64,000 nt of DNA from Stromatinia cepivora (lineage: Eukaryota > Ascomycota > Leotiomycetes > Helotiales > Sclerotiniaceae): NCBI GenBank assembly GCA_014898415.1, contig RCTD01000008.1, forward strand, positions 248,001-312,000. The letters run 5' to 3'. The notes below the pieces were generated by a model. It ran no database searches. It had not been told where the DNA came from and saw only the letters and a program-made list of their open reading frames with translations. The position numbers and the translations under genes are program-made. This document shows, one piece after another, positions 1 through 64,000 of this stretch (the stretch's first letter is position 1; every line of letters starts with the position of its first letter).

Positions 1-201
1 AAGAGGAACTAGATAGAGCTTACGAGACTTTGTTCCAGAATACTTCCACTTCTTGCTCTGTGGTGCAGTCGAGCTGCCAGAGCTTTCTGCTTTGTGTCAA
101 ATCAAGTGTGGCTAAGATGATTGATTTCGAAACTTACTTGATGAGTACCTGGGTTCAACCTGTTGCGTTTCTTGAAGAGTCTTCGATTGCTTGTTGCTCT
201 C

Positions 202-978
202 TTAGGTCAAGTCAATAACCACGGAGCCTAATGAATGCTGTGCAGGTATAACCACAGTGGGCTGATCTGCTTCGCGGGGTTCGGGTCTATCTGGTGTTGA
301 TTGCCCCTCATTCTCCTCAGTCAAGTCGATGACAAAAGAGCTCAACGAATGCTGCGCAACTATAGCTATAGTGGGCTGATCTGCTTCGCCAGGTTCGGAT
401 TTGATAAGCTTATCATCAGTCACCCCTGAGGCTTCTGAGTGGTTCGGGGAGGGCCCGGACTCGCAGACTGTGACAGCAACCACTGCTGAGGCTTCTGAGT
501 GGTTTGGGTAGGGCTCGGAGCCGTAGACTGTCTCAGCAACCATTCCTGAGACTGGAGCCTGCAAACAGTTGGGAAGAAGATTGATATTATTGTTGTCGAC
601 TGCACAAACTGGAACCAACGGCGAAGAGGCTGCTGCAGATAAATCCGAAGCTAGTTTTGTAGTCGAATCCGGTACATATGATTTTGAGGAGCTGGCAGTG
701 ACTGGTGATGCTGCTTTTGCTGATCGGACATCGTTGTCAAAGGAGTCGATTTCAGGACAAAATTTCTCCAACGGCATATTCATATTTTCATCTATCCAAT
801 CTGTATCCGTAGAGTACGCTGCAAATCAGTGACGTCTCATATGTAGCTGTCAGATTGCGAGGAAGCACGTACCTATACTACTGTCGCTGATGCTGTCGCT
901 GATGCTGTCACTGATGCTGTCGTAGGGTTCTAAGGTATGAGTTATCGAGATCGTAGTGACGGGAGATGTTGAAGTCAT
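202..978 (-). CDS. Hypothetical protein with tandem SUMO-interaction-like motifs
   Basis: Two exons, 978-873 and 818-202, joined across a 54-nt intron (GTACGT donor, GCAG acceptor, phases match), give about 240 residues. I start at the ATG at 978; the longer frame begins with GTG. Residues 198-202 and 236-240 are both VIDLT, the first followed by acidic residues, which is the classic layout of a SUMO-interacting motif. IKSE at 174-177 fits the SUMO attachment consensus. The protein is built of internal repeats (PNHSEAS twice, EADQPT twice) and a run of DSIS units. It stops right after the second VIDLT, and the frame stays open for 29 more codons beyond the TAA, so the end may be a recent truncation. 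Function is inferred from motifs only. Confidence 0.5.
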
Positions 979-1330
979 CGTGATGGATAGCTGGATTGAG
1001 ATGGAAGAAGTTTTGATTGAAAAGAAAGATCGATGGAGAAGCTCAGAACTGGACACAGCTCATCTTCTTATACTGGCTCTCTTCTCAGGATCCTTGACCA
1101 TTGAAGCTCGTCTTATGACCTCTTTACCCCTGGCGGAAGCAATATGCAAGGCCCTTCTCTCGAAACACCGTTATCTAGGATGACGAGAGGTGGTCCGCAG
1201 TCTCTAGCTTGGGCGCGTAAAGAGACAGTGTACATACAGGACCTTCCCCTGTATGACGAGCTTGAAGGCATTCTGCTTAGGCAGATCGCGCTATCCCGCG
1301 CTATTTCGGGTCCTTAAGGTTGTTCTTATG

Positions 1331-1659
1331 CCTCCTATCACAACGATGCATTGCCTCGCAACAGACTACTAGATCTAACACAGCTGCAGGTCTCAGCTCT
1401 CGAGCAATCATTCGTACTGGTAAACGTTCCTTGCCGCGTCAAGACAACTTGTGAGGCTTCGTCACTCATGAAATTCGGTAAATCTTTCTCCTATGCCTCC
1501 TATCATCACGATGCATTGCCTCCCAACACACTACTAGATCTAACACAGCTGCAGGTCTCAGCCCTCGAGCAATCATTCGTACTGGTAGACCTTCCTTGCC
1601 GCATCAAGACAACTGTGAGGCTTCGTCACTCATGAAACTCGGTAACTCTTTCTCCTAGA
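1331..1659. repeat. Tandem duplication, two copies of 165/164 bp
   Basis: Copy 1 is 1331-1495 and copy 2 is 1496-1659. They are nearly identical with a few substitutions and one deleted base. Both copies contain the same open stretch, LLDLTQLQVSALEQSFVLV, on the plus strand, but no ATG-led gene is evident. The rest of 979-2237 holds nothing else I can support. Confidence 0.85.
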
Positions 1660-2237
1660 ACAACCATCTTGTCAGCTGGACTAGACCCTTCTGCCCGCCG
1701 TCACCTACACTCAGCCCATGTACTCAACCATAAATAACATCCTAGCAGCATACAGAGTCCCATACTACAAGATTGAATCTCCTCCAATTGATCTCAAGGT
1801 GACAATGGATTCGAGGTACATGTGGCCCGCAAGAATGTATCACTTAAGACCTTGTATGCATGTGCATGGTACACAAGGCAGATTAGAGACACCAAAATAT
1901 TTCTCCCTTATCTGCTTCTTTCTACTTATATCATTGCGGTTCCTTCCTGCACTTTTTCACTTCGAAGTTCATCAACACCATTCCCTTTGATTTTCGTACT
2001 CTACGCCAGTGATTTATAGAACTCTTCTGTTCGTTCAGCATCACGGTTAAAACACGTTCACAAAGGGCTATCTCTGTGCCGAGGACACGTTCACAAACAG
2101 TCAACTATCTTAAAGCTCAACACTGTCCAATTGGACCTAGGCTCCGAAAGGTAACCGAGCTATTTAGCTTTACTTGTATTTTCATCGAGCTGACAAGATT
2201 TCACAAGTTCAAAATCCGAATCGATCCACTGTCAAAT

Positions 2238-2540
2238 ATGAAGACAAGAGCCGCTCGTACAGATCAAGTATCTGTATTTATAGAGCATACAGAGCGTGAA
2301 GGCCGGGAAACCTGCGAAGACTGTGAAGGCTGTGAAGGCTATGAAGGCTGTAAAGGCTGTAGAGGCAGCTGTGTAAGCTGTGACGGCTGTAAAGACTGTG
2401 AAGACAGTGAAGACAATGAAGACAGTAAAGACTGTGAAGCCGCTGAGCATGAGAATCACAAGATTGTGATATACAATACTCTAGAGCAATATACTCTAAC
2501 AGTACCGGAACAGACTCAGCTTGTTGATCACCTACTGTAA
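2238..2540 (+). CDS. Hypothetical Cys/Glu-rich repeat protein
   Basis: An ATG-led frame of 100 codons; an upstream GTG at 2076 extends it in frame. Its core is a run of three-residue units of the C-E-G / C-E-D type encoded by a 9-bp minisatellite. The flanking part (about 25 residues before and 40 after) is not repetitive, and the tail YTLTVPEQTQLVDHLL reads like ordinary coding sequence. Because the 9-bp period keeps several frames open on both strands, an open frame alone is weak evidence. I do not recognise the family. The frame stops only three bases before another open frame (2544-2726), so the gene may be longer or broken. Confidence 0.3.
   Translation: MKTRAARTDQVSVFIEHTEREGRETCEDCEGCEGYEGCKGCRGSCVSCDGCKDCEDSEDNEDSKDCEAAEHENHKIVIYNTLEQYTLTVPEQTQLVDHLL
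2313..2441. repeat. 9-bp minisatellite (TGTGAAGGC-like)
   Basis: About fourteen degenerate 9-bp units of the form TGTGAAGGC / TGTGAAGAC run through this stretch. They encode Cys-Glu-Gly/Asp on the plus strand and keep two minus-strand frames open as well. Confidence 0.8.
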
Positions 2541-2960
2541 AGGGTGAAACATAACGTCTTACAAGAATTAATTGTGGGACGAATTGATGGGCAGAAAGTG
2601 AATTATATGCTTGGACAGTGGCTGGAGACGTATAGTATGATGGATCAAGGTGTACCAACCGGAAAGGCAAAATTAAAGATTGAATGGCCTTACCTCACTG
2701 TCGCTATATCGTCACCCTGCTGCTAGTCAAATTAGGCCATCATGATTGTTGATTCACCTTGATGTCGGAGCGGGGTAACTAGGTACCTTACCTCGCACCC
2801 TAGAACCTTAAATGCTTATTTTTAAAAAGCTTTGAGACACAGATCCTGTTCATACATATTAGCCACAAGCAAACAACCCTCTCGCCCAAAGCTCGCCGCA
2901 ATTACACCACACGAAGGACCTTCGATTACCTCAACCAGCAATTCCCCACCTCAACACGAG

Positions 2961-3436
2961 ATGTCTTCTACGGTATGTACGATCGTATCATTTCTGCTCA
3001 GGCCCATTAATTGAATCATCCTCTAGAATCAGTCCAACAGCCAAACATCAGGTGGAGATACGAATTCAGCTTCGAACAATGCAATCATGGAAGGTGCCAC
3101 AGATAGAGGTTAGTAGCAATCTAAATGAAGTACAGTCTCATATATCTCAGCTAATAGACTTATCTAGCAACAGTCCCTTGGTGGGCTACTCAAGCACATT
3201 GCATCAATTGCTTGAAACGATTCTTGGAAATTGGGATTGATACAAAATGTCTCGATCGCGAGGGGCAGCACTATCAACAATGTGTACGAGATGGATGTGC
3301 TTGTATCGCTATCAATCATGATTGCATAGGGCCGTACATCATGTACATCGGGAGCTTGATGGAAGACCCAAATGAGGCACATTATTACAAGCAGAGTTTG
3401 ATGAAAGCTCTGGAAAGAATGCCTGCAAGCTTGTAG
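2961..3436 (+). CDS. Small Cys-containing hypothetical protein, 3 exons
   Basis: Exons 2961-2972, 3027-3108 and 3168-3436 are joined by introns of 54 nt (GTATGT..CTCTAG) and 59 nt (GTTAGT..ATCTAG). Phases match at both junctions and give 120 residues. The N-terminal 30 residues are Ser/Asn-rich and likely disordered. The rest is a compact domain with six cysteines (spaced C..C near residues 42-45, then C, C, C.C, C) that starts WWATQAHCINCLKRFLEIG. No signal peptide is visible. I do not recognise the family. The perfect three-exon splice supports a real gene, although no single frame over 75 codons exists here. Confidence 0.6.
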
Positions 3437-4286
3437 AAATAGTTTTTGGCAGGGCCATAACTGAGATTCTCAGGTGTTATTATACCAATTTGTTAGCAGG
3501 GGTATATTTTACTTCTTCACTTATCATTTGTATTTATCACAGAGATTCTCCTTCTTCTCTCTCCCAACCCGCTGCGTATCACTGTTTCTCGTATCTCTTG
3601 CAGTCCATTGGTTTTATGACTATATCCTTTTATTGATTCGTGGTTACTTACCCAGACTCAGGCCGGAGGCGATGATACATCTGTTTTTCAACCTCAAACT
3701 CGTCATCCCATAGAAACCATCCCTTGAAGCTCACCAGCGCGAGAGCCTGCATGCCCATTGCTACAATTGTGACATTATCTCTCCTACAAGATTACTATAC
3801 ACATTACATATACAATCGTATTCCCCTATCCAAATGATAATACTATCCTCAGCAATACAATTCCGGTGTTGCGACTGCGAACAAGATTTCAAAAATGAAA
3901 AGGTATTTACAGATCACCTTCGTTATAGTTAGGTACATGAACTACGGAAAAAGACCGATAAAGGCGATCAGCAAATAAAGTACAACAAATGCTAAAGAAC
4001 TTTCAAAAATCAGATTGCATTGAAACAGCATCTAATATCGGTGTAATATAAGCTGCTCAATGATATCATATACATAATGGATGTAGAATACAAAAAGCAT
4101 TTTAATTACTTATCGGCCCAATTGTATTATTTGGTGACTGGAAGATATATATCTGGGATGACGAAGACGAAACTGAATGCAGCTATTGCAGCGAATGATA
4201 CTGGAAGAATTATAACTTCAGGAGGAGATTATAAAAACACACATATATATAGCGGTTTTGAAGATAGATAAACATTCATTTGATAT
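3437..4286. other. Intergenic, AT-rich
   Basis: No convincing gene. One ATG-led 64-codon plus-strand frame (4077-4271) lacks splice support and is probably chance. Confidence 0.5.
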
Positions 4287-5851
4287 TTACGCCGCTGTTC
4301 TGGTTCGTTTATACACATTGCTACCAATTTCCGAGATATTCCTTTTCCTGGACAAGCCCTTGCTGCTCTTCTCGTCGACCAATATCCGAAATTGACATTC
4401 AACTTTATAACACGTATACTGCTCCTTATTACCTGCGCGAGCAGCACTACCTAATTTTAGAAAATCGTCCATCAGAAAAGTCATCTCAGCACCACGTTGA
4501 AATGTGTTGATTGACTTGATGAGTCCAGCTATATCTGAGACAAGCAATCGACGCGTCGAATCTTGCAACTCGGAGGTGCTGCTTGAATCTGTCGGGTCGT
4601 AGAACAACAGTGCAGAGCACCAGGGTCTAATAGCGTCGAACTTTGCAACATCAGACTCACGGACACTTTCACCAAGACTAAGTAACTTGGAAGTCAATCC
4701 TCTATGTCCTAGAACATTTGGATTTAGTTTCGCTGCTGCATCCAACCACTCCTTAAATTCTGACCCCAGAGCCTCCCAGGTAGCGAGTTGTTGGCTTACT
4801 TCTCGAATATCGGCGAGGTATTCTTCATCCAGTTCTCGAGCATTCGACTCGAATTGGTATTCGCTATCCAGTTGTCTAGCATTGGACTCGGCGAGGTATT
4901 CCTCATCCGAGTTCACCTCCACCTCAAGGTATGTTTCAACATGTCCTGAACCCTTGTAATCATCGTCAAAGTGCGAGTCTTCTCCAACATCTGACAGTTC
5001 TTCACGGTCAGGCGAGAAAATACCGTGGCACACCTGCACAGGACTCGCTGTTACTGGAACAATAGCTTCGTTTATGTTGGGTGATGACTTTGTATCTACA
5101 TATGCGATCAATGGTGAACGGGGAACCTGCACTTCCGTCGGCCTTTGTGTATCGTTTGCGGTGTATAGTGGCGGTGGTTGATCCTGAGGTTCCTTATGTT
5201 TAAAATGCGTCCAGTTCACTAGCATAATGCCTTGTTGAGAGTATATCTTCCTCATATCAGATTCGCAGATCTCTGCACTTGTATCACAGAAGCGCTCGCG
5301 AATCTCTTTCAAATGTTGCCGCGCATAATCGCTAGGTCTAATATATACCTTAAATTTCTTCATGAGAGATAAAGACTTGATCGCACGGATCAATTTGCTG
5401 GAGGTTTCGTTGAAGGGGCAGATAGTTGTAGATTCCTTCTCCCTTGAACAACAAATCCCGTAAATCGAATATCAAATTTTAGAACAATAACACGTTCTAA
5501 ATTGCTTATACTGGCTTCGTGAAGGGCGGATGCGTCAAGGTGGGACAAATCATTAAGCTCCTGTATCGGAAGATCCTTCGAGGCATATTCAAAGTCACCA
5601 TGTGGTGGAACAGCCAATAACATATACATGTGATGACGCTTGCCAGAAATCTTGATAGCCACCTTAAGTGAGAACTGTATATGAACATGTCGTTTAGAAT
5701 CGCAGACCACTTTCATAATAATGTCAACATTTTTTTTGTTACCAGGCATGCAAGAACCTAGTGTCCAACAGCTGTCCTTATCAACCCACTTTATATATAC
5801 TCTCTCCGTAAGGAGATTCTCCAGCCCAAGTATTTCGATCGGAGTCGCCAT
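4287..5851 (-). pseudogene. Frame-disrupted hypothetical gene with acidic middle and basic tail
   Basis: The N-terminal frame runs from the ATG at 5851 to a stop at 5390 (153 codons). The C-terminal frame overlaps it and runs to 4287 (about 368 codons). No GT..AG intron joins them. Around 5455-5365 the third frame is also open and reads like protein (RDLLFKGEGIYNYLPL), so two small indels are the simplest explanation. The C-terminal part has a near-duplicated acidic segment (DEEYLAESNARQL and similar), a predicted helical region, and a tail with RKR and KRTR clusters that could be a nuclear localisation signal. I do not recognise the family. An assembly error is possible. Confidence 0.5.
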
Positions 5852-5985
5852 GTCGTGCGCTATAATTGTGATCAGCTATGAACGTGATGAAGGACAATTG
5901 TATTAGCAAGAATGACCCCACACTATGTGTGTATCCCACCCGCCCAGGCTAAGAGAGCAGCCTTGACTCTTTGGCACCGGAAGTA

Positions 5986-6340
5986 TCAGGGCGTCCCCAA
6001 GCGGCAGATACTGAGGAACCGTAACCACCGACTCGATGCAAACCGTGTCAGGGGGTCCCCAAGCAATAAATACCGAGGAACTGTAACCACCGATTTGGTA
6101 CGTATTGTCAGGGTGTCCCCAAGCGGCAGATACTGAGGAACCATAACCATCGACTCGATGCAAACCGTGTCAGGGTGTCCCCAAGCAGTAAATACCGAGG
6201 AACCGTAACCACCGACTTGGTATGTACTATCAGGGTGTCCCCAAGCGGCAGATACTGAGGAACCGTAACCACCGACTCGATGCAAACCGTGTCAGGGTGT
6301 CCCCAAGCAGCAAATACCGAGGAACCGTAACCACCGACCT
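5986..6340. repeat. Dimeric minisatellite with alternating 62/60-bp half-units
   Basis: The anchor TCCCCAAGC begins at 5994, 6056, 6116, 6178, 6238 and 6300, so spacings are 62, 60, 62, 60, 62. Two half-unit types alternate: one carries GGCAGATACTGAGG and ACTCGATGCAAACC, the other AATACCGAGG and TTGGTA. The true period is therefore a 122-bp dimer. Every unit shares AACCGTAACCACCGA or a one-base variant. The frames open across it are artefacts of the period. Confidence 0.9.
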
Positions 6341-6946
6341 TTGTACGAAGTATATAAAGACGTTAGAGGAAATATTGCACGAGAATAATGTAGATAATAC
6401 TGCGATGGTCGATGTAGATGTAGGTGATAGAAGTGAAGATAGAAATGATAGAATAGAGATGAAGATAAACGAGATACCAAGCAGAAAAATTGATATTAAC
6501 AATAAGTGGTTGGATTCGCTTGTATGTATTGTGGGCTACGTTCACCTATGTTCACCAAGAGTGTAGCAATTAGAGGACGTAGAGGTTACCGTAACCAATG
6601 AATAAATGTAATTGGAAAAGAAAAAGTAATTGTAGGTGGTCCCACTTAAGCTGGTTTCAGCATGCGCTTTAGTGGGCGCACGCAAGACCACGGGCGAATG
6701 CAAGTTCAAAAAGAAAAAAGTACATCTAAATATATGGGACCTTCAGCATGTTTTTCTATCTCTCTCTATATGATCCGGTGTTCCGTAGAAAACACTGTCA
6801 CCGTCATGTGACCCGGTCTGTACAATATAATGCCTGCGTAGAATGAGGGCTGGCCTGTGCGGGGGTCCGTGCAGCCACTTTAGCTCGATTCTGTGCCTTA
6901 TGCTTTAGGGTTACCTCTTTATATCTTCATTTAAAATCACTTCATT
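6341..6946. other. Intergenic
   Basis: No supported gene. Sequence before 6947 contains a pyrimidine-rich stretch and is the presumed promoter of the following small gene. Confidence 0.4.
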
Positions 6947-7180
6947 ATGCCACGCCCGGGACGCTACACCATCTGCCGTACAAGGGTGCCGGCTACGTTC
7001 GAGGATACAAAATGCAGCCGGTGTATCAAGCGGGAGCAGGTGCCCTGGGCTGAGCGGACAGTCGACCGGTGCTCAACATGCAAGTGCGACCGGCCTGTAA
7101 GTGCTCAGATACCCAAGCTTGCCTTATTCTCTTCCCAGCCAACAGAGAGAACATCCAAACCCTTTCCCGTTCCATTCTGA
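6947..7180 (+). CDS. Small putative zinc-binding Cys-rich protein
   Basis: An ATG-led frame with two CxxC-type pairs (CSRC and CSTC, then C two residues on) plus an earlier Cys; the first 50 codons (6947-7096) are the convincing part. A GTAAGT donor at 7097 and CCCAG acceptor ending 7138 define a possible 42-nt intron. Because 42 is a multiple of three, spliced and unspliced forms both end at the same TGA. Spliced length is 63 residues, unspliced 77. No signal peptide. The family is not recognised; the Cys spacing merely suggests metal binding. Confidence 0.4.
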   Translation: MPRPGRYTICRTRVPATFEDTKCSRCIKREQVPWAERTVDRCSTCKCDRPVSAQIPKLALFSSQPTERTSKPFPVPF

Positions 7181-7430
7181 AGCCATTTTATTCTTCCTGA
7201 CTTGAATATCTTAGATGCCAAAGCCTAACAATATATTAGATAAATGATAAATCGAGCTTTATCCATAATACCTCCTTCTTTCTGCCTTCTCCTCCGCTCT
7301 TTCTTTCAATCTCTTCTTTTCCCTTTCCCTTACCCCCCTCTAATTGACGATTTCGTTGAAGATCATGTAGTAAGCCTTCCGCATTCCCTTTATTAATACT
7401 ACTTTCCTATTCTGTCTCATCGATATAAAC

Positions 7431-7970
7431 TTATTCTAAATTGATAAGCATCATTCGATCATCAACATCCATAACATTATCCAACTTAGTATCTCCATGA
7501 ATTACTCCATAACAAATTAATGCCTTATAAACTTCCCCTAGCTTTCTCTTAAAGTCTTTATCTTCTCCATATTTCATCATAATATCATATAATCTTTGAC
7601 CAACAATTTTCAAGAAAACCAAAGTAGGCGATCTATTGTATATTACCTCTCCATAGAAATAAAGTATGAATCTTCCTTGAAGAGACTGAAGGCAACGGTA
7701 TATACATTTTTCGACCTCAAACTCATCATCCCAATTAGGTTTACGTTTTTTGAGGATAATTGTAGGTGGTAGGAACCATTCGGGATAGAAAGGTTTGATA
7801 TATAAAAAGAAATTGAAAAATCTTTCAAATATCGAACGAATAAATAAAATCGGAATATAATCGAGGATCGATGGTTTTTTGATCTTGACTCGATAAACAA
7901 TTCGAAGTGAATCAATTCGTTCAGCAACAGTAGCAATAATCAATTCAGCCCTACCTCGAGCCCCTAACAT
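7431..7970 (-). pseudogene. Truncated protein-kinase-like gene
   Basis: The ATG at 7970 is preceded by an in-frame stop, giving 179 residues. A beta-3-like lysine (IILKKRK), an alpha-C-like glutamate (DEFEVEK) and a catalytic-loop-like motif VIHGDTKLDN are in the right order and spacing for a fungal protein-kinase-like (phosphotransferase) fold. The metal-binding position that should read IDLE or DFG reads INLE, and the frame stops at once after it, so the C-lobe is missing. The natural reading is a truncated, probably inactive relic; a short regulatory pseudokinase cannot be excluded. Locally AT-rich. Confidence 0.55.
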
Positions 7971-8349
7971 TTCCTATCAGCCTCATATAATTTGTGTTGT
8001 GGATTCTGATGAGTTCGGAGGACACTTCTAAAGGAAGAGCTGCAAAGGATCAGGTGGCAGAATTGAGAAGGCCGCTATGCATACTTGCTTGGCATTGGGC
8101 GTAACATCCTCAACGTAATGCCTCAGGCTATAACAGCGTAAATTCTGTGAAGTATAAGTTAGTGCCTATTAAAAGAATCAAACGGAAAACCCTCCCTCGT
8201 CAGCCTATTCAATAATGTCTAATATCTATTCTACAAAAATCAACCGACGAAAATGAACTCTGTTAGAAAGAGCCTCGACATAAACAATACTTTTTCGTCC
8301 CCCACATCGCACCTACACTCAAATCTGTCCAAAAAAAAACGAGGAAGCC

Positions 8350-8807
8350 ATGGCTGCGGTTGATAGAGGACACTTGGATGAGGAAAAGTTGACGGACGAT
8401 GCTCAGAGAGCAGCCCAAGCATGCCTAGAATTCCTCCTTCAAGCACGATACCGGCCTCAAGGAGATTATGAGATCTGCGACGATAGCCGTCTTAAAGAAA
8501 TTTCTGGCGCTTTTTATACAGAGTTTGCACCACTTGTCAAGGTACGGATTTGAAACATGGATTGGGATTTGGCTAATTTGCTATTTAGAAACGGAGTACC
8601 TGCGAAATCCGGCTCACAGCTCTACGATTCACAAAACGGGCGATGTTACCAGTGAAGGATGGGGCCTCCGTGGACTTAATTCCTATCATCATATCCAGCA
8701 GCCCGACAGTTGCGAACAAGGCTTTAATATTGGGATGGTCCTTGCATTTGACAAAGAATGAGATCGTGGAGCCGGAATGTTATTGTCTAGTAGTCTTGGC
8801 TCAATAG
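8350..8807 (+). CDS. Hypothetical protein, 2 exons
   Basis: Exons 8350-8541 and 8589-8807 are joined over a 47-nt intron (GTACGG..TTTAG) at phase 0 and give 136 residues. The first part is helical and charged (EEKLTDDAQRAAQACLEFLL); the second ends with a hydrophobic run and three cysteines. No signal peptide, and the family is not recognised. The TAG at 8805-8807 lies two bases from the stop codon of the opposite-strand gene, so the two transcripts must overlap at their 3' ends. Confidence 0.6.
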
Positions 8808-8809
8808 GG

Positions 8810-10358
8810 TTACCTTGTTGTAGTTGAATTGATGTTGACATCTGGAATAGTGAAAATCTGGGAGGCGTTCCACATATCATCAAACATTGCGAAATCATTC
8901 ATGGGGAATGAAGATGTCCAAAGGTCATCAAATTCTGGAGATAGGAAAGTTGTGGCTTTGAACATTTTTAGTTACGTGAGTAGAGAAATGATGTTTTAGC
9001 TTACTTATTTGATCTATGCCTTGCTGAACTGTCTCTGGTTCCTGCGGTGGATTCATTAGGTCTTCTTCTCTGGATTCATTTACAGAATTCTGCATCGTAC
9101 ATGCGCTGCCATTACCGATGGGATGTGGAGGATTATCTGTGCAACACGGTCAATGAGTTTTTCATCATGCAAAGTATATAAGGGAGGGTTTGATTATTGA
9201 GCTTACATCGATGGCTCGCTATTTGTGATAACATTTGGCTATGCTCGCCCTGGATAATTAAAGGTTGTTGCGGCTGGATCATGATCGCAGCAACGAGTCT
9301 TGGCTATGTATTAATGTTGACCGACAGCTGTCGCTTTGGATTTGGTTCTCCTTCGTTATGAATTGATAGTTTCCTTTTCTTGGATTTACTCCATGGTGAA
9401 AGACTTAGTTCCAACAGCGTTTCAACGTAAAACGTCGCCCTTTCCGCTCGATCAAGTATACCTGGTATCTCGTTCAGGATATTCGCTAGTTTGATGAAAT
9501 GGGATTTCCTACAGAAGCGGGATAATTAGAAAGATATAATGATTGCAATGAAGGTTTTCCACCTACAGATTAAAAGGAAGGTTATATACTGTAATGATAA
9601 TACCAAACTTCTTGTTCTCTAGGAATCTACTCCATTGTATCCCTACGAAGATACACTGATCCAAATTCGCCCTATTTATATTACTATTGTAATTATACAA
9701 ATATTCCCATATCTTTGTAACAGTGTTACTCTTGTCTTCCTTAGTAATACCAGTATGCCCTCACTTGATAGCCAAAGTTCTTGCTTCTATATCCCGAATA
9801 TGCCAGATGGCTAGGCTACCGATCACATCGAGAACTTTCGCAGCAGAGGATCTGACAATCTCAAACAGACCGCTATATAAAATGCTGTCAAGCAGTTCTC
9901 CTTTATTGACTAAACTTTGAGCATTCGTCATTTTGCAATAAACTTTTAACCCATTCAGCACATCCTCGAAATCAGTCGAGGCTTCGATCCTGTAACAATA
10001 GAGTGACAACTTTCTGATCTCGTATTGGCTGAATCCTTTCGTTTGCTGCAACAAAGGATATATAATTGGTGATTCAAATGATGCCGATCTGTTCTTGCCT
10101 TTACGCAATTCTACTGTCTGAAAGGAGAAAGATGAAGGCATTGAGAATAGCTCTTGGAGTCATATGAATATATCTGAACCCAAAAACTGGTCACAAGGGA
10201 CCTGATAGCTTATTGAATATACAGATAATGCATCGAGAATGTTGATAGCCTCGCTCAATTTCTGTTTTGCCTGGGGATTATTAAGTTAATAGGAAATCAG
10301 CCTTGTCAATGGTGTAGGAAAATACCTCGTCTATGTCATGAATCTCGATGGCGCTCAT
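8810..10358 (-). pseudogene. Decayed 5-exon gene, fungal transcription-factor-like
   Basis: Exons 10358-10326, 10270-9567, 9508-9207, 9136-9005 and 8955-8810 join in phase across introns of 55, 58, 70 and 49 nt, giving 439 codons. In-frame TGA at 10162-10160, TGA at 9763-9761 and TAG at 9306-9304 interrupt it. The text around each stop continues sensibly, for example FI*LQELFSM. The second stop could instead fall in an alternative 81-nt in-frame intron (GTGAGG..ACAATAG). The KSKKRKLS and NPKRQ clusters look like nuclear localisation signals. The C-terminus is rich in Asp/Trp/Phe (FDDLWTSSF, FDDMWNAS), like an acidic activation domain. No Zn2Cys6 domain is present, so the factor call is tentative. 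Confidence 0.55.
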
Positions 10359-10449
10359 ACTTCATTTAACATTGTATTGTATTACAAGTGTTATGCTAAA
10401 CTTCCCTCACGTTAGGTTTGCCGTTGGGAGCTGATCTATTAAAGAGGAG

Positions 10450-10482
10450 CTCCGAGGCCAGAAAGTGGATCTGGCCTCGGAG
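10450..10482. repeat. Perfect hairpin, 12-bp stem and 9-nt loop
   Basis: CTCCGAGGCCAG at 10450-10461 is exactly inverted at 10471-10482. It is GC-rich in an AT-rich spacer, about 90 bp upstream of the start of the minus-strand gene. The remainder of 10359-10927 shows no gene I can support. Confidence 0.75.
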
Positions 10483-10927
10483 GCTGTTGACCGGAGGCTT
10501 TTGGACCGAATATCCAAGCTGGGGGGCGCAGCCAAACTCCGATCCCTGCTGCATATTTTTCGGTTAATATCAAAGATGTTTCCCTTTCACGCTAGTGCAG
10601 GCTATCAAAGTGCGTCTGGAAAAGATGCATGTATCTGTTCGCAAATCGATCGTGATATTTCACAAGATTAAGTCTTATTTTCTTCTATCTGCCGTTTTCT
10701 AAATATCGAAATGATAACGACGGAAATTTAAGGTGGCGTTTCCAGACCGTGGTGATGGATGCTATATTACTATAAGAGCAAGCTTGTGGAACGAGGCAAC
10801 CAGTGTGTGCTCTTCTCATCTTGTAGTACTACAACTTAGTTCGCCTTACTCTATCTCTCACCAAATTCTTCTCTCGTCTTTCCTGTTGGCTAAAGTTTGC
10901 CTGCATTCTTCAGCTGCCATACACACA

Positions 10928-11522
10928 ATGAACTCCCCTACCACCACCATAATCGCGGCCGGCGGCTCAAATCCTTCGGAGACCACTATAACCCAGGAGA
11001 TTACAGTCACAGTTAGTGACGAGAAAGTAACTGTATGTTACTCCAAATCTTGCTTGCCAAACCCCCCTGAAAAGTAACTGATCACACCCTCCCCAGTACG
11101 GATTTACTATCTTGTCGGAGATTTCTCCTGGTATTTACAGAGTATCGGGAGGCAAACAAGCTACTGAAGTCGCCGTGGAATCTCTAGAAACCACCCTAGC
11201 AGGAACCCTACTCCTTGCTGAATATGACGGTCGTCGTAGGAGAATATTGACTTGGTTATGGCAGTATGGATTACGCAGCCATACTTCCAACACATTTCGA
11301 GCGGAGGTCAATGTTCCAGATCTAATTCAGCCAGGAAGAGAGTTTTGGATGGTTGGAGGTTCTGCTTTCATCAAAATTCACGAGTCTGTCTTAGAAAAGA
11401 AATGGTCTGGAAGGTTGTATATTGCGGGATGTAGGCGGCGGCATCTTATCCTATTTAAGCATCTCTGGAATGATCTTCGAGGGTATCTTACTCATTTGTT
11501 TCCTCGCTGGACACAGGATTGA
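10928..11522 (+). CDS. Hypothetical protein, 2 exons, possibly frame-damaged at its end
   Basis: Exons 10928-11032 and 11097-11522 are joined over a 64-nt intron (GTATGT..CCCCAG) at phase 0 and give 176 residues. The N-terminus is Thr/Ser-rich, followed by YGFTILSEISPGIY and a hydrophobic/charged domain. From about 11418 a different frame reads better (GGGILSYLSISGMIFEG, then LLICFLAGHR), which looks like a membrane segment. It is followed after a TGA by a further open stretch with DDEEEVWVEW. The true 3' end may therefore lie near 11640, with a one-base shift and a stop, and the present C-terminus would be an artefact of that damage. Family not recognised. Confidence 0.5.
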
Positions 11523-11807
11523 TACCAAAAATGTATTCTGGGCAACAGAACTTTGAGGATATACGAGCGGTTGGTACGCTGATGACGAAGAGGAAGTATG
11601 GGTAGAATGGACAGCCTATTGGAGGTACTAATTTTAAGTGGCTTCGACGCCTCTGTTCCGGTTGTGTTGGCAGGAGATGAGGATTATGTTACAATACGTT
11701 TTTTCTTTTTGACGCTGTTGCCGTCTCTCCATAGATCACAGCCTAGATTACTTCTTCTAATTTTGTTACCCTGCCGATATCTCCTGATTACCTATCGTAT
11801 GTATGAT

Positions 11808-11998
11808 ACTTCTTAACCTTGCAGGAGGATACAGAATACGAAGATGCCCTGTGATGTACTCTGGTCAGGCTGCCAGGGTCTCGTTTGCCTCATCTGAGGT
11901 TCCAAGAAATGCTACTTCTCAACCTTGCAGGAGCATGTATGCCCTGTGATATACTCTGGTCAGGCTACTAGGGTCTCGTTTGCTTCGCCTGAGGTTCT
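11808..11998. repeat. Direct repeat, two copies about 106 bp apart
   Basis: Copy 1 starts at 11808 and copy 2 at 11914. Both carry AACCTTGCAGGAG, then TGCCCTGTGAT.TACTCTGG, then TCGTTTGC and CTGAGGTTC. The surrounding 11523-12409 has no other supported feature apart from the possible gene tail noted above. Confidence 0.8.
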
Positions 11999-12409
11999 GC
12001 CCCGATTTGCTGTCGGTAAATATCTAAATAGCAGCCAAGAAAGGAAAAGAACTTCTACTATGTAAATATCCTTTATGGAGTCATTTGTGCCTACACCCTG
12101 GCCTTGTACCATTTCACAAAATTTGCCTTGTCTCCCTACCTGTTCACTGTGGACAGTTCATCATTGTGGGACTTTTGTTTGACTTCGAAGTAGAGAACTA
12201 GGGCATTGAGATGGGTAACTATACTCCTATTTGCTAAAGAAATTATGATTATATATAGATGTTCGTGTCCCTAGGAAATCTGGAGTCTTAAAGTCTTGAC
12301 TCTGTCATACTTTGTCTTTCCCACCAGACCAGACTTTACCTCCCTGACTCTCATACCCGTATTACTTGGAACTGCCTACCTGTCCGACTTGGCCGGACCT
12401 GAAAATAGG

Positions 12410-13461
12410 ATGGCTGAAGGAGGTCGTCATAGTAGGTAAATCTCAAAATGTAGTAGTTTTTACTAAAAGAAGATATTATATCTCGACAAACTCTCGAAGA
12501 GATCGATTAAAAAAACCCAAGATCTTGATGAACTAAGAGCTGAGCTTCTGGAAGATCCCGGCAACGAAAGCATGCTGGAAAACTTAAACAAGATGGAAGA
12601 GAGTATGCGAAATTTGATTCCTAAATCCGCAATGCTAGCCCAGATCATTGTAGGAGGTGAAGGATTCAGGGAGGAGTTAGCGGCAAAGAGGGCACAAGCC
12701 GCACAAACCGGTCCTGGTACCAATAACTGTGAGACACTCGGATCCCGCTTCATCACACCAGAGTGTTGGAAATCCCCTTATGGCGCTATTATCGACAATG
12801 GTATCACCAAAAAGATTGTTGGTTCTCGCCCGATTGGAAGGGGAGCTCAAATGTTACTGCAGTGGGTCAATGAAGGTGCTTCTCTTCCATCATTCGAGCT
12901 GGTGGCATCGAGTGTGTATAAAGGCAAGCTCAAAGAGTACCACGGTGGCGATATGAAGATGGGTACCAAAGAAGAGCTTGAAAAGAATTATTCTCTATCT
13001 AACTGCACTCTCGGCGGTGTTGCTCAAGTTCGCCGAATTGATACCACAAAAGACATCTCTAGGGCACCCACAACTTATATCTCTATTAGTCATCAAGGGG
13101 TAGACAAGTGGTTCAGCAGATCGAATCTGATCGCAGTGTTTGGAGAACAGATAACCAAGGCAGAGGCTGACTACCTCAACAAGGCTGGTTCAAAACGTGT
13201 GACAAAGACTCCTGGATGCAAGAGCACAAGAGTGAGCAAGAAAAGGAGGAACGAGGAGAAAGAAAGGACTGAAAAAGAGGAAGAAAACAAGTGAGTAATT
13301 ATACTACAACGTCGATTAAATATACAATTAACATTAATACCAGTTCCGAACGTCCGATAGGCATAAGCCTGGGAGCTAAAGTGGATGACATTGATATTTT
13401 AAAGGAAGATGTCATAAAATTGAAGGCAGGATTAAAACAATTGTTAGAAAGCCTCAATTAG
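12410..13461 (+). CDS. Hypothetical 310-residue protein, 3 exons
   Basis: Exons 12410-12435, 12502-13290 and 13344-13461 have introns of 66 nt (GTAAAT..GAAGAG) and 53 nt (GTGAGT..ACCAG). The first exon adds MAEGGRHS and is supported by the coding look of the sequence upstream of the internal ATG at 12572. The N-terminal 60 residues are helical (DELRAELLEDP). The middle domain contains GSRFITPECWKSPYGAII and TYISISHQGVDKWF. The C-terminal 80 residues are very basic and acidic (KKRRNEEKERTEKEEEN) and end in a helical LKAGLKQLLESLN, likely a coiled coil. Family not recognised; probably nuclear from the KKRR cluster (inference). Confidence 0.65.
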
Positions 13462-13761
13462 ACTACGTTTGGGCAGCAAGGAGAACACCCTATAAACGAT
13501 AAGACTGCATAGGACAAAATGAGGTTACTACATGTATTGCTTTAGAATGTTAACTTAGAATTCGAATGGAGTTTCATTTTTCCAGTAGGAAACCGAAAGA
13601 GAAAAACGGAAATACGTTTATGATTTTTCCAAAACGCAACACCGAAGGGTATAACAAATCGTAATGAAAAAAAAGTCATATATGCTTGCGATTAACTCGA
13701 AAATTGAAACAATTATCAATTAGATTACTGAAAAATATTCAAAAATCGATTCGACCTCAGA

Positions 13762-14305
13762 ATGTACTTCCACATCGTTGACCTGACGGATTACTACCTC
13801 GGTTGGGAAACCCTCCAAAAGACGAGGATCAATAGTTTATCCGACCGGGAAGTGTTGGAGGAGTTAAGAGATATAATGGCGGGGCGCGGCTACTCGTGGT
13901 ACGGTATCGCTCGGGGACTTCATAGACGATATCGCAAGGGCCTTGTCTCATTGGAACATTTCGATCCAGGGAACGTTCTGTACAAATGGAACGTTCTCTA
14001 TAACGAGAAAGTTTCATGGGAACGGCGGAAATGCCCTTCTTTTTTGAGTTTCAGGTTCAATTGCACATACTTATTTAATTTGAAAATGATCCCAATTGCA
14101 ACGGGACCAGGACAAAAAGGTATGCTATAGCCTATTTAGACTCTTTTTGGGGGATGTAACTAATGATCGATTTTGCTTAGGCAAGCGTATAATGGAGGAG
14201 AACCTCGATGACATTTTCTTGTCCACAAGCGATGCATATCTTACTATCGGCGATCTGTGTCATGCGATAAGCATTGGGATCTTCGAGTGTGAAGACGATA
14301 AGTAG
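13762..14305 (+). CDS. Hypothetical protein, 2 exons
   Basis: Exon 1 is 13762-14119 and exon 2 is 14181-14305, with a 61-nt intron (GTATGC..GCTTAG). Phases match and give 160 residues. The N-terminal half (VLEELRDIMAGRGYSWYGIARGL) is rich in Arg/Tyr and well formed. The stretch around residues 90-115 is less convincing and could hide an additional intron. The second exon encodes EENLDDIFLSTSDAYLTIG and an acidic end. Family not recognised. It is co-oriented with the preceding gene and separated from it by 300 bp of AT-rich spacer. Confidence 0.5.
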
Positions 14306-14761
14306 AACAGCATCAGAGCCAAAGTCAGGTTACTATTACCACGAGGGGCTAGAGTTTCGTGTTGAATATATACACGAACTGGTGGAAGATTAGATGTATG
14401 ATAGGGATCAGCTTCATAATGGATCACCAAATACTTATTCAGTGGGTACGTTGAGAAATAAGGATGTCTGTTCTAGGTGTTTCAGGAGTCAGAGTAGCAA
14501 TGAAAGAAAATCTAATGAGAACAAGTTGGACTTGTAAGGTGTGCGAATGAAGTGGGAATTGAACTTGCCAACTCGTGAGATCTTACAAATCAACTTGTGG
14601 ATAATCCGAATGAGATCGAATGGAGAACAAGTCAGAAAATAAAACAAAATGATCGAGAAATCTCGCCCAACATTTCCTTTCACTTCTACCAAAGTATTCA
14701 TATCTGTATATCTAGCTTCTGAAATCCTATTGCCAAGCTTAATATCCTCTCAACATATCTT
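14306..14761. other. Intergenic
   Basis: No supported gene; a 70-codon minus-strand frame (14489-14701) lacks coding character. Confidence 0.4.
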
Positions 14762-16322
14762 TTAGTTCCTGCTTCTGGTCTCTACGTTACGAATTCGAAC
14801 TTCGTAAAGAGCATCCAAGATATCACTAACAGTGTTTGAAATTTGGTACTGTTTCTGAGGACTCGTTGGCATCAACGCTTCAATAAAAGGTTCGAGGCTT
14901 TCGGTTCTCTCCTCGGCAGCAAGTTCCAGAAATTTAAGTGCGCTTCTGGAATCATGATCGAAAAGGGGAAATCTTCTAATTATTGGAAAAGTTAATTAAT
15001 TGAAATCAATACAAGTAACTAGGATAGAACTTACATCTTAGAGAGCAGCTAGCACCTTTTCCTTTAAGGTGACAGTTTGCACAGGAACCTTGCGAAAACC
15101 CATCAAGTACTACACATTCTTTCCATGTTCTCAAAGAATAGGTTCTGTTCGCACAGACATTGCAACGAGAACTTGAGATCTCTCCCCTTTCCTGAACAAG
15201 ATGTGCTTCGATATTAACGTTATTTAGCATTCTCCCATCAGTTTCAAAGACTGTACTCATACTATGCCCAATATAATTGAGATTTCGCTTTATTTCAAGC
15301 TTCTTGATTTCTTCAATTCGTCTAGTAGAGGCGCCTGGGATTGTAAAAGGTATGATGAATTTTTGGTACCGCGGAATGGAAAGTCCGGCTCGAGAATGCT
15401 TGGATGGAATATCTGCACCAAAGAATGATTTTATTGATGTTCGCTTCTTTCACCCTTTCTGAACCTTATCAAATAAACTTTTGGCAACCTCAACATATCC
15501 ATTCTTTTTCAGTTCTACTAACTCTCGAGCTTTACATAGCTAAAGATCTTCATGCTCTGCCCTATCTCCCTCATATAACTCTGTATTCCAAGGTTTCTCT
15601 GCCTCCCGCACTTCTTGGTTTTTGTTTGTATTAGGGTAATTCACCATCTTCTCAAATTGTTACTCCATAGCATTCCATTCTGTATCCTCCTTATCTTGAC
15701 CATATTATTTAACAACTATATCCTCCACCCCATCTCGAACAATCAGTTTCGTAGTGTTCTGCTTTGTCATACCATACTCCGTAACGCCATACTCTATGGT
15801 GTCAAGCTCCGTAATATCCTGAGCATACTGCTCTACACCTTTCATTTCTGCAAACCTCTGAATATCCTGTTCTGCAATACCATACTCTGCCCCTTCCGGA
15901 TTCTTGATATACTGCTCTGCAGCCGTATTCTCTGCAGTATTCTCGGTATTCTGTTTTGTAATCTCAAGCACCGCACCCTCCTGAGTATACTGCTCTGTGG
16001 CTGTCATCTCTGCAGATACCGGAGTATGCTGTTCTATAGTATTATACTCCGCAACTTCCGTATTTTGAGTACATCCTTCTGTATCTGTGTACTCGGGAGT
16101 ATTCTAGATATATTGCTGTACAGTTGTATCCTCTGCAGCGTTCCGAACTTTGCTATACGCAATATCTTGTATATTCTGTCCCACAATCTTATGGATTCGA
16201 TGTTGTTTGTACTCCCCATTTTCAGTGGAATCATGAGTCTCGTGTATAATATATTCTGTAACTTCCAGGGTCTGATTCTTGATAACTGCATTTTCCTTTG
16301 TCCGGGGTGGTGAGGTTTCCAT
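14762..16322 (-). pseudogene. Gene with five in-frame stops; Cys-rich DUF3716-like region
   Basis: From the ATG at 16322 a single frame continues without shift to 15035 (429 codons). It is interrupted only by TAG 16106, TAA 15707, TAA 15662, TAG 15542 and TGA 15452 (first bases, minus strand). The first half is Glu/Gln/Thr-rich with degenerate repeats (EYGVTEYGMT). A basic stretch (KKRTSIK) follows. Then comes CNVC, a later lone Cys, CANC and a final Cys, which resembles the fungal DUF3716 cysteine motif (tentative). A GTAAGT donor at 15034 leads to a second clearly coding exon, 14975-14762 (SALKFLELAAEERTES). That junction is off by one base, so a further indel or an alternative splice is needed. 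The copy is non-functional. Confidence 0.7.
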
Positions 16323-17310
16323 AGTTTGCAAGTTTGGAAGGTTCAGTTTGGTCGAGATAGTTTGTGCATTGGAATTTCATGTATTAAACTTATAAACCAA
16401 TATATTAGTTCATTATATTAATAAATGAAAATAACGGAGTTCTTTACCTTACAAAAATGATAAACATTTTGGCTATATTGTTCTTTGAGCTTGTTGGTTG
16501 ATTAAAAGCGTATTCTATCTGTCGGTACAGCTTTTGAATGTGTTTTAACCATATTGATACGGAATTTGAGGGTTGTATAATCAAATAGTAAGCAGTGAAG
16601 ATGCGAAACAGATTTGTAGTAATGAACTTTGACAAACAGAAGCCTGAGAAGGAATCCCAGCTATATAAGTAAAAGGAATTGGACCAAAACAGGACCATAT
16701 TGCTCGAATCTGCTTTATGGTTCTAATCTGCTTTATGGTTCTGTTGGTAAGGCAAAATGTGAAGGAACACATACTTGTGCAGTTTATATACCTCGAATCG
16801 ATACTTCCTCTGATAATCGATTGGTGGAATATCAACCATTCGGGATTTACCCTTGAATGATACTGGGATAACGTCCGCAGTTAGACCTATACCTTGGCCT
16901 CATATACTCCTTATCATCATTTGATAAAGCATCAATCTGTTAGGAATACGAGGAGCCGCCAAAATACATCTGCAGTTCAGTATCAATCAGTTCTACCTAT
17001 CACTGTATGTATTACCCTTGGTTTTTATATATTTGGAACATTTTACAAATATCCCCATATAAAACTCTACTTAAAGCATATATACCCCTCCAATATTAGA
17101 TATTACATAGATAACATCTGCAGTTCAATATCAATCAGTTCTACCTATCACTATATATATTACCCTCGGCCTTTTATATATCCGGAATATCTTAGAGATA
17201 CACCTGGATAGAACTTTATTTCAAGCTCCATTTAGAGCAATACTACGTTTCGTATCTGGTTCGATTGTACGTAATGAATGGGTGTATTGAATACTTCAAA
17301 AATAAATTAA
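16323..17310. other. AT-rich decayed DNA with a duplicated segment
   Basis: A 74-bp segment at 16967-17040 recurs at 17115-17190 (shared CATCTGCAGTTCA and TCAATCAGTTCTACCTATCA). Most differences are transitions, such as CAGTATC/CAATATC and GTATGT/ATATAT. A 19-bp doublet (TGCTTTATGGTTCTAATC-like) lies near 16707. No gene is supported. Confidence 0.6.
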
Positions 17311-17518
17311 CGCCCAGATACTAAGATCCTAGAGACGAAGGAGGGTTTGCAGAACGAGGGTGTAAAGGAGGGCTTACAGGTTGTAAGAATAGGAGAATTA
17401 CAAATCTTCTTGCAAGAGGGTTTACTAGTAGGCTTACAGGAGGGTTTACAAAAGGGCTTATAGAAGGGCTTACAGGAGGACTTACAAAAAGACTTACAGA
17501 AAGAAAAGGGTTGGTAAA
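17311..17518 (+). pseudogene. Remnant exon with 12-bp GLQ[E/K] tandem repeats and an internal TAG
   Basis: The plus frame is open from 17311 and reads ILETKEGLQNEGVKEGLQ, then six exact 12-nt units at 17431-17502 encoding G/D-L-Q-E/K. In the third unit (17455-17466) the glutamine codon is TAG at 17461 where the others have CAG or CAA, so the nonsense change is visible by comparison with its neighbours. The frame ends at TAA 17516-17518. Parent gene unknown. Confidence 0.55.
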
Positions 17519-18073
17519 GGGAAAATGTACAGCATAATTTATAGATTAACTAACAGAAAAGGGGTTTATGAAGGGGCAATCTATTAAAAAGTGTAATTTG
17601 TTTAGGTTTACAATATAGTTAAATAAACATAAGGTCACATTACTAGAATCCGAAATTCTGTTCCAAAATCGAAAAACCGGTTCGAGAATCGAAAAACCGA
17701 TAAATATCATTATACCAAGTTTGGGAAATTGTTTTAGGGATGGCGGAGGTTTCAATAGGACATAGAGATTGCCCAATTCTCTTCAGTCTATGGTCGTATG
17801 TGAAGGTCTCGGTCTGGTTTTATTATATGATGAATGGCTGAGAGGTTGGATGGGTTGAATTGTGAAGTGATAAGCGAAGGTAGCTTCGTGACTTTGGTAA
17901 TGTTTTTTAATGGCTGAGATTATTCATTGATTCAAAGCTAGGTTTCGTTTATATATATATATATATATAATTTTCTTTGAAGTTGAGATCATTTGTGTTA
18001 ATCACTTAAGTTATTCACCCAAAGTTACACATCTGAGCTACCCATCGCAAAGGTAAGTAATTATCTCAAACTG
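17516..18073. other. AT-rich spacer with TA microsatellite
   Basis: A (TA)n tract lies at 17949-17969. A short doublet (TCGAAAAACCG twice) is at about 17668-17700. No gene seen. Confidence 0.5.
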
Positions 18074-18311
18074 CCTACCGTCCTATCTCACATAACTCGG
18101 ATTCTAATTACCCGCATCCAGCTAAAGTTGGGGAAGCTAAGCAGAATATATTATTGGAAGAATCAGTAAAGTAGATAATTTTGCAGAGTTTTATTATCTA
18201 CTTTTGGTTCATATCCATTGATATTTCCGGAATTTGGATGGAAGCGAGAAAAACTAGAGCTGGATGTGGGTCATTAGAATCCGAGTTATGGGAGATAGAT
18301 AGGGTGGTAGG
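18074..18311. repeat. Long imperfect inverted repeat (fold-back)
   Basis: The arm at 18074-18126 pairs with 18254-18311. The shared core CATAACTCGGATTCTAAT is exact and the rest differs at a few positions plus one short gap. Inside the 127-bp loop a second perfect inverted pair, AAGTAGATAAT / ATTATCTACTT, is centred near 18190, so the whole 238 bp could form one stem. No target duplication was identified. A MITE-like fold-back element or a hairpin-RNA locus are both possible. Confidence 0.75.
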
Positions 18312-18436
18312 TATTTATCCTCAGGTTCTTCTTATAGCTTACTCATTCAAAACTTTGAATTAATCTCCCATGCATGAAATGACAATCGGATAAGCACAAC
18401 ACAAGGCGCAACATCGACATCTATCACTAGACTAAT

Positions 18437-19812
18437 TCACGATCTCTTAAACTCTCCAAACCTCTTATACATCTCCGCCTCAAATATCTGCTGCATCTTA
18501 TAACTCTTCGGATCGCCAAACGGCAAGATATTACCAGCATAAAAGCAAGCCAATCCTTCTTCCCTATCAATACTCCACAACAAATTCGGTAATCCGCTCC
18601 AACAGAGAGTACCCTTTTTCTTGCCCCCCTCGATATCCTCCTCGATTAGTAACCCCCCTAATCCCCAATTCAATTTTCTCCCCGGAGGATGACTCGAAAA
18701 GAGTCCCTGGGAGTGAAATGCGCACACGAGGCTGGTACACATAACATGTACAGCTTTGGCGGAAAGCTGTGGCTTGAACATTTCCGCCGTGGTAGATTTC
18801 TTGAGTATCACTTCATCGTCGCGAAGAATCGAAGTGAGGATTTTGAGATATGAACTTGCCGAGCCGGCAAGCCCATGACCTCCAAAACAATCTTTTTGCT
18901 CAATGTCATAGGGAATCGCGTCGCTCCATTCTACTTTCCCACCATCTTCACAGTCATCGGAACCAAGGAGAGGATTAGCAATCTTCAAGCCGCTTCTCTG
19001 GGAAATTTTGACGAGTTTTTCTTGAACGTGTGGGTTGCGATCGCGATGGAATGTTATATCTTTGATATTTAGTGGGCCAAAAATATGGGCCTGGAAGTAG
19101 TCTTCTAGTGATTGACCATTGTTGAGACGGCTAATTAGGACGGATACCCAATCGAGACCGTAGCCATAGGCCCAAGATGTACCGGGTTCAAACAAAAGAG
19201 GGAGAGTAATGGACTTGAGCATCTCGGTTTCATGGGTACTCGTGGAGTCGATACCTTGAACGGCGCGGAATTTGATAAGTTCTGGGGTGAAAGTGTCATA
19301 GCCGAATCCGGAAGTATGGGTGATCAAATGTCTAGTATTTCCTCGTTAACGACTCCGAATATTCGGCTTTCCAATAACACGAGGCACCTTACCTCAGAGT
19401 GATCTTGTTCTTAGCTGGCTTGAGAATAGGAACTTCCTTTCCATCGGTCCCGGTTTCAAAGTCTTCAAGAATTTGAATATCTTTGAACTCCGTTAAAATG
19501 GGGGAGAGATCATCATCAAGACCAATTTGTCCCTGCTCTACGCATCGCAAACCAGCGATAGAAGTTATTACCTTCGTGCATGATGCCATAATGAAAGTAG
19601 AGTCGAGCTCCATTTGCGAGTCAGGTGTTGCTGGTCCGAAGGCTTTTTCATATTTGAATGATCCTATTCTTTGTTAGTATTTGAGTGTCTCAGACGAGGT
19701 AAGTAAATCAAGAAGAGGAATTTCTACCAGTGGAATCGCTGGCAACAAGAACAACACCAGGGATGTCTCGAGCTGATGTTGCGACTTCGAATTGTTGTTC
19801 AAGAGTAGCCAT
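18437..19812 (-). CDS. Beta-lactamase-fold serine hydrolase/acyltransferase (EstB/LovD-like)
   Basis: Exons 19812-19728, 19663-19393 and 19331-18437 join in phase (introns 64 and 61 nt) to give 416 residues, the usual size for this family. Catalytic Ser56-x-x-Lys59 lies in MASCTKVITSIAGL. HLITHTSGFGYD (from about residue 120) is the family signature. The class-C tyrosine is probably Tyr174 or Tyr176 in SWAYGYGLDW. GGHGLAGSASSYLKIL lies downstream. Members hydrolyse esters or move acyl groups, as LovD does in statin assembly; substrate unknown here. There is no signal peptide and no polyketide synthase in the window, so a biosynthetic role cannot be argued. It looks intact although decayed sequence surrounds it. 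Confidence 0.9.
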
Positions 19813-20771
19813 GCTTAGGACTGTTTGCGTTATCCGTGATATGTGTTGAGAGATTGAGGAAAGAAAACTAAAGGTGATGTGGGATTAGAGGTAATCATTC
19901 GGAATCATAGCATCACTATATAGTCCATAGATCAGTAATCAACTTTTCTGCTCAAGCCCTATTCGCCCACCAAGCCTTGCATACCGGATGTGGGCATGTG
20001 TGTATACGGAGTGAGTTCACCAATGAAGGCAGGCTGTAATGAATTGACCTTAAACCTTCCCTACGAGAGAGGTTCACATTCTGTATGATCGACAGGGTCT
20101 AATTGGAGGCTTGTAGAAACATATCATTTCTTCAACCCAATGCTGGCGGATCTGTTTGGTGTTACTAGGTAGTTAGTATTACAACTATGCAATAACAACA
20201 AGCAGCAACTACTAGGTAGCTTGCTAGGAGTCACCGGTGAAAAAAGGAGCTTGAAAGAGTAAGTAATGTAAGACATTTTTGAGACACATATTGCTGTTTT
20301 TCCTATCTTTTGGTGCTGCTTTAAAGAAGATCTCGATCGAATTTTGAAGATTTTAATGAAATTTCAACAATCTTGTGATTCTGAAGATTTTGAAACTTCT
20401 AATAGGTTTTGAATAACTATTAAATAAGTTTTGAATGATTTTATTAGTAAATCTCGAAATTTACAATACTTTAACCGGTTGGTTTTCATCATACAAATTT
20501 TCAATCAGTGTGATGATATTATTGGTCAAAACCCTTGTATATGGGGCAAGCACGGCCATTTTTTGGCGTGTTTTACAATACTTCCTCCATCAACCTCTGT
20601 AAATGCAAACTCCATCTAAGGTTAGACATAATTCTGAATATAAATTGTCTGCCTCATATTGAAGGCATTTACCGGCTCAACACCGGTATGAGTTCCAAAA
20701 GTTAACTTCATTGTAGCTTAGCCTAAAGCGTTGAGCTGAAATTTTGAGCATCGGGACATAACCCATCTTGA
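19813..20771. other. Intergenic, promoter side of the hydrolase gene
   Basis: No supported gene. A short repeat of the ATTTTGAAGATTTT kind occurs around 20340-20410. A 62-codon frame at 20431-20619 is not convincing. Confidence 0.4.
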
Positions 20772-21203
20772 ATGGAATGGAATAATAAGAATTGCATCTC
20801 AAGCTCCCAACAAATCTCAAGAACCAAGCAAGCCTTGATAAATTGGAGTTGCATGTCTGAATGTTCCGGTGTTCGTCTAACAACACTATTACTATTGCAG
20901 GACCTATGTGTGAAGTATCAAGTGAGGTTCACATGCAAGGACAACAACAACTCTCATATATTGTGAAACCAGGAGCCATTCTTTCTTTTTGGTGAAGTTA
21001 GTTTTTGGCCGTGTAATCATGGCATTGAGGGCTGCAACTGGGACGTGAGGATATACCAACTCCCCGTCACCTTGGCTGGGGCTAGTACTGTTTCCGGTGC
21101 AGCTTTAATCTTCTATGACAACGGTGTATTGGACGGGCTCGACTTTCTTCTCGGGTGTACCTCAACTACATTACATAGAAATTATAAGTGGAAGTTGCAT
21201 TAA
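20772..21203 (+). pseudogene. Gene fragment with internal TGA
   Basis: One plus frame runs from an ATG at 20772 through TGA 20964-20966 to TAA 21201-21203. A CTATTGCAG acceptor-like site sits near 20901. The part after it reads as protein on both sides of the TGA (KYQVRFTCKDNNNSHIL, then NQEPFFLFGEVSFW and CNWDVRIYQLPVTLAGAS). Cysteines and aromatic residues suggest an extracellular domain, but I do not recognise it. The upstream exon is unclear. Confidence 0.35.
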
Positions 21204-21487
21204 CTCCGTCTCTCGATCCACAGCTATTCAAAGTGTATTTCCTGCGGCCTATTCTAGCATCCCAAGCATCCTGCTTACCGAACCCACTGCCATCTAGTGT
21301 CTGGACTGATACTCATCACTTTCTCTCTCTGAACTGGTTTGTTTCTGTCGGAACGTCATGTGACCAACCTCAAAGGGAACCGTACCACTAGCGACTCTCT
21401 AGCCCATTCCCCTTCAATATAAATAGTACCCTCTTTTTATAGTGTAGCAATGAAGAATAAATAACATACAATGCCAATAATAGTACT

Positions 21488-21802
21488 ATGCAATTTGGTA
21501 CCACCGAAGTGATACCAACAGTTTCCCTTTTCAGCGAGTTCGACAACGACGCGAAGATCCTGGTATTTACACCGGAGAATACAGGACAATAGCGACGCCA
21601 CAACTTACTGGTCACTTATACAACGTTCCGTTTCAAAGCAGTCTACAGGATCGGCATGGAGCGGAATTTTCACATCGTGGAAACAGCTTCATGCGCTCCT
21701 CCATTTGGACATTTCGATATGGCAAAATGGTCACTCGATCTTGTTGGCCTAAATGCCGATCCTGGATCCCTGGTTGAAAGCGCAAGTCATTTTTTAATTT
21801 GA
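21488..21802 (+). pseudogene. Gene fragment with internal TAG
   Basis: An ATG at 21488 opens MQFGTTEVIPTVSLFSEF. The frame meets TAG at 21590-21592 and continues for 69 more codons (FRFKAVYRIGMERNFHIVE, LDLVGLNADPGSLVES) to TGA 21800-21802. Both sides have clear coding character in the same frame. Family not recognised. Confidence 0.4.
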
Positions 21803-22124
21803 TATTCCCTGTCCATCGTGATGACACTGTTCTCCTGTTATTTCTGATATGGAGTTGGGATTTTTAGCAGTACTACTACGAGTACTGGCCTCTATCATGA
21901 TCCAATTCAAGTCCTTGGATGTAAGGTGCCAGAGTTAGTTTAGTTCTTCTACATTATATAGTTCAGCGTTATGAAATCATAGATTTTGACCTACATCATC
22001 ACGTCATTAACTAATTACTACAGTATATCCAAGCTCCAGCTAATACTTCTACTCCAAATATACACATCCAAGTTATCATCTTCTGAATCTAGTGTCCATA
22101 AGCCGTAACCAGACGAGCCGAGAT

Positions 22125-22650
22125 TTATTGAATCTCAGCCGCTCTATGAAAATCCGGTTCCACATATGCCAAATACGTCACATTAACATCGAAGACAACA
22201 TTCTTCGGATCGTCAAGTGTGTATTTTGGCCACGATACATTGCTCATTTGTGCTGTATTTGGATCCCCGCCAACAATAAAACTTACCCACATCCCACTCA
22301 TCATTACCGCCAACTCGTGAAATGTCTCCGGTTCCCCCTCGAACAGATTCCTCGAAACTACAGTCTCGTATCCCAGACCACCGGTATTGTTAAAAACAAA
22401 AGCTACCTCTTGGAAATGGGTCGCGCCGAGCGACGGACTAATCCCATCCAACAATACGTTGAAGTGATACGAATAACTGCCCACGTTATATTTCGCCTAT
22501 GATAATATCATAAGTCACCGGGGTGCATGTTGTTGCAAGTCTCCCGCCTAAGCTACTGATCGTTTCCACTTTGCATAATAGCCGCCATAAATAATCCATC
22601 GTCTCTTCCCCCACAGACCACAAGTCCGAAGTCGAACACGGAAAAGCGTC
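22125..22650 (-). pseudogene. Carboxylesterase type B relic with internal deletion
   Basis: The 3' part (about 22497-22125) encodes YSYHFNVLLDG, THFQEVAFVFNN and MMSGMWVSFIVGGDPN, then WPKYT and VEPDFHRA. This is the C-terminal end of fungal type B carboxylesterases/lipases, including the TH[F]QE region that carries the catalytic His in this family. The 5' part (about 22640-22560) carries GGRDDGLFMAAIMQSGN, normally found just after the GESAG nucleophile elbow, in another frame and followed by TAG. The roughly 200 residues that should separate the two blocks, and the N-terminus, are missing. It is certainly non-functional. Confidence 0.7.
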
Positions 22651-22975
22651 AAGCAGTCTCACCTTGGAGAGTGGTGTAATGTTTAATATGAGTTTGTGTA
22701 TTAGATGATACCATGAAGTATATTTCAATCGAAGTCAAGGCTTGGTATGCGATATGTTTTGTACAAGTATATATTACCATCAACCTATCTGTAAGGAACT
22801 CATAAGGAGCAACATGCGAAATATCAACAAAGAGCTAAAGCAAATGCAAGAAAATGCAAGGAAATGCAGCCAAAAAATACCATACAACCACATCAAGATG
22901 CAAATAAACAGCTTTTGCAACAAAATTTTCCACCAAATCTCAGAACCCTACATTTGACTCAAAGAGATCAGAGGA

Positions 22976-25900
22976 TCACATTCCTGGAGTATCAAAACCA
23001 GGAGCCTGGGGCCAATTCCCCAAATGTGCTGGATCCCCACCAATACGTGCCCACACCCCAAGAGCTGGAGTGGGCCCATCAAGGACAAATACCATATACC
23101 AGCCCGGCGGACATATATGTGCATTTGGCGGTGTGGTGATCGTACAAGTAATATTAAAACCGCAGGACATCTGAGGGAAGAGTGTTCGTTGACCCATGGA
23201 ATTACCATGTGTACTTACGACCGATCCCAGGATGGAGACTTTGAGGTTTGAAGTCGAGGTAAAGTTTGAGGTGATGGTGAAAGCTACCGTTTGCGAGTAT
23301 GACCAGTCTGTATTATTGAGGGAGAAAGTTGGACGAGGAAGTCCGGAGAGGAGATATGGAGGGGTGAAGACTTCGACGCGGTATTCTTCCGGATGCACAT
23401 TGTCCTGTGGATCAGATCCGGATACCATTACTCGTCCATCGAGAAGGAGAATTGCTTCGGAGTGGTAAAGACGCGCAACTGACGTATTGGCCATTATGCT
23501 CATGCGTGAGTTTATAGGCAGGCGGGGATCGTACAGGACGGCGTTAAAATTGGGGTCTGAGCCGAGTCCAAATCCTGCGAATCCATGATGTGCACCATTC
23601 AGAATAAGTGTTGTACCATCTGGAAGAGACGCCAAACATGGCATTACACGGCGTGAGGGCTGGAATACGTTAGTCAGTGACTGCAATATCAACACAACCA
23701 AACATCTCGAATCCAAGACTATTGGAATTACTGGCTGAACTTTCTGTGCTCATTGAAATCAACCGTCTTTGGGGGGGACTCCAATGAATGTCTCAGACAG
23801 AATAGCACAATTCATTTTGGGGTAAAACAAAAAAAAGATCCTCACCATTCTCTCAATTACCCAAGCAGCATTCTCAGCTTCGGGTTGCATGGAAACACAA
23901 TTATCTATCGCAAACCCGCCCCCAGGTGTGGAACCACCACAAATAAGTACTCCGAGGGGATCCGTATATGGATAATACTGAGGTAGTAAAACCATAGCTC
24001 CTTCAAGAGGATAGTTTCGCCCACCATTCGGATCGTTTACAGCTCCCGGAATATTGGCTAATGTCTTGATAGTCTCGAATGTGACTTCATCTAGAATTCG
24101 TGCTTCATTATAGTACGCGACGAAGATCCCGGAAGGGATGACGGCGAGGAATGGGTATAGATTATTGGGGTCTGTACGAGCAAGGAAATCTAAATTGAGG
24201 ACTGGTGCACCTGTTGGAGGGAGTAGCTCTAAGCTTGGTGAAGCAGGGGCATTACTGCCAGTTTCCCCGCCCATTATTAAGATAGAACCATTTGCCTTGG
24301 ACTAGTTTAGTACATATTATTCTGCAACTCAAGGTGGTTATACAAACCATAATCATTGCCGTAGGGTACCACCGAGCGACGAGAAGGTGTACCTCGTTTA
24401 CGTTTTCTTGCCAATCATTTGTCCCCCAGATTCCGGGAGATCCATTTGGCCAATAAAATCGAACACCGTAGGTTGATTGGGCGGACCACTAAGACTCACA
24501 GATATTAGTATCATATATTTGAGCTATGGAAATGACGGAAGAAAATGAATGTGTGACAAGCTGAACTGAGATATTGGGATGACACAGAGACACAAGCTAT
24601 ACATGTTTGTACCACGATTTGCGAACCATTAAAAAAGAATATATGTTCTTACCCCTCCCACATCTATCTGTCTCCCCGCAATATCTGGAAGAATAAGTCC
24701 AGCAGAGCAAAATACATCAGTTTTGACATGCATGGGTCTCCATGCCAGGGTAAAATTATTGATGGCTGAAAGATCTAATTCGTATGCTCCTGTCGAATTT
24801 GGCTCACCCGTTCCAAATTTCTCGACGAAGGTCACTTTGCCAGTAATCATTTGGGATGTCATCAATGGTATACACACACCACCTATTAATAGCGAGTGTT
24901 CGCCAGCGCTGGTGCCTACTGGAAATGACCAGTTGTAAAGTGCTGGACCATCCCAGGAGTAATAGGATAAAAGACTATCCCCACCGCATATGGCTGAGGA
25001 ATTACCAGAGCAGACGACTTGGCAGTTGGATTCACTAATCATTGATGCACCAGCTGTTATGATATTTTCTACATCCCCGCAAACTAAATATATTTGTCAA
25101 TTTCAATGTACGACATGTTTGAAAAGAATGATCATGACTTACAGCACTGAGAGCCATACTCAAGGCCAGCTGCATTATACCCGAATGTTTGGCACTGCGA
25201 AAGACAATTTGTCGCGGTATTATTTGAACTGATTATTTGATACGGAAAAGTCCTAATACCTCCTATATTGTCTCTAAAATTTTACTCCATCAGCCTGCAT
25301 GAAATCTAACAATTCTTACGAGGCAACTGACTCTAGGCATCCTTGATAGTTCCAATCACCGGGCAAATCTCTGTTCTGGACAGATGCTGGTTGAGAAGTT
25401 TGTACTGTTCCAAAAGAGTAGACAGACAATCTATTTCCAGCGCCACAAATTTCGCTCGAATTACCACTGCATGGCATGTTACAATCAGCTGGTGACGTGG
25501 CAAGAACTCCTCCATTCTCGATAAAATTATCACAAAAGCATTCCGAGCTATACTCCATACCCGCGACCTTATAATTGAGACCGGAACAAGTCGCAACGCA
25601 AGACTCAACGGTGAGATTCTGATTGTCTGGTTGCTGATATGTTAGGACGCGACCCTGTGCTCCATCGATCCAGCAGCCACTGTAAACCCATCCGGCCGGA
25701 AGATCTGTCACAGATGAGGATGGGGTAGAAGGTGGAGCTGTGGAGCTTAGCGTGGTATTAATCTGGTAGACAGTAAGTCTCCCACTAGCCCCGCAGAATT
25801 CGGAACTATTTCCTGCACAGGGGAAATTGCAATCTGTATTCGGGGTTGACACAGAGCCGGCGGAGAAGAAGTTTCCACAATAACCTGGCAATATCTCTAG

Positions 25901-27284
25901 TCAGTTCATACCATTCATAGAATCAGGAGATTGACTAACATTCTCGTCCATATTCGGTTCCGAAATATGTGTACCCAATACAGCTTGCTTCACATGACTC
26001 TAGTGTCATGTTGCTAGCATCAGAAGTTTTGGACGCAAGTGCTCGAGCACTCGTAGCTTCAGTCTGACATCCGAAATAGTTATATACACCAATTGTTTGT
26101 TGAATTGATGGAGAACTCGTGGCAGAAGGCGTTGTTCCAGCGGTGGTCGTAGTGAATGGTGCTGTTACAATGGCAGTACTATTGAAGTCATATACGTCAA
26201 GTCTGTTGGTGCCGCCACAAAATTCAGATGAGTTGCCGGAACATAATGCAGAACAACCACTGACGCCCTCCAGTGCAAGAGTCCCTCCATTAGACAATTG
26301 GTTTCCACACCCTAAGATAGAGTAAGCTTTTATTTAAGTTGTCAACTTAGTAATTTCCAGAATACACGTACAGCATTCATCCGCATATTCGACCCCCGCT
26401 AATGAGTAGCCTCCTTTTTGACATGCTGCTGTACATACATCGACCGTCATGGGTGAAGCTATAGCTTGGTATATTAAAAGCCGGCCTCCTTGACCTTCTC
26501 TGCCGATTGTTAGAGTGCAATTTGGTCATGAATTAGGCAAAGAACTCACGTGTAACATCCAGAAAAGTTCCAAAGTCCGGATCCAGGGTTAGTTTGAGGT
26601 GGGGTATTTCCGTTCCAGAAAAGATTCAACCTATTTGGACCACCTGCAAGATCGGGAAGTCAGTATGCCTATCAAGGAAAGATTAAGGGGACGAGGGAAA
26701 TGAGGTTAATGTCGTGGGTGACAAGATAAGTGCACATGAGGAAAGATAAAAATGGGATTTGAGATCAGGGAACAGAATGAGGTAGTAAGAACAAAGGATC
26801 CAGTGAACCGGTCAAGCTTACCGCAAAATTCAGTAGCATTTCCAGAGCATTTCATGCTACAATCTGAAGCTGGCGCAGGTCCAGCTCCAGCTGCAAGGCT
26901 ATTACCACAATCTAAATGAACTTTTAGTATTGATATGTCATTTGTTCTGAAAGCTTGAAAATAACATACAACATTCTGAAGAATACTCCGTTCCGGCATA
27001 GTTGAGATTCTTGGAAGTACAATATGAGATGCATGACTCATCAGTCATATTTGCATTGTCAATGTATTCTCCCTCGAACAATGTCCGACCAATGTCTACG
27101 TAACAACCTTGAGATGTCCAAGTTCCTGGTAGACTTTGAGAAATGGCGAGTCCCTCCTGGAGAACATGATCAGAGGCAGCAACGAAAGCTGCAAGCTAAT
27201 ATGAGTTAGTAAAGTCAAGGCAAATGAAGAAGTCAAACTCACAAGAAATGTCACAGCTGCGCTGTGAAAATAATCTGCAATCAT
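22976..27284 (-). CDS. Secreted glyoxal oxidase with five WSC domains, 12 exons
   Basis: Exons 27284-27243, 27195-26970, 26911-26822, 26643-26550, 26499-26372, 26311-25940, 25884-25320, 25273-25143, 25083-24653, 24488-24348, 24295-23846 and 23659-22976 all join in phase: 1117 residues. A signal-peptide-like N-terminus precedes five WSC domains (each with paired CxGNSSEFCG-type ends). The glyoxal/galactose oxidase fold follows: copper-radical Cys in VFCSAGL, thioether-partner Tyr in ARWYPTAM, Tyr-His in RLYHSEAIL, and His in VSTHGNSMGQR, then the DUF1929-like C-terminal domain. The family oxidises aldehydes and makes H2O2 for peroxidases; WSC domains bind wall or plant glycans. All expected radical-site residues are present, so activity is likely. 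Many WSC boundaries coincide with introns, consistent with domain duplication. Confidence 0.93.
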
Positions 27285-29524
27285 GGCAGTTTTTTATTTT
27301 GAGTCCGAGATTGGGGTTAGATAGAAAGTGTGAAGAAGAATGTGAGTGCTATGATTGAAAACTTAGGTTCGTTATACGAAGAGCTAATGTCTGCTATATG
27401 AAAAAGAGATAAAATTGAGAAGGAAGTCGAGAGACGAAGTAGTTGTACAGCATACCTAGGGTGGTAGGTGCATACTTCTATTTTGAGTAGAAAATTTCTT
27501 CTAATTCTAAATAGAGAAGGTTCCGCCCTCTGCCCTTTCTTCTTTGCCATCAAAGATTGAATTGATGCACCTTGTGCATCTCTAATGACCACGAAGATTG
27601 CATTCGTAGCGTACAGCAATTCGCATCGAGTGTGACTGCATAATAAAACGCTCGAACGAATTTATGCCGTGTTGAGGGGATTCTATTTTGAGCTGATACA
27701 TATGAGACTCATTGGCTCTGCGGAAATGTGTATAGTATTGATAGACGGTGGGAATTAGACTTAATCATATTTCCTTCGTGATAGAAGGTATTACTTAAGT
27801 ACAATGAAGCCAATCTTTGACGAATGATTCCTTACGTGTAGTTAGGCATTTGGGTGAAAAGGAAGACTTTGAAGTGATAAAGTTACAAAATAGATGTTGA
27901 TAGTAGATGCTGTGGTCAAAAACGCGCTAGCGTGTTATCGTGGCGGACTTCACCCCGCAAATGAAACATCTCCATCACTGACTATCAACAAAACAAATAT
28001 CAAACAACATGAAATCTTCAATTTTCCCATTGTTACCACTCAAATATCTCATGATGATGAAAATATGCCCGGAAAGGTTCTGTCAATCTGTAATTTATTC
28101 ACCATGATTGATCTCTTGAAAATCTTACTTGGGAAACATGACCCGAGAACAAAGTAACAGGTATAAAAGGCCTTGCATATTTCGGGGAGCTGACCACTAC
28201 AGAAGTACTACATAGACAACTTCATCGTTGTCCCTCTTCGGTTGCAAGCAATTATTCCATTCGGAGAAATGGTTCTCACATTTTGTTCTGCTATTATACA
28301 TGGCCAAAGGACAAATGTTGTCTTGTACTGTCAGTAGCCATGGATATACGAAACTACGCTTTGAAAATATGGTCGTGGTTTCTTCTTACTCAGGTTCACT
28401 TCCAGAATAATCATGTAGAGTTTCTAATGCGGAGGCTATATATTCCATTGCAAGAAAGGCTAACATACCATTGTGTTACTCTTCCCGACGCAATTTCAGC
28501 TCCTTGATATACACTGCATTGCGGTATCACAAGAAGTCATCGCACGGGGCCATAATCCGTCGAGACCCTGCGCAAATCATAGGCAACAACTTACCAATAT
28601 TGCGGCTCCGATGAAATAACCTTTGGAAGTATAAACCCTTTCCTCAATCTGGCACCAGCTGAAATTTAAGCTCCACAACAGAAACATCTCAAAGTTTGAA
28701 AGGCCTCAAGTAACGTCGCCAATTTTCGAAGCGATGATTATGAATGTGATATGGGAGCAAGAATCGCGTAGGAAATGTGCGATATGCCAAAATCCCACCA
28801 TTTTGTTCCAGACCTCTATGGTCCGAACCATATTTCGTATTTTGTGGTGGGTTCCGTCTCAATATGGGGAGTGTCAGCTGGCCGAGTTTGCATTGATTGA
28901 CACCAAACTTTCCTTTTACTGCAGACTTCATGCGCGTTTCTTTTTCTTTTACCATAACGATCGAGGAGGAAATGTTCCTTTCAAATACACTTCAAGCCTT
29001 TATCATTACTTTTCCGGCCCTATCCCAAGAACAAACTCCTATAATTCAAGGGAGTCTCATGAACAATCTTGTTAAGTGGCATTGATCTCTCAATATATTG
29101 CGTATCTGCTGTGGAGAACATGCAAATAGCTCAAGGCTAAGAAGTATGCATTTTTAATATCCGTTGGCAAACGGTACAATTCTGGTTCACGGTGGAAATG
29201 ACTTAAAAAGAAAAGTTCTTCTCTGGACCAGAAGAATTTCGTTCCACCTCTCTTCCACATTTGTCTGAAGAATGCTATATGCGGTCTGTTATCGTACCAC
29301 TGCCTTACCGTACCATCACGGTTTTTTGAAATATTTTCAAGCCCGTCTGTGGGATTTCAGCCCAGATTACCGCTTGCTTCAGCTTAGCAGTAGGATGAAA
29401 AGGCGAAGTCTCATTTTTGTATCGGCATATTTTCCATTCGTATTATGAACTTGTAGGAGACTATATATACTAAGACTTCACACTTTTTGGACCAGGAATT
29501 TGAATTGATTATTGCCCACGAAAT
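27285..29524. other. Long intergenic region
   Basis: This holds the upstream region of the glyoxal oxidase gene. ATG-led plus frames at 27894-28157 (87 codons) and 28734-29075 (113 codons, with CAIC near its start) have weak coding character and no splice support; I leave them as doubtful. Confidence 0.4.
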
Positions 29525-30644
29525 ATGAAGCGGTTTACCATGGCCTCATCTGTGGTCCCTGTTAGCAGTCCTAGCACTTCTATATCCGCAGCTTCATCAG
29601 CATCAGTCTTTACGCATATTATCAACTCTATCAAGAATTCTACAACGAGTTCATCATCCTTGACACAGTCAACCATCACAACTATTTCTACAACAACCAG
29701 CAGGAGCAGCTAAAATCCCCCAACGACCAGCACCACTTTCTTTACTTCTACCTCATCAACAACTTCACTTAAAAGTACATCCACATCTTCTCCATCTACA
29801 TCTACGACTCCACCTACATCTTCGACTCCACCAGTTTCAATTATGTGTACTTCTGCACCCTTGCCTTCCATTCTAGGCTTCACTGCACTTTTAGACCCGC
29901 TCACATATACCAATATACCTAGGAAGAGGACTGCTCTGCCTTCAATCTGCTCTCTAGTTCTGACTACTACTAATGCAGCAACTGAACTTTCAAGTACTAC
30001 CACAGCCACATCAACTCATGGATGTTTGAACGGGCCTTGCGCTGCTCCAACGCCCACTTCGTGCTCATTTTACTCATATCTGGATGGCGTTATGGGATGT
30101 GGACCAAACGGATACCCTGCATCCTATGGTTTAAATTACTGTAATAAATTCTTGACTGCTATGGGAAACATGGACGACGCGGGGAAAAAAAAGTAAGGCA
30201 CAGCATTTAAACGTCCAGTCTCCAGCCCGCAATAATTGCCTCTTCAGATGAAGGTTCCATGGTAAACAATTGCTGACATCAGAAGGGATGACGGGTGCAA
30301 TGCTCTGTTTGCAAAATGCCCTATTAAAATTCGGACAAGGTACTTCAATCACATGTGATGCTCTCAAACATTATGCTTTTGGAACCCATGCGAATCGTTA
30401 CGTCCAGAATGGAATTTGCGATCTTGGTGCTGCAGACTGGGAAGTCATTGTGGATACTGTAGGAGTTTCAAACATGTGGTCGAGTCTTAATGCAGCAGGT
30501 CAAAGTCTATCAGCAATTGGGCAATGTGCGAACCTCTTCTTTTGGACAGCCGAAGGAATCTCTGGCCAGCCAGTTGCCCACTGCCGAACCCGTTCTGAAT
30601 GTGTTCGCTTAGTTATTGTATCTTCATGTTGTCATGTTCTATGA
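29525..30644 (+). pseudogene. Ser/Thr-rich protein with Cys-rich C-terminus, internal TAA
   Basis: Exon 1 is 29525-30192 and exon 2 is 30254-30644, joined by a 61-nt intron (GTAAGG..GAAG) in phase, for 353 codons. TAA at 29711-29713 interrupts a Ser/Thr/Pro-rich mucin-like stretch, which continues in the same frame for more than 60 residues afterwards. The later part has regularly placed cysteines (CSFYSYLDGVMGCGPNGYP, YCNKF, ITCDALKHYAFG, NGICDLG), typical of a secreted fungal wall or surface protein. No signal peptide is seen at the first ATG, so the true 5' end may be lost or further upstream. Exact family not recognised. Confidence 0.5.
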
Positions 30645-31901
30645 TGGCATTGGAACAGTTCTTTTCGTTATCTGCATTCTTGTTGATTCAATAAATGGAA
30701 CAGTTTCTCAAATTATGGGCTGCTGTGAGACAATCCTTTGATGTGGTTACCCCGGAACTCCTGCGCCACAATTGAAGAAGATGGGCAACACTTTCTCGCG
30801 CTTTCTGCATAATTCAATCGAGATATCAATAGTTTGAAAGCAGTAATCAGACTTCCTGGATATCAGCGTCGATCGTTTCTGTAATGGAGTTCTTGTGGTT
30901 ACAATTTGCATGATGTCAGCCTATAGGTTGCCAAACTTGCTGTGGTTGTGAGCGTTTTGCAGTCAAACTTCAGCTGACATCTCCAGCATTCTTGGGGAAA
31001 ACGAACTAATGTCCCAATGAGGGAGGACATATTGAGAAAAATGCCCATGTTATGCATACGTTAGTGTAGTATTCAGAAAGAAATATGTTTATTATGGCGT
31101 TGATAAATTGGAATGGCGCATCTCTGATGGTCTTGCTAACGATTATTGCTTCTTGGTACCTACCAAGATTAGGATATAGCATTCACCGCTAACCAATCGG
31201 CTTGTATGATAGCACTCGGTGATTGGATGTACCATTGCACATGGAATAGCCAGAATTCATGCATCAAATGTGCGTTGAAGAAGCAGCCACCTATTTTGAT
31301 ACAAACCAACAGCATGTGATATTTAATCTTATTGGCAACCAGAAGTTGTACAGCTGTAAGCGGCTCGGGTAAGCAACAAATGGCTTGCTCCCTATGAGAA
31401 TATGATATTTTGGCTATTTCAGAAAACAAGTTTCTCCACCTCGGAATTCCCTTTTCGGCCAAGGGCTGCATGATGATGGTTATGTGAGAGCCGCGTTAAA
31501 ACTTTCCGTGGCCCCGAAATCATATATAGGTTAATCACTCGTGTATCTACATACCATCAGACATGATAGTTTGAATTTATTGATTTCTTTCAGCGGGATA
31601 AAGATGGGGCCTTGGAACTTAACATCGATGGGCTTTTGTACGCAACGGCGCGCTACACATGGGCCCTAGAAATCGATTTCATTGACATTGAGATGCAAAG
31701 GTAACCTTATTTCTCTACCCCGCTCATTCGTGCTACTATTAAAGGATGGGAACCACGATCATGTAGTTCCAGATCAGGCTGTTTACTTGAGCACTGCATT
31801 GTAAGTCAATTACCCAATTCTAATGGTACCAATGCAGATCATTGGCAACTGATAGGGGACTTATTCTCTGAAATCTTGTGCGGTACCATTCGAGCGGCAA
31901 G
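30645..31901. other. Intergenic with one orphan exon candidate
   Basis: 31594-31700 lies between a TTTCTTTCAG acceptor and a GGTAACC donor. It is open on the plus strand with good coding character (DGALELNIDGLLYATARY), but I found no partner exon. A 100-codon minus frame at 31169-31471 is doubtful. Confidence 0.35.
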
Positions 31902-33730
31902 ATGCTCACGTTGTGGTTCTTTCTCTTGCTGCCAGTGACTCAGACTGTGCAAGCAGCTTTGAGCATCGTAGTATCCAGTTCTCAAGCTACAAACCCGGCT
32001 TCTAACGCCGTTGATGGAAAATCCAGCACATTTTGGCATAGCGAATATAGCCCTGTGCCCCACTACCACACACCATATACCTTGACACAGGCTCCTTGCA
32101 GCTTCTCAATGGGTTCACCTATCTTCCACGTCAGGATGGAAATCATAATTGGAACATTGGAGCATATTAATTGGCTGTAAGTACAGACAATAAGACATGT
32201 GAACCACGGTTGCGATCTCCACCTTCTAAGATGATGTTACGAAAAAGACTGTAGGGTTTGATAGTACACAAGCTCGATACTTCCGTTTGAATGCTACTTC
32301 CGAAGCTGGAAACTGTGGCCAATGGACAAGCGCAGCATAATTCGGTTTCTTACTCGCGCCTACTGTTGTCGGAGGCCTATGGGTGTGGGGCCCTGTCATT
32401 AACATGCCGCTTGTACCTGTTGCTGGTTTTATTGAGTACTCTACAGGAAATATTTGGACTTTCGCAGCATATTTCAGCCGTGTATAACTTTACAACTGGC
32501 GCTACATCATCGGTCAATGTCTCTAATACTCAGCATGATATGTTCTGTCCTGAGATGTCTTTAATTTTTGACGGAAAAGCAATTGTCACCGGTGGGGACA
32601 CTGCAAATAAGACGAGCATCTATGACTCTTCCACCGATCAATGGGTTGCAGGGCCGGTTATGAAGATTCCTCGCGGTTACCAGTCAACGACTACAACATC
32701 AACAGGAAAGGTCTTCAATATTGGGGGATCCTGGAGCGGTGGGTATGGCGGAAAAATGGAGAGATTTACGACCCTAGCACTAATACACGGTCTCTACTTC
32801 CAGGTTGTCCAGTCGCACCTATGCTCACAGCCGACGCACAAGGTGCTTTCCGTACTGATAATCATGCTTGGTTGTTTGCATGGAAAAATGGCGCTGTATT
32901 CCAGGCTGGTCCTAGTAAAGCAATGAACTGGTATGGAACAACTGCTACTGGCTCTCAAAAGGCTGCAGGTCTTCGCGCTTCTGATATCGACTCCATGTGT
33001 GGAAATGCAGTTATGTATGATGCAGTCAACGGAAAGATCTTCACAGCAGGAGGATCTCCAAGCTATCAGAATTCGGATGCAACTAAGTAATAATGTTCAC
33101 CTCATCACCATTGGAAGTCCTAACGAGGCACCTACAGTACAAATCCTAAAATCAATGACTTACAAACGAGCATTCGCAAATTGTGTCGTGTTACCTGATG
33201 GAAAGGTACTTGTGACCGAAGGCCAACCATATGCCGTTCCTTTCATTGACACTGATGCTGTGTTGACGCCAGGGTTGTGGGATCCCACGACGCAGACCTT
33301 CACAATTTTACCCCCTCATACCATACCAAGAACATATCACAGTATAGCCCTTCTCATGCTCGATGGAAGAGTCTTCACCGGCGGCGGAGGATTATGTGGA
33401 TCAAGCTGCGCCACAAACCACGCCGATGAACAAATCTACCGTCCAGCCTACCTTTTCACCTCCAATGGAACTGCTGCCATCCGTCCCGTTATCTTCTCAG
33501 CTATATCTACTGTTGCTGTGGGAGGAACAGTCACAATCACAACCGATACCGCTGTAACCAGTTTCTTAATTACTCGATATGGATCAGCGACCCATACTGT
33601 AAATACAGATCAAAGGCGAATCGCATTAACGCCTGTAACGGCAAGTGGAAGTACATACACCTTTACGATTCCGAATGATCCTGGAATTGCACTACCAGGA
33701 TACTGGGCTCGGAAGTTCGGAACCTGGTAA
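31902..33730 (+). pseudogene. Galactose oxidase, heavily disrupted
   Basis: The ATG at 31902 opens a good signal peptide, then an F5/8 type C (discoidin) domain (NPASNAVDGKSSTFWHS). The oxidase fold follows in pieces: HDMFCPEM (radical-site Cys), RGYQST, DNHAWLFAWK, MCGNAVMYDA, RTYHSIALL (Tyr-His), ATHTVNTDQRR (His). The pieces lie in different frames. One base is missing in the A-run near 32754, one is extra near 33087, and there are stops such as TAA near 32168 and 32337. The C-terminus ends abruptly after LPGYW, where a beta-strand segment normally follows. Every catalytic residue survives, so inactivation looks recent. Secreted enzyme by family; copper-radical oxidation of galactose and similar alcohols. 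Confidence 0.85.
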
Positions 33731-34330
33731 GATTATTGTATTGAATATCAAATTGCATCTTGTATAATGAGTAATCCATTATCCATCCATGATAATTCGA
33801 GCGTTTGATATTTTCCATCCCTTGCGAGCTTTAGCGTGACCGGACCTGTGTACGAATTGGTTGCGGTACAACATTTGGTATATGCATATGCATGCAATGC
33901 AGTAAGCAGCCACATTAATAATAACTAATCGCACACCAACTGACCAATGGTTCCTGATTGGTTGATTACGCAACTGTTGAACAAGAAATGGACCATTGAT
34001 AGCGAATTGATAAACAATCATCCTCAATCATACCACGTTATCCAATGAGAAGTGAGAAAGACGTCCCAAATATGAGGGGTAGTTTTACAAATTCTGATAG
34101 CGTGATCTTTGGGAGTGAATCATTGGGTCGAGATTTAGATGCTCAAAGGGATTTACCTTTTGGGTGCGTGATGTCATCTTTGAATGCAAACGTATAAAGT
34201 TCGTCAGGTATCCTTTATTTCGAACGGGAACTTTAATCTTCATTTGGTATCTTCATTTTTGAGAATTTTAATACCGATAAGTACATTTAAATACATTCAA
34301 ATACAATCTACAGAGTAGCAATTCGCAATC
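33731..34330. other. Intergenic, promoter of the catalase-like gene
   Basis: No supported gene. An 82-codon minus frame (33779-34027) is not convincing. Short direct repeats (ACATTTAAATACATTCAAATAC) lie just upstream of the next start codon. Confidence 0.4.
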
Positions 34331-35361
34331 ATGCCTCTCCCAACCGATCCTGCAGTTTTCAAAACTAGTGAAGGTTTAGTCCATCAACTACAATCTATGT
34401 TTGGCAAACATGGCGGAAAACGTCCTGGTATGTATCCTTCTCATTTGTTTCCGTCCTCCACCAAATCCCCATCTCAAAACCCCACTCAACATCTAACACC
34501 CCTCCAGCCCACGCAAAAGGACTCCTCGTAACCGGAACCTTCATCCCCACCCCCGTCGCCAGCACGCTCTCATCAGCCCCTCACTTCAACGCCCCCTCCA
34601 CACCCATCTGGATCCGCTTCTCCAACTCCACAGGTATCCCCTCCATCCCCGATTTCGACTCCCACGCCGATCCCCGCGGTATCGCCATCCGATTTATTCT
34701 CGACGCCGAAAAACACAAACACACCGATATCGTCGCGCACTCTACGCCCTTTTTCCCCACACGAACCGGGGATGAATTTCTCGAATTCTTAAAAGCGGCA
34801 GCTAGTAGCGGAGAAGGCGTTGAGAGTCCCAAGCCCATTGAAAAGTTTCTGGGTTCCCATCCTAAAGCCTTAGCATTTGTTGCCGCGCCCAAACCTGCAC
34901 CTACGAGTTGGGTACGGGAGAGTTATTGGAGTGTTAATGCTTTTAAATTTATAGCGAAAGATGGGAAGGAAACGTTTGTGAGGTATAGGATTATTCCTGT
35001 TGAGGGGGTAGAGATCGCGAGTGAAGAGCAGAAGAAAAGTTTCGGGGAGAATTATCTTACGGAAGAGGTAGGAGCGAGATTGGAAAAGGGAGCCGCGGAG
35101 TTTAAATTGGTGGTGCAGATTGCGGAGGAGGGAGATGTGACGAATGATGCGACGGAGCATTGGCCCGAGGAGAGAAAGATTGTGGAGTTGGGGACGATTA
35201 AAGTGGAGGGTTTGTTGGCGGATAATGAGAAGGAGCAGAAACATATTATTTTTGATCCGATTCCTAGGGTCGAGGGTATAGATGCTAGTGATGATCCGTT
35301 GTTGGATGTTAGGGCGGGTGCTTATTTGATTAGTGGAAAGGAGAGGAGAGCTGCTGCTTAG
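34331..35361 (+). CDS. srpA-like catalase-fold haem enzyme
   Basis: Exons 34331-34427 and 34508-35361 (intron 80 nt, phases match) give 316 residues, the size of small catalase-related enzymes rather than full catalases of 480 or more. The distal His is expected at His34 in KRPAHAKGLLVTGTF. WIRFSNSTG, then DSHADPRGIAIRF, is the conserved core. Near the C-terminus DPLLDVRAGAYLISGKERR holds the likely proximal haem Tyr (Tyr305). Members use H2O2 or organic hydroperoxides, generally with peroxidase rather than strong catalase activity. No signal peptide; cytosolic or peroxisomal location not decidable. It looks intact. Confidence 0.88.
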
Positions 35362-35675
35362 GCTCTGGAGGCGATGGAGCGATGGGATGAGATCTTAGGA
35401 TCATACTTGTAGGCGGTTTCGGCTTTCGGTTTACATGAGACATGAAGTCTTCTTAATGATGTTTTTTTCTTTATCAATTGCTCTAATTGAATTTTGCGAC
35501 ATCTGAGATTACATTGTGCAATCAGATCTTTCGTCTACTGTAAGCTAGACAGTCTAGCCTGTACCCATGAATAAAGTTTGTCGCCAACGACCGATGAAAT
35601 ATAACAATTCTCCTTAACTAGGGCTCGACTAACAGCCCTTATTCTTCAACCCAAGCCCCAACATCAAAAATCCAC
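35362..35675. other. Convergent 3' intergenic region
   Basis: A 314-bp spacer between two stop codons; no gene or clear repeat. Confidence 0.5.
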
Positions 35676-36272
35676 CTACTCACTCCTACTCACCCCATCC
35701 ATCCCCTCCACCCCCACCTCCTCAATCCCCACCCCCCTCTCCACCGCCGTCAAAACAAACATCATCCTCGCCCAACCCTCCCCCTCCGTAACATTCCTCC
35801 ATAAATGATTCGTAGCCCTCTGCACACAAAGATCACCCCTCCGCATAATTTTCTTCTCCCCCGAATCCAACTCCAACTCTATCGTTCCCTCCAACACAAC
35901 GCCATAATCCAAACTCACAGTCTTATGCATCGGACACGATATTCCCGGTGCGAAATCTACGAAGCGGACGACGGTTCCCGTGGAGATGGAGAGGCCGGGT
36001 GGTGAAGAGAGATCGGATTTGTAGGAGGCTAGGTCGATGGGGGTGGTGGAGGTGGAGTTTTGGGATGATGGGGCGTGGGAAAGAGAGGCAGGAAATTGGT
36101 GGGTTGTGTAGGCGAGGAAAAAGTTCATATCGTTGTTTTGGATGGGTTGCCAGATGGAGTTTGGGGAGATGCTGGGCTCAAGGATGGCTTTGCCATTTGG
36201 GTCTGTGGTTGTGATGAGACGTTGGATATTTGGAAGGCCATTTGGAAGGGTTTCTCGTTGTGGAGTTGCCAT
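35676..36272 (-). CDS. Cupin-domain protein
   Basis: A single exon from the ATG at 36272, 198 residues. The C-terminal half is a cupin barrel. Motif 1 reads PMHKTVSLDYGVVLEG, with H-x-T in place of the usual H-x-H. Motif 2 reads GDLCVQRATNHLWRN, with Gln, His and Asn in the usual places. The N-terminus (GLPNIQRLITTTDPNGKA) is typical of a fungal family found next to aldolases, dehydratases and polyketide enzymes; none is adjacent here. Function unknown, possibly an isomerase, dioxygenase or binding protein. High GC in codon third positions compared with flanking DNA. Confidence 0.85.
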   Translation of the reverse strand: MATPQRETLPNGLPNIQRLITTTDPNGKAILEPSISPNSIWQPIQNNDMNFFLAYTTHQFPASLSHAPSSQNSTSTTPIDLASYKSDLSSPPGLSISTGTVVRFVDFAPGISCPMHKTVSLDYGVVLEGTIELELDSGEKKIMRRGDLCVQRATNHLWRNVTEGEGWARMMFVLTAVERGVGIEEVGVEGMDGVSRSE

Positions 36273-36990
36273 TTTGTTTGTTCTTTGGTGGTTGTAGAGT
36301 TTAATAAAGCCCAATTGATTTGTTAAACCTCTTTTTAGACAATGTTAAATAACTATGAGTTTTTGAAGGCTTTTATTCTAATGAAGGTCTCCTGAAAGAT
36401 TTGTGCCAGATGAGTTCATCATCATATTATGTTCAGGATCGGATGTCCGAAGAGCTAAATGCGGGGTAGTTCTAAATGAGGGGTCAGGAAATCCCCGTAC
36501 TTCGCACCTGCTGCATTTGGCAAAGTTTCAGGTGCACTATATTCCTTAATTTACACAGATGGAAATAGTTTCGTTGCTATTTTGAATCCATTTCAATTAA
36601 AGTTCACAGAAAATAAGACTTAGCTAGTACAGGCTGTTTCCGTACTATCTAATTTGCGGCTAAAGGGCCCTGTCTCGATGAATAACTGATAGGACGTCAA
36701 TTCCAGATTATCTTGGTTGTCAGAATATAGTCAATTACAAATTCCATCCGGCAGAATGATTAAAAAATGTCTTCATGTGTTAGGATCTTACAATGGGTAA
36801 AAAAATTTCAATCATTCTATCCATATCCATTCACAGATTTAACTCATTAGAATCTCCCAAACATATCACACAAACACAATATTCAACATCCACCCATTTA
36901 AACATCCCATTTCATCCAACTCATTCAAAATGATACCTCAAAACCAGAACGAACTAGTTGGTTCGGTACTGACATCCCAAAATCTATCAA
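36273..36990. other. Intergenic, AT-rich
   Basis: No gene seen. Confidence 0.5.
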
Positions 36991-37350
36991 TTATTCGATG
37001 ATCTCTTGAACTATTATCCTAGATATTTCAACATGAGGATTATCTTCTTGTATTTCCTCCGCCATGCTGAACTTTACTTTTGTTAATGCTTAGGTTTCTT
37101 CGGTATTTGTCCCCAGCTACACTGGTTTAGTTTTCTAACCTTACTCACTGATCATAATGTTTGTACAAATTCCTTTGACATCCTTTGATTTAACGTAAAT
37201 GACAGTTGCATCACTACCGTCGCTATAGTTCGTTGTCTGTTGCTGGGTACGAGAAAATGAATAATGGCTAACTCTATGTGCATCTTGGAATCTATATCCT
37301 AGCTCCAAACTATGAAAACAAACAATGGAGAAGTTGCAAACTTCTCGCAT
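36991..37350 (-). CDS. Small hypothetical protein, 2 exons
   Basis: Exons 37350-37149 and 37076-36991 are joined over a 72-nt intron (GTGAGT..CAAAAG) in phase and give 95 residues. The second exon (FSMAEEIQEDNPHVEIS) reads clearly as protein, which is the main reason to accept the model. The first exon includes TTNYSDGSDATVIYVKSKD. The 5' end is uncertain; a longer frame begins with GTG at 37365. No signal peptide or known motif. Confidence 0.4.
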
Positions 37351-37719
37351 TGAGCTGGGGCCCACCAGATCTGCAAACCTTCAGGCTCGAGATTCAGATG
37401 TTGTATAAATATTTCAGATCAATAAAAGAATCGTGATCCATATTTTCTTATTCAAAAATAATATCATCGTATTCACAAAGCGTAAGTTGTGTTCCTGGAT
37501 CTGGAATTCTTAGGTAGTGATACGAAGATCTGTCTTTGGCTTGGTCGAGGTAATCTTTTGACTACATCAATACAAACTCAGTGAAAAACAACTAGCTCAG
37601 CAGGGTGCGCATCTTCAAAACATCAACGATATTTCAATCACAGTTCGTCACAAAGGCTGCGTGACGATATGCATCAAAACGAAGGAATTTCATTGCAGCA
37701 TTGGTAACCAGTCCACAGA

Positions 37720-37893
37720 ATGTCAACAAACTTTAATAGTACATACATAAATGTAAAGACCGAACCCGGACTTATATATTTCGAAGGCAAATCTTATGGT
37801 TTAAAAATTCAACAAGGAGAAGTATACCACACCTTAACACTATTAAACCCTGAAAACAAAACAAGAATAGAATCACCATTATTGGAAGAGTAA
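37720..37893 (+). CDS. Possible 57-residue protein or terminal exon
   Basis: An ATG-led frame of 58 codons with good amino-acid character: INVKTEPGLIYFEGKSYGL, a beta-rich pattern, and an acidic end (ESPLLEE). An acceptor-like CCACAG lies directly before the ATG, so it may be the last exon of a longer gene whose upstream exons I cannot place. No known motif. Confidence 0.35.
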   Translation: MSTNFNSTYINVKTEPGLIYFEGKSYGLKIQQGEVYHTLTLLNPENKTRIESPLLEE

Positions 37894-38512
37894 TCTTTTT
37901 TTTTTCATAACATGTCGAACCTATCACTGACATAGATTGATGTATACTATCGAAACGGATACAGGAGTACAGAAAAAAGTAAAAACGGAAAAAAGTAAAA
38001 ACGTCGTGACAAAAAGAGCGGCTGGGTGATGTTGGTGAAGCAAAATAATATCACTTGATATCTTTTTCTGGAAGAACAGCACTCTTAGATCCAACAATGA
38101 TTGCACCACAAAGTCAGAGGTGTAGAATGATGAGGCAGTATTTCTATTGGTAGTTCAATGTTGAATTGAATGCATTGTATGCAGTGGCCAAAAATAAATC
38201 GGTCTTGAAATAGTATGTATTTGTTTTCTAGTTTCCTTGGCAAAATTGTGCCTTGCATTGTTTCGTACGCTGCCTACCTATAGAAGCTACAAATAGGATT
38301 GTATGGAAAGAAAAGAGAGTAAACTGTAGAAACAGACTGAACATCAAACGATTGAACGATTGAATTGAAGAGAATTATATCAGTGGAAAATTAGATGTAT
38401 ATCTATGAAGGCTAAATCGCACGCACGACTAAATGAGGATAAGAGAACAAAGCAATACGCGTAAAAATTAATACCTCATGTCACAACGTCCAAACTGTAA
38501 TTCAATGACCCA
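37894..38512. other. Intergenic
   Basis: No gene seen; AT-rich with a short doublet (GAAAAAAGTAAAAAC). Confidence 0.5.
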
Positions 38513-39570
38513 CTAGAGTTTCGAGCTACGCCTTTCTTTCAAAGCCCGCTCGATCATTCTCTTCTTCCGCATTTCCACACCAACTCGCGGTGAACGGCCA
38601 TCTACATAGCCCATGAAATTATGAGTAGAGAATCCCATCAGTCTCAAAAGTCTCTCTGGAACCTTGTCTAAATCATCCCAACCCATTGCAATTGTCATAT
38701 TTTCAAATGTCCTTATCCAAGGTTGACAATACTGGACGGTAATACTGCGTCGAGGCTTATCCGAGGTATTTGCGCCGCCCGAATGCCAAAGAGTATTAAG
38801 AAAGTAAACCATGCTGCCTGCTGGCATTATTACCGGAATCGTTTCTTCTCGTGTTGGTATGCGATCGTCCGACCATAAATGCGATCCGGGAATGACAGTA
38901 GTCGCACCGTTCTCGGCAGTAAAATCATCGAACGAGACCATGGTACCCTATTTAGGTTGTGAGCCTTTCTCTCCCGATTCATGACCATACGGCACAAAGC
39001 CTAAGTACAACGTACAATACCTATAAGTGGCCTTGGTCTTGGCAGTGCGATCAGTCCATCATCGCAATGTATAGATTGTGCAGTTTGGCCAGGATATATC
39101 ACCACAGTATGAAAACTGGTAATTAAATAATTTGGTTGAAGGAAGTAGTCGTTCAACGCCAAAATAGTGGGATGTATCGGAAACTGGTCAAAAGCTCGAG
39201 ATTTGTCCGCGAGAGCATATACTCTCCCGGTCTTGAACCCCTCGAAGCTATTTCGACCAGCAAGTGCAGCCGGTCCAGCTTCAATTGTTTCAAGTCGTGC
39301 CACTTCGGAGTTTGCTAACTCTACTTGTTCGGGCGTGAATATGTTGGGGAGAATGACATAGCCATGTTCGAGGACGTGGTCGATGAGATGTTGTACTGAT
39401 GGATCCTTCTTTCCGGGCAAAAAAGTTGTCCCTTGTCCGAGTTGAATGCGATCACTAACTCCTGCAGGGAATTCAACTATTGGTTGATTCTTGTCAGACT
39501 AAACGTGGATGACATTCACGTTAACAACAACTGGCAGAGGTTGAGGCATCTCATTAGAATTGCTCACCAT
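38513..39570 (-). CDS. Phytanoyl-CoA dioxygenase (PhyH) family oxygenase
   Basis: The main exons end 39016 and run 38947-38513, joined over a 68-nt intron with donor GTACGT (phase 0). The Fe(II) triad is H-x-D in SIHCDDGL and the distal His in NTLWHSGGAN; RRSITVQYC supplies the 2-oxoglutarate-binding Arg. Members hydroxylate varied small molecules; no peroxisomal signal is seen. The 5' end is the problem. Reading from the ATG at 39570, TAG occurs at codon 24 (39501-39499) and no other in-frame ATG precedes the domain. Either a nonsense mutation has occurred, or a 69-nt intron starts right after that ATG (GTGAGC..GTTTAG) and the protein begins M-SDKNQPIVEF. The second option keeps the gene intact with about 306 residues. 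Confidence 0.75.
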
Positions 39571-40740
39571 TGTGATCCTTAATTCTCCGATACTCGTGAA
39601 ATGTGCTTTGATTTAGCTTGCAGTGTAATGAGGTAACGAAAGAAGTAAATTGACAATGGCGGGTACAGTATGTGTATGAAGAGTACAGCCTCGGCCAGCT
39701 TACTAGTCTTGTGAGCCCATTTAGATAGAAAACTGCTGTACAAGCCGGTGTTAGGCTCAATATGGCAAGTACAATTGTAGATCTATATAATCGAGAATCG
39801 TAGCTCCAATAATAAGACAATAATAACCCTTTCATAATAATCATACACAAAGATAAATTCTTAGGGGGGTTCCTAACTTCAAGATTCTAATTCGAAGTTC
39901 AATATTCTCGAATTTTATATTAAACTCTTCAAATTCGATCTATCAGTATTTCGAAAACTGAAGATATACCTCGAACTAACGATATACTTTAAGCTTCACT
40001 GTTAGATTCGATTCCCTTTCGTTATTTCTCATAAATTCATCGATTTACAGTACACATGCTTTCACAGTTTTGAATCCTCGCATTGAAGCAAGTCTCCAAT
40101 AAAATCGATAATTTCCAACAAATCGAAGACCTGATGAAACTATCATACATTAATTTCCGATAAAATCGATGGATTTCCGACGAATCGAAAGCCTGGTAAA
40201 GCTATAATATATTGATTACCGGATACAGATATAATACACTGATTCTAGATGATTTGGAGATTACTAACTTTAGGGTTTTACAGGCTAGAAAGGTCTGGGA
40301 ATAGCTTCACATTTGCTAGTTTTGGTCGAATTGTATAAAAGGGAAAGGAGATCATATTAGACTCAATATAATATAACAAATACAATTGTAGATCTATATA
40401 ATCAGGAATCATGACTCCAATAACAAGACAACCCTCTTCACACTTACAATAATAACCCTTTCACCGGGTGAAATGAGGGGTTGCTTAGTCATCTTGTATC
40501 ACCTTGTTACTGTGAACTTAACTCCGAACCTTTAATAGAACGACAGCGATGTCAGAAATGGTGAATTATGATGAGGAATTTACTTTGTCTATTAGTTCAA
40601 CTACGTTAATATCATTGATGCCACATAGCAATAGCTTCAATTCTACATCTTTTCCACTTCCACTCTCAATAATATGCTAGTTGTGACAAGTAACACCGAC
40701 ACCTGCCGAAGCTCTCCTCGAATCGAATGTAATTCGCTCA
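39571..40740. repeat. Repeat-rich AT region: direct repeats about 612 bp apart and a 61-bp tandem
   Basis: The segment starting TACAATTGTAGATCTATA at 39769 recurs at 40381. Both continue with ACTCCAATAA.AAGACAA and later AATAACCCTTTCA, and similarity extends some 30 bp upstream (TTAG.CTCAATAT). A separate tandem of 61 bp starts at 40096 and 40157 with a degraded third copy at 40218; its copies differ mainly by transitions. The first pair may be LTR or fold-back remnants, but I could not define ends or target duplications. Confidence 0.65.
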
Positions 40741-41090
40741 ATGAGACACACAGAGACTTGTCCGCCATTCTCGCTCATCCTTGGTTCTAAGAAACATGAC
40801 TGTTGCATAGACTTTTGTACCTCTCCGGTTTATTTTACTTGGCTGCTAGAAAATGCGGGTCAAATTGGTGCGACTGTTCAGCCAGACTGTGATACGATAC
40901 AAAAGACTCGCTGCCAAGACATCATTGTATGTCAAATCTCGTTTTTTGGCGGTAGTGTTCACAATTTAGACACTGAAAAAATACGGTTGAAAAGTTGAGT
41001 TGTAGACTTGCTATGTATGGTATGTTGAACAAACAATAGGTCATCTCAAGTGCAACGTCCAATGTTCCAATAACTTCGGCGCTGTGTTAG
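40741..41090 (+). CDS. Small Cys-rich protein, 2 exons
   Basis: Exon 40741-40926 and exon 41040-41090 are joined at phase 0 over a 113-nt intron (GTATGT..CAATAG), giving 78 residues with seven cysteines (HDCCIDFCTS, PDCDTIQKTRC). No signal peptide at this ATG. Another ATG-led frame just upstream (about 40674) also looks coding in a different frame, so the 5' end is unresolved. Its stop lies 35 bp from the stop of the convergent oxygenase gene. Confidence 0.35.
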
Positions 41091-41125
41091 CAAGCCTCAT
41101 CATTGCAACTATCCTTCGACAATCA

Positions 41126-42282
41126 TTAGCCCATTGATTTAGATCCAGCCATGTCTTCGTTCCTCGTGTCGTGACCATTATTTTGCTCTCCGTTCGTGCC
41201 GTTTAATTTCTCACGTAACTTTCTTCTCTGCTCTTGCCTCTCCCCCATCTCCGCATTGATATTGACATGTTTACTCATGAAGCGCCGATATAGATTCTCC
41301 AACTTCAACCCCTTCATCGGTTTCTTCCATCTTCCTGTAATCGGTGTTCTCAATTCATCCGTATCAATCCCCAACTCCCCATGACCTCGCAATACAAAAA
41401 CTATCGAGTATCTGTAGTGTTTTTTCGCCGCCGTCTCTCGTTCATTTCCGTTCTCCTTCCCATCTGGCTCGTTCCTCGTGGCAGTTTTTGGATACATACG
41501 TACCGAGTGTCCACCAGCATGATATCTGCCATTACTCAAGAACTCTAACTCCCTCCCCACGAGTAGAGTTCCGGCAGGTATTCCCTCATACGATCGTTCA
41601 ATAGGAAACGATGTTTTGCTGTGCATATCAAAAACTTCGAGACCTGGAGCGTCGCTAATTGACAGACTTAAAAGACCAAGATCTCGGTGTGCTGGTAAAA
41701 TTAGTATCTATGTAAATTCTTGTTGAAACAGGCCAATGATAACATACGCTCAGAAACCACTTTCCCCTCCACTACATCACCCTCATACCTGAATAATCTA
41801 ATCATAGTCGCCGTTCTCTTGTCATGAAGTTTACTACATGGCTCAGAATACTTGGTCAATAACTCTTTTTTCATCCCCAAACTACTAGCGATTTCTCCCA
41901 ATATCTTGTTCAAGACATCTCCAGTAATTTCCCAGAACTCTTTCGCTGCATCCAGTAATTCGGGAGGTGTTGTACTAATTTCGCGCAGAGTGATAAATTC
42001 TTTCTCGCCCTCCACACGTTTCCATCCTTCTTCGGTACCCTTTCCGGTATGAAACTGAGATTTATACTCAGGTGGAAGATCAAAGAAGGATCTACTGGCT
42101 TGAAGAAGCTTTTGAGATGAGACGTGGATGGGGTCCGTGGACGCAAAAGTTAAGGTTGACCATCCTTGATCGGAAAAATGAGATGCATGAGCAGGCTGCA
42201 TAAAAGGAAATGTGACTGGTCGAAGAGGAAGTTCGTAGACTTCATGCAGGGTTTGAAATGCGGAGTTCTGGTGGTCTGTCAT
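41126..42282 (-). CDS. Fe(II)/2-oxoglutarate-dependent oxygenase
   Basis: Exons 42282-41748 and 41691-41126 (56-nt intron, phases match) give 366 residues. The N-terminal DIOX_N-like domain (FFDLPPEYKSQFH) is followed by the jelly roll. The iron ligands are His and Asp in PHRDLGLLSLSI and the distal His in GRYHAGGHSV; 2-oxoglutarate binding is by Arg in YRYSIVFVLRGH. The last 90 residues are unusual for the family: a charged, probably helical extension (LYRRFMSKHVNINAEMGERQEQRRKLREKL). Substrate unknown; relatives act on secondary metabolites or hormones. Confidence 0.88.
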
Positions 42283-43313
42283 GCCGGCAGTTTGACTTGT
42301 GTGCTTTGGAGCTGTTGGTCGTGTGAAAAGCTAGTATTTTTGTTGAAGCATACCAACCTAAGGAGTTTATTGTTTTGAGTTGCTGGCTGGATTTAAAAGT
42401 GTAATATTGTCCTGATGAAGTTAATGATCTTAGCGTTTGTTTTGATGATTGGAGTTAAATCCACAGAATGGGTGGTTCTGCTGGTTGGCTGAGGTCATGG
42501 TTCGTAATTGGCTAAATTGCTCTTGCCATGCTGAAGTTTCAGACTTTCTTTCGCGGCTTCCATGGCTGGAAACTTTTCTTTCGACTTTCGAAATTGTTCT
42601 GTCTTTCGGAAGGAGCCGAAGCTCAAGACATCGATGAAAAATACTAAATACTACGAGACAATTGCCGAAAGTTCTCGATTAGTGATTGGTGAGACCTTCT
42701 GAGCTGGATACATTTCATCTCTTGAGATGCTGAGTGATGTTCAAGGAAACCTGTTTTTAATACCTGGTTCAGCACAACGAAGTGATTATTTGGGATAGAG
42801 CAAAGACACAAGTGTGATGCGACTTGCTTATCAAATTCATTAAATTGCGCATGTTATTTGATGTATTCGTCTTATAAAATGACGACCATGACTGCCAATT
42901 GCGGCCGGCCAAGCAAGTATCTTACAAGTTGGACATTGCATTGGAATGCTGTCTTCACTATCGGTTACCTGACACAATTCTACCTATGTTCTTTCGTACA
43001 TTAAGACTTGGTGCCATTGTTTTAGGCCAGTAACCTCAAGCAAAAGAAACCCTTTCAAGATTGAGCGTTTCAATATGTGTTCGAGTATATGGAAAGTGAT
43101 TCTAGCACAATACATACATGTTAAACTAACATATCTCTTCTGAAACTATCTTACTATTGATTCACCGCGATAGACATAGATGGATGATGGTGAAGTATAA
43201 GAGAAGCTCGAAAGCAGCGCTTCAGCATGTTAATTTCATTTCAATCGCATAGCTTTTATCTTACTACCAAACTTTCTTAACTTCGATCAAAGTCTCGCGA
43301 TTCCCACTTCACT
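42283..43313. other. Divergent intergenic region
   Basis: About 1 kb between two divergent start codons, presumably two promoters. No gene or repeat seen. Confidence 0.5.
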
Positions 43314-44034
43314 ATGGAATTACAACCTCGCGATATTGAGGTAGGCTGTGTTCTTCGACCGCGTCGTGAGTTCGTCGCCTCACGCCCTGGAAGAGGACCC
43401 CATATTCTTGGTGTCGTTCGCACCGGTATACCCTGTCAATGGAGCTCGCTGTTGGACCGAAGACGGAAAATTAATCCAAACCTGAGCTGTCCCGATGGCT
43501 GTAAATTAACGACAAAGGGCCAAAAGCATCCCATTATTGTCATCCAAATTAAAGGAGATGATATTTCCTATGTACAAGTATGTACATTGGTAGATCCAAG
43601 TGCAGGCTCTCAACTGACATTTTGAACAGATGACCAGTACACCAATCAGGAATGACCAACGCGATACTCAATACTCCCCTATCGGACACTATTTTCCTAC
43701 ACAAAAAAACGCAGAAATACCCCATCCCGAAAAATACCGCTCTCGTTACTGGCTTCGAGGGGAAAACTTTTCGAAAACCACCCTCGATGAAGCTCGTAGT
43801 AAAAGAGGGTACGAGCGAACCGTCGAACTTCAAAAGCACTCCTTTCTGCGTCTACCACATGTATTTACACAGCCGTTGTCTAAGTTCGAAGCTTTTGGGG
43901 GCTGCAATTCCAGAGCAATGGACTACAGCTTGGATAAACCTTCTTATTACAGACTGATGGATAGACTAAGCCTTAGTTCTGGTAACGATACGTCCGACAT
44001 GGAGTATCTCCGAACAGTTAGACCAGCTAGATAA
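43314..44034 (+). CDS. Hypothetical basic protein, 2 exons
   Basis: Exons 43314-43577 and 43630-44034 are joined over a 52-nt intron (GTATGT..GAACAG) at phase 0 and give 222 residues. Exon 1 holds a beta-rich domain with two cysteines (SCPDGCKLTTKGQKHPIIVIQIKG). Exon 2 is basic with Tyr/Arg-rich stretches (EKYRSRYWLRGENF). Family not recognised; no signal peptide or membrane segment. Confidence 0.6.
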
Positions 44035-44085
44035 AACGATTTGAACTATTCAAGCCTCCTTCCTCCACTAGTAAGCCATCACAGC

Positions 44086-44325
44086 ATGTACGATCCTTCA
44101 GAAAACACCCCAAGTCAATCTCAAGCGGAGCCTCACTACCGCAGGGAAGACCGTAAGTCATCATTATTTCCTTTCGTACTTGATATTTTTTTGGCTAAAT
44201 TAAATCTGTTTAGTGGAGTTGAGTGTGGATCAAAAGCCAAGTCGACTGGTAAGGATTTGGAGTTGGCTTCGACTGGACCGTCTACTACGGATGGGCTGCG
44301 CAACGGTTACCCGCAGGGCGGATAA
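44086..44325 (+). pseudogene. 5' end of a gene cut by a TIR element
   Basis: Exon 1 (44086-44152, MYDPSENTPSQSQAEP...) splices in phase over a 61-nt intron (GTAAGT..TTTAG) to an exon beginning at 44214 (LELSVDQKPSRLVRIWSW). At 44294 the sequence turns into the terminal repeat of the mobile element below and the frame stops at 44325 inside it. The remaining gene is not recognisable on the far side. Confidence 0.45.
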
Positions 44326-44962
44326 TGGTTCTGGTGGATAATCTGTGGATAATCCACTAACGGGATGGATAATTGAAGAATCTGAATGAGTATTCATAAA
44401 TAATTGATGGATTATTCACAAATATTTATAGATATTCATTATTTATAGATTGATAAATAATCTATATAGATTGATAAATATTCATTTATTTTTGAAGCTA
44501 TTCCTATATTATTATATTAATTTTTATATTAATCTTTATGAATTATATAAATTATTCATTAATTTATAGATTATTTATAAATAATCTATTAATCTATAAA
44601 TTATTTATAGATAATGTTGGAAATGAGGCCATCATAGAATTAGAATTGAGGTCACGTGATCACAATGGTGCACAGACCATATTTGGGGATAACCTCAATT
44701 CTACTCCTACTAGAATTATAGATCCTTAGTTCAACCTACATAGTCAACAATACTACTACTTCCTGCACCAAAACTTAACAGATAATTTATCAATTTATGA
44801 ATAGATAGATAATCTGTAAATAATCTATAGATAATCTATATAAAACAGATTATTTTAAAATCTTAATGAATAATTTATAAGACAGATAATATCTTTAATA
44901 AATAACCCACAGGACGGATTATCTGCAGGTACCCGTGGATTGCTGGTTATTTCTGCGCAGCC
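44294..44962. mobile_element. TIR (MITE-like) element, 669 bp, host of a nested solo LTR
   Basis: It begins GGCTGCGCAACGGTTACCC and ends with the inverted GGCTGCGCA (TGCGCAGCC). The right flank is TA; the left flank is TG, possibly a mutated TA target duplication. Its left end matches the element at 50747 over the first 24 bases. The interior consists of AT-rich palindromic filler (ATAGATTGATAAATA variants) and GGATAAT motifs. No coding capacity. Confidence 0.7.
44615..44780. mobile_element. Solo LTR, 166 bp, with 5-bp target duplication
   Basis: It starts TGTTGGAAATG and ends CTTAACA, giving TG..CA termini, and is flanked by GATAA at 44610-44614 and again at 44781-44785. It is inserted in the AT-rich interior of the TIR element, so it is younger than that element. 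No internal retroelement sequence remains, as expected after LTR-LTR recombination. Confidence 0.8.
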
Positions 44963-46523
44963 TAACTACAGAACTAGAACCTGCAATCTCATAACTCTGG
45001 ATTTGATAAAAAAAACACCAGCATTGCTTCACTTCTGTGAGAATTTCACAAAGTTTTAAAATGGTGGATGGAATGACTAGAAGCTAGCTATCAATAAAAC
45101 TAGCATTCCAATATGTATTCGTAATTCTTGCATATCTTTTGCTATAATTCTTTCTGCAATTTTTCACATTTTCATTTTCACTAGTGGTCTGTCCTTGGTT
45201 TATCCTCAGCCTAGCTTGCCAATCGAAATTCCCAGGTCCTGGGCCACACAAACAATGGCGCCGGGGAGACGGGTGGATCCCTCGCTTGTAGGTTGGTAGC
45301 TCGATCATACATACCGCTGTATGTACTTCGTTTCTGAATACGCTACGAAAGTACTCTTATTAGTATATTTGAGAACAAAATTCAGACAGTTTCTCATTCT
45401 CATTTGCAGCGAAACTGTCTATACTTATTGCGAAACTTGCTGCAACAAACGAGTCGAGGAGCAGCGAAGTTAGGAGGCTCTCTTGAACAACCTGGCAACC
45501 CATTACATCAACCATCTCCAGTAAGTCACGATATCTCTACGCAAGTGTCCCTTGGAACGTTATAACCAGCCGGGAACCTCAAAGATCTATTTCTAGGCCA
45601 CTTAGGCCTAAGATTACGTCAGTGACTTGGGGATCCATAGCGATGTGTTTTTTGGATTTGGAAGAAGTCAGAAATTAGAGATATGTTCCGACTTAAAGGG
45701 CAGATATCAAGTTGTATCCGAGATTTATTTGATGAGCGTGTTTGTAGTTATATTTGTGTGTGGTATTTGGGACTCATGGCTCCCTATATATAGGCAGTAA
45801 GTCAAAAATAGAGAGTGGAGACGAATAGTAATAGATACATTTTCAGTATAATATTAAGGGTACATTCCGATCGATTTTCTGAAATATTGGGAATATTGAC
45901 TCTAATAAAATTATTAGGGCTAATATATATCTGGGTACAAAACTAATATAGTTGGGAAAATAATCGGGGAGTTGAGGATCGATTTCGAAATAAAGATCCC
46001 CCAAATATACTTATCAATGCTAAAAAATTGCCACTGATCACTATATAGAAAAAAGCTCGGATATTTATATAAATATATGTTAGACCTCTAATATTTTATC
46101 AAATTCAATGTCGTATTCAATAAATTTAATTATTTGGCTCAATATATGTTGACCAAAATATCACGTTCAGTTTGATTATACAAGACCCAATATATTGAGC
46201 AATTGTGGTCTACTATTTCAATAAAAAAACGAGCCGAACGCACCCTAGGTTGTGCGTGGCGTTTATATCATTTTTAATCCTGCATGCAAGTGCCGCGCCA
46301 TCAACGACTTCTTCCCACATACATGATCTCTTTCTGAGCTACTCCAATGACCATTTCCCAGATCAAGATCTCGTCCATTTCTTAAACAGTCTAGATATCT
46401 TATCTTGATTAAAGGCAAAAACTTCAGAGGTAAAGAAATGGCTAGCGAAGTAGTCACTATAACAATTTAGTACTATATCTTCCCCTCCTCTGGGTTCTTG
46501 AATTCCTAAACAAAGTACTTACA
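44963..46523. other. AT-rich intergenic region
   Basis: No supported gene. An ATG-led minus frame at 45308-45084 (74 codons, basic) is doubtful. A possible further 3' exon of the ankyrin/CorA gene may lie at 46450-46490. Confidence 0.4.
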
Positions 46524-49040
46524 CATGTATTTGAGCACATAATTCATCGGTAGCTTCCCATTTTTATCCAGGGGAAATCTGTCCATATTGATTGCAAAGA
46601 AGGCGGCCATAAATGACAAAGGAAGCTGAATTAATTAGCCAAGGAAGTATTTGTGCATAGGGCGAAGACATACAAAAACGATTGTGACAACCGTGAAAAT
46701 CATCACAGTTTTCCCTTGTTTTGCTGCCTGTACGGCTCGCAAATCTGCCACAACTGCCTGTTGCTTCTGCTTGAGTTCAAGGAGATCGGTAACCTGGTTA
46801 AGTTGTGAGATATTCTGTGACTTCACATGTTGTCTGGAAATCCCTTACCTCTCGATATATCCTATGTGCTAACTTGCTCATTGGTTCAATCCTCTGTTTG
46901 TAACCATCTATGACAGCATTTCCCGTGGAAGGCACGGCGCCAAGGTGCTCAGGATGCGCTTCAACTGTTCTAGCAATAATTTGGTCCAAGTCCCCAAGAA
47001 CTGCTTGTTGATCCATTGTCAAGGCTTCTAATATCCCAAGCTCATTGCGAATATTCTTGATTGAAAGTAAAACTTCGATCTCAGGTTTGATTCCAAAATC
47101 GAGATTACTAGAGCTGGAAATTCTTGTGCCTAGTGATCTATAGAACTTCTTCAAGCACCGTGTTTCGTCATTACCCTTTGGTTTTGTTAGTCCACCAAAT
47201 AAGGCAAGTGAGGTCTGGAGAATCTTTAGGATGTTCCTCGGCCGAGATCGACTTTGTAGCATCCAAACTAGATTTTGGAACATCTGTTGTTGTATCTGAA
47301 AAAGCTGGCGACGGTGGTGCTGAGGGTAACTTCTCAAATGAGTAACGACGCAGAACACCTTTCATCACAGCCATCTCGCGCTCTCCATCTTCGATCGTGT
47401 CACTCACCACTCTTTTCATTCTCTCAAATTGACTACAAATCTCAAAATCGAGAAAAGGGATATGTATAATCGTTAGCGTCGATGTTTAATTCATATTGCC
47501 ACTCCACTTACGAAAGCCACAACATTTCTTGAAACTTTAGGTTCATTTTTTGTAGAAGAATTCGGATCTGCCATCTGATAATACATTGTTGTCAGCTCGT
47601 GCAAATTGAGACCAGGTATTAATGTCTTCAAATTAAACGGCTTTCATTACCTCAACTTCAAATTCTTGGCACATGTTTCTCATGGATGGGAAACCCGATT
47701 CGGCTGCTGAGGCGGAGCAGTATTGTTGACGACCAACATTTCTTAAGCCAAGTTTGTCTCTTAGGCTCGTACTCAAAAGATTGGGGTCAATACTGCCTTC
47801 CTCGATTAATCGACTTACTAAGTGCTTTTACCATCAGTTGAAGTCTTTCAATGTAGATTGACCGAATCGATGTCATGGCGCATTAGCACTTGACGATCTC
47901 GTCGAAAATAATTCACGGCTAACTGGGATAATACCTCAACCCATTCCATCTGTCACCTACTTAGCAAAATGGAACATTATCGAACGATGTAAGGAAGGAG
48001 CTCTGACATTATTTGCTGAAAGGTGATACCAGCGGAATTTGGGATCTTTGGATTGCGCTTTCGTTTTACCATTCTTCATTTGAGCTTCATCCGCTGTGTT
48101 CATCATATTACTGATGCCTGATCCGTAGATGAGTTCGTATATTGGCGAAGTAAATGTCTCTTGCTCTCCAAATTCGAAGAGGTCTATAATCGTAGCCTTG
48201 AAGGAATTGCAAGCGTAAAATTTAAATGAGACTTTAACAGGTGGACTAATTCTTTTGGGACCTGTCATAACTGACTCTTTGGCAGTCGGAATTAAGAGGC
48301 GTACAGTATCACCAAGTTCTAGCTTGATGTTGGGTCCATACTGCAAGAGCAATTTGATAAGAGCAACATCTTTGGTTGCAACCGCTTTCCATAACGAGGT
48401 CAACCCTTGCGGGTTCCTCGCATCAACATCTGCCCCATTTTCAAGGAGATCTTCGACCATTTCAAGGCTTCTACTTATCTTAGGACTCTTGATCTTCCTG
48501 TAGCTCAAACCCGTCTGCCACATTAATATCATTCTTTGTCCTGGAGGTGGATAATGATTAAGTGCGTACGCAGCTTCGAGGATCTGCGTCTGTTCCAGAT
48601 AAGTGCTGTGTATTTCGTCTTTGAGTTGTATGAGTCAGGATCCGCACCATAATCCAACAGCTGCTTCGGCATGTTTTGAAAACCGGAGTTCACTGCGATA
48701 TATAAGGTCTTGCAACCTTCGGAGTCAATAACTTCCATATCAGCTCCATTTTCAAGAAGGGTCAGTGCCATAGGCTCGTCTCTATTTGCAACAGCGAAAT
48801 GGAGTGGGGTGTTGCCGTTCTCGAGTCCCATCACGTAGGGGTGTCCTTCATTTGCCAATATACGCCCCACCATGGCCGTATTTCCACGCTGAACTTCCTC
48901 AAAGAACTCTTTTTTTTTCCGGTCAAATTTTCGCCATCATGACTGGTGTGCTTTTCAATTGCTGTTGAGTGTGGTGATTTTTCCCCAGAGGAATCACCAA
49001 CACTGCCCATCTCCAAGTCAGCGTCGTCGCAGGTATTCAT
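46524..49040 (-). pseudogene. Ankyrin-repeat protein with CorA-like membrane C-terminus, frame-disrupted
   Basis: The ATG at 49040 leads to ankyrin repeats (ENGNTPLHFAVANRDEPMAL, LLENGADMEVIDSEGCK, LLENGADVDARNPQGLT). Next come FRWYHLSANN/MEWVEVL, the coiled helices SKLAHRIYREVTDLLELKQKQQ, and the CorA-like end GKTVMIFTVVTIVF/LPLSFMAAFF with MNYVLKYM, two membrane segments. Clear introns: GTAAGG..TTAACCAG near 46850 and GTATGT..AATTCAG near 46660. Several one-base shifts are needed, including one in an A9 run at 48910-48918, one near 48637, and others near 47880, 47840 and 47210. Fungal relatives are large ankyrin/CorA-like transporters of unknown role. Either a real pseudogene or poor sequence at homopolymers. 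Confidence 0.75.
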
Positions 49041-50041
49041 GACTTATTGATGCGAGAAACAGATGTCGTAAAGAAGTGTATTACTTCCGCAAAAATCAAA
49101 GTACTCGTATTTATTGTGTTTGGAACATGCGGAGCTGATGAATCTAAGGCTTTTGAAATCGGCGAATAGACGGACGGCGGTGTAGCTGAAACCTCGACGA
49201 CAGCGTAGCTGAAAACTACCGATTTAGAAGGTAGCACCACAGAATTATCCACCCAATCTGGTCAGTGCAAATTAAAGGGTAACATTGTCAGGATTTTTGG
49301 TAAATCAAATGACTTTTCGGAGCTATTCTGACTTATTCCATCAACCAAATCAGCAGACAAGAAGCTTTCGAAAACTTAAGTGGACGAAAGCCATTCTCGC
49401 ACTACGGTTTCAATAAGATCAATTAGATTCTCTACAGAGTATAAAATAACACCTATTTCATGGATGGCTGCATTTCTGTCACGCATCAAAACCAGGCCAA
49501 AAAAAAAGTAGCTGATTGCTGGATAGAAACTGACAAAATTATCTCCAAAAAAACCTGTATGCTACCATTGATTAATTCTAAACTAGCATCTAATATAAAA
49601 CGACCCAGTGCTTCTGACACTGTAATTAGATCTGATATGAAATCATCCCATATGCATCACGCATGTTAGGTCAGGTTATGATGGCGGAGCCTCTTCGATG
49701 CTAATTTCACGCACTAAACGCATTTGCCTCTTGCACAACATTACGAGCACCTCAAGTAGAAGTTCTGCCAGTGGTACGACATTATGCTGAAATCACTAAC
49801 ATCAAACTGGACAGAATACTTTCAGAAAAGACAACAAAGCACACTTGCACCCGGGCTCCTCTACTAATCAGTAAATACTTAACTATCTCAAAGGCCAGAG
49901 TCAATACCCCTAACAGTAACTCCTCAAGTTTCATAACCTCCAAAACCCAACCGATTATCCCAAGCCCCAACCAGAGCCATAAATTCAGCAAAGCGAAGCG
50001 AAAGTATCAAATTTCCTTCCTTGAACGTCGCACCCTAAGTC
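49041..50041. other. Intergenic
   Basis: No convincing gene; frames at 49460-49669 and 49771-50064 lack coding character or splice support. Confidence 0.4.
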
Positions 50042-51190
50042 TCATTCTACCATGTTTGCCCTAACCTCTTCTTCTACCCTGCCAACCCAAACCCAAACCC
50101 GGCGCACCCCCACTCCTCCAAATCCCGCCCCAGGACCTCTACCACATCCCACACCATCCATTCCTCCAGCAACTCCCCCAGCAAATCCTCCCTGTCCACC
50201 ACTACGCGACCGCCCTCTCATATCCACAGGAACATGATGTTTAACTTTTCGATCCATCCCAATCCCCGGATATCTTTATTACCCACTACAGAGGGTGGTC
50301 TTGTAAGACCTCGTCCCTTATGTTGCAATCTCATAGCGTTAATTGGATGATCTATGGGAGTGTTTGTGTTAGTTTTATTAATCTGGATATGGCTAGTTTG
50401 CACTTCAAACCCATGAGATTTGCGATTGGATGATATTCATTCGGACTACTACAATGACATCTTCAATATCCTAATCTCAAATACCCAATCCACAAAGTCT
50501 TAGGCTAAGACCTTGCGATCCCAAGTCCTAAAACCACGTACCTACTTACCCATATATATATAACACACAAAAAAGAGATAAAAAAATCACACTCACTAAT
50601 AAGCCAGTCCGGCGGCACATAACCAGGATTTCTAAATGCTCCTTGACGAAGTAGATTAGATATCTCCATTCGTTGTTGTTGTAATTTTTGTCGTTGTTCT
50701 TGTATATAATTCGGGTTATTTGCCATTCTGCTATTTGCAGCTTGTAGGCTGCGCAACGGTTACCCGCAGGACGGATAATAGCTTTGATAGATAATCCACA
50801 GAACAGATTATCCGCGGATATCCATGGATGACGGATAATTTATATGCAGCCTAGCGGCTTGGATATATGGATTTGGAGTTTCCACCGCTGTTGCCGTATG
50901 CATTTTGAAGGGGAAATTCTGAGAAGCGGAGCCTGAAAAGCCCCTCCAAACCCCGTGTTTATATGCTGAGAAACTCCACCTCCACCACCACTACCATACC
51001 CAATTTGCCGGGTTAAATTCCGAGTAATAATTCGAGTAGCAAGTCATGAAGGAATATAATCATTTCCATTATTAGCAACACTTTTTAATCCTACCTGATT
51101 AGGTACATATCCTCCATTAGAGTTAGAAGTTTGAGGGAATCCCGCGGCGCTCCCCTGAGCAGCACCCGTCGCCTGAGCAGGTGAATGAAC
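50042..51190 (-). pseudogene. Gly/Gln-rich gene split by a TIR element
   Basis: Upstream pieces (51190-50855) read PAQATGAAQGSAAGF, GGYVPNQVGLKSV, then TGA near 51016, then TRQIGYGSGGGGGVSQH. Across the inserted element at 50747-50851 the coding look resumes (LQAANSRMANNPNYIQEQ, RQKLQQQRMEISNLLRQGAF, NPGYVPPDWL) and reaches a GTGAGTG donor near 50605. A Gly/Arg-rich block (DMRGRSRSGGQGGFAGG) at 50257-50042 is probably a later exon. RGG-like and Q-rich segments suggest an RNA-binding or regulatory protein (weak inference). The nonsense codon, apparent shifts and insertion make it non-functional. Confidence 0.45.
50747..50851. mobile_element. Short TIR (MITE-like) element, 105 bp, TA target duplication
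   Basis: It begins GGCTGCGCAACGG and ends ATGCAGCC, flanked by TA at 50745-50746 and 50852-50853. The first 24 bases equal the left end of the 44294 element, and the right half matches that element's right end with mostly transition differences, so it is a shorter member lacking the AT-rich filler. Confidence 0.75.
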
Positions 51191-52054
51191 CCAAAACTAA
51201 CAGGCATGAAAAACTCTATTCACGCGGTCTAATACAACAACATAACATATCTTTAACTATGCGACTGGTGCTATCAAACCATATACCATATACCATACTA
51301 CCATACTACCATACTATAGTTTTCTTAAGTAGCTCATATAGTGATTCGTGAAACCGACGCGAGAAACAACTCCAGTACACATCTCCTCAATGCCCCCGCA
51401 GAAATTTCGTATTCATAATTAACATTCAATACCACGCAACAAATCCCCAATAACTTTCCTGTAATGAAAAGAAAAGAAATACTAGAATTTCAAAAACGTA
51501 ATAATGAACAAAAGATAAAAGCAATCGGAAACTCAATTCATCGAGAAAAAAAAAGAGATATCAATATTCACCCCTTAATTTAAACGAGAGACTAATTTTG
51601 CTCTCCACATGTATAAAAGAGGAAAAATAAACAATTGAAAAATGAAAATTAATTCAACAATTAGTTATTACTATTTAAGCGAATATTCCCCCTTGAATCT
51701 AAATATCCGCTGTTAGACTATTAGGAGCCTAACTTATAAGGCATACACTTTATATATACAATGAGACCTTGTACCTAGAATCTCTTCACCGCTCTCTTGA
51801 TATCTAAAATCTTTATTATGTTCATATTATTCGTAAAATTACATCTCCAACCTCCAACCTCCAACCTCCAATCTCTAAATTCTATTCCATTCCTACCCAT
51901 ATAACATTATCTTCCTCCAATTCCAAGAATACTCACATTCTTAAACTTATCCAAATATAATCCAATTATAATTCTCAAGTGCTTAAATATATATTTAGAA
52001 ATTCATTCTCAAATCTAATAAAACATTGAATGAACATCGTCTTGAATTTATATA
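51191..52054. other. AT-rich region with microrepeats
   Basis: Contains CATACTAC-type repeats at about 51284-51316 and (CCTCCAAC)n at about 51846-51876. No gene. Confidence 0.5.
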
Positions 52055-52059
52055 ATAAG

Positions 52060-53736
52060 TGTTACGAGATACACATGATCGCGTCCGATCGGGCTAGTAC
52101 GGTACTAAGCTTCGAGTCGATCATATATATAGCTTTATAATACACTCTCTTTAGTTTTATAACTTTTAATTCTAAGATTGATCTCTAAATATTCATTGGG
52201 TTCGTTATATTATTAAAAGCTTTTCCAGATAAAAAATGAAATAACATTTATATATACTTATACACACTTTATTTGCTCCTGTTTAAACATATCGCTTCTA
52301 CTTTCTCGCCTGTATATAGATCTTTTTAATACTATTCGAAAATGTTATCTTTTTTCTTACCTTTAATTTCTAAGCTATAAATTACAATTCGATAAATCTT
52401 GTGATTACAGAATTTTGTAACAAAATGATTCATTAATAGAATGAAATCTTATTCCTATATTCCCTAATTCTCGAATACATTCCTACTGTTTATACTCCTT
52501 TTCATCCAAAACCCTCTCTCCCTAATCCTGAAAAGTTCAATAATAATTCTCAAAAGTTCGATATTTGGTTTCCCTTGATTCGAACGAAACTATAAATAAA
52601 TAGTATTGCGATTGATAACTCTACAACTCAATTTTACTATATTTATCTTAATCTCGAATCTCATATACAAATTATAATACTACTTTAGCTTTCTTTTTTT
52701 AATCAAAACATTCCTTTAAATCATACAACAATCCTAAATCAATTTATACACATTTACAACAATCCAAATAAAATTCAAGAAACTAAAAACAAGTTATTCA
52801 TTCTCAAACAAGAAACCGATTTTCTATATACCTATATTGTAAAATTCGAAAAAATTCTTTATAAAACTAAAAATCAGAATTGACCCGATTCGAATAAGAT
52901 TTCAATCTTTCGCAATAAACTCAATACTATTCTTAAAAATCATCTTTCTCAATAATTTTCTCTTTTCTGTTTTTATCCCGATTTTGTTCAAGTTATACAA
53001 CAATTAGCTACTCGCACAACGAATGGATTCCCTACATCATTTTATTTTAATGAATCTAGAATCCCACATATATTACAAAATCCATTCCATTCTCGGAACT
53101 ACAATTTAATAAACATTAGCAATCTTAATATCATTGGTATCTTTAACCCTTTTGATATTCAATCGAACAAGCCCGATTATACCCTGATTCTACTCTGTAT
53201 ACAAGTACCCGAGTTTTCCCCTTCTGAAAGAACTCTTTTGTGTAAGCAAAATAAATATATACAATATAGAAGTATTTCCTATTGAATACAAGTCTATCCA
53301 CTAGATCCACATCAAGGAGCCCGAGATTGATAAAAGTCTATTCTAATTATTACACTGACTATTGAATCCGAGATCGATAATAATAAAGATTTAGAAGAAA
53401 TAATCAATAATCGATATTTTGAAGATCGCTTGAAGGAGATATATAATACAGTAGATGCATATTCGTTAACTGTAATGCAATCCATACATCAGACATTTTT
53501 ATCAAAAGAAGATTAGTGATCATTTTTATACTTAAATCATTCGTTTAAAGTGAATTCGGAACGAATTTTTCAAAAGGAAGAAGTAATATTACAAAATACA
53601 CATGATCGTATCTGATCAAACTAATACAGTACTAAATTTCGAATCGATTATATATATAGCTTTGTAGTACACTCTCTTTAGCTCTATAGCTTTTAATTCT
53701 AAGATTGATCTCTAAACGCTCGTTGGGTTCGTCACA
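52060..53736. mobile_element. LTR retroelement relic, 1677 bp, two 150-bp LTRs
   Basis: LTR1 is 52060-52209 (starts TGTTACGAGATACAC) and LTR2 is 53587-53736 (starts TATTACAAAATACAC, ends GGGTTCGTCACA). They are equal in length and align without gaps. Flanks are ATAAG at 52055-52059 and ATAAG at 53737-53741, a 5-bp target duplication. A polypurine tract (AAAAGGAAGAAG) lies just before LTR2. The 1377-bp interior is extremely AT-rich with no gag or pol frame. LTR differences are transitions, several in the C/G-to-T/A direction in LTR2, as RIP would leave. Confidence 0.88.
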
Positions 53737-53741
53737 ATAAG

Positions 53742-54146
53742 TCTTATAAAAGAGTCATTAAAAAAAAATAAGACTTTCTTCTAGTTTTAGTTAATGTTAT
53801 ATAGAATAAGTATAAATAAAAGAATATTTTATAAGACAAGAGTTCATGATGAGATTCTACATCGATTGATATTGCTTATTCCTTGAGAGAATAACGAGAA
53901 ATACCGTCTGGTTATTGTATACGTTCATGAAATATGTTTGATCTCCCTCTCGTCTTCAATATATATGTAAACCTTATGATCTAACTCATCAATCCCATCC
54001 CTCATATCCCTATCCCTATCCCTATCCTTCAACACCAACCATATCATAAGTGAACGCCACCAAACTCCATCCAGTCTAGTATTGATTAAAAGAAGTCATC
54101 GTACTTTGTCTTCCTCTGCCACGCCCCCCAAAATAACAACACCACC
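53742..54146. other. Intergenic
   Basis: A short (CCTATC)n-type repeat at about 54000-54026; otherwise nothing. Confidence 0.5.
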
Positions 54147-54755
54147 CTAACCAAATTTCCTCGTTCCACCTTTCTCCCCACCATGAACCGTGGCCCCAGC
54201 ATTTCCCTTCCCTTTACTTTCTGCACCCTTTCCATCCTTCGCCTTACTCTTCTTCCCTACCCCCAATAACTCCAAATGGCCCGCTTTCGCACCGAGAGTT
54301 TTTTCCGTCATGGCTGTTAAACCTGCCGAGTGTTTCTATTTGCAGAGTTTATTAGCAAAGACTTTTTCTTTTTTTTTTAAAGAAAACTCGCGCTTCATCC
54401 CCTTCCTCAAGTAGTAAATAATTAATTCGAAATCAGACAGGTACTTAAACTCGTCAAAGAAGCCTCAACTCTTTCGAGGAAGCCACTAGGAAAGCCATGC
54501 ATATGTAAGTGCGTCATCATATTTCTTCCCCTTTCTCCCTCTGTGCTCTCCCAATTTTCCAATTTTCCACCTTACGCAAAAACAAAACACCCCACTAACC
54601 TTCCTCAACCCCTCACTCCTCCTCAACCCCTCCCTCTTCGCCTTGATAACCCTCTGCCCCTTCTTCGGTCCCAACGCCGCTTTTTTCCCCACCCCATTCG
54701 CTCTATTCCCACCCGCCAACGCACTTTTACTTGATTTGAGCGCGCCTTGTACCAT
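54147..54755 (-). CDS. UPF0390/DUF2462 family small basic protein
   Basis: Exon 1 (54755-54600) and exon 2 (54335-54147) are joined at phase 0 by a 264-nt intron (GTTAGT..AAATAG), giving 114 residues. It begins MVQGALKSSKSALAGG and has GPKKGQRVIKAK, then SAGLTAMTEKTLGAKAGHLELL, the conserved family pattern, with a Lys/Gly-rich tail. The family includes the human Leydig cell tumour 10-kDa protein homologue; it is a small basic protein of unclear, probably nucleolar role. The intron is the longest in the window. Several apparent plus-strand frames over the locus are shadows. Confidence 0.85.
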
Positions 54756-56114
54756 TTTGCCGTGCCGCTCTTCCTTTGCTGCTGATTTGAGTGGTTCTTG
54801 GGATATTATTATTGTAATGTTATGCCTTGGGCTGTGTGCGCTTCGATGTGGAAGTGATGGAGGATATTTCGTTCCGGAACCAAGTATTTCAATTCATTCT
54901 TCAAGGGAATAAGTTTGGAAACAATCGATAATGGACAATTGATAATACGTCCGATAGAATATGCGCGGCAACGTATTGGAATCGTATTCGTGCGTGGAGT
55001 TTCTCCTCCAAATATATTGTTTTGTAATGCCTTGTTGTTCGTCAACTCAAGTAAGGCTTTTTCAAATATTTTTTTGGTCGAAAGAGGTGGAGAAACAATT
55101 TTGCGGAGTGCGGCCGCTAGTGTTTGTTCTTTTCTTGGCATTTCGTTGGAGTGTTTTTAAGCCTCCTATTTTTTTGGATTTTTATCACATTAACACTTTG
55201 TGTCCATCATTTCAAGGCTCATTTTCATTTAGTTTTAATATCATATCATATATTCATTTCATTTCATAATCTAAGAATTTTAATTTTCGAAACATTTTTG
55301 CATAAGCTCTCTTGCATCTCTCATCATACTTCTCTGCCGAATCTCCTCCAACCTATCAGCCTGGATACTCACTCAAATGTGCCACTCGTATGCTTTTGAG
55401 CTCTGTCAAAAGTTTTTACCACCACGCCTAAGCTACTGCAACGATGCCCGCCAGCTCATACCGATTGCAGCCAGTGGACCCAAACGCAACACCATTACTT
55501 CAACCACGTTGCACCTGCCCTGCAACTTACAGGCCTCAACCCAAGAAACTATATCATCATAATTAAAATGGAAATAAGACATAACCAAGCCATAAGCATA
55601 AGCATAAGCGTAATTCAATCCAGGAAACCTTGACTGTTGAGGAAACTAAGTCGAAAAGAATCTGAAATTCACTCATCATCAGTCGTCCAATCAATGACCC
55701 ATTCAATCCTGAAACATCCATTATCCATCATCCATACATTTATCCATTCTATAGCCACGTGAGTCATGATGAATGGAATGATTAACGAAACATCCAAGCC
55801 TGCTTGATGCAACCCCGTCGAAAGGAAACACGTGAGAAAAAAGCAGTGCAAAAATAAAGAGAAAGCATCAAATACAGAAAAGTACATGCAGAAAAGCAAA
55901 CCAAACGGAAAAGCAGAAAAAACATTATTTCTTTCCTTCATAATACATGTATCGGCCGTAATTTTTGTTGCTTTTTCATTCAGATGGTGGTGGTGATCCC
56001 ACCATGTCCAGAAATCGTCCCGATGTGCCGGTGTTTTTCGTTGGCGGAAATTCTTAAAATCATTCATTCATCCCGGGTATATCCATCCTCAAATCGTAAT
56101 CGTTCCCTCTTCCT
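54756..56114. other. Intergenic
   Basis: No gene supported. (CATAAG)n repeat at about 55590-55610. Low-complexity T-rich stretches around 55170-55280. Confidence 0.5.
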
Positions 56115-59100
56115 TCAAATAACATTTTTAGAGTCTGCACTCCTTGACTCTAAAACTTCATCAACTCCATTTCTCAATTCTCTGGGTCCACTGATAGTGG
56201 CTCGCAACTTTGCATTTCTTTGCTCTCTTCTCCTTTCACTGAGTTTTTTCCCTAGTCCTCTCAAACCCACATATTCAATTCTCAAACCTAGTCCAGGAAT
56301 TGTGTGAATGCGACCTCCATTTCCCTCTTTGAACCCATGTCCAAATTCTCCAGGTCTTGCCTCACGAAGAATTCTTTGATCTGCCTCTCGCCTCAATGTA
56401 TTATTGCTTCTCTGTTTCACAACTCTCAAAGCATTGCCACTAGGAGACCTTCGCATGGTCTTTCGATCCAGCGGAGCTTGATCATACTCATCGTTACCGT
56501 AAGATAATGGAAGAATCGCAAATGTGCGCTTTAATTTCCCACTTAGGCCACGCTTTGGAATTAAACGCCTATTTCCAGGGCGATGATACTCGGGAAAGTA
56601 GTCTTCCTCGTCATTATCTGAGTCGTTATCGTTGTCTTCTAGATCATCCCAGAAGTTTGCTGGCCTCCAGAATGGGTGCAACTTACTATCATCAGCAGGT
56701 TGATCAAGGACTGATGGATAGTGTGTAGAAGGATTTGCCTCTGGCTTCGATGTTTGAGTTGAACTATCTTTGCGACGACCGCTTAGTGAAAATTTACGTT
56801 TTAACAAACCTGCATCTGCTATTATAGCTTCCGAATAACGATGATTGCCGAAAGCACGGCGAAGAGAGAAGTTGCGTTTGAGTCTGTCTGACGATGAAGG
56901 TCGATCATCATAATCTTCGTCCAATCGGGTATCAAAGTCAAAGCCTAGTTGACGTTCTTCTTCTGCTCCTGGTGACATATCAGATGGAGTTGGAGGGATG
57001 AACTTGATCGCAGGAGGTCCAGGTGGAGCACGAGGATTTCGCAACGGCGAATCGACTCCATCCATGGTATGTGGATTCTGAGGAGGAGTTACAGGACCAT
57101 CAGCAGTCTCACCATTGACCTCAATAGTTGGTTGTGTAATCAATCGTCTCAATGTAGGAGGCGATGGCTCGCTTTCTCGATGTATGACTGTCCATGACTT
57201 ATTTTGATGTGGAACCATTGATACTGCCATAGCCTGGGAAATTTCAGCGGTTGTTGCTGTGGTTCCTGCTGTTTCACATGATGCTTGTGAAAATGGTGTA
57301 GCTTGCGCAGACCGTCTGACATGAGAATGTCGTTCGTCTTGATGGTCAATACTCAATCGATTATGATCTATGCTTGAACGAGTATTTTGTGGCTCAATCT
57401 CGTATTCGGAAGTGACTGGTCTTGACGTTTCGACTGGCTCTGACTTCAAGGACTGCTTTTCCTGAAGCATATTATGAGCTTTGAGACTCTCCGCGGCTAG
57501 TGAACCTGCTCTTGAAGTATTACGACTCGTTGGAGCGGAAAGTGAAGATCTTCGGGTTGGAATACTTGGAGGATAATCGATAGTATGTACAGAATTGCTT
57601 GACCCTGCCGAATCTGACATTGTGCGTTTCTTGGTAGGAGGAATGATATCGAAGTAACCAGGCTCATTCGTTTTTGAGGATTGTGATAATGGAGCTGATT
57701 GGAAGGAATTACTCCTCTTAGTCTTTCGGCTACTTGTTGAACGCAGAGATGGAGGTCCAGAAGACTTTGCAGATGACACACGATCTGGAATTACCACTAC
57801 AGGCACTCCACCCTCGCGTATAATCTTCCGGCGCGATTTATGACTTGAAGCGATGCTCGGGGTAGTATTTGATGCCAAGCTTTCGTTATGTTTTTCAGGG
57901 ATTCGTTCGGCTCTATGCACTAAACGATGATGTTGTTCACTTGACTTCTCTGATGGTGGTGCGGAGCTTACAGTAGACTCGTTTGAGTTGAAATCTCTCA
58001 GACCAATTTGCTTTTTGGTATGGCGAAGGGTTCTTATTCGCGAGGGCGGTGCGTCGACGACAAAAGCTTCAACGACTGTAGAAGTTGTTGAACGACCGGA
58101 CATCGTAGAAAATCGTCTTGTGTCTGACATTGTTGGAGAATCGATAGTGTCTTTCCGTACTCTAGGCCATGTACCACTCTTCAAGGTCGGTTCTACGCTG
58201 TCTTTGTGCAATCGATGATGTTCAAAGTTCTCTTGCAAAGGCAATCCTCGAACCACATTTGTCACTTCTGTCGGTGAAATTGCGTTGTCTTCCACCGCTT
58301 CGACGTTTGTCCTTTCCTCGTCAAAGCCCATGTCCATATCACGGCGTTTTCGAACTGTTACATTCCTCATGAGATTATCATCCCATTCCCGTTCCACCTC
58401 GCTTACATCTCCCGTAGAGATTCCCCATTCTCCATCAAAAGCGCCAAATTCCTGTTGTGACAATTCCTTTTTTGCCTTTGGTGTGGCAGAGCCCTCATTA
58501 TCAGATTCTAGACCCAAGCCCAACCCGATATCTTTGCGCGGAATTTGACCCATTTCTGCCCCAGATGGTTTCGCAGATGGTATTCGTGGTCTAACTGTTG
58601 AAGTTTCATCCTCAGATGCCTCGGATGAGGAATATAAAGTTTCTCGAGCTGTCCGGAAAGAATCCGTTCGCGAAGAAGGATATCGAGAGTTTGCTGGACG
58701 AAATGCCAATGGTGGTGGCATTGCGCGTGGAGGTGTAACATCAGGAGTAGGTGGACTTTGCTGAACTGTTGGTGTACTTGGTTTTGATTCTACAACGGAA
58801 TCCTTTTCAGACGCGATTTCAACATTTGGCGCGGGAACTACGAAGACACTGCTGGTGCCAGATGATTGTCCCGAGTGTGCTGGTGGAGTTGGAGGAAGTA
58901 GAGGAGCGCGAATCCTCTTTGAGGTATGCTTTAACATGCGTGGATTCGAGCTATCGGAATTAGGTCCTGACGTTGCTCCTGCTTCTGCATCTGTATCGCG
59001 AGATTTGAAAGTTTGAGATTGAGAATATGTATCGGTAAGGCGACCTTCCCTGGGATGAGGTAGTATCTTATGCCTTTTCAATAATGTTGATCCAACACTC

Positions 59101-59183
59101 TGAGCACCATTAGGAGCTTCAAAAGAGCTCCCCAGCTCACGGGATGGCATCCTGAGCCAGTTCGTCGTCTGTGTTATGAGCAT
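56115..59183 (-). CDS. Large intrinsically disordered conserved-type fungal protein
   Basis: A single uninterrupted exon of 1022 codons from the ATG at 59183. The protein is Ser/Pro/Thr-rich and mostly disordered, with many basic-Ser sites of the RRxS/RKxS kind (TRRSSLSAP, LKRNFSLRRAFG, LKRKFSLSGRR) that kinases such as PKA could use. The C-terminal 180 residues look folded or conserved: LHPFWRPANFWDDLE, a run of Asp/Asn, GLSGKLKRTFAILPL, and a helical, basic LGKKLSERRREQRNAK. No catalytic motif or membrane segment. I do not recognise a named family. Its long undamaged frame contrasts with the decayed genes nearby. Confidence 0.85.
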   Translation of the reverse strand: MLITQTTNWLRMPSRELGSSFEAPNGAQSVGSTLLKRHKILPHPREGRLTDTYSQSQTFKSRDTDAEAGATSGPNSDSSNPRMLKHTSKRIRAPLLPPTPPAHSGQSSGTSSVFVVPAPNVEIASEKDSVVESKPSTPTVQQSPPTPDVTPPRAMPPPLAFRPANSRYPSSRTDSFRTARETLYSSSEASEDETSTVRPRIPSAKPSGAEMGQIPRKDIGLGLGLESDNEGSATPKAKKELSQQEFGAFDGEWGISTGDVSEVEREWDDNLMRNVTVRKRRDMDMGFDEERTNVEAVEDNAISPTEVTNVVRGLPLQENFEHHRLHKDSVEPTLKSGTWPRVRKDTIDSPTMSDTRRFSTMSGRSTTSTVVEAFVVDAPPSRIRTLRHTKKQIGLRDFNSNESTVSSAPPSEKSSEQHHRLVHRAERIPEKHNESLASNTTPSIASSHKSRRKIIREGGVPVVVIPDRVSSAKSSGPPSLRSTSSRKTKRSNSFQSAPLSQSSKTNEPGYFDIIPPTKKRTMSDSAGSSNSVHTIDYPPSIPTRRSSLSAPTSRNTSRAGSLAAESLKAHNMLQEKQSLKSEPVETSRPVTSEYEIEPQNTRSSIDHNRLSIDHQDERHSHVRRSAQATPFSQASCETAGTTATTAEISQAMAVSMVPHQNKSWTVIHRESEPSPPTLRRLITQPTIEVNGETADGPVTPPQNPHTMDGVDSPLRNPRAPPGPPAIKFIPPTPSDMSPGAEEERQLGFDFDTRLDEDYDDRPSSSDRLKRNFSLRRAFGNHRYSEAIIADAGLLKRKFSLSGRRKDSSTQTSKPEANPSTHYPSVLDQPADDSKLHPFWRPANFWDDLEDNDNDSDNDEEDYFPEYHRPGNRRLIPKRGLSGKLKRTFAILPLSYGNDEYDQAPLDRKTMRRSPSGNALRVVKQRSNNTLRREADQRILREARPGEFGHGFKEGNGGRIHTIPGLGLRIEYVGLRGLGKKLSERRREQRNAKLRATISGPRELRNGVDEVLESRSADSKNVI

Positions 59184-60450
59184 AAAGTAGAATAAAAATG
59201 GGGCTCTTTGAAAATGAGATAAATCCGGGGAAATCCTTTAAAGTTTTCGAGTGTTTTGAATTTCAGCAGATCATTATTCTCACAGCGAAAAAGGTGGGTA
59301 ATTTGCATGAAGCAGGTAGTCCTCGTGGTATCGGCTTCGTGCAGTATCGCAAGTTGGCAGAAGGTAGAAGGCAGAAGGCAGAAATAGGCTGGGTAACGAG
59401 GGTTGTTAATGTTGGTGGTTGAATAATTGTGGTACAGCTTGGGTATGCGAAAAGGCGAAAATAGAGATGAAAGGAAATTCGTAAAATTCGTGTTGATTCG
59501 GTCTCGACTGAAGATGATCGAGATGTGTAGATTTTTATTGGACATTCATATAACAGTCTGAGGAGTTTTGAATCAGTATAAATTGCAGGTTACAGGTCGC
59601 AGGTCGCTGGTTATGTGTTGCAGGTCGTGCTCCACGAAGCCCTTTCTGATGGGACAGGACTAAGAATCGACAGGACGTAGCGAAAAAGAAATGGAGCGGA
59701 ATATCGGATTAGCTGAGAGGGAATCAGAGTGGTAAGCCTTCGGTCAATGACAGATGGCTAATGCGATGTGCCTAAGAAGAATTAAAAGAAGGAGGGAGGT
59801 CAACGTTGTTCAGTTCTGAGTGGACATTTTGAAGTTTGTGAAATGGAATGGGGAATTATTATTCGTTTTCGTTATAATTTATGTCGCGAATCCTCATATA
59901 ATATAATAACAAGTGCTAGCACTTTCATTGGTTGACAAGGTGATGGATTCTAAGTGCCGAGTTCCTAATAGGTTCTTGATATCAAGGCGAACGGGAAAAG
60001 AAGTGACTAATAAATTCAGTACAGGTGTACATTAACAGTATAATATAAACCTTGCCTTGCCTTGCCTTTTTACCTCTTATTTTTACATCATTCATTTCAA
60101 TCATCGAATCGAGTTTTGAACACCATTTTTATTTATTCTAGACAAATGCATCTCGTGTCATTCACTCGTAAGGTGTAACCAACGGACAATCATAAATTGA
60201 CGAATAAAATCTTCAAAGATCCATCTCGCATATCAATGCAAAGGATTTCAGATTATGTGATAGGAAGGAAATTTCATGGCGGAACAAGCTTTTGCTTGCA
60301 ATGCCCTTTTTCTTAATTTCCTACTGGACCGACTGGGTTAATATTGCATTGCATTCATTCATCATGTCTTTCTGCATAAAAGCGTCACGCTCCATCATAT
60401 TCGGAGCAGGAGAAAAAGGAAATTAAGATGGCTGGTACCAAAATTGAGTT
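59184..60450. other. Intergenic, upstream of the 1022-residue gene
   Basis: Contains a CAGGTCG-type short repeat at about 59587-59630 and a CTTGC doublet near 60055. No gene seen. Confidence 0.5.
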
Positions 60451-60636
60451 TCATTGAGATCTGAAATTACTTAGTACTTGGTATTTTCCTTGAACCAATT
60501 GTAAACCCAACAGTAACTGCTCGTAGTCCATTCGTTGAATCCTTCCAAGCCCGCTTTCTAAGAAGGTTTCATCATTTTCTTCAGATGAACCACCACACAC
60601 ACTTAAGCCGGGTTCACCATAAATCGCCAAGACCAT
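60451..60636 (-). CDS. Possible 61-residue protein
   Basis: An ATG-led frame with fair amino-acid character (EENDETFLESGLGRIQRMD, YEQLLLGLQLVQGKY). There is no splice partner, signal peptide or known motif; it could be an exon of a larger gene or chance. Confidence 0.25.
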   Translation of the reverse strand: MVLAIYGEPGLSVCGGSSEENDETFLESGLGRIQRMDYEQLLLGLQLVQGKYQVLSNFRSQ

Positions 60637-61002
60637 AAATTATATCTTCTTCTTCTTCTTTTTCTTGTTTATAAGGCATTTAATATACCTACTACAATTC
60701 CGGATGAAGAAACCGTCGTTTTCGTATCTGATTGGTCAGGGTGTTCCATTGTCGAGCTGGACTTGACAGTTTGACGGGTGCCATTGAGGGACAGGAAACC
60801 CTGCAAAAAAAAAGCTCCCGAAATGGTTTTGGACTTTTCCAAAATGCAATGCTAGCCAAGGCCAGAGACCGGCCCAGAAGACAGAGACTCAGCCCCACAA
60901 GCGTACCCGAGTGTATCCACGTGTTTTAGCCCAGCTCATACGTCACTTGGGGCTCTGCTTTTCTTTCGGCGCCGCTTTTGATGAATTATCAGTGCTGCTG
61001 TA

Positions 61003-61100
61003 TATATATCTGGTGTATCTGGTATATCTAGTATATCTAGTATATCTAGTATATCTAGTACTAGTATATCTGGTATATCTAGTATATCTGGTATTTTTAA
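61003..61100. repeat. Minisatellite of TATATCTAG/TATATCTGG units
   Basis: About ten 9-bp units, with one ACTAG interruption. A frame encoding repeated YLVYLVYLV across it is an artefact. The remaining spacer 60637-61982 shows no gene; a CTT tract lies at about 60648-60665. Confidence 0.85.
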
Positions 61101-61982
61101 TAAGTGCGGGCAGTTTCCTACATGTTTCTATGATTGAATATATTTAATATCAATCCTACACATAAAATCAATCGGAGCATACATGTGCTTTTTCAAACTC
61201 TAATCGATGTTTCATGTTTCAAGGAAACGGACTCCTCAGGATTGATTTCCCCAGGCTGATTCATCGATTCTCTCAATATCTGTTGTATCACACTCAATCA
61301 TTCTTATTGGTCACTCCTTTACCCCAGCTTAGTTGCTGCTTTTCCGCACCTCCTTACCCCTCCTTTTGATAACGCTCCAAGTTTCTTATCAAAAAATCCA
61401 TGATATCAGTATCGATTACCTCACCACAACCATCGCATAGAATGCATGCATTTATTTACCATTGATCTCAAATAATCTGATCTTCATGATTGCGTGCAAC
61501 CCTCAAAATCGAAGACTCTTTATCCAATGGGACAGCACTTTCTTCTATTATTTTCCGCATCGTAAATTCTTACGGACTTCCTATCACAGTTACACCAAGC
61601 TGGTTATCTTTGCATCATGCAGTCTGCCATGGTAGCAAGTCCAACTCTTCTGATTCCCATATTTTTCATCCAACCATCATTGCATCTCGATGAAGTGCCA
61701 GTTTACCTAAAAAGAATTACGAATCAGCAATAGTGTTATTATTCACAATTGCTATCATGTATGTTGCCGGCCAGATAACCATTATGTCAACATTCCCCTA
61801 TCATTTCTTGACAGGATAAGACCATACCCAGAAGTCAGGCCAATTGGCCTATTATATTGAATGTCTCGATCTACAATGCATTGAAGCCGTGCCAGCACAG
61901 GGCAACCATAAAAGGTGATGGCAGCATCTTTGAAATGCCCATTTTCTGCTTCCTCATTTTCAATTGTTCACTTCTATCTTTC

Positions 61983-63487
61983 ATGATGTTTGCCCATATC
62001 ATTACCCTCGCCGCACTTTATGCAAGTGCACTCGCGCACGGCGAGCACGAAGATCAAATTCCAATTGCTGGACCACACAAATCATTGTGGTATAACACTT
62101 TACCAGGAGATGGTGGAACTCAAGTATGTTCATCGGAGAGTAGTCTAGAAAACCAACTGAAAATAATCAGGCCAACTCGGTGTTCTCGGGCATCTCAACG
62201 TTTGGTAGATTACCATATTCTCCATGCTTAGCAACAGATGATGTGAAATATGACATTGCATTCATCGGTATGTCGTCTTGCCACTTGTGATCCTTCAGTT
62301 TCTGGTGAATAAAATGTGAATTGATCTTTTTTCAGGGGCTCCATTTGACACTGGAACTTCGTATAGACCAGGAGCTCGATTTGGGCCTTCTGGAATTCGA
62401 CAGGGCTCAAGACGTCTCAATCTCTAGTACGTTTTTTTTTCCCTACAACTACCAGCTCACCATCGCTCCATATACATTCACTCACACGTTGTCTGAAATT
62501 AGCGGAGGATACAATGTTCCACTAGCCACAAACCCTTTCGATAGTTGGGCAACAGTAATCGACTGTGGGGATATCCCGGTCACATCGTATGTTCACTTGT
62601 TCACATCAACCATATATATGGTGCTAAAACAACTTTCATCTCAGCTATGACAACTCCTGGGCCCTCCATCAAATTGAAGAAGGTCACAACTCAATCCTCT
62701 CCCGCGCGCCTGCGACCGACTCTAAGAAGCTCGGACCCGCCAAAAATGGTAAAACCCTTCCTAGGGTCATCACACTAGGTGGAGATCACACAATTACTCT
62801 TCCTCTCCTCCGCTCCATCAACCGTGCATATGGTCCCATCTCTGTCGTCCACTTCGACTCCCATCTCGATACTTGGAAACCAAAAGTATTTGGTGGAAGT
62901 CCATCGAAAGTTGCTTCCATTAATCATGGAACTTATTTCTATCATGCTGCTCAAGAGGGTTTGCTCGCGAACGATACAAATATCCATGCTGGTATTAGGA
63001 CTACTTTGAGTGGTCCTAGCGATTATGAAAATGATGGCTACTGCGGATTTGAGATTGTAGAAGCAAGAGAAATCGATACAATTGGTATGGATGGTATCAT
63101 TAAGAAAATCCGAGATCGTGTCGGACTCGAGAAACCCGTTTACTTATCAATCGATATCGATACTTTAGATCCAGCCTGTAAGTCTATTTTGCACCCTTGT
63201 CTCTCATCCCACAAAGCACTAATTCCCAAAAAGTCGCCCCCGCAACCGGTACCCCTGAAACAGGCGGGTGGTCTACAAGAGAGCTTAGAACTATTTTAAG
63301 GGGATTGGAAGGTATTAATTTGATAGCGGCGGATATTGTGGAGGTAGCCCCTGCGTATGATACGAATGCTGAACATACTACCATGGCGGCCGCGGATGCA
63401 CTCTATGAAGTACTTAGTCTGATGGTTAAGAAAGGGCCACTGAGTTTGATGATGGAGGGGAAGATGGAGAGCAAGGTGGAGATTTAG
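61983..63487 (+). CDS. Agmatinase/arginase-family ureohydrolase with signal peptide
   Basis: Six exons, 61983-62123, 62171-62267, 62336-62426, 62503-62586, 62645-63177 and 63234-63487, all join in phase and give 399 residues. Mn ligands are present: His186 in LGGDHT, Asp209/His211/Asp213 in FDSHLD, and Asp308/Asp310 in [11 protein letters not shown], followed by [11 protein letters not shown]. The family releases urea from guanidino compounds such as agmatine. The N-terminus [20 protein letters not shown] is a convincing signal peptide, so the enzyme is probably secreted or vacuolar, unlike bacterial agmatinases. The substrate may be another guanidino compound. All boundaries use GTANGT-like donors; the last acceptor is AAAAAG. 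It looks intact. Confidence 0.93.
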
Positions 63488-64000
63488 GAGAGAGGAGTTT
63501 CGAGGCATTTTGAGGGTGGTCGGGTTATTGTTGTGGAGTGAGTTTGTTGGTTTGCGGGGAGTTATTATGAGATGTAGCGTAGCAGATTGTTGCGGTTTGG
63601 AATATAATGGGAAATTTCAAATTATCAGAACGACGAAGTATTGGGAACACAGGCGGGAGCTCTGTCTTTGTGACATTCTGCTTAAATTGATGTTGAATTA
63701 TTTCTGATGATTTATCTTATTTTCCAAATAAGAGGAAAAGTTCCATAAACACTCGATAGATTACACACAGTTGATGCCCATCATTAATTAGCGTTAGCAT
63801 CATTATTGCAGGGGAGGAACGATAATCCTGCACAACTCTATTTCATTTTAGCATTAGCGAACTGTACGTTATACTTGTTTAAAAATCTTTGTTTCTGTCC
63901 GATACCATGTTGTCTCTAAAGGTATTTATGCCTTCTGAATTCATAGGGCTCTGAGTCGTGGATATTATCTATTCACTAGTACTACTAGAATTTCGTATGT
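63488..64000. other. 3' region of the ureohydrolase gene and spacer
   Basis: No gene seen up to the window end. Confidence 0.5.

Follow-up and report, generated by a model that had tools for sequence, protein, structure and literature searches.

Duplicated gene in Stromatinia cepivora apparently mutated by a repeat-mutating defence known in other fungi, minus its usual preferred target, beside a second broken gene that looks like ordinary decay

The window analysed here is a 64-kb stretch of the genome of Stromatinia cepivora, the onion white rot fungus (contig C8:248001-312000). A preliminary description reported a cluster of genes broken by in-frame stops, which holds for 8810-10358 and 14762-16322 but not for the frames at 17311, 20772 and 21488, whose lengths are within chance. 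The supposed cluster is three different things: a duplicated gene (gene A), a DUF3716 gene (gene B) and frames of chance length. Rfam and tRNA scans gave no result, and a Pfam scan of the frame at 29711 gave no match.

The interval 8810-10358 contains a real broken gene, gene A, a relative of Pseudogymnoascus V497_06511. Its main exon (9566..10273, minus strand) is a frame of 236 codons, 10273-9566, to which the relative P0010 aligns; two stops lie within it and a third directly at its end. In random sequences, ATG-started frames of this size with two stops are expected 0.03 times per such interval. A probable continuation in another frame (9004..9513, minus strand) carries four further stops, with coding supported, by P0010 homology, at its beginning only. 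The gene A pieces gave no Pfam match above cut-off. The three stops originally counted in 8810-10358 are possible only under an intron model, as no single frame spans the interval with three (the minimum is 23).

Gene A had been taken for single-copy DNA, but it lies in a segmental duplication (8228..10458, no strand assigned) with its second copy at C28:57845-59572 plus 60392-60880, at 77% identity. The C28 copy of the exon has seven stops, opposite Gln (five) or Trp (two) codons of the window, and both stops of the window exon lie opposite Gln codons of C28. Two of the seven C28 stops and both window stops need, beside C-to-T, an A/G difference of opposite direction. The stop count leaves out the stretch 9517-8980, which is read in a frame full of stops common to both copies.

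The interval 14762-16322 likewise holds a real gene, gene B, which encodes a DUF3716 protein and has no close copy. Its first exon (15036..16322, minus strand) is a frame of 429 codons with exactly five in-frame stops, the number first described, and comparison with relatives shows no frameshift; no such frame occurred in 60 random 64-kb sequences. The DUF3716 domain (PF12511) lies at 15036..15206, minus strand (E 4.1e-12, 46.3 bits against a cut-off of 22). A probable second exon, after an intron (14765..14974, minus strand; exon limits inferred), aligns to the C-termini of P0004-P0007. Introns explain some stops of the raw frames, presumably by one after 15036 in gene B and another close to where gene A begins. 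They do not explain the five stops within the first exon of gene B, as intact relatives continue through all five. Every stop does lie a single C-to-T or G-to-A change away from CAA, CAG, CGA or TGG, but the genetic code makes this so for any stop codon.

That most of these frames are otherwise intact was also read as unlike random decay. The frame of gene B is indeed kept, but this is not decisive, since the odds of zero frameshifts beside five nonsense changes range from 0.0007 to 0.27 with the indel rate chosen. A frame kept across 429 codons would also suit stops tolerated through readthrough or RNA editing in functional genes. We regard this as scarcely credible: four of the five gene B stops align with Gln of relatives, A-to-I editing of UAG gives Trp, and the C28 copy of gene A carries its seven stops.

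At 17311-17518, 20772-21203 and 21488-21802 the single stop of each frame is present, but the status of broken gene was not confirmed; none is longer than chance, and they are probably not genes or uninformative. The plus-strand frame 20772..21203 has 144 codons; 0.63 such frames are expected per interval and 45% of random intervals contain one. It has no second copy in the genome and, like 21488-21802, no Pfam match above cut-off. For the plus-strand frame 21488..21802, 4.65 are expected in the interval, and its start overlaps a dispersed repeat of about 180 bp (21340..21524, no strand assigned; 40 matches listed, 39 besides that in the window). The plus-strand interval 17311..17518 is a real tandem array of a 12-bp unit coding for GLQ, with one TAG; 27 frames of its size are expected. 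The observed numbers of frames of these sizes (6, 15 and 46, against 0.63, 4.65 and 27) are above the null expectation, but real genes are counted in. The frames at 20772 and 21488 would be chance frames, and the array low-complexity sequence with one changed unit.

The two copies of the duplication differ by 411 transitions and 64 transversions over the aligned 8228-10458. Both copies are affected: a C/G of the window is T/A in C28 at 299 sites and the reverse holds at 112, so the C28 copy was hit harder, and about a third of the C/G sites of the window copy changed between the two. Polarised by a relative on C17, the C28 copy shows 36 GC>AT, 10 AT>GC and 3 transversions and the window copy 23, 15 and 4, in a comparison that leaves 25 of 84 transitions as apparent AT>GC and drops 18 all-different sites. 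As a positive control for RIP-like mutation we used 52887-53747, part of an AT-rich repeat of 1.68 kb with 151-bp direct terminal repeats (52061..53738, no strand assigned; 40 scored of 438 first-look genome candidates). This transposon-like pair has 158 transitions, 74 and 84 by copy, and 12 transversions.

The mutation background was taken from the 180-bp repeat, with 208 transitions (144 GC>AT, 64 AT>GC) and 94 transversions; being itself repeated, it may not be free of the RIP-like process. Both the duplicate (p=5.5e-9) and the transposon-like pair (p=2.3e-10) exceed it strongly in C:G to T:A transitions. Seven other repeat pairs of the window have transition/transversion ratios of 1.45-3.44 (p 2.8e-12 to 0.028 against the duplicate, uncorrected), and among 46 pairwise rows of at least 300 bp only three exceed 4, the transposon-like pair (13.2) and both pieces of the duplicate. 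A low-copy repeat at 7102..7944 (minus strand; copies on C9, C2, C12, C28, C30 and C4) has in its window copy singletons of 34 GC-to-AT against 15 AT-to-GC and 9 transversions. The window copy of another (11563..12203, no strand assigned; copies on C1, C8:1.49 Mb, C12 and C13) has a GC-to-AT excess in its second part only (17:4:6), absent in the first (4:10:4). Its short piece 11939-12203 reaches 40:10 against C1, a ratio that does not set it apart from the duplicate (p=0.20). Such a piece, the 144:64 bias already present in the 180-bp repeat and the fit of gene B to background (p=0.24) are what would be seen if ordinary pseudogene decay, transition- and AT-biased on relaxed genes and with nothing repeat-specific, acted throughout. 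That is very unlikely, as 208:94 does not give 411:64 or 158:12, which rules out simple decay for the changes of the duplicate.

Gene B shows 41 GC>AT, 13 AT>GC and 21 transversions at sites where the relatives P0001-P0003 agree. By three choices of sites its spectrum is close to background (p=0.24, 0.53 and 0.042), with a departure at the last of these values where at least two relatives agree; it rejects duplicate-type spectra at p 3e-8 or less. The first duplicate-type model used a partly assumed spectrum, and a repeat with the polarised C17 counts left the conclusion unchanged. The GC>AT share is nevertheless above that of intact family members (41/75 vs 27/84, p=0.006; second comparison 67/134, p=0.011), and some RIP-like share in gene B may exist.

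The preliminary description suggested RIP-like or deamination decay spilling over single-copy DNA, which we take here as canonical RIP or deamination that leaks from repeats onto adjoining single-copy genes. Of that reading, C/G-to-T/A hypermutation is real in duplicated DNA; the spill-over did not find support, as gene B, the sole clear single-copy case, is near background and far from the duplicate spectrum. Leakage could draw on the GC>AT richness of gene B, on low-copy repeats that end about 2.5 kb from it, and on the DIM-2 route of Neurospora crassa, described in passages of PMC12543289 and PMC11969663 as mutating repeat-flanked single-copy DNA. Gene A is duplicated, however, and RIP indices are at background, and with the spectrum of gene B this leaves leakage quite improbable.

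With index-positive defined as product >1.1, substrate <0.75 and composite >0, none of the 64 1-kb windows passes all thresholds, nor does any of 476 sampled windows. Composite values are -0.81 for 8810-10358, -0.37 for 14762-16322, -0.44 for 20772-21203 and -0.67 for 21488-21802. The sole index-positive interval is the 208-bp GLQ array (composite +2.51, product 3.17, substrate 0.65), which we ascribe to its TTACAG-rich repeat unit. Indices equal to background had been proposed as a refutation, and apart from this short array they are; this is not decisive for rejecting RIP-like mutation, because standard indices assume CpA targets and the tested repeats show little or no CpA preference.

In the duplicate, C>T rates by 3' base are.35 (A),.30 (C),.38 (G) and.31 (T) (p=0.34), and CpA accounts for 101 of 299 C>T changes (p=0.54 vs its share of sites). 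With both directions pooled, the 3' base has an effect (p=0.033, CpG highest), as has the 5' base (p=0.001). The corresponding rates in the transposon-like pair, which is AT-rich and may be saturated, are.35,.38,.18 and.33; context is uneven there (3' base p=0.014, CpG spared; 5' base p=0.011). CpA observed/expected is 0.78-0.83 in AT-rich windows vs 1.09, so that a weak CpA bias may exist. The context claim covers a single gene duplicate and a single transposon-like pair of 861 aligned bases, both index-negative, the one with a third of its window C/G sites changed and the other with 13 transitions per transversion. Canonical RIP by index is ruled out, save for the composition of the GLQ array. 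CpA preference and positive indices are missing, and we therefore class the process as RIP-like, not canonical RIP.

The S. cepivora genome, with five methyltransferase loci, encodes C5 methyltransferases that are likely candidate agents of the mutation. Those on C4 and C20 carry the SPPCQ motif, which is typical of RID/Masc1, and we take them to be candidates for that class; one has relatives in several Sclerotiniaceae genera. A further C5 methyltransferase, encoded on C32, is large and matches BAH below threshold. PDB and NCBIfam searches confirmed cytosine methyltransferase identity and nothing more. MIP acts on duplicates, is not restricted to CpA, and methylates without direct mutation. 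Context-free methylation of repeats of this kind, with 5-methylcytosine then deaminating slowly and spontaneously and no acute RIP event, would fit the near-flat context, the C32 enzyme and the weak strand clustering of changes in the duplicate (130 runs vs 144.7 expected, p=0.038). We consider it unlikely, given that most other window repeats of similar divergence are without high transition/transversion ratios and that two SPPCQ methyltransferases are present.

We think it probable that separate causes were at work: RIP-like, context-relaxed mutation of duplicates in gene A, ordinary decay in gene B, and chance or low complexity in the remaining frames. For gene A, the duplication, the transition excess, its direction and the stops opposite Gln or Trp codons are observed; from these we infer a RIP-type enzyme as the cause. 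Such a process would have turned C:G into T:A in both copies of a 2.2-kb duplication, more strongly in C28, and created most of the gene A stops; lacking CpA preference in the two pairs, it would be invisible to CpA-based indices. Gene B, without a close copy, would have lost its function and, to judge from its spectrum, be decaying under GC-to-AT-biased background mutation.

Whether a RIP-like system of S. cepivora mutates cytosines in duplicated DNA largely whatever the next base, so that CpA-based surveys miss it and RIP is under-counted in this species and perhaps in other Leotiomycetes, seems to us an evenly balanced question. If the pattern is general, RIP would be under-counted in such fungi. 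Both CpA and CpT signatures are documented in the Sclerotiniaceae, a family in which one could ask how differences in methyltransferases shift target context.

As in RIP of N. crassa, duplicated DNA was hit, C:G became T:A in both copies and stops were created, and S. cepivora encodes C5 methyltransferases of likely kinds; unlike it, the pairs lack CpA preference and standard indices are negative. The process resembles MIP in targeting duplicates without CpA restriction, but MIP methylates and does not itself mutate. Genome surveys, as represented by parts of PMC7882544 and PMC8959702, call RIP by CpA-based indices, and a kingdom-wide study of 2025 describes, in the section concerned, RIP-like defences as sharing CpA preference (PMC12543289). 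For Botrytis cinerea and Sclerotinia sclerotiorum, of the same family as S. cepivora, a passage of Amselem 2015 (PMC4352252), which also names MIP, extends the RIP signature past CpA to CpT; the S. cepivora pairs differ in being hit at CpC about as often as at CpA, and the gene duplicate at CpG too. Monilinia, also of the Sclerotiniaceae, likewise involves sites beyond CpA: beside CpA itself, PMC8959702 reports that CpG as well as CpC undergo double changes and that GpC is depleted; it has the classical CpA pattern and index-positive windows, compared with 0/476 sampled here. Context preference is also altered from the usual in Trichoderma reesei, where, according to PMC5496416, CpA is about equal to CpG and CpC is least preferred, whereas in S. 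cepivora CpC is not distinguishable from CpA.

The genome carrying the window (G000:C8:248001-312000) is that of the onion white rot fungus Stromatinia cepivora and comprises 55.67 Mb in 48 contigs. The preliminary description read a cluster of stop-broken genes at 8810-21802 as RIP-like or deamination decay spilling onto single-copy DNA. The first of these, gene A (8810-10358), does not lie in single-copy DNA, as contig C28 carries a copy of 8228-10458 at 77% identity. Its minus-strand frame 10273-9566 is a real exon: it shows 38% identity in alignment to the 598-aa Pseudogymnoascus protein V497_06511, the sole protein at E ≤0.01 among 2353 candidates.

The two copies differ by 411 transitions and 64 transversions, and in 299 of the transitions a window C/G faces a C28 T/A, against 112 in the opposite direction. 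On C28 the gene A exon contains seven stops, which face five Gln and two Trp codons in the window. For five of these stops GC>AT changes suffice, one change in three cases and two in the other two; the remaining two stops additionally show an A/G difference in the opposite direction. The window exon has two stops opposite C28 Gln codons, and each differs from its Gln codon by two changes of opposing direction. Nine of the 12 gaps between the aligned pieces are not multiples of three. Polarisation against an outgroup, a C17 relative (453 sites; the 18 at which all three sequences differ were excluded; 84 C17-only differences), assigned 36 GC>AT, 10 AT>GC and 3 transversion changes to the C28 copy and 23, 15 and 4, respectively, to the window copy.

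Seven other low-copy repeat pairs of the window had transition:transversion ratios of 1.45-3.44 (p ≤0.028 against the duplicate, uncorrected). Two shorter pieces were excluded from this test; 11939-12203 against C1 (40:10) did not differ from the duplicate (p=0.20) and 11903-12223 against C8 at 1.49 Mb (40:18) did (p=0.0015). Among 46 pairwise rows of at least 300 bp from sampled loci, only three exceeded a ratio of 4: both pieces of the duplicate and one pair of a 1.68-kb AT-rich repeat (158:12). This repeat (52061-53738, 28% GC) has 151-bp direct terminal repeats (52062-52212, 53589-53739) and looks like a non-autonomous LTR-type element; full-length copies among the matches listed were 81-85% alike (40 scored of 438 first-look candidates).

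As mutation background we adopted a dispersed repeat of about 180 bp (21340-21524; 40 matches listed, 70-100%, on many contigs), which appears SINE- or MITE-like. Counts from 29 of 30 loci, including the window copy and excluding one with <150 matched bases, were 144 GC>AT, 64 AT>GC and 94 transversions. Because it is itself repeated, it may have been partly exposed to the process that mutates duplicates. Flanks of some copies (loci L061, L062, L064 and L067) are <20% GC, far AT-richer than most sampled sequence.

In the duplicate, the fraction of C sites changed varied little with the 3' base (A.35, C.30, G.38, T.31; p=0.34), and CpA made up 101 of the 299 changes, near its share of sites (p=0.54). 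Pooling both directions gave a 3' effect with CpG highest (p=0.033); the 5' base also had an effect (p=0.001). In the 1.68-kb repeat pair CpG was spared (A.35, C.38, G.18, T.33; p=0.014; 5' effect p=0.011). None of the 476 sampled 500-bp windows, drawn from 51 sources and covering 247.6 kb after removal of overlapping loci, passed the RIP index thresholds; six of these windows were <20% GC. The C28 copy (32.5% GC, against 41.1% in the window copy) has a composite of -0.40 and is index-negative; the classic indices are blind to C-to-T mutation in the duplicate and the repeat pair. A weak CpA bias may be present, since CpA is mildly depleted in AT-rich windows (0.78-0.83 versus 1.09). Within the supposed decay interval the indices were positive only at the 208-bp GLQ array (17311-17518; composite +2.51, the highest among stretches tested), probably through its TTACAG-rich repeat unit. 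Three tandem 122-bp units occupy 5986-6351, and 6001-7000 (composite +0.14) is one of two 1-kb stretches of the window above zero.

The 7.1-12.2 kb region holds several low-copy repeats bearing uneven C-to-T marks, as seen from copy-specific singletons (GC>AT/AT>GC/transversions). At 7102-7944 the window copy had 34/15/9, and relatives on C9, C2 and C12 had 5/23/6, 15/25/15 and 27/23/28 (GC>AT versus rest, p=3.2e-5, 0.0012 and 0.0087). The contrast is weaker once the copy at C28:10861 is included over a shorter shared part (window 19/14/5, C28 19/12/6, C9 3/11/6, C2 10/20/15). At 11563-12203 the window copy shows a GC>AT excess in its second part (17/4/6) and none in its first (4/10/4), where the copy at 1.49 Mb on C8 has 33/7/6.

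Gene B (14762-16322), a DUF3716 gene, is indeed broken: five stops interrupt an exon of 429 codons, and the gene probably has a second exon. Its DNA relatives within the genome are only 70-73% alike over partial coverage. Three protein relatives (P0001-P0003), intact across exon 1, have Gln at four stop positions (once Lys, in P0003) and Thr, Thr and Arg at the fifth. Hypermutation of single-copy DNA was not supported here. At 177 N-terminal codons where the relatives agree, 87 were unchanged, 41 GC>AT, 13 AT>GC, 21 transversion, 1 ambiguous and 14 multi-step; these counts fit the background (p=0.24) and rejected both a duplicate-type spectrum (p=3.3e-13; spectrum partly assumed) and the polarised duplicate counts (p=3e-8 and 2e-12). 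The conserved C-terminal part gave 3/1/2. Against P0001 alone (67/24/43) the background fitted (p=0.53). When agreement of two or more relatives was required instead (68/17/35), the background was off (p=0.042); the duplicate-type spectrum was rejected in both comparisons. The GC>AT share exceeded that of two intact family members, each compared with a single relative (41/75 versus 27/84, p=0.006; with 67/134, p=0.011), as expected of a freely drifting gene. That four of the five stops are of GC>AT type is unremarkable because 59% of nonsense routes under the background are GC>AT. With some doubt, we conclude that gene B underwent ordinary decay.

The frames at 20772, 21488 and 17311 cannot be upheld as broken genes, as chance alone gives 0.63, 4.65 and 27 such frames in an interval of equal length (observed, real genes included: 6, 15 and 46). 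The window also contains a galactose/glyoxal-oxidase-type gene with WSC domains (22976 to ~27300, minus strand), another locus sharing its oxidase end domain (32933-33730, plus strand) preceded by an ORF at 32291-32926, a 47-bp inverted repeat (18083-18298; 89% complementary, arms 122 bp apart) and a 50-nt direct repeat (44294-44343 and 50747-50796; 88% alike, 6.4 kb apart).

A profile search of the genome found PF00145 matches on C32, C4, C20, C8 and C24. The C32 protein, with a BAH match under its cut-off, is presumably DIM-2-like, and those on C4 and C20 carry a motif typical of RID/Masc1 proteins and may belong to that class. The C20 protein (EAF04_008017) has relatives in Sclerotinia, Ciborinia, Botrytis/Botryotinia and Monilinia. 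A further DNA-methylase-like locus lies at G000:C24:748846-750388, where one matched frame has stops (one TAG, one TAA) that may reflect introns or a broken copy.

Judged by titles and abstract starts, no report of RIP or dinucleotide preference was found for S. cepivora (or Sclerotium cepivorum). In reports on other fungi, B. cinerea and S. sclerotiorum show CpA and CpT signatures (PMC4352252), Monilinia combines classical CpA changes with double changes at CpG and CpC (PMC8959702), T. reesei prefers CpA about equally to CpG (PMC5496416), and M. haptotylum shows less preference for CpA (PMC3828140).
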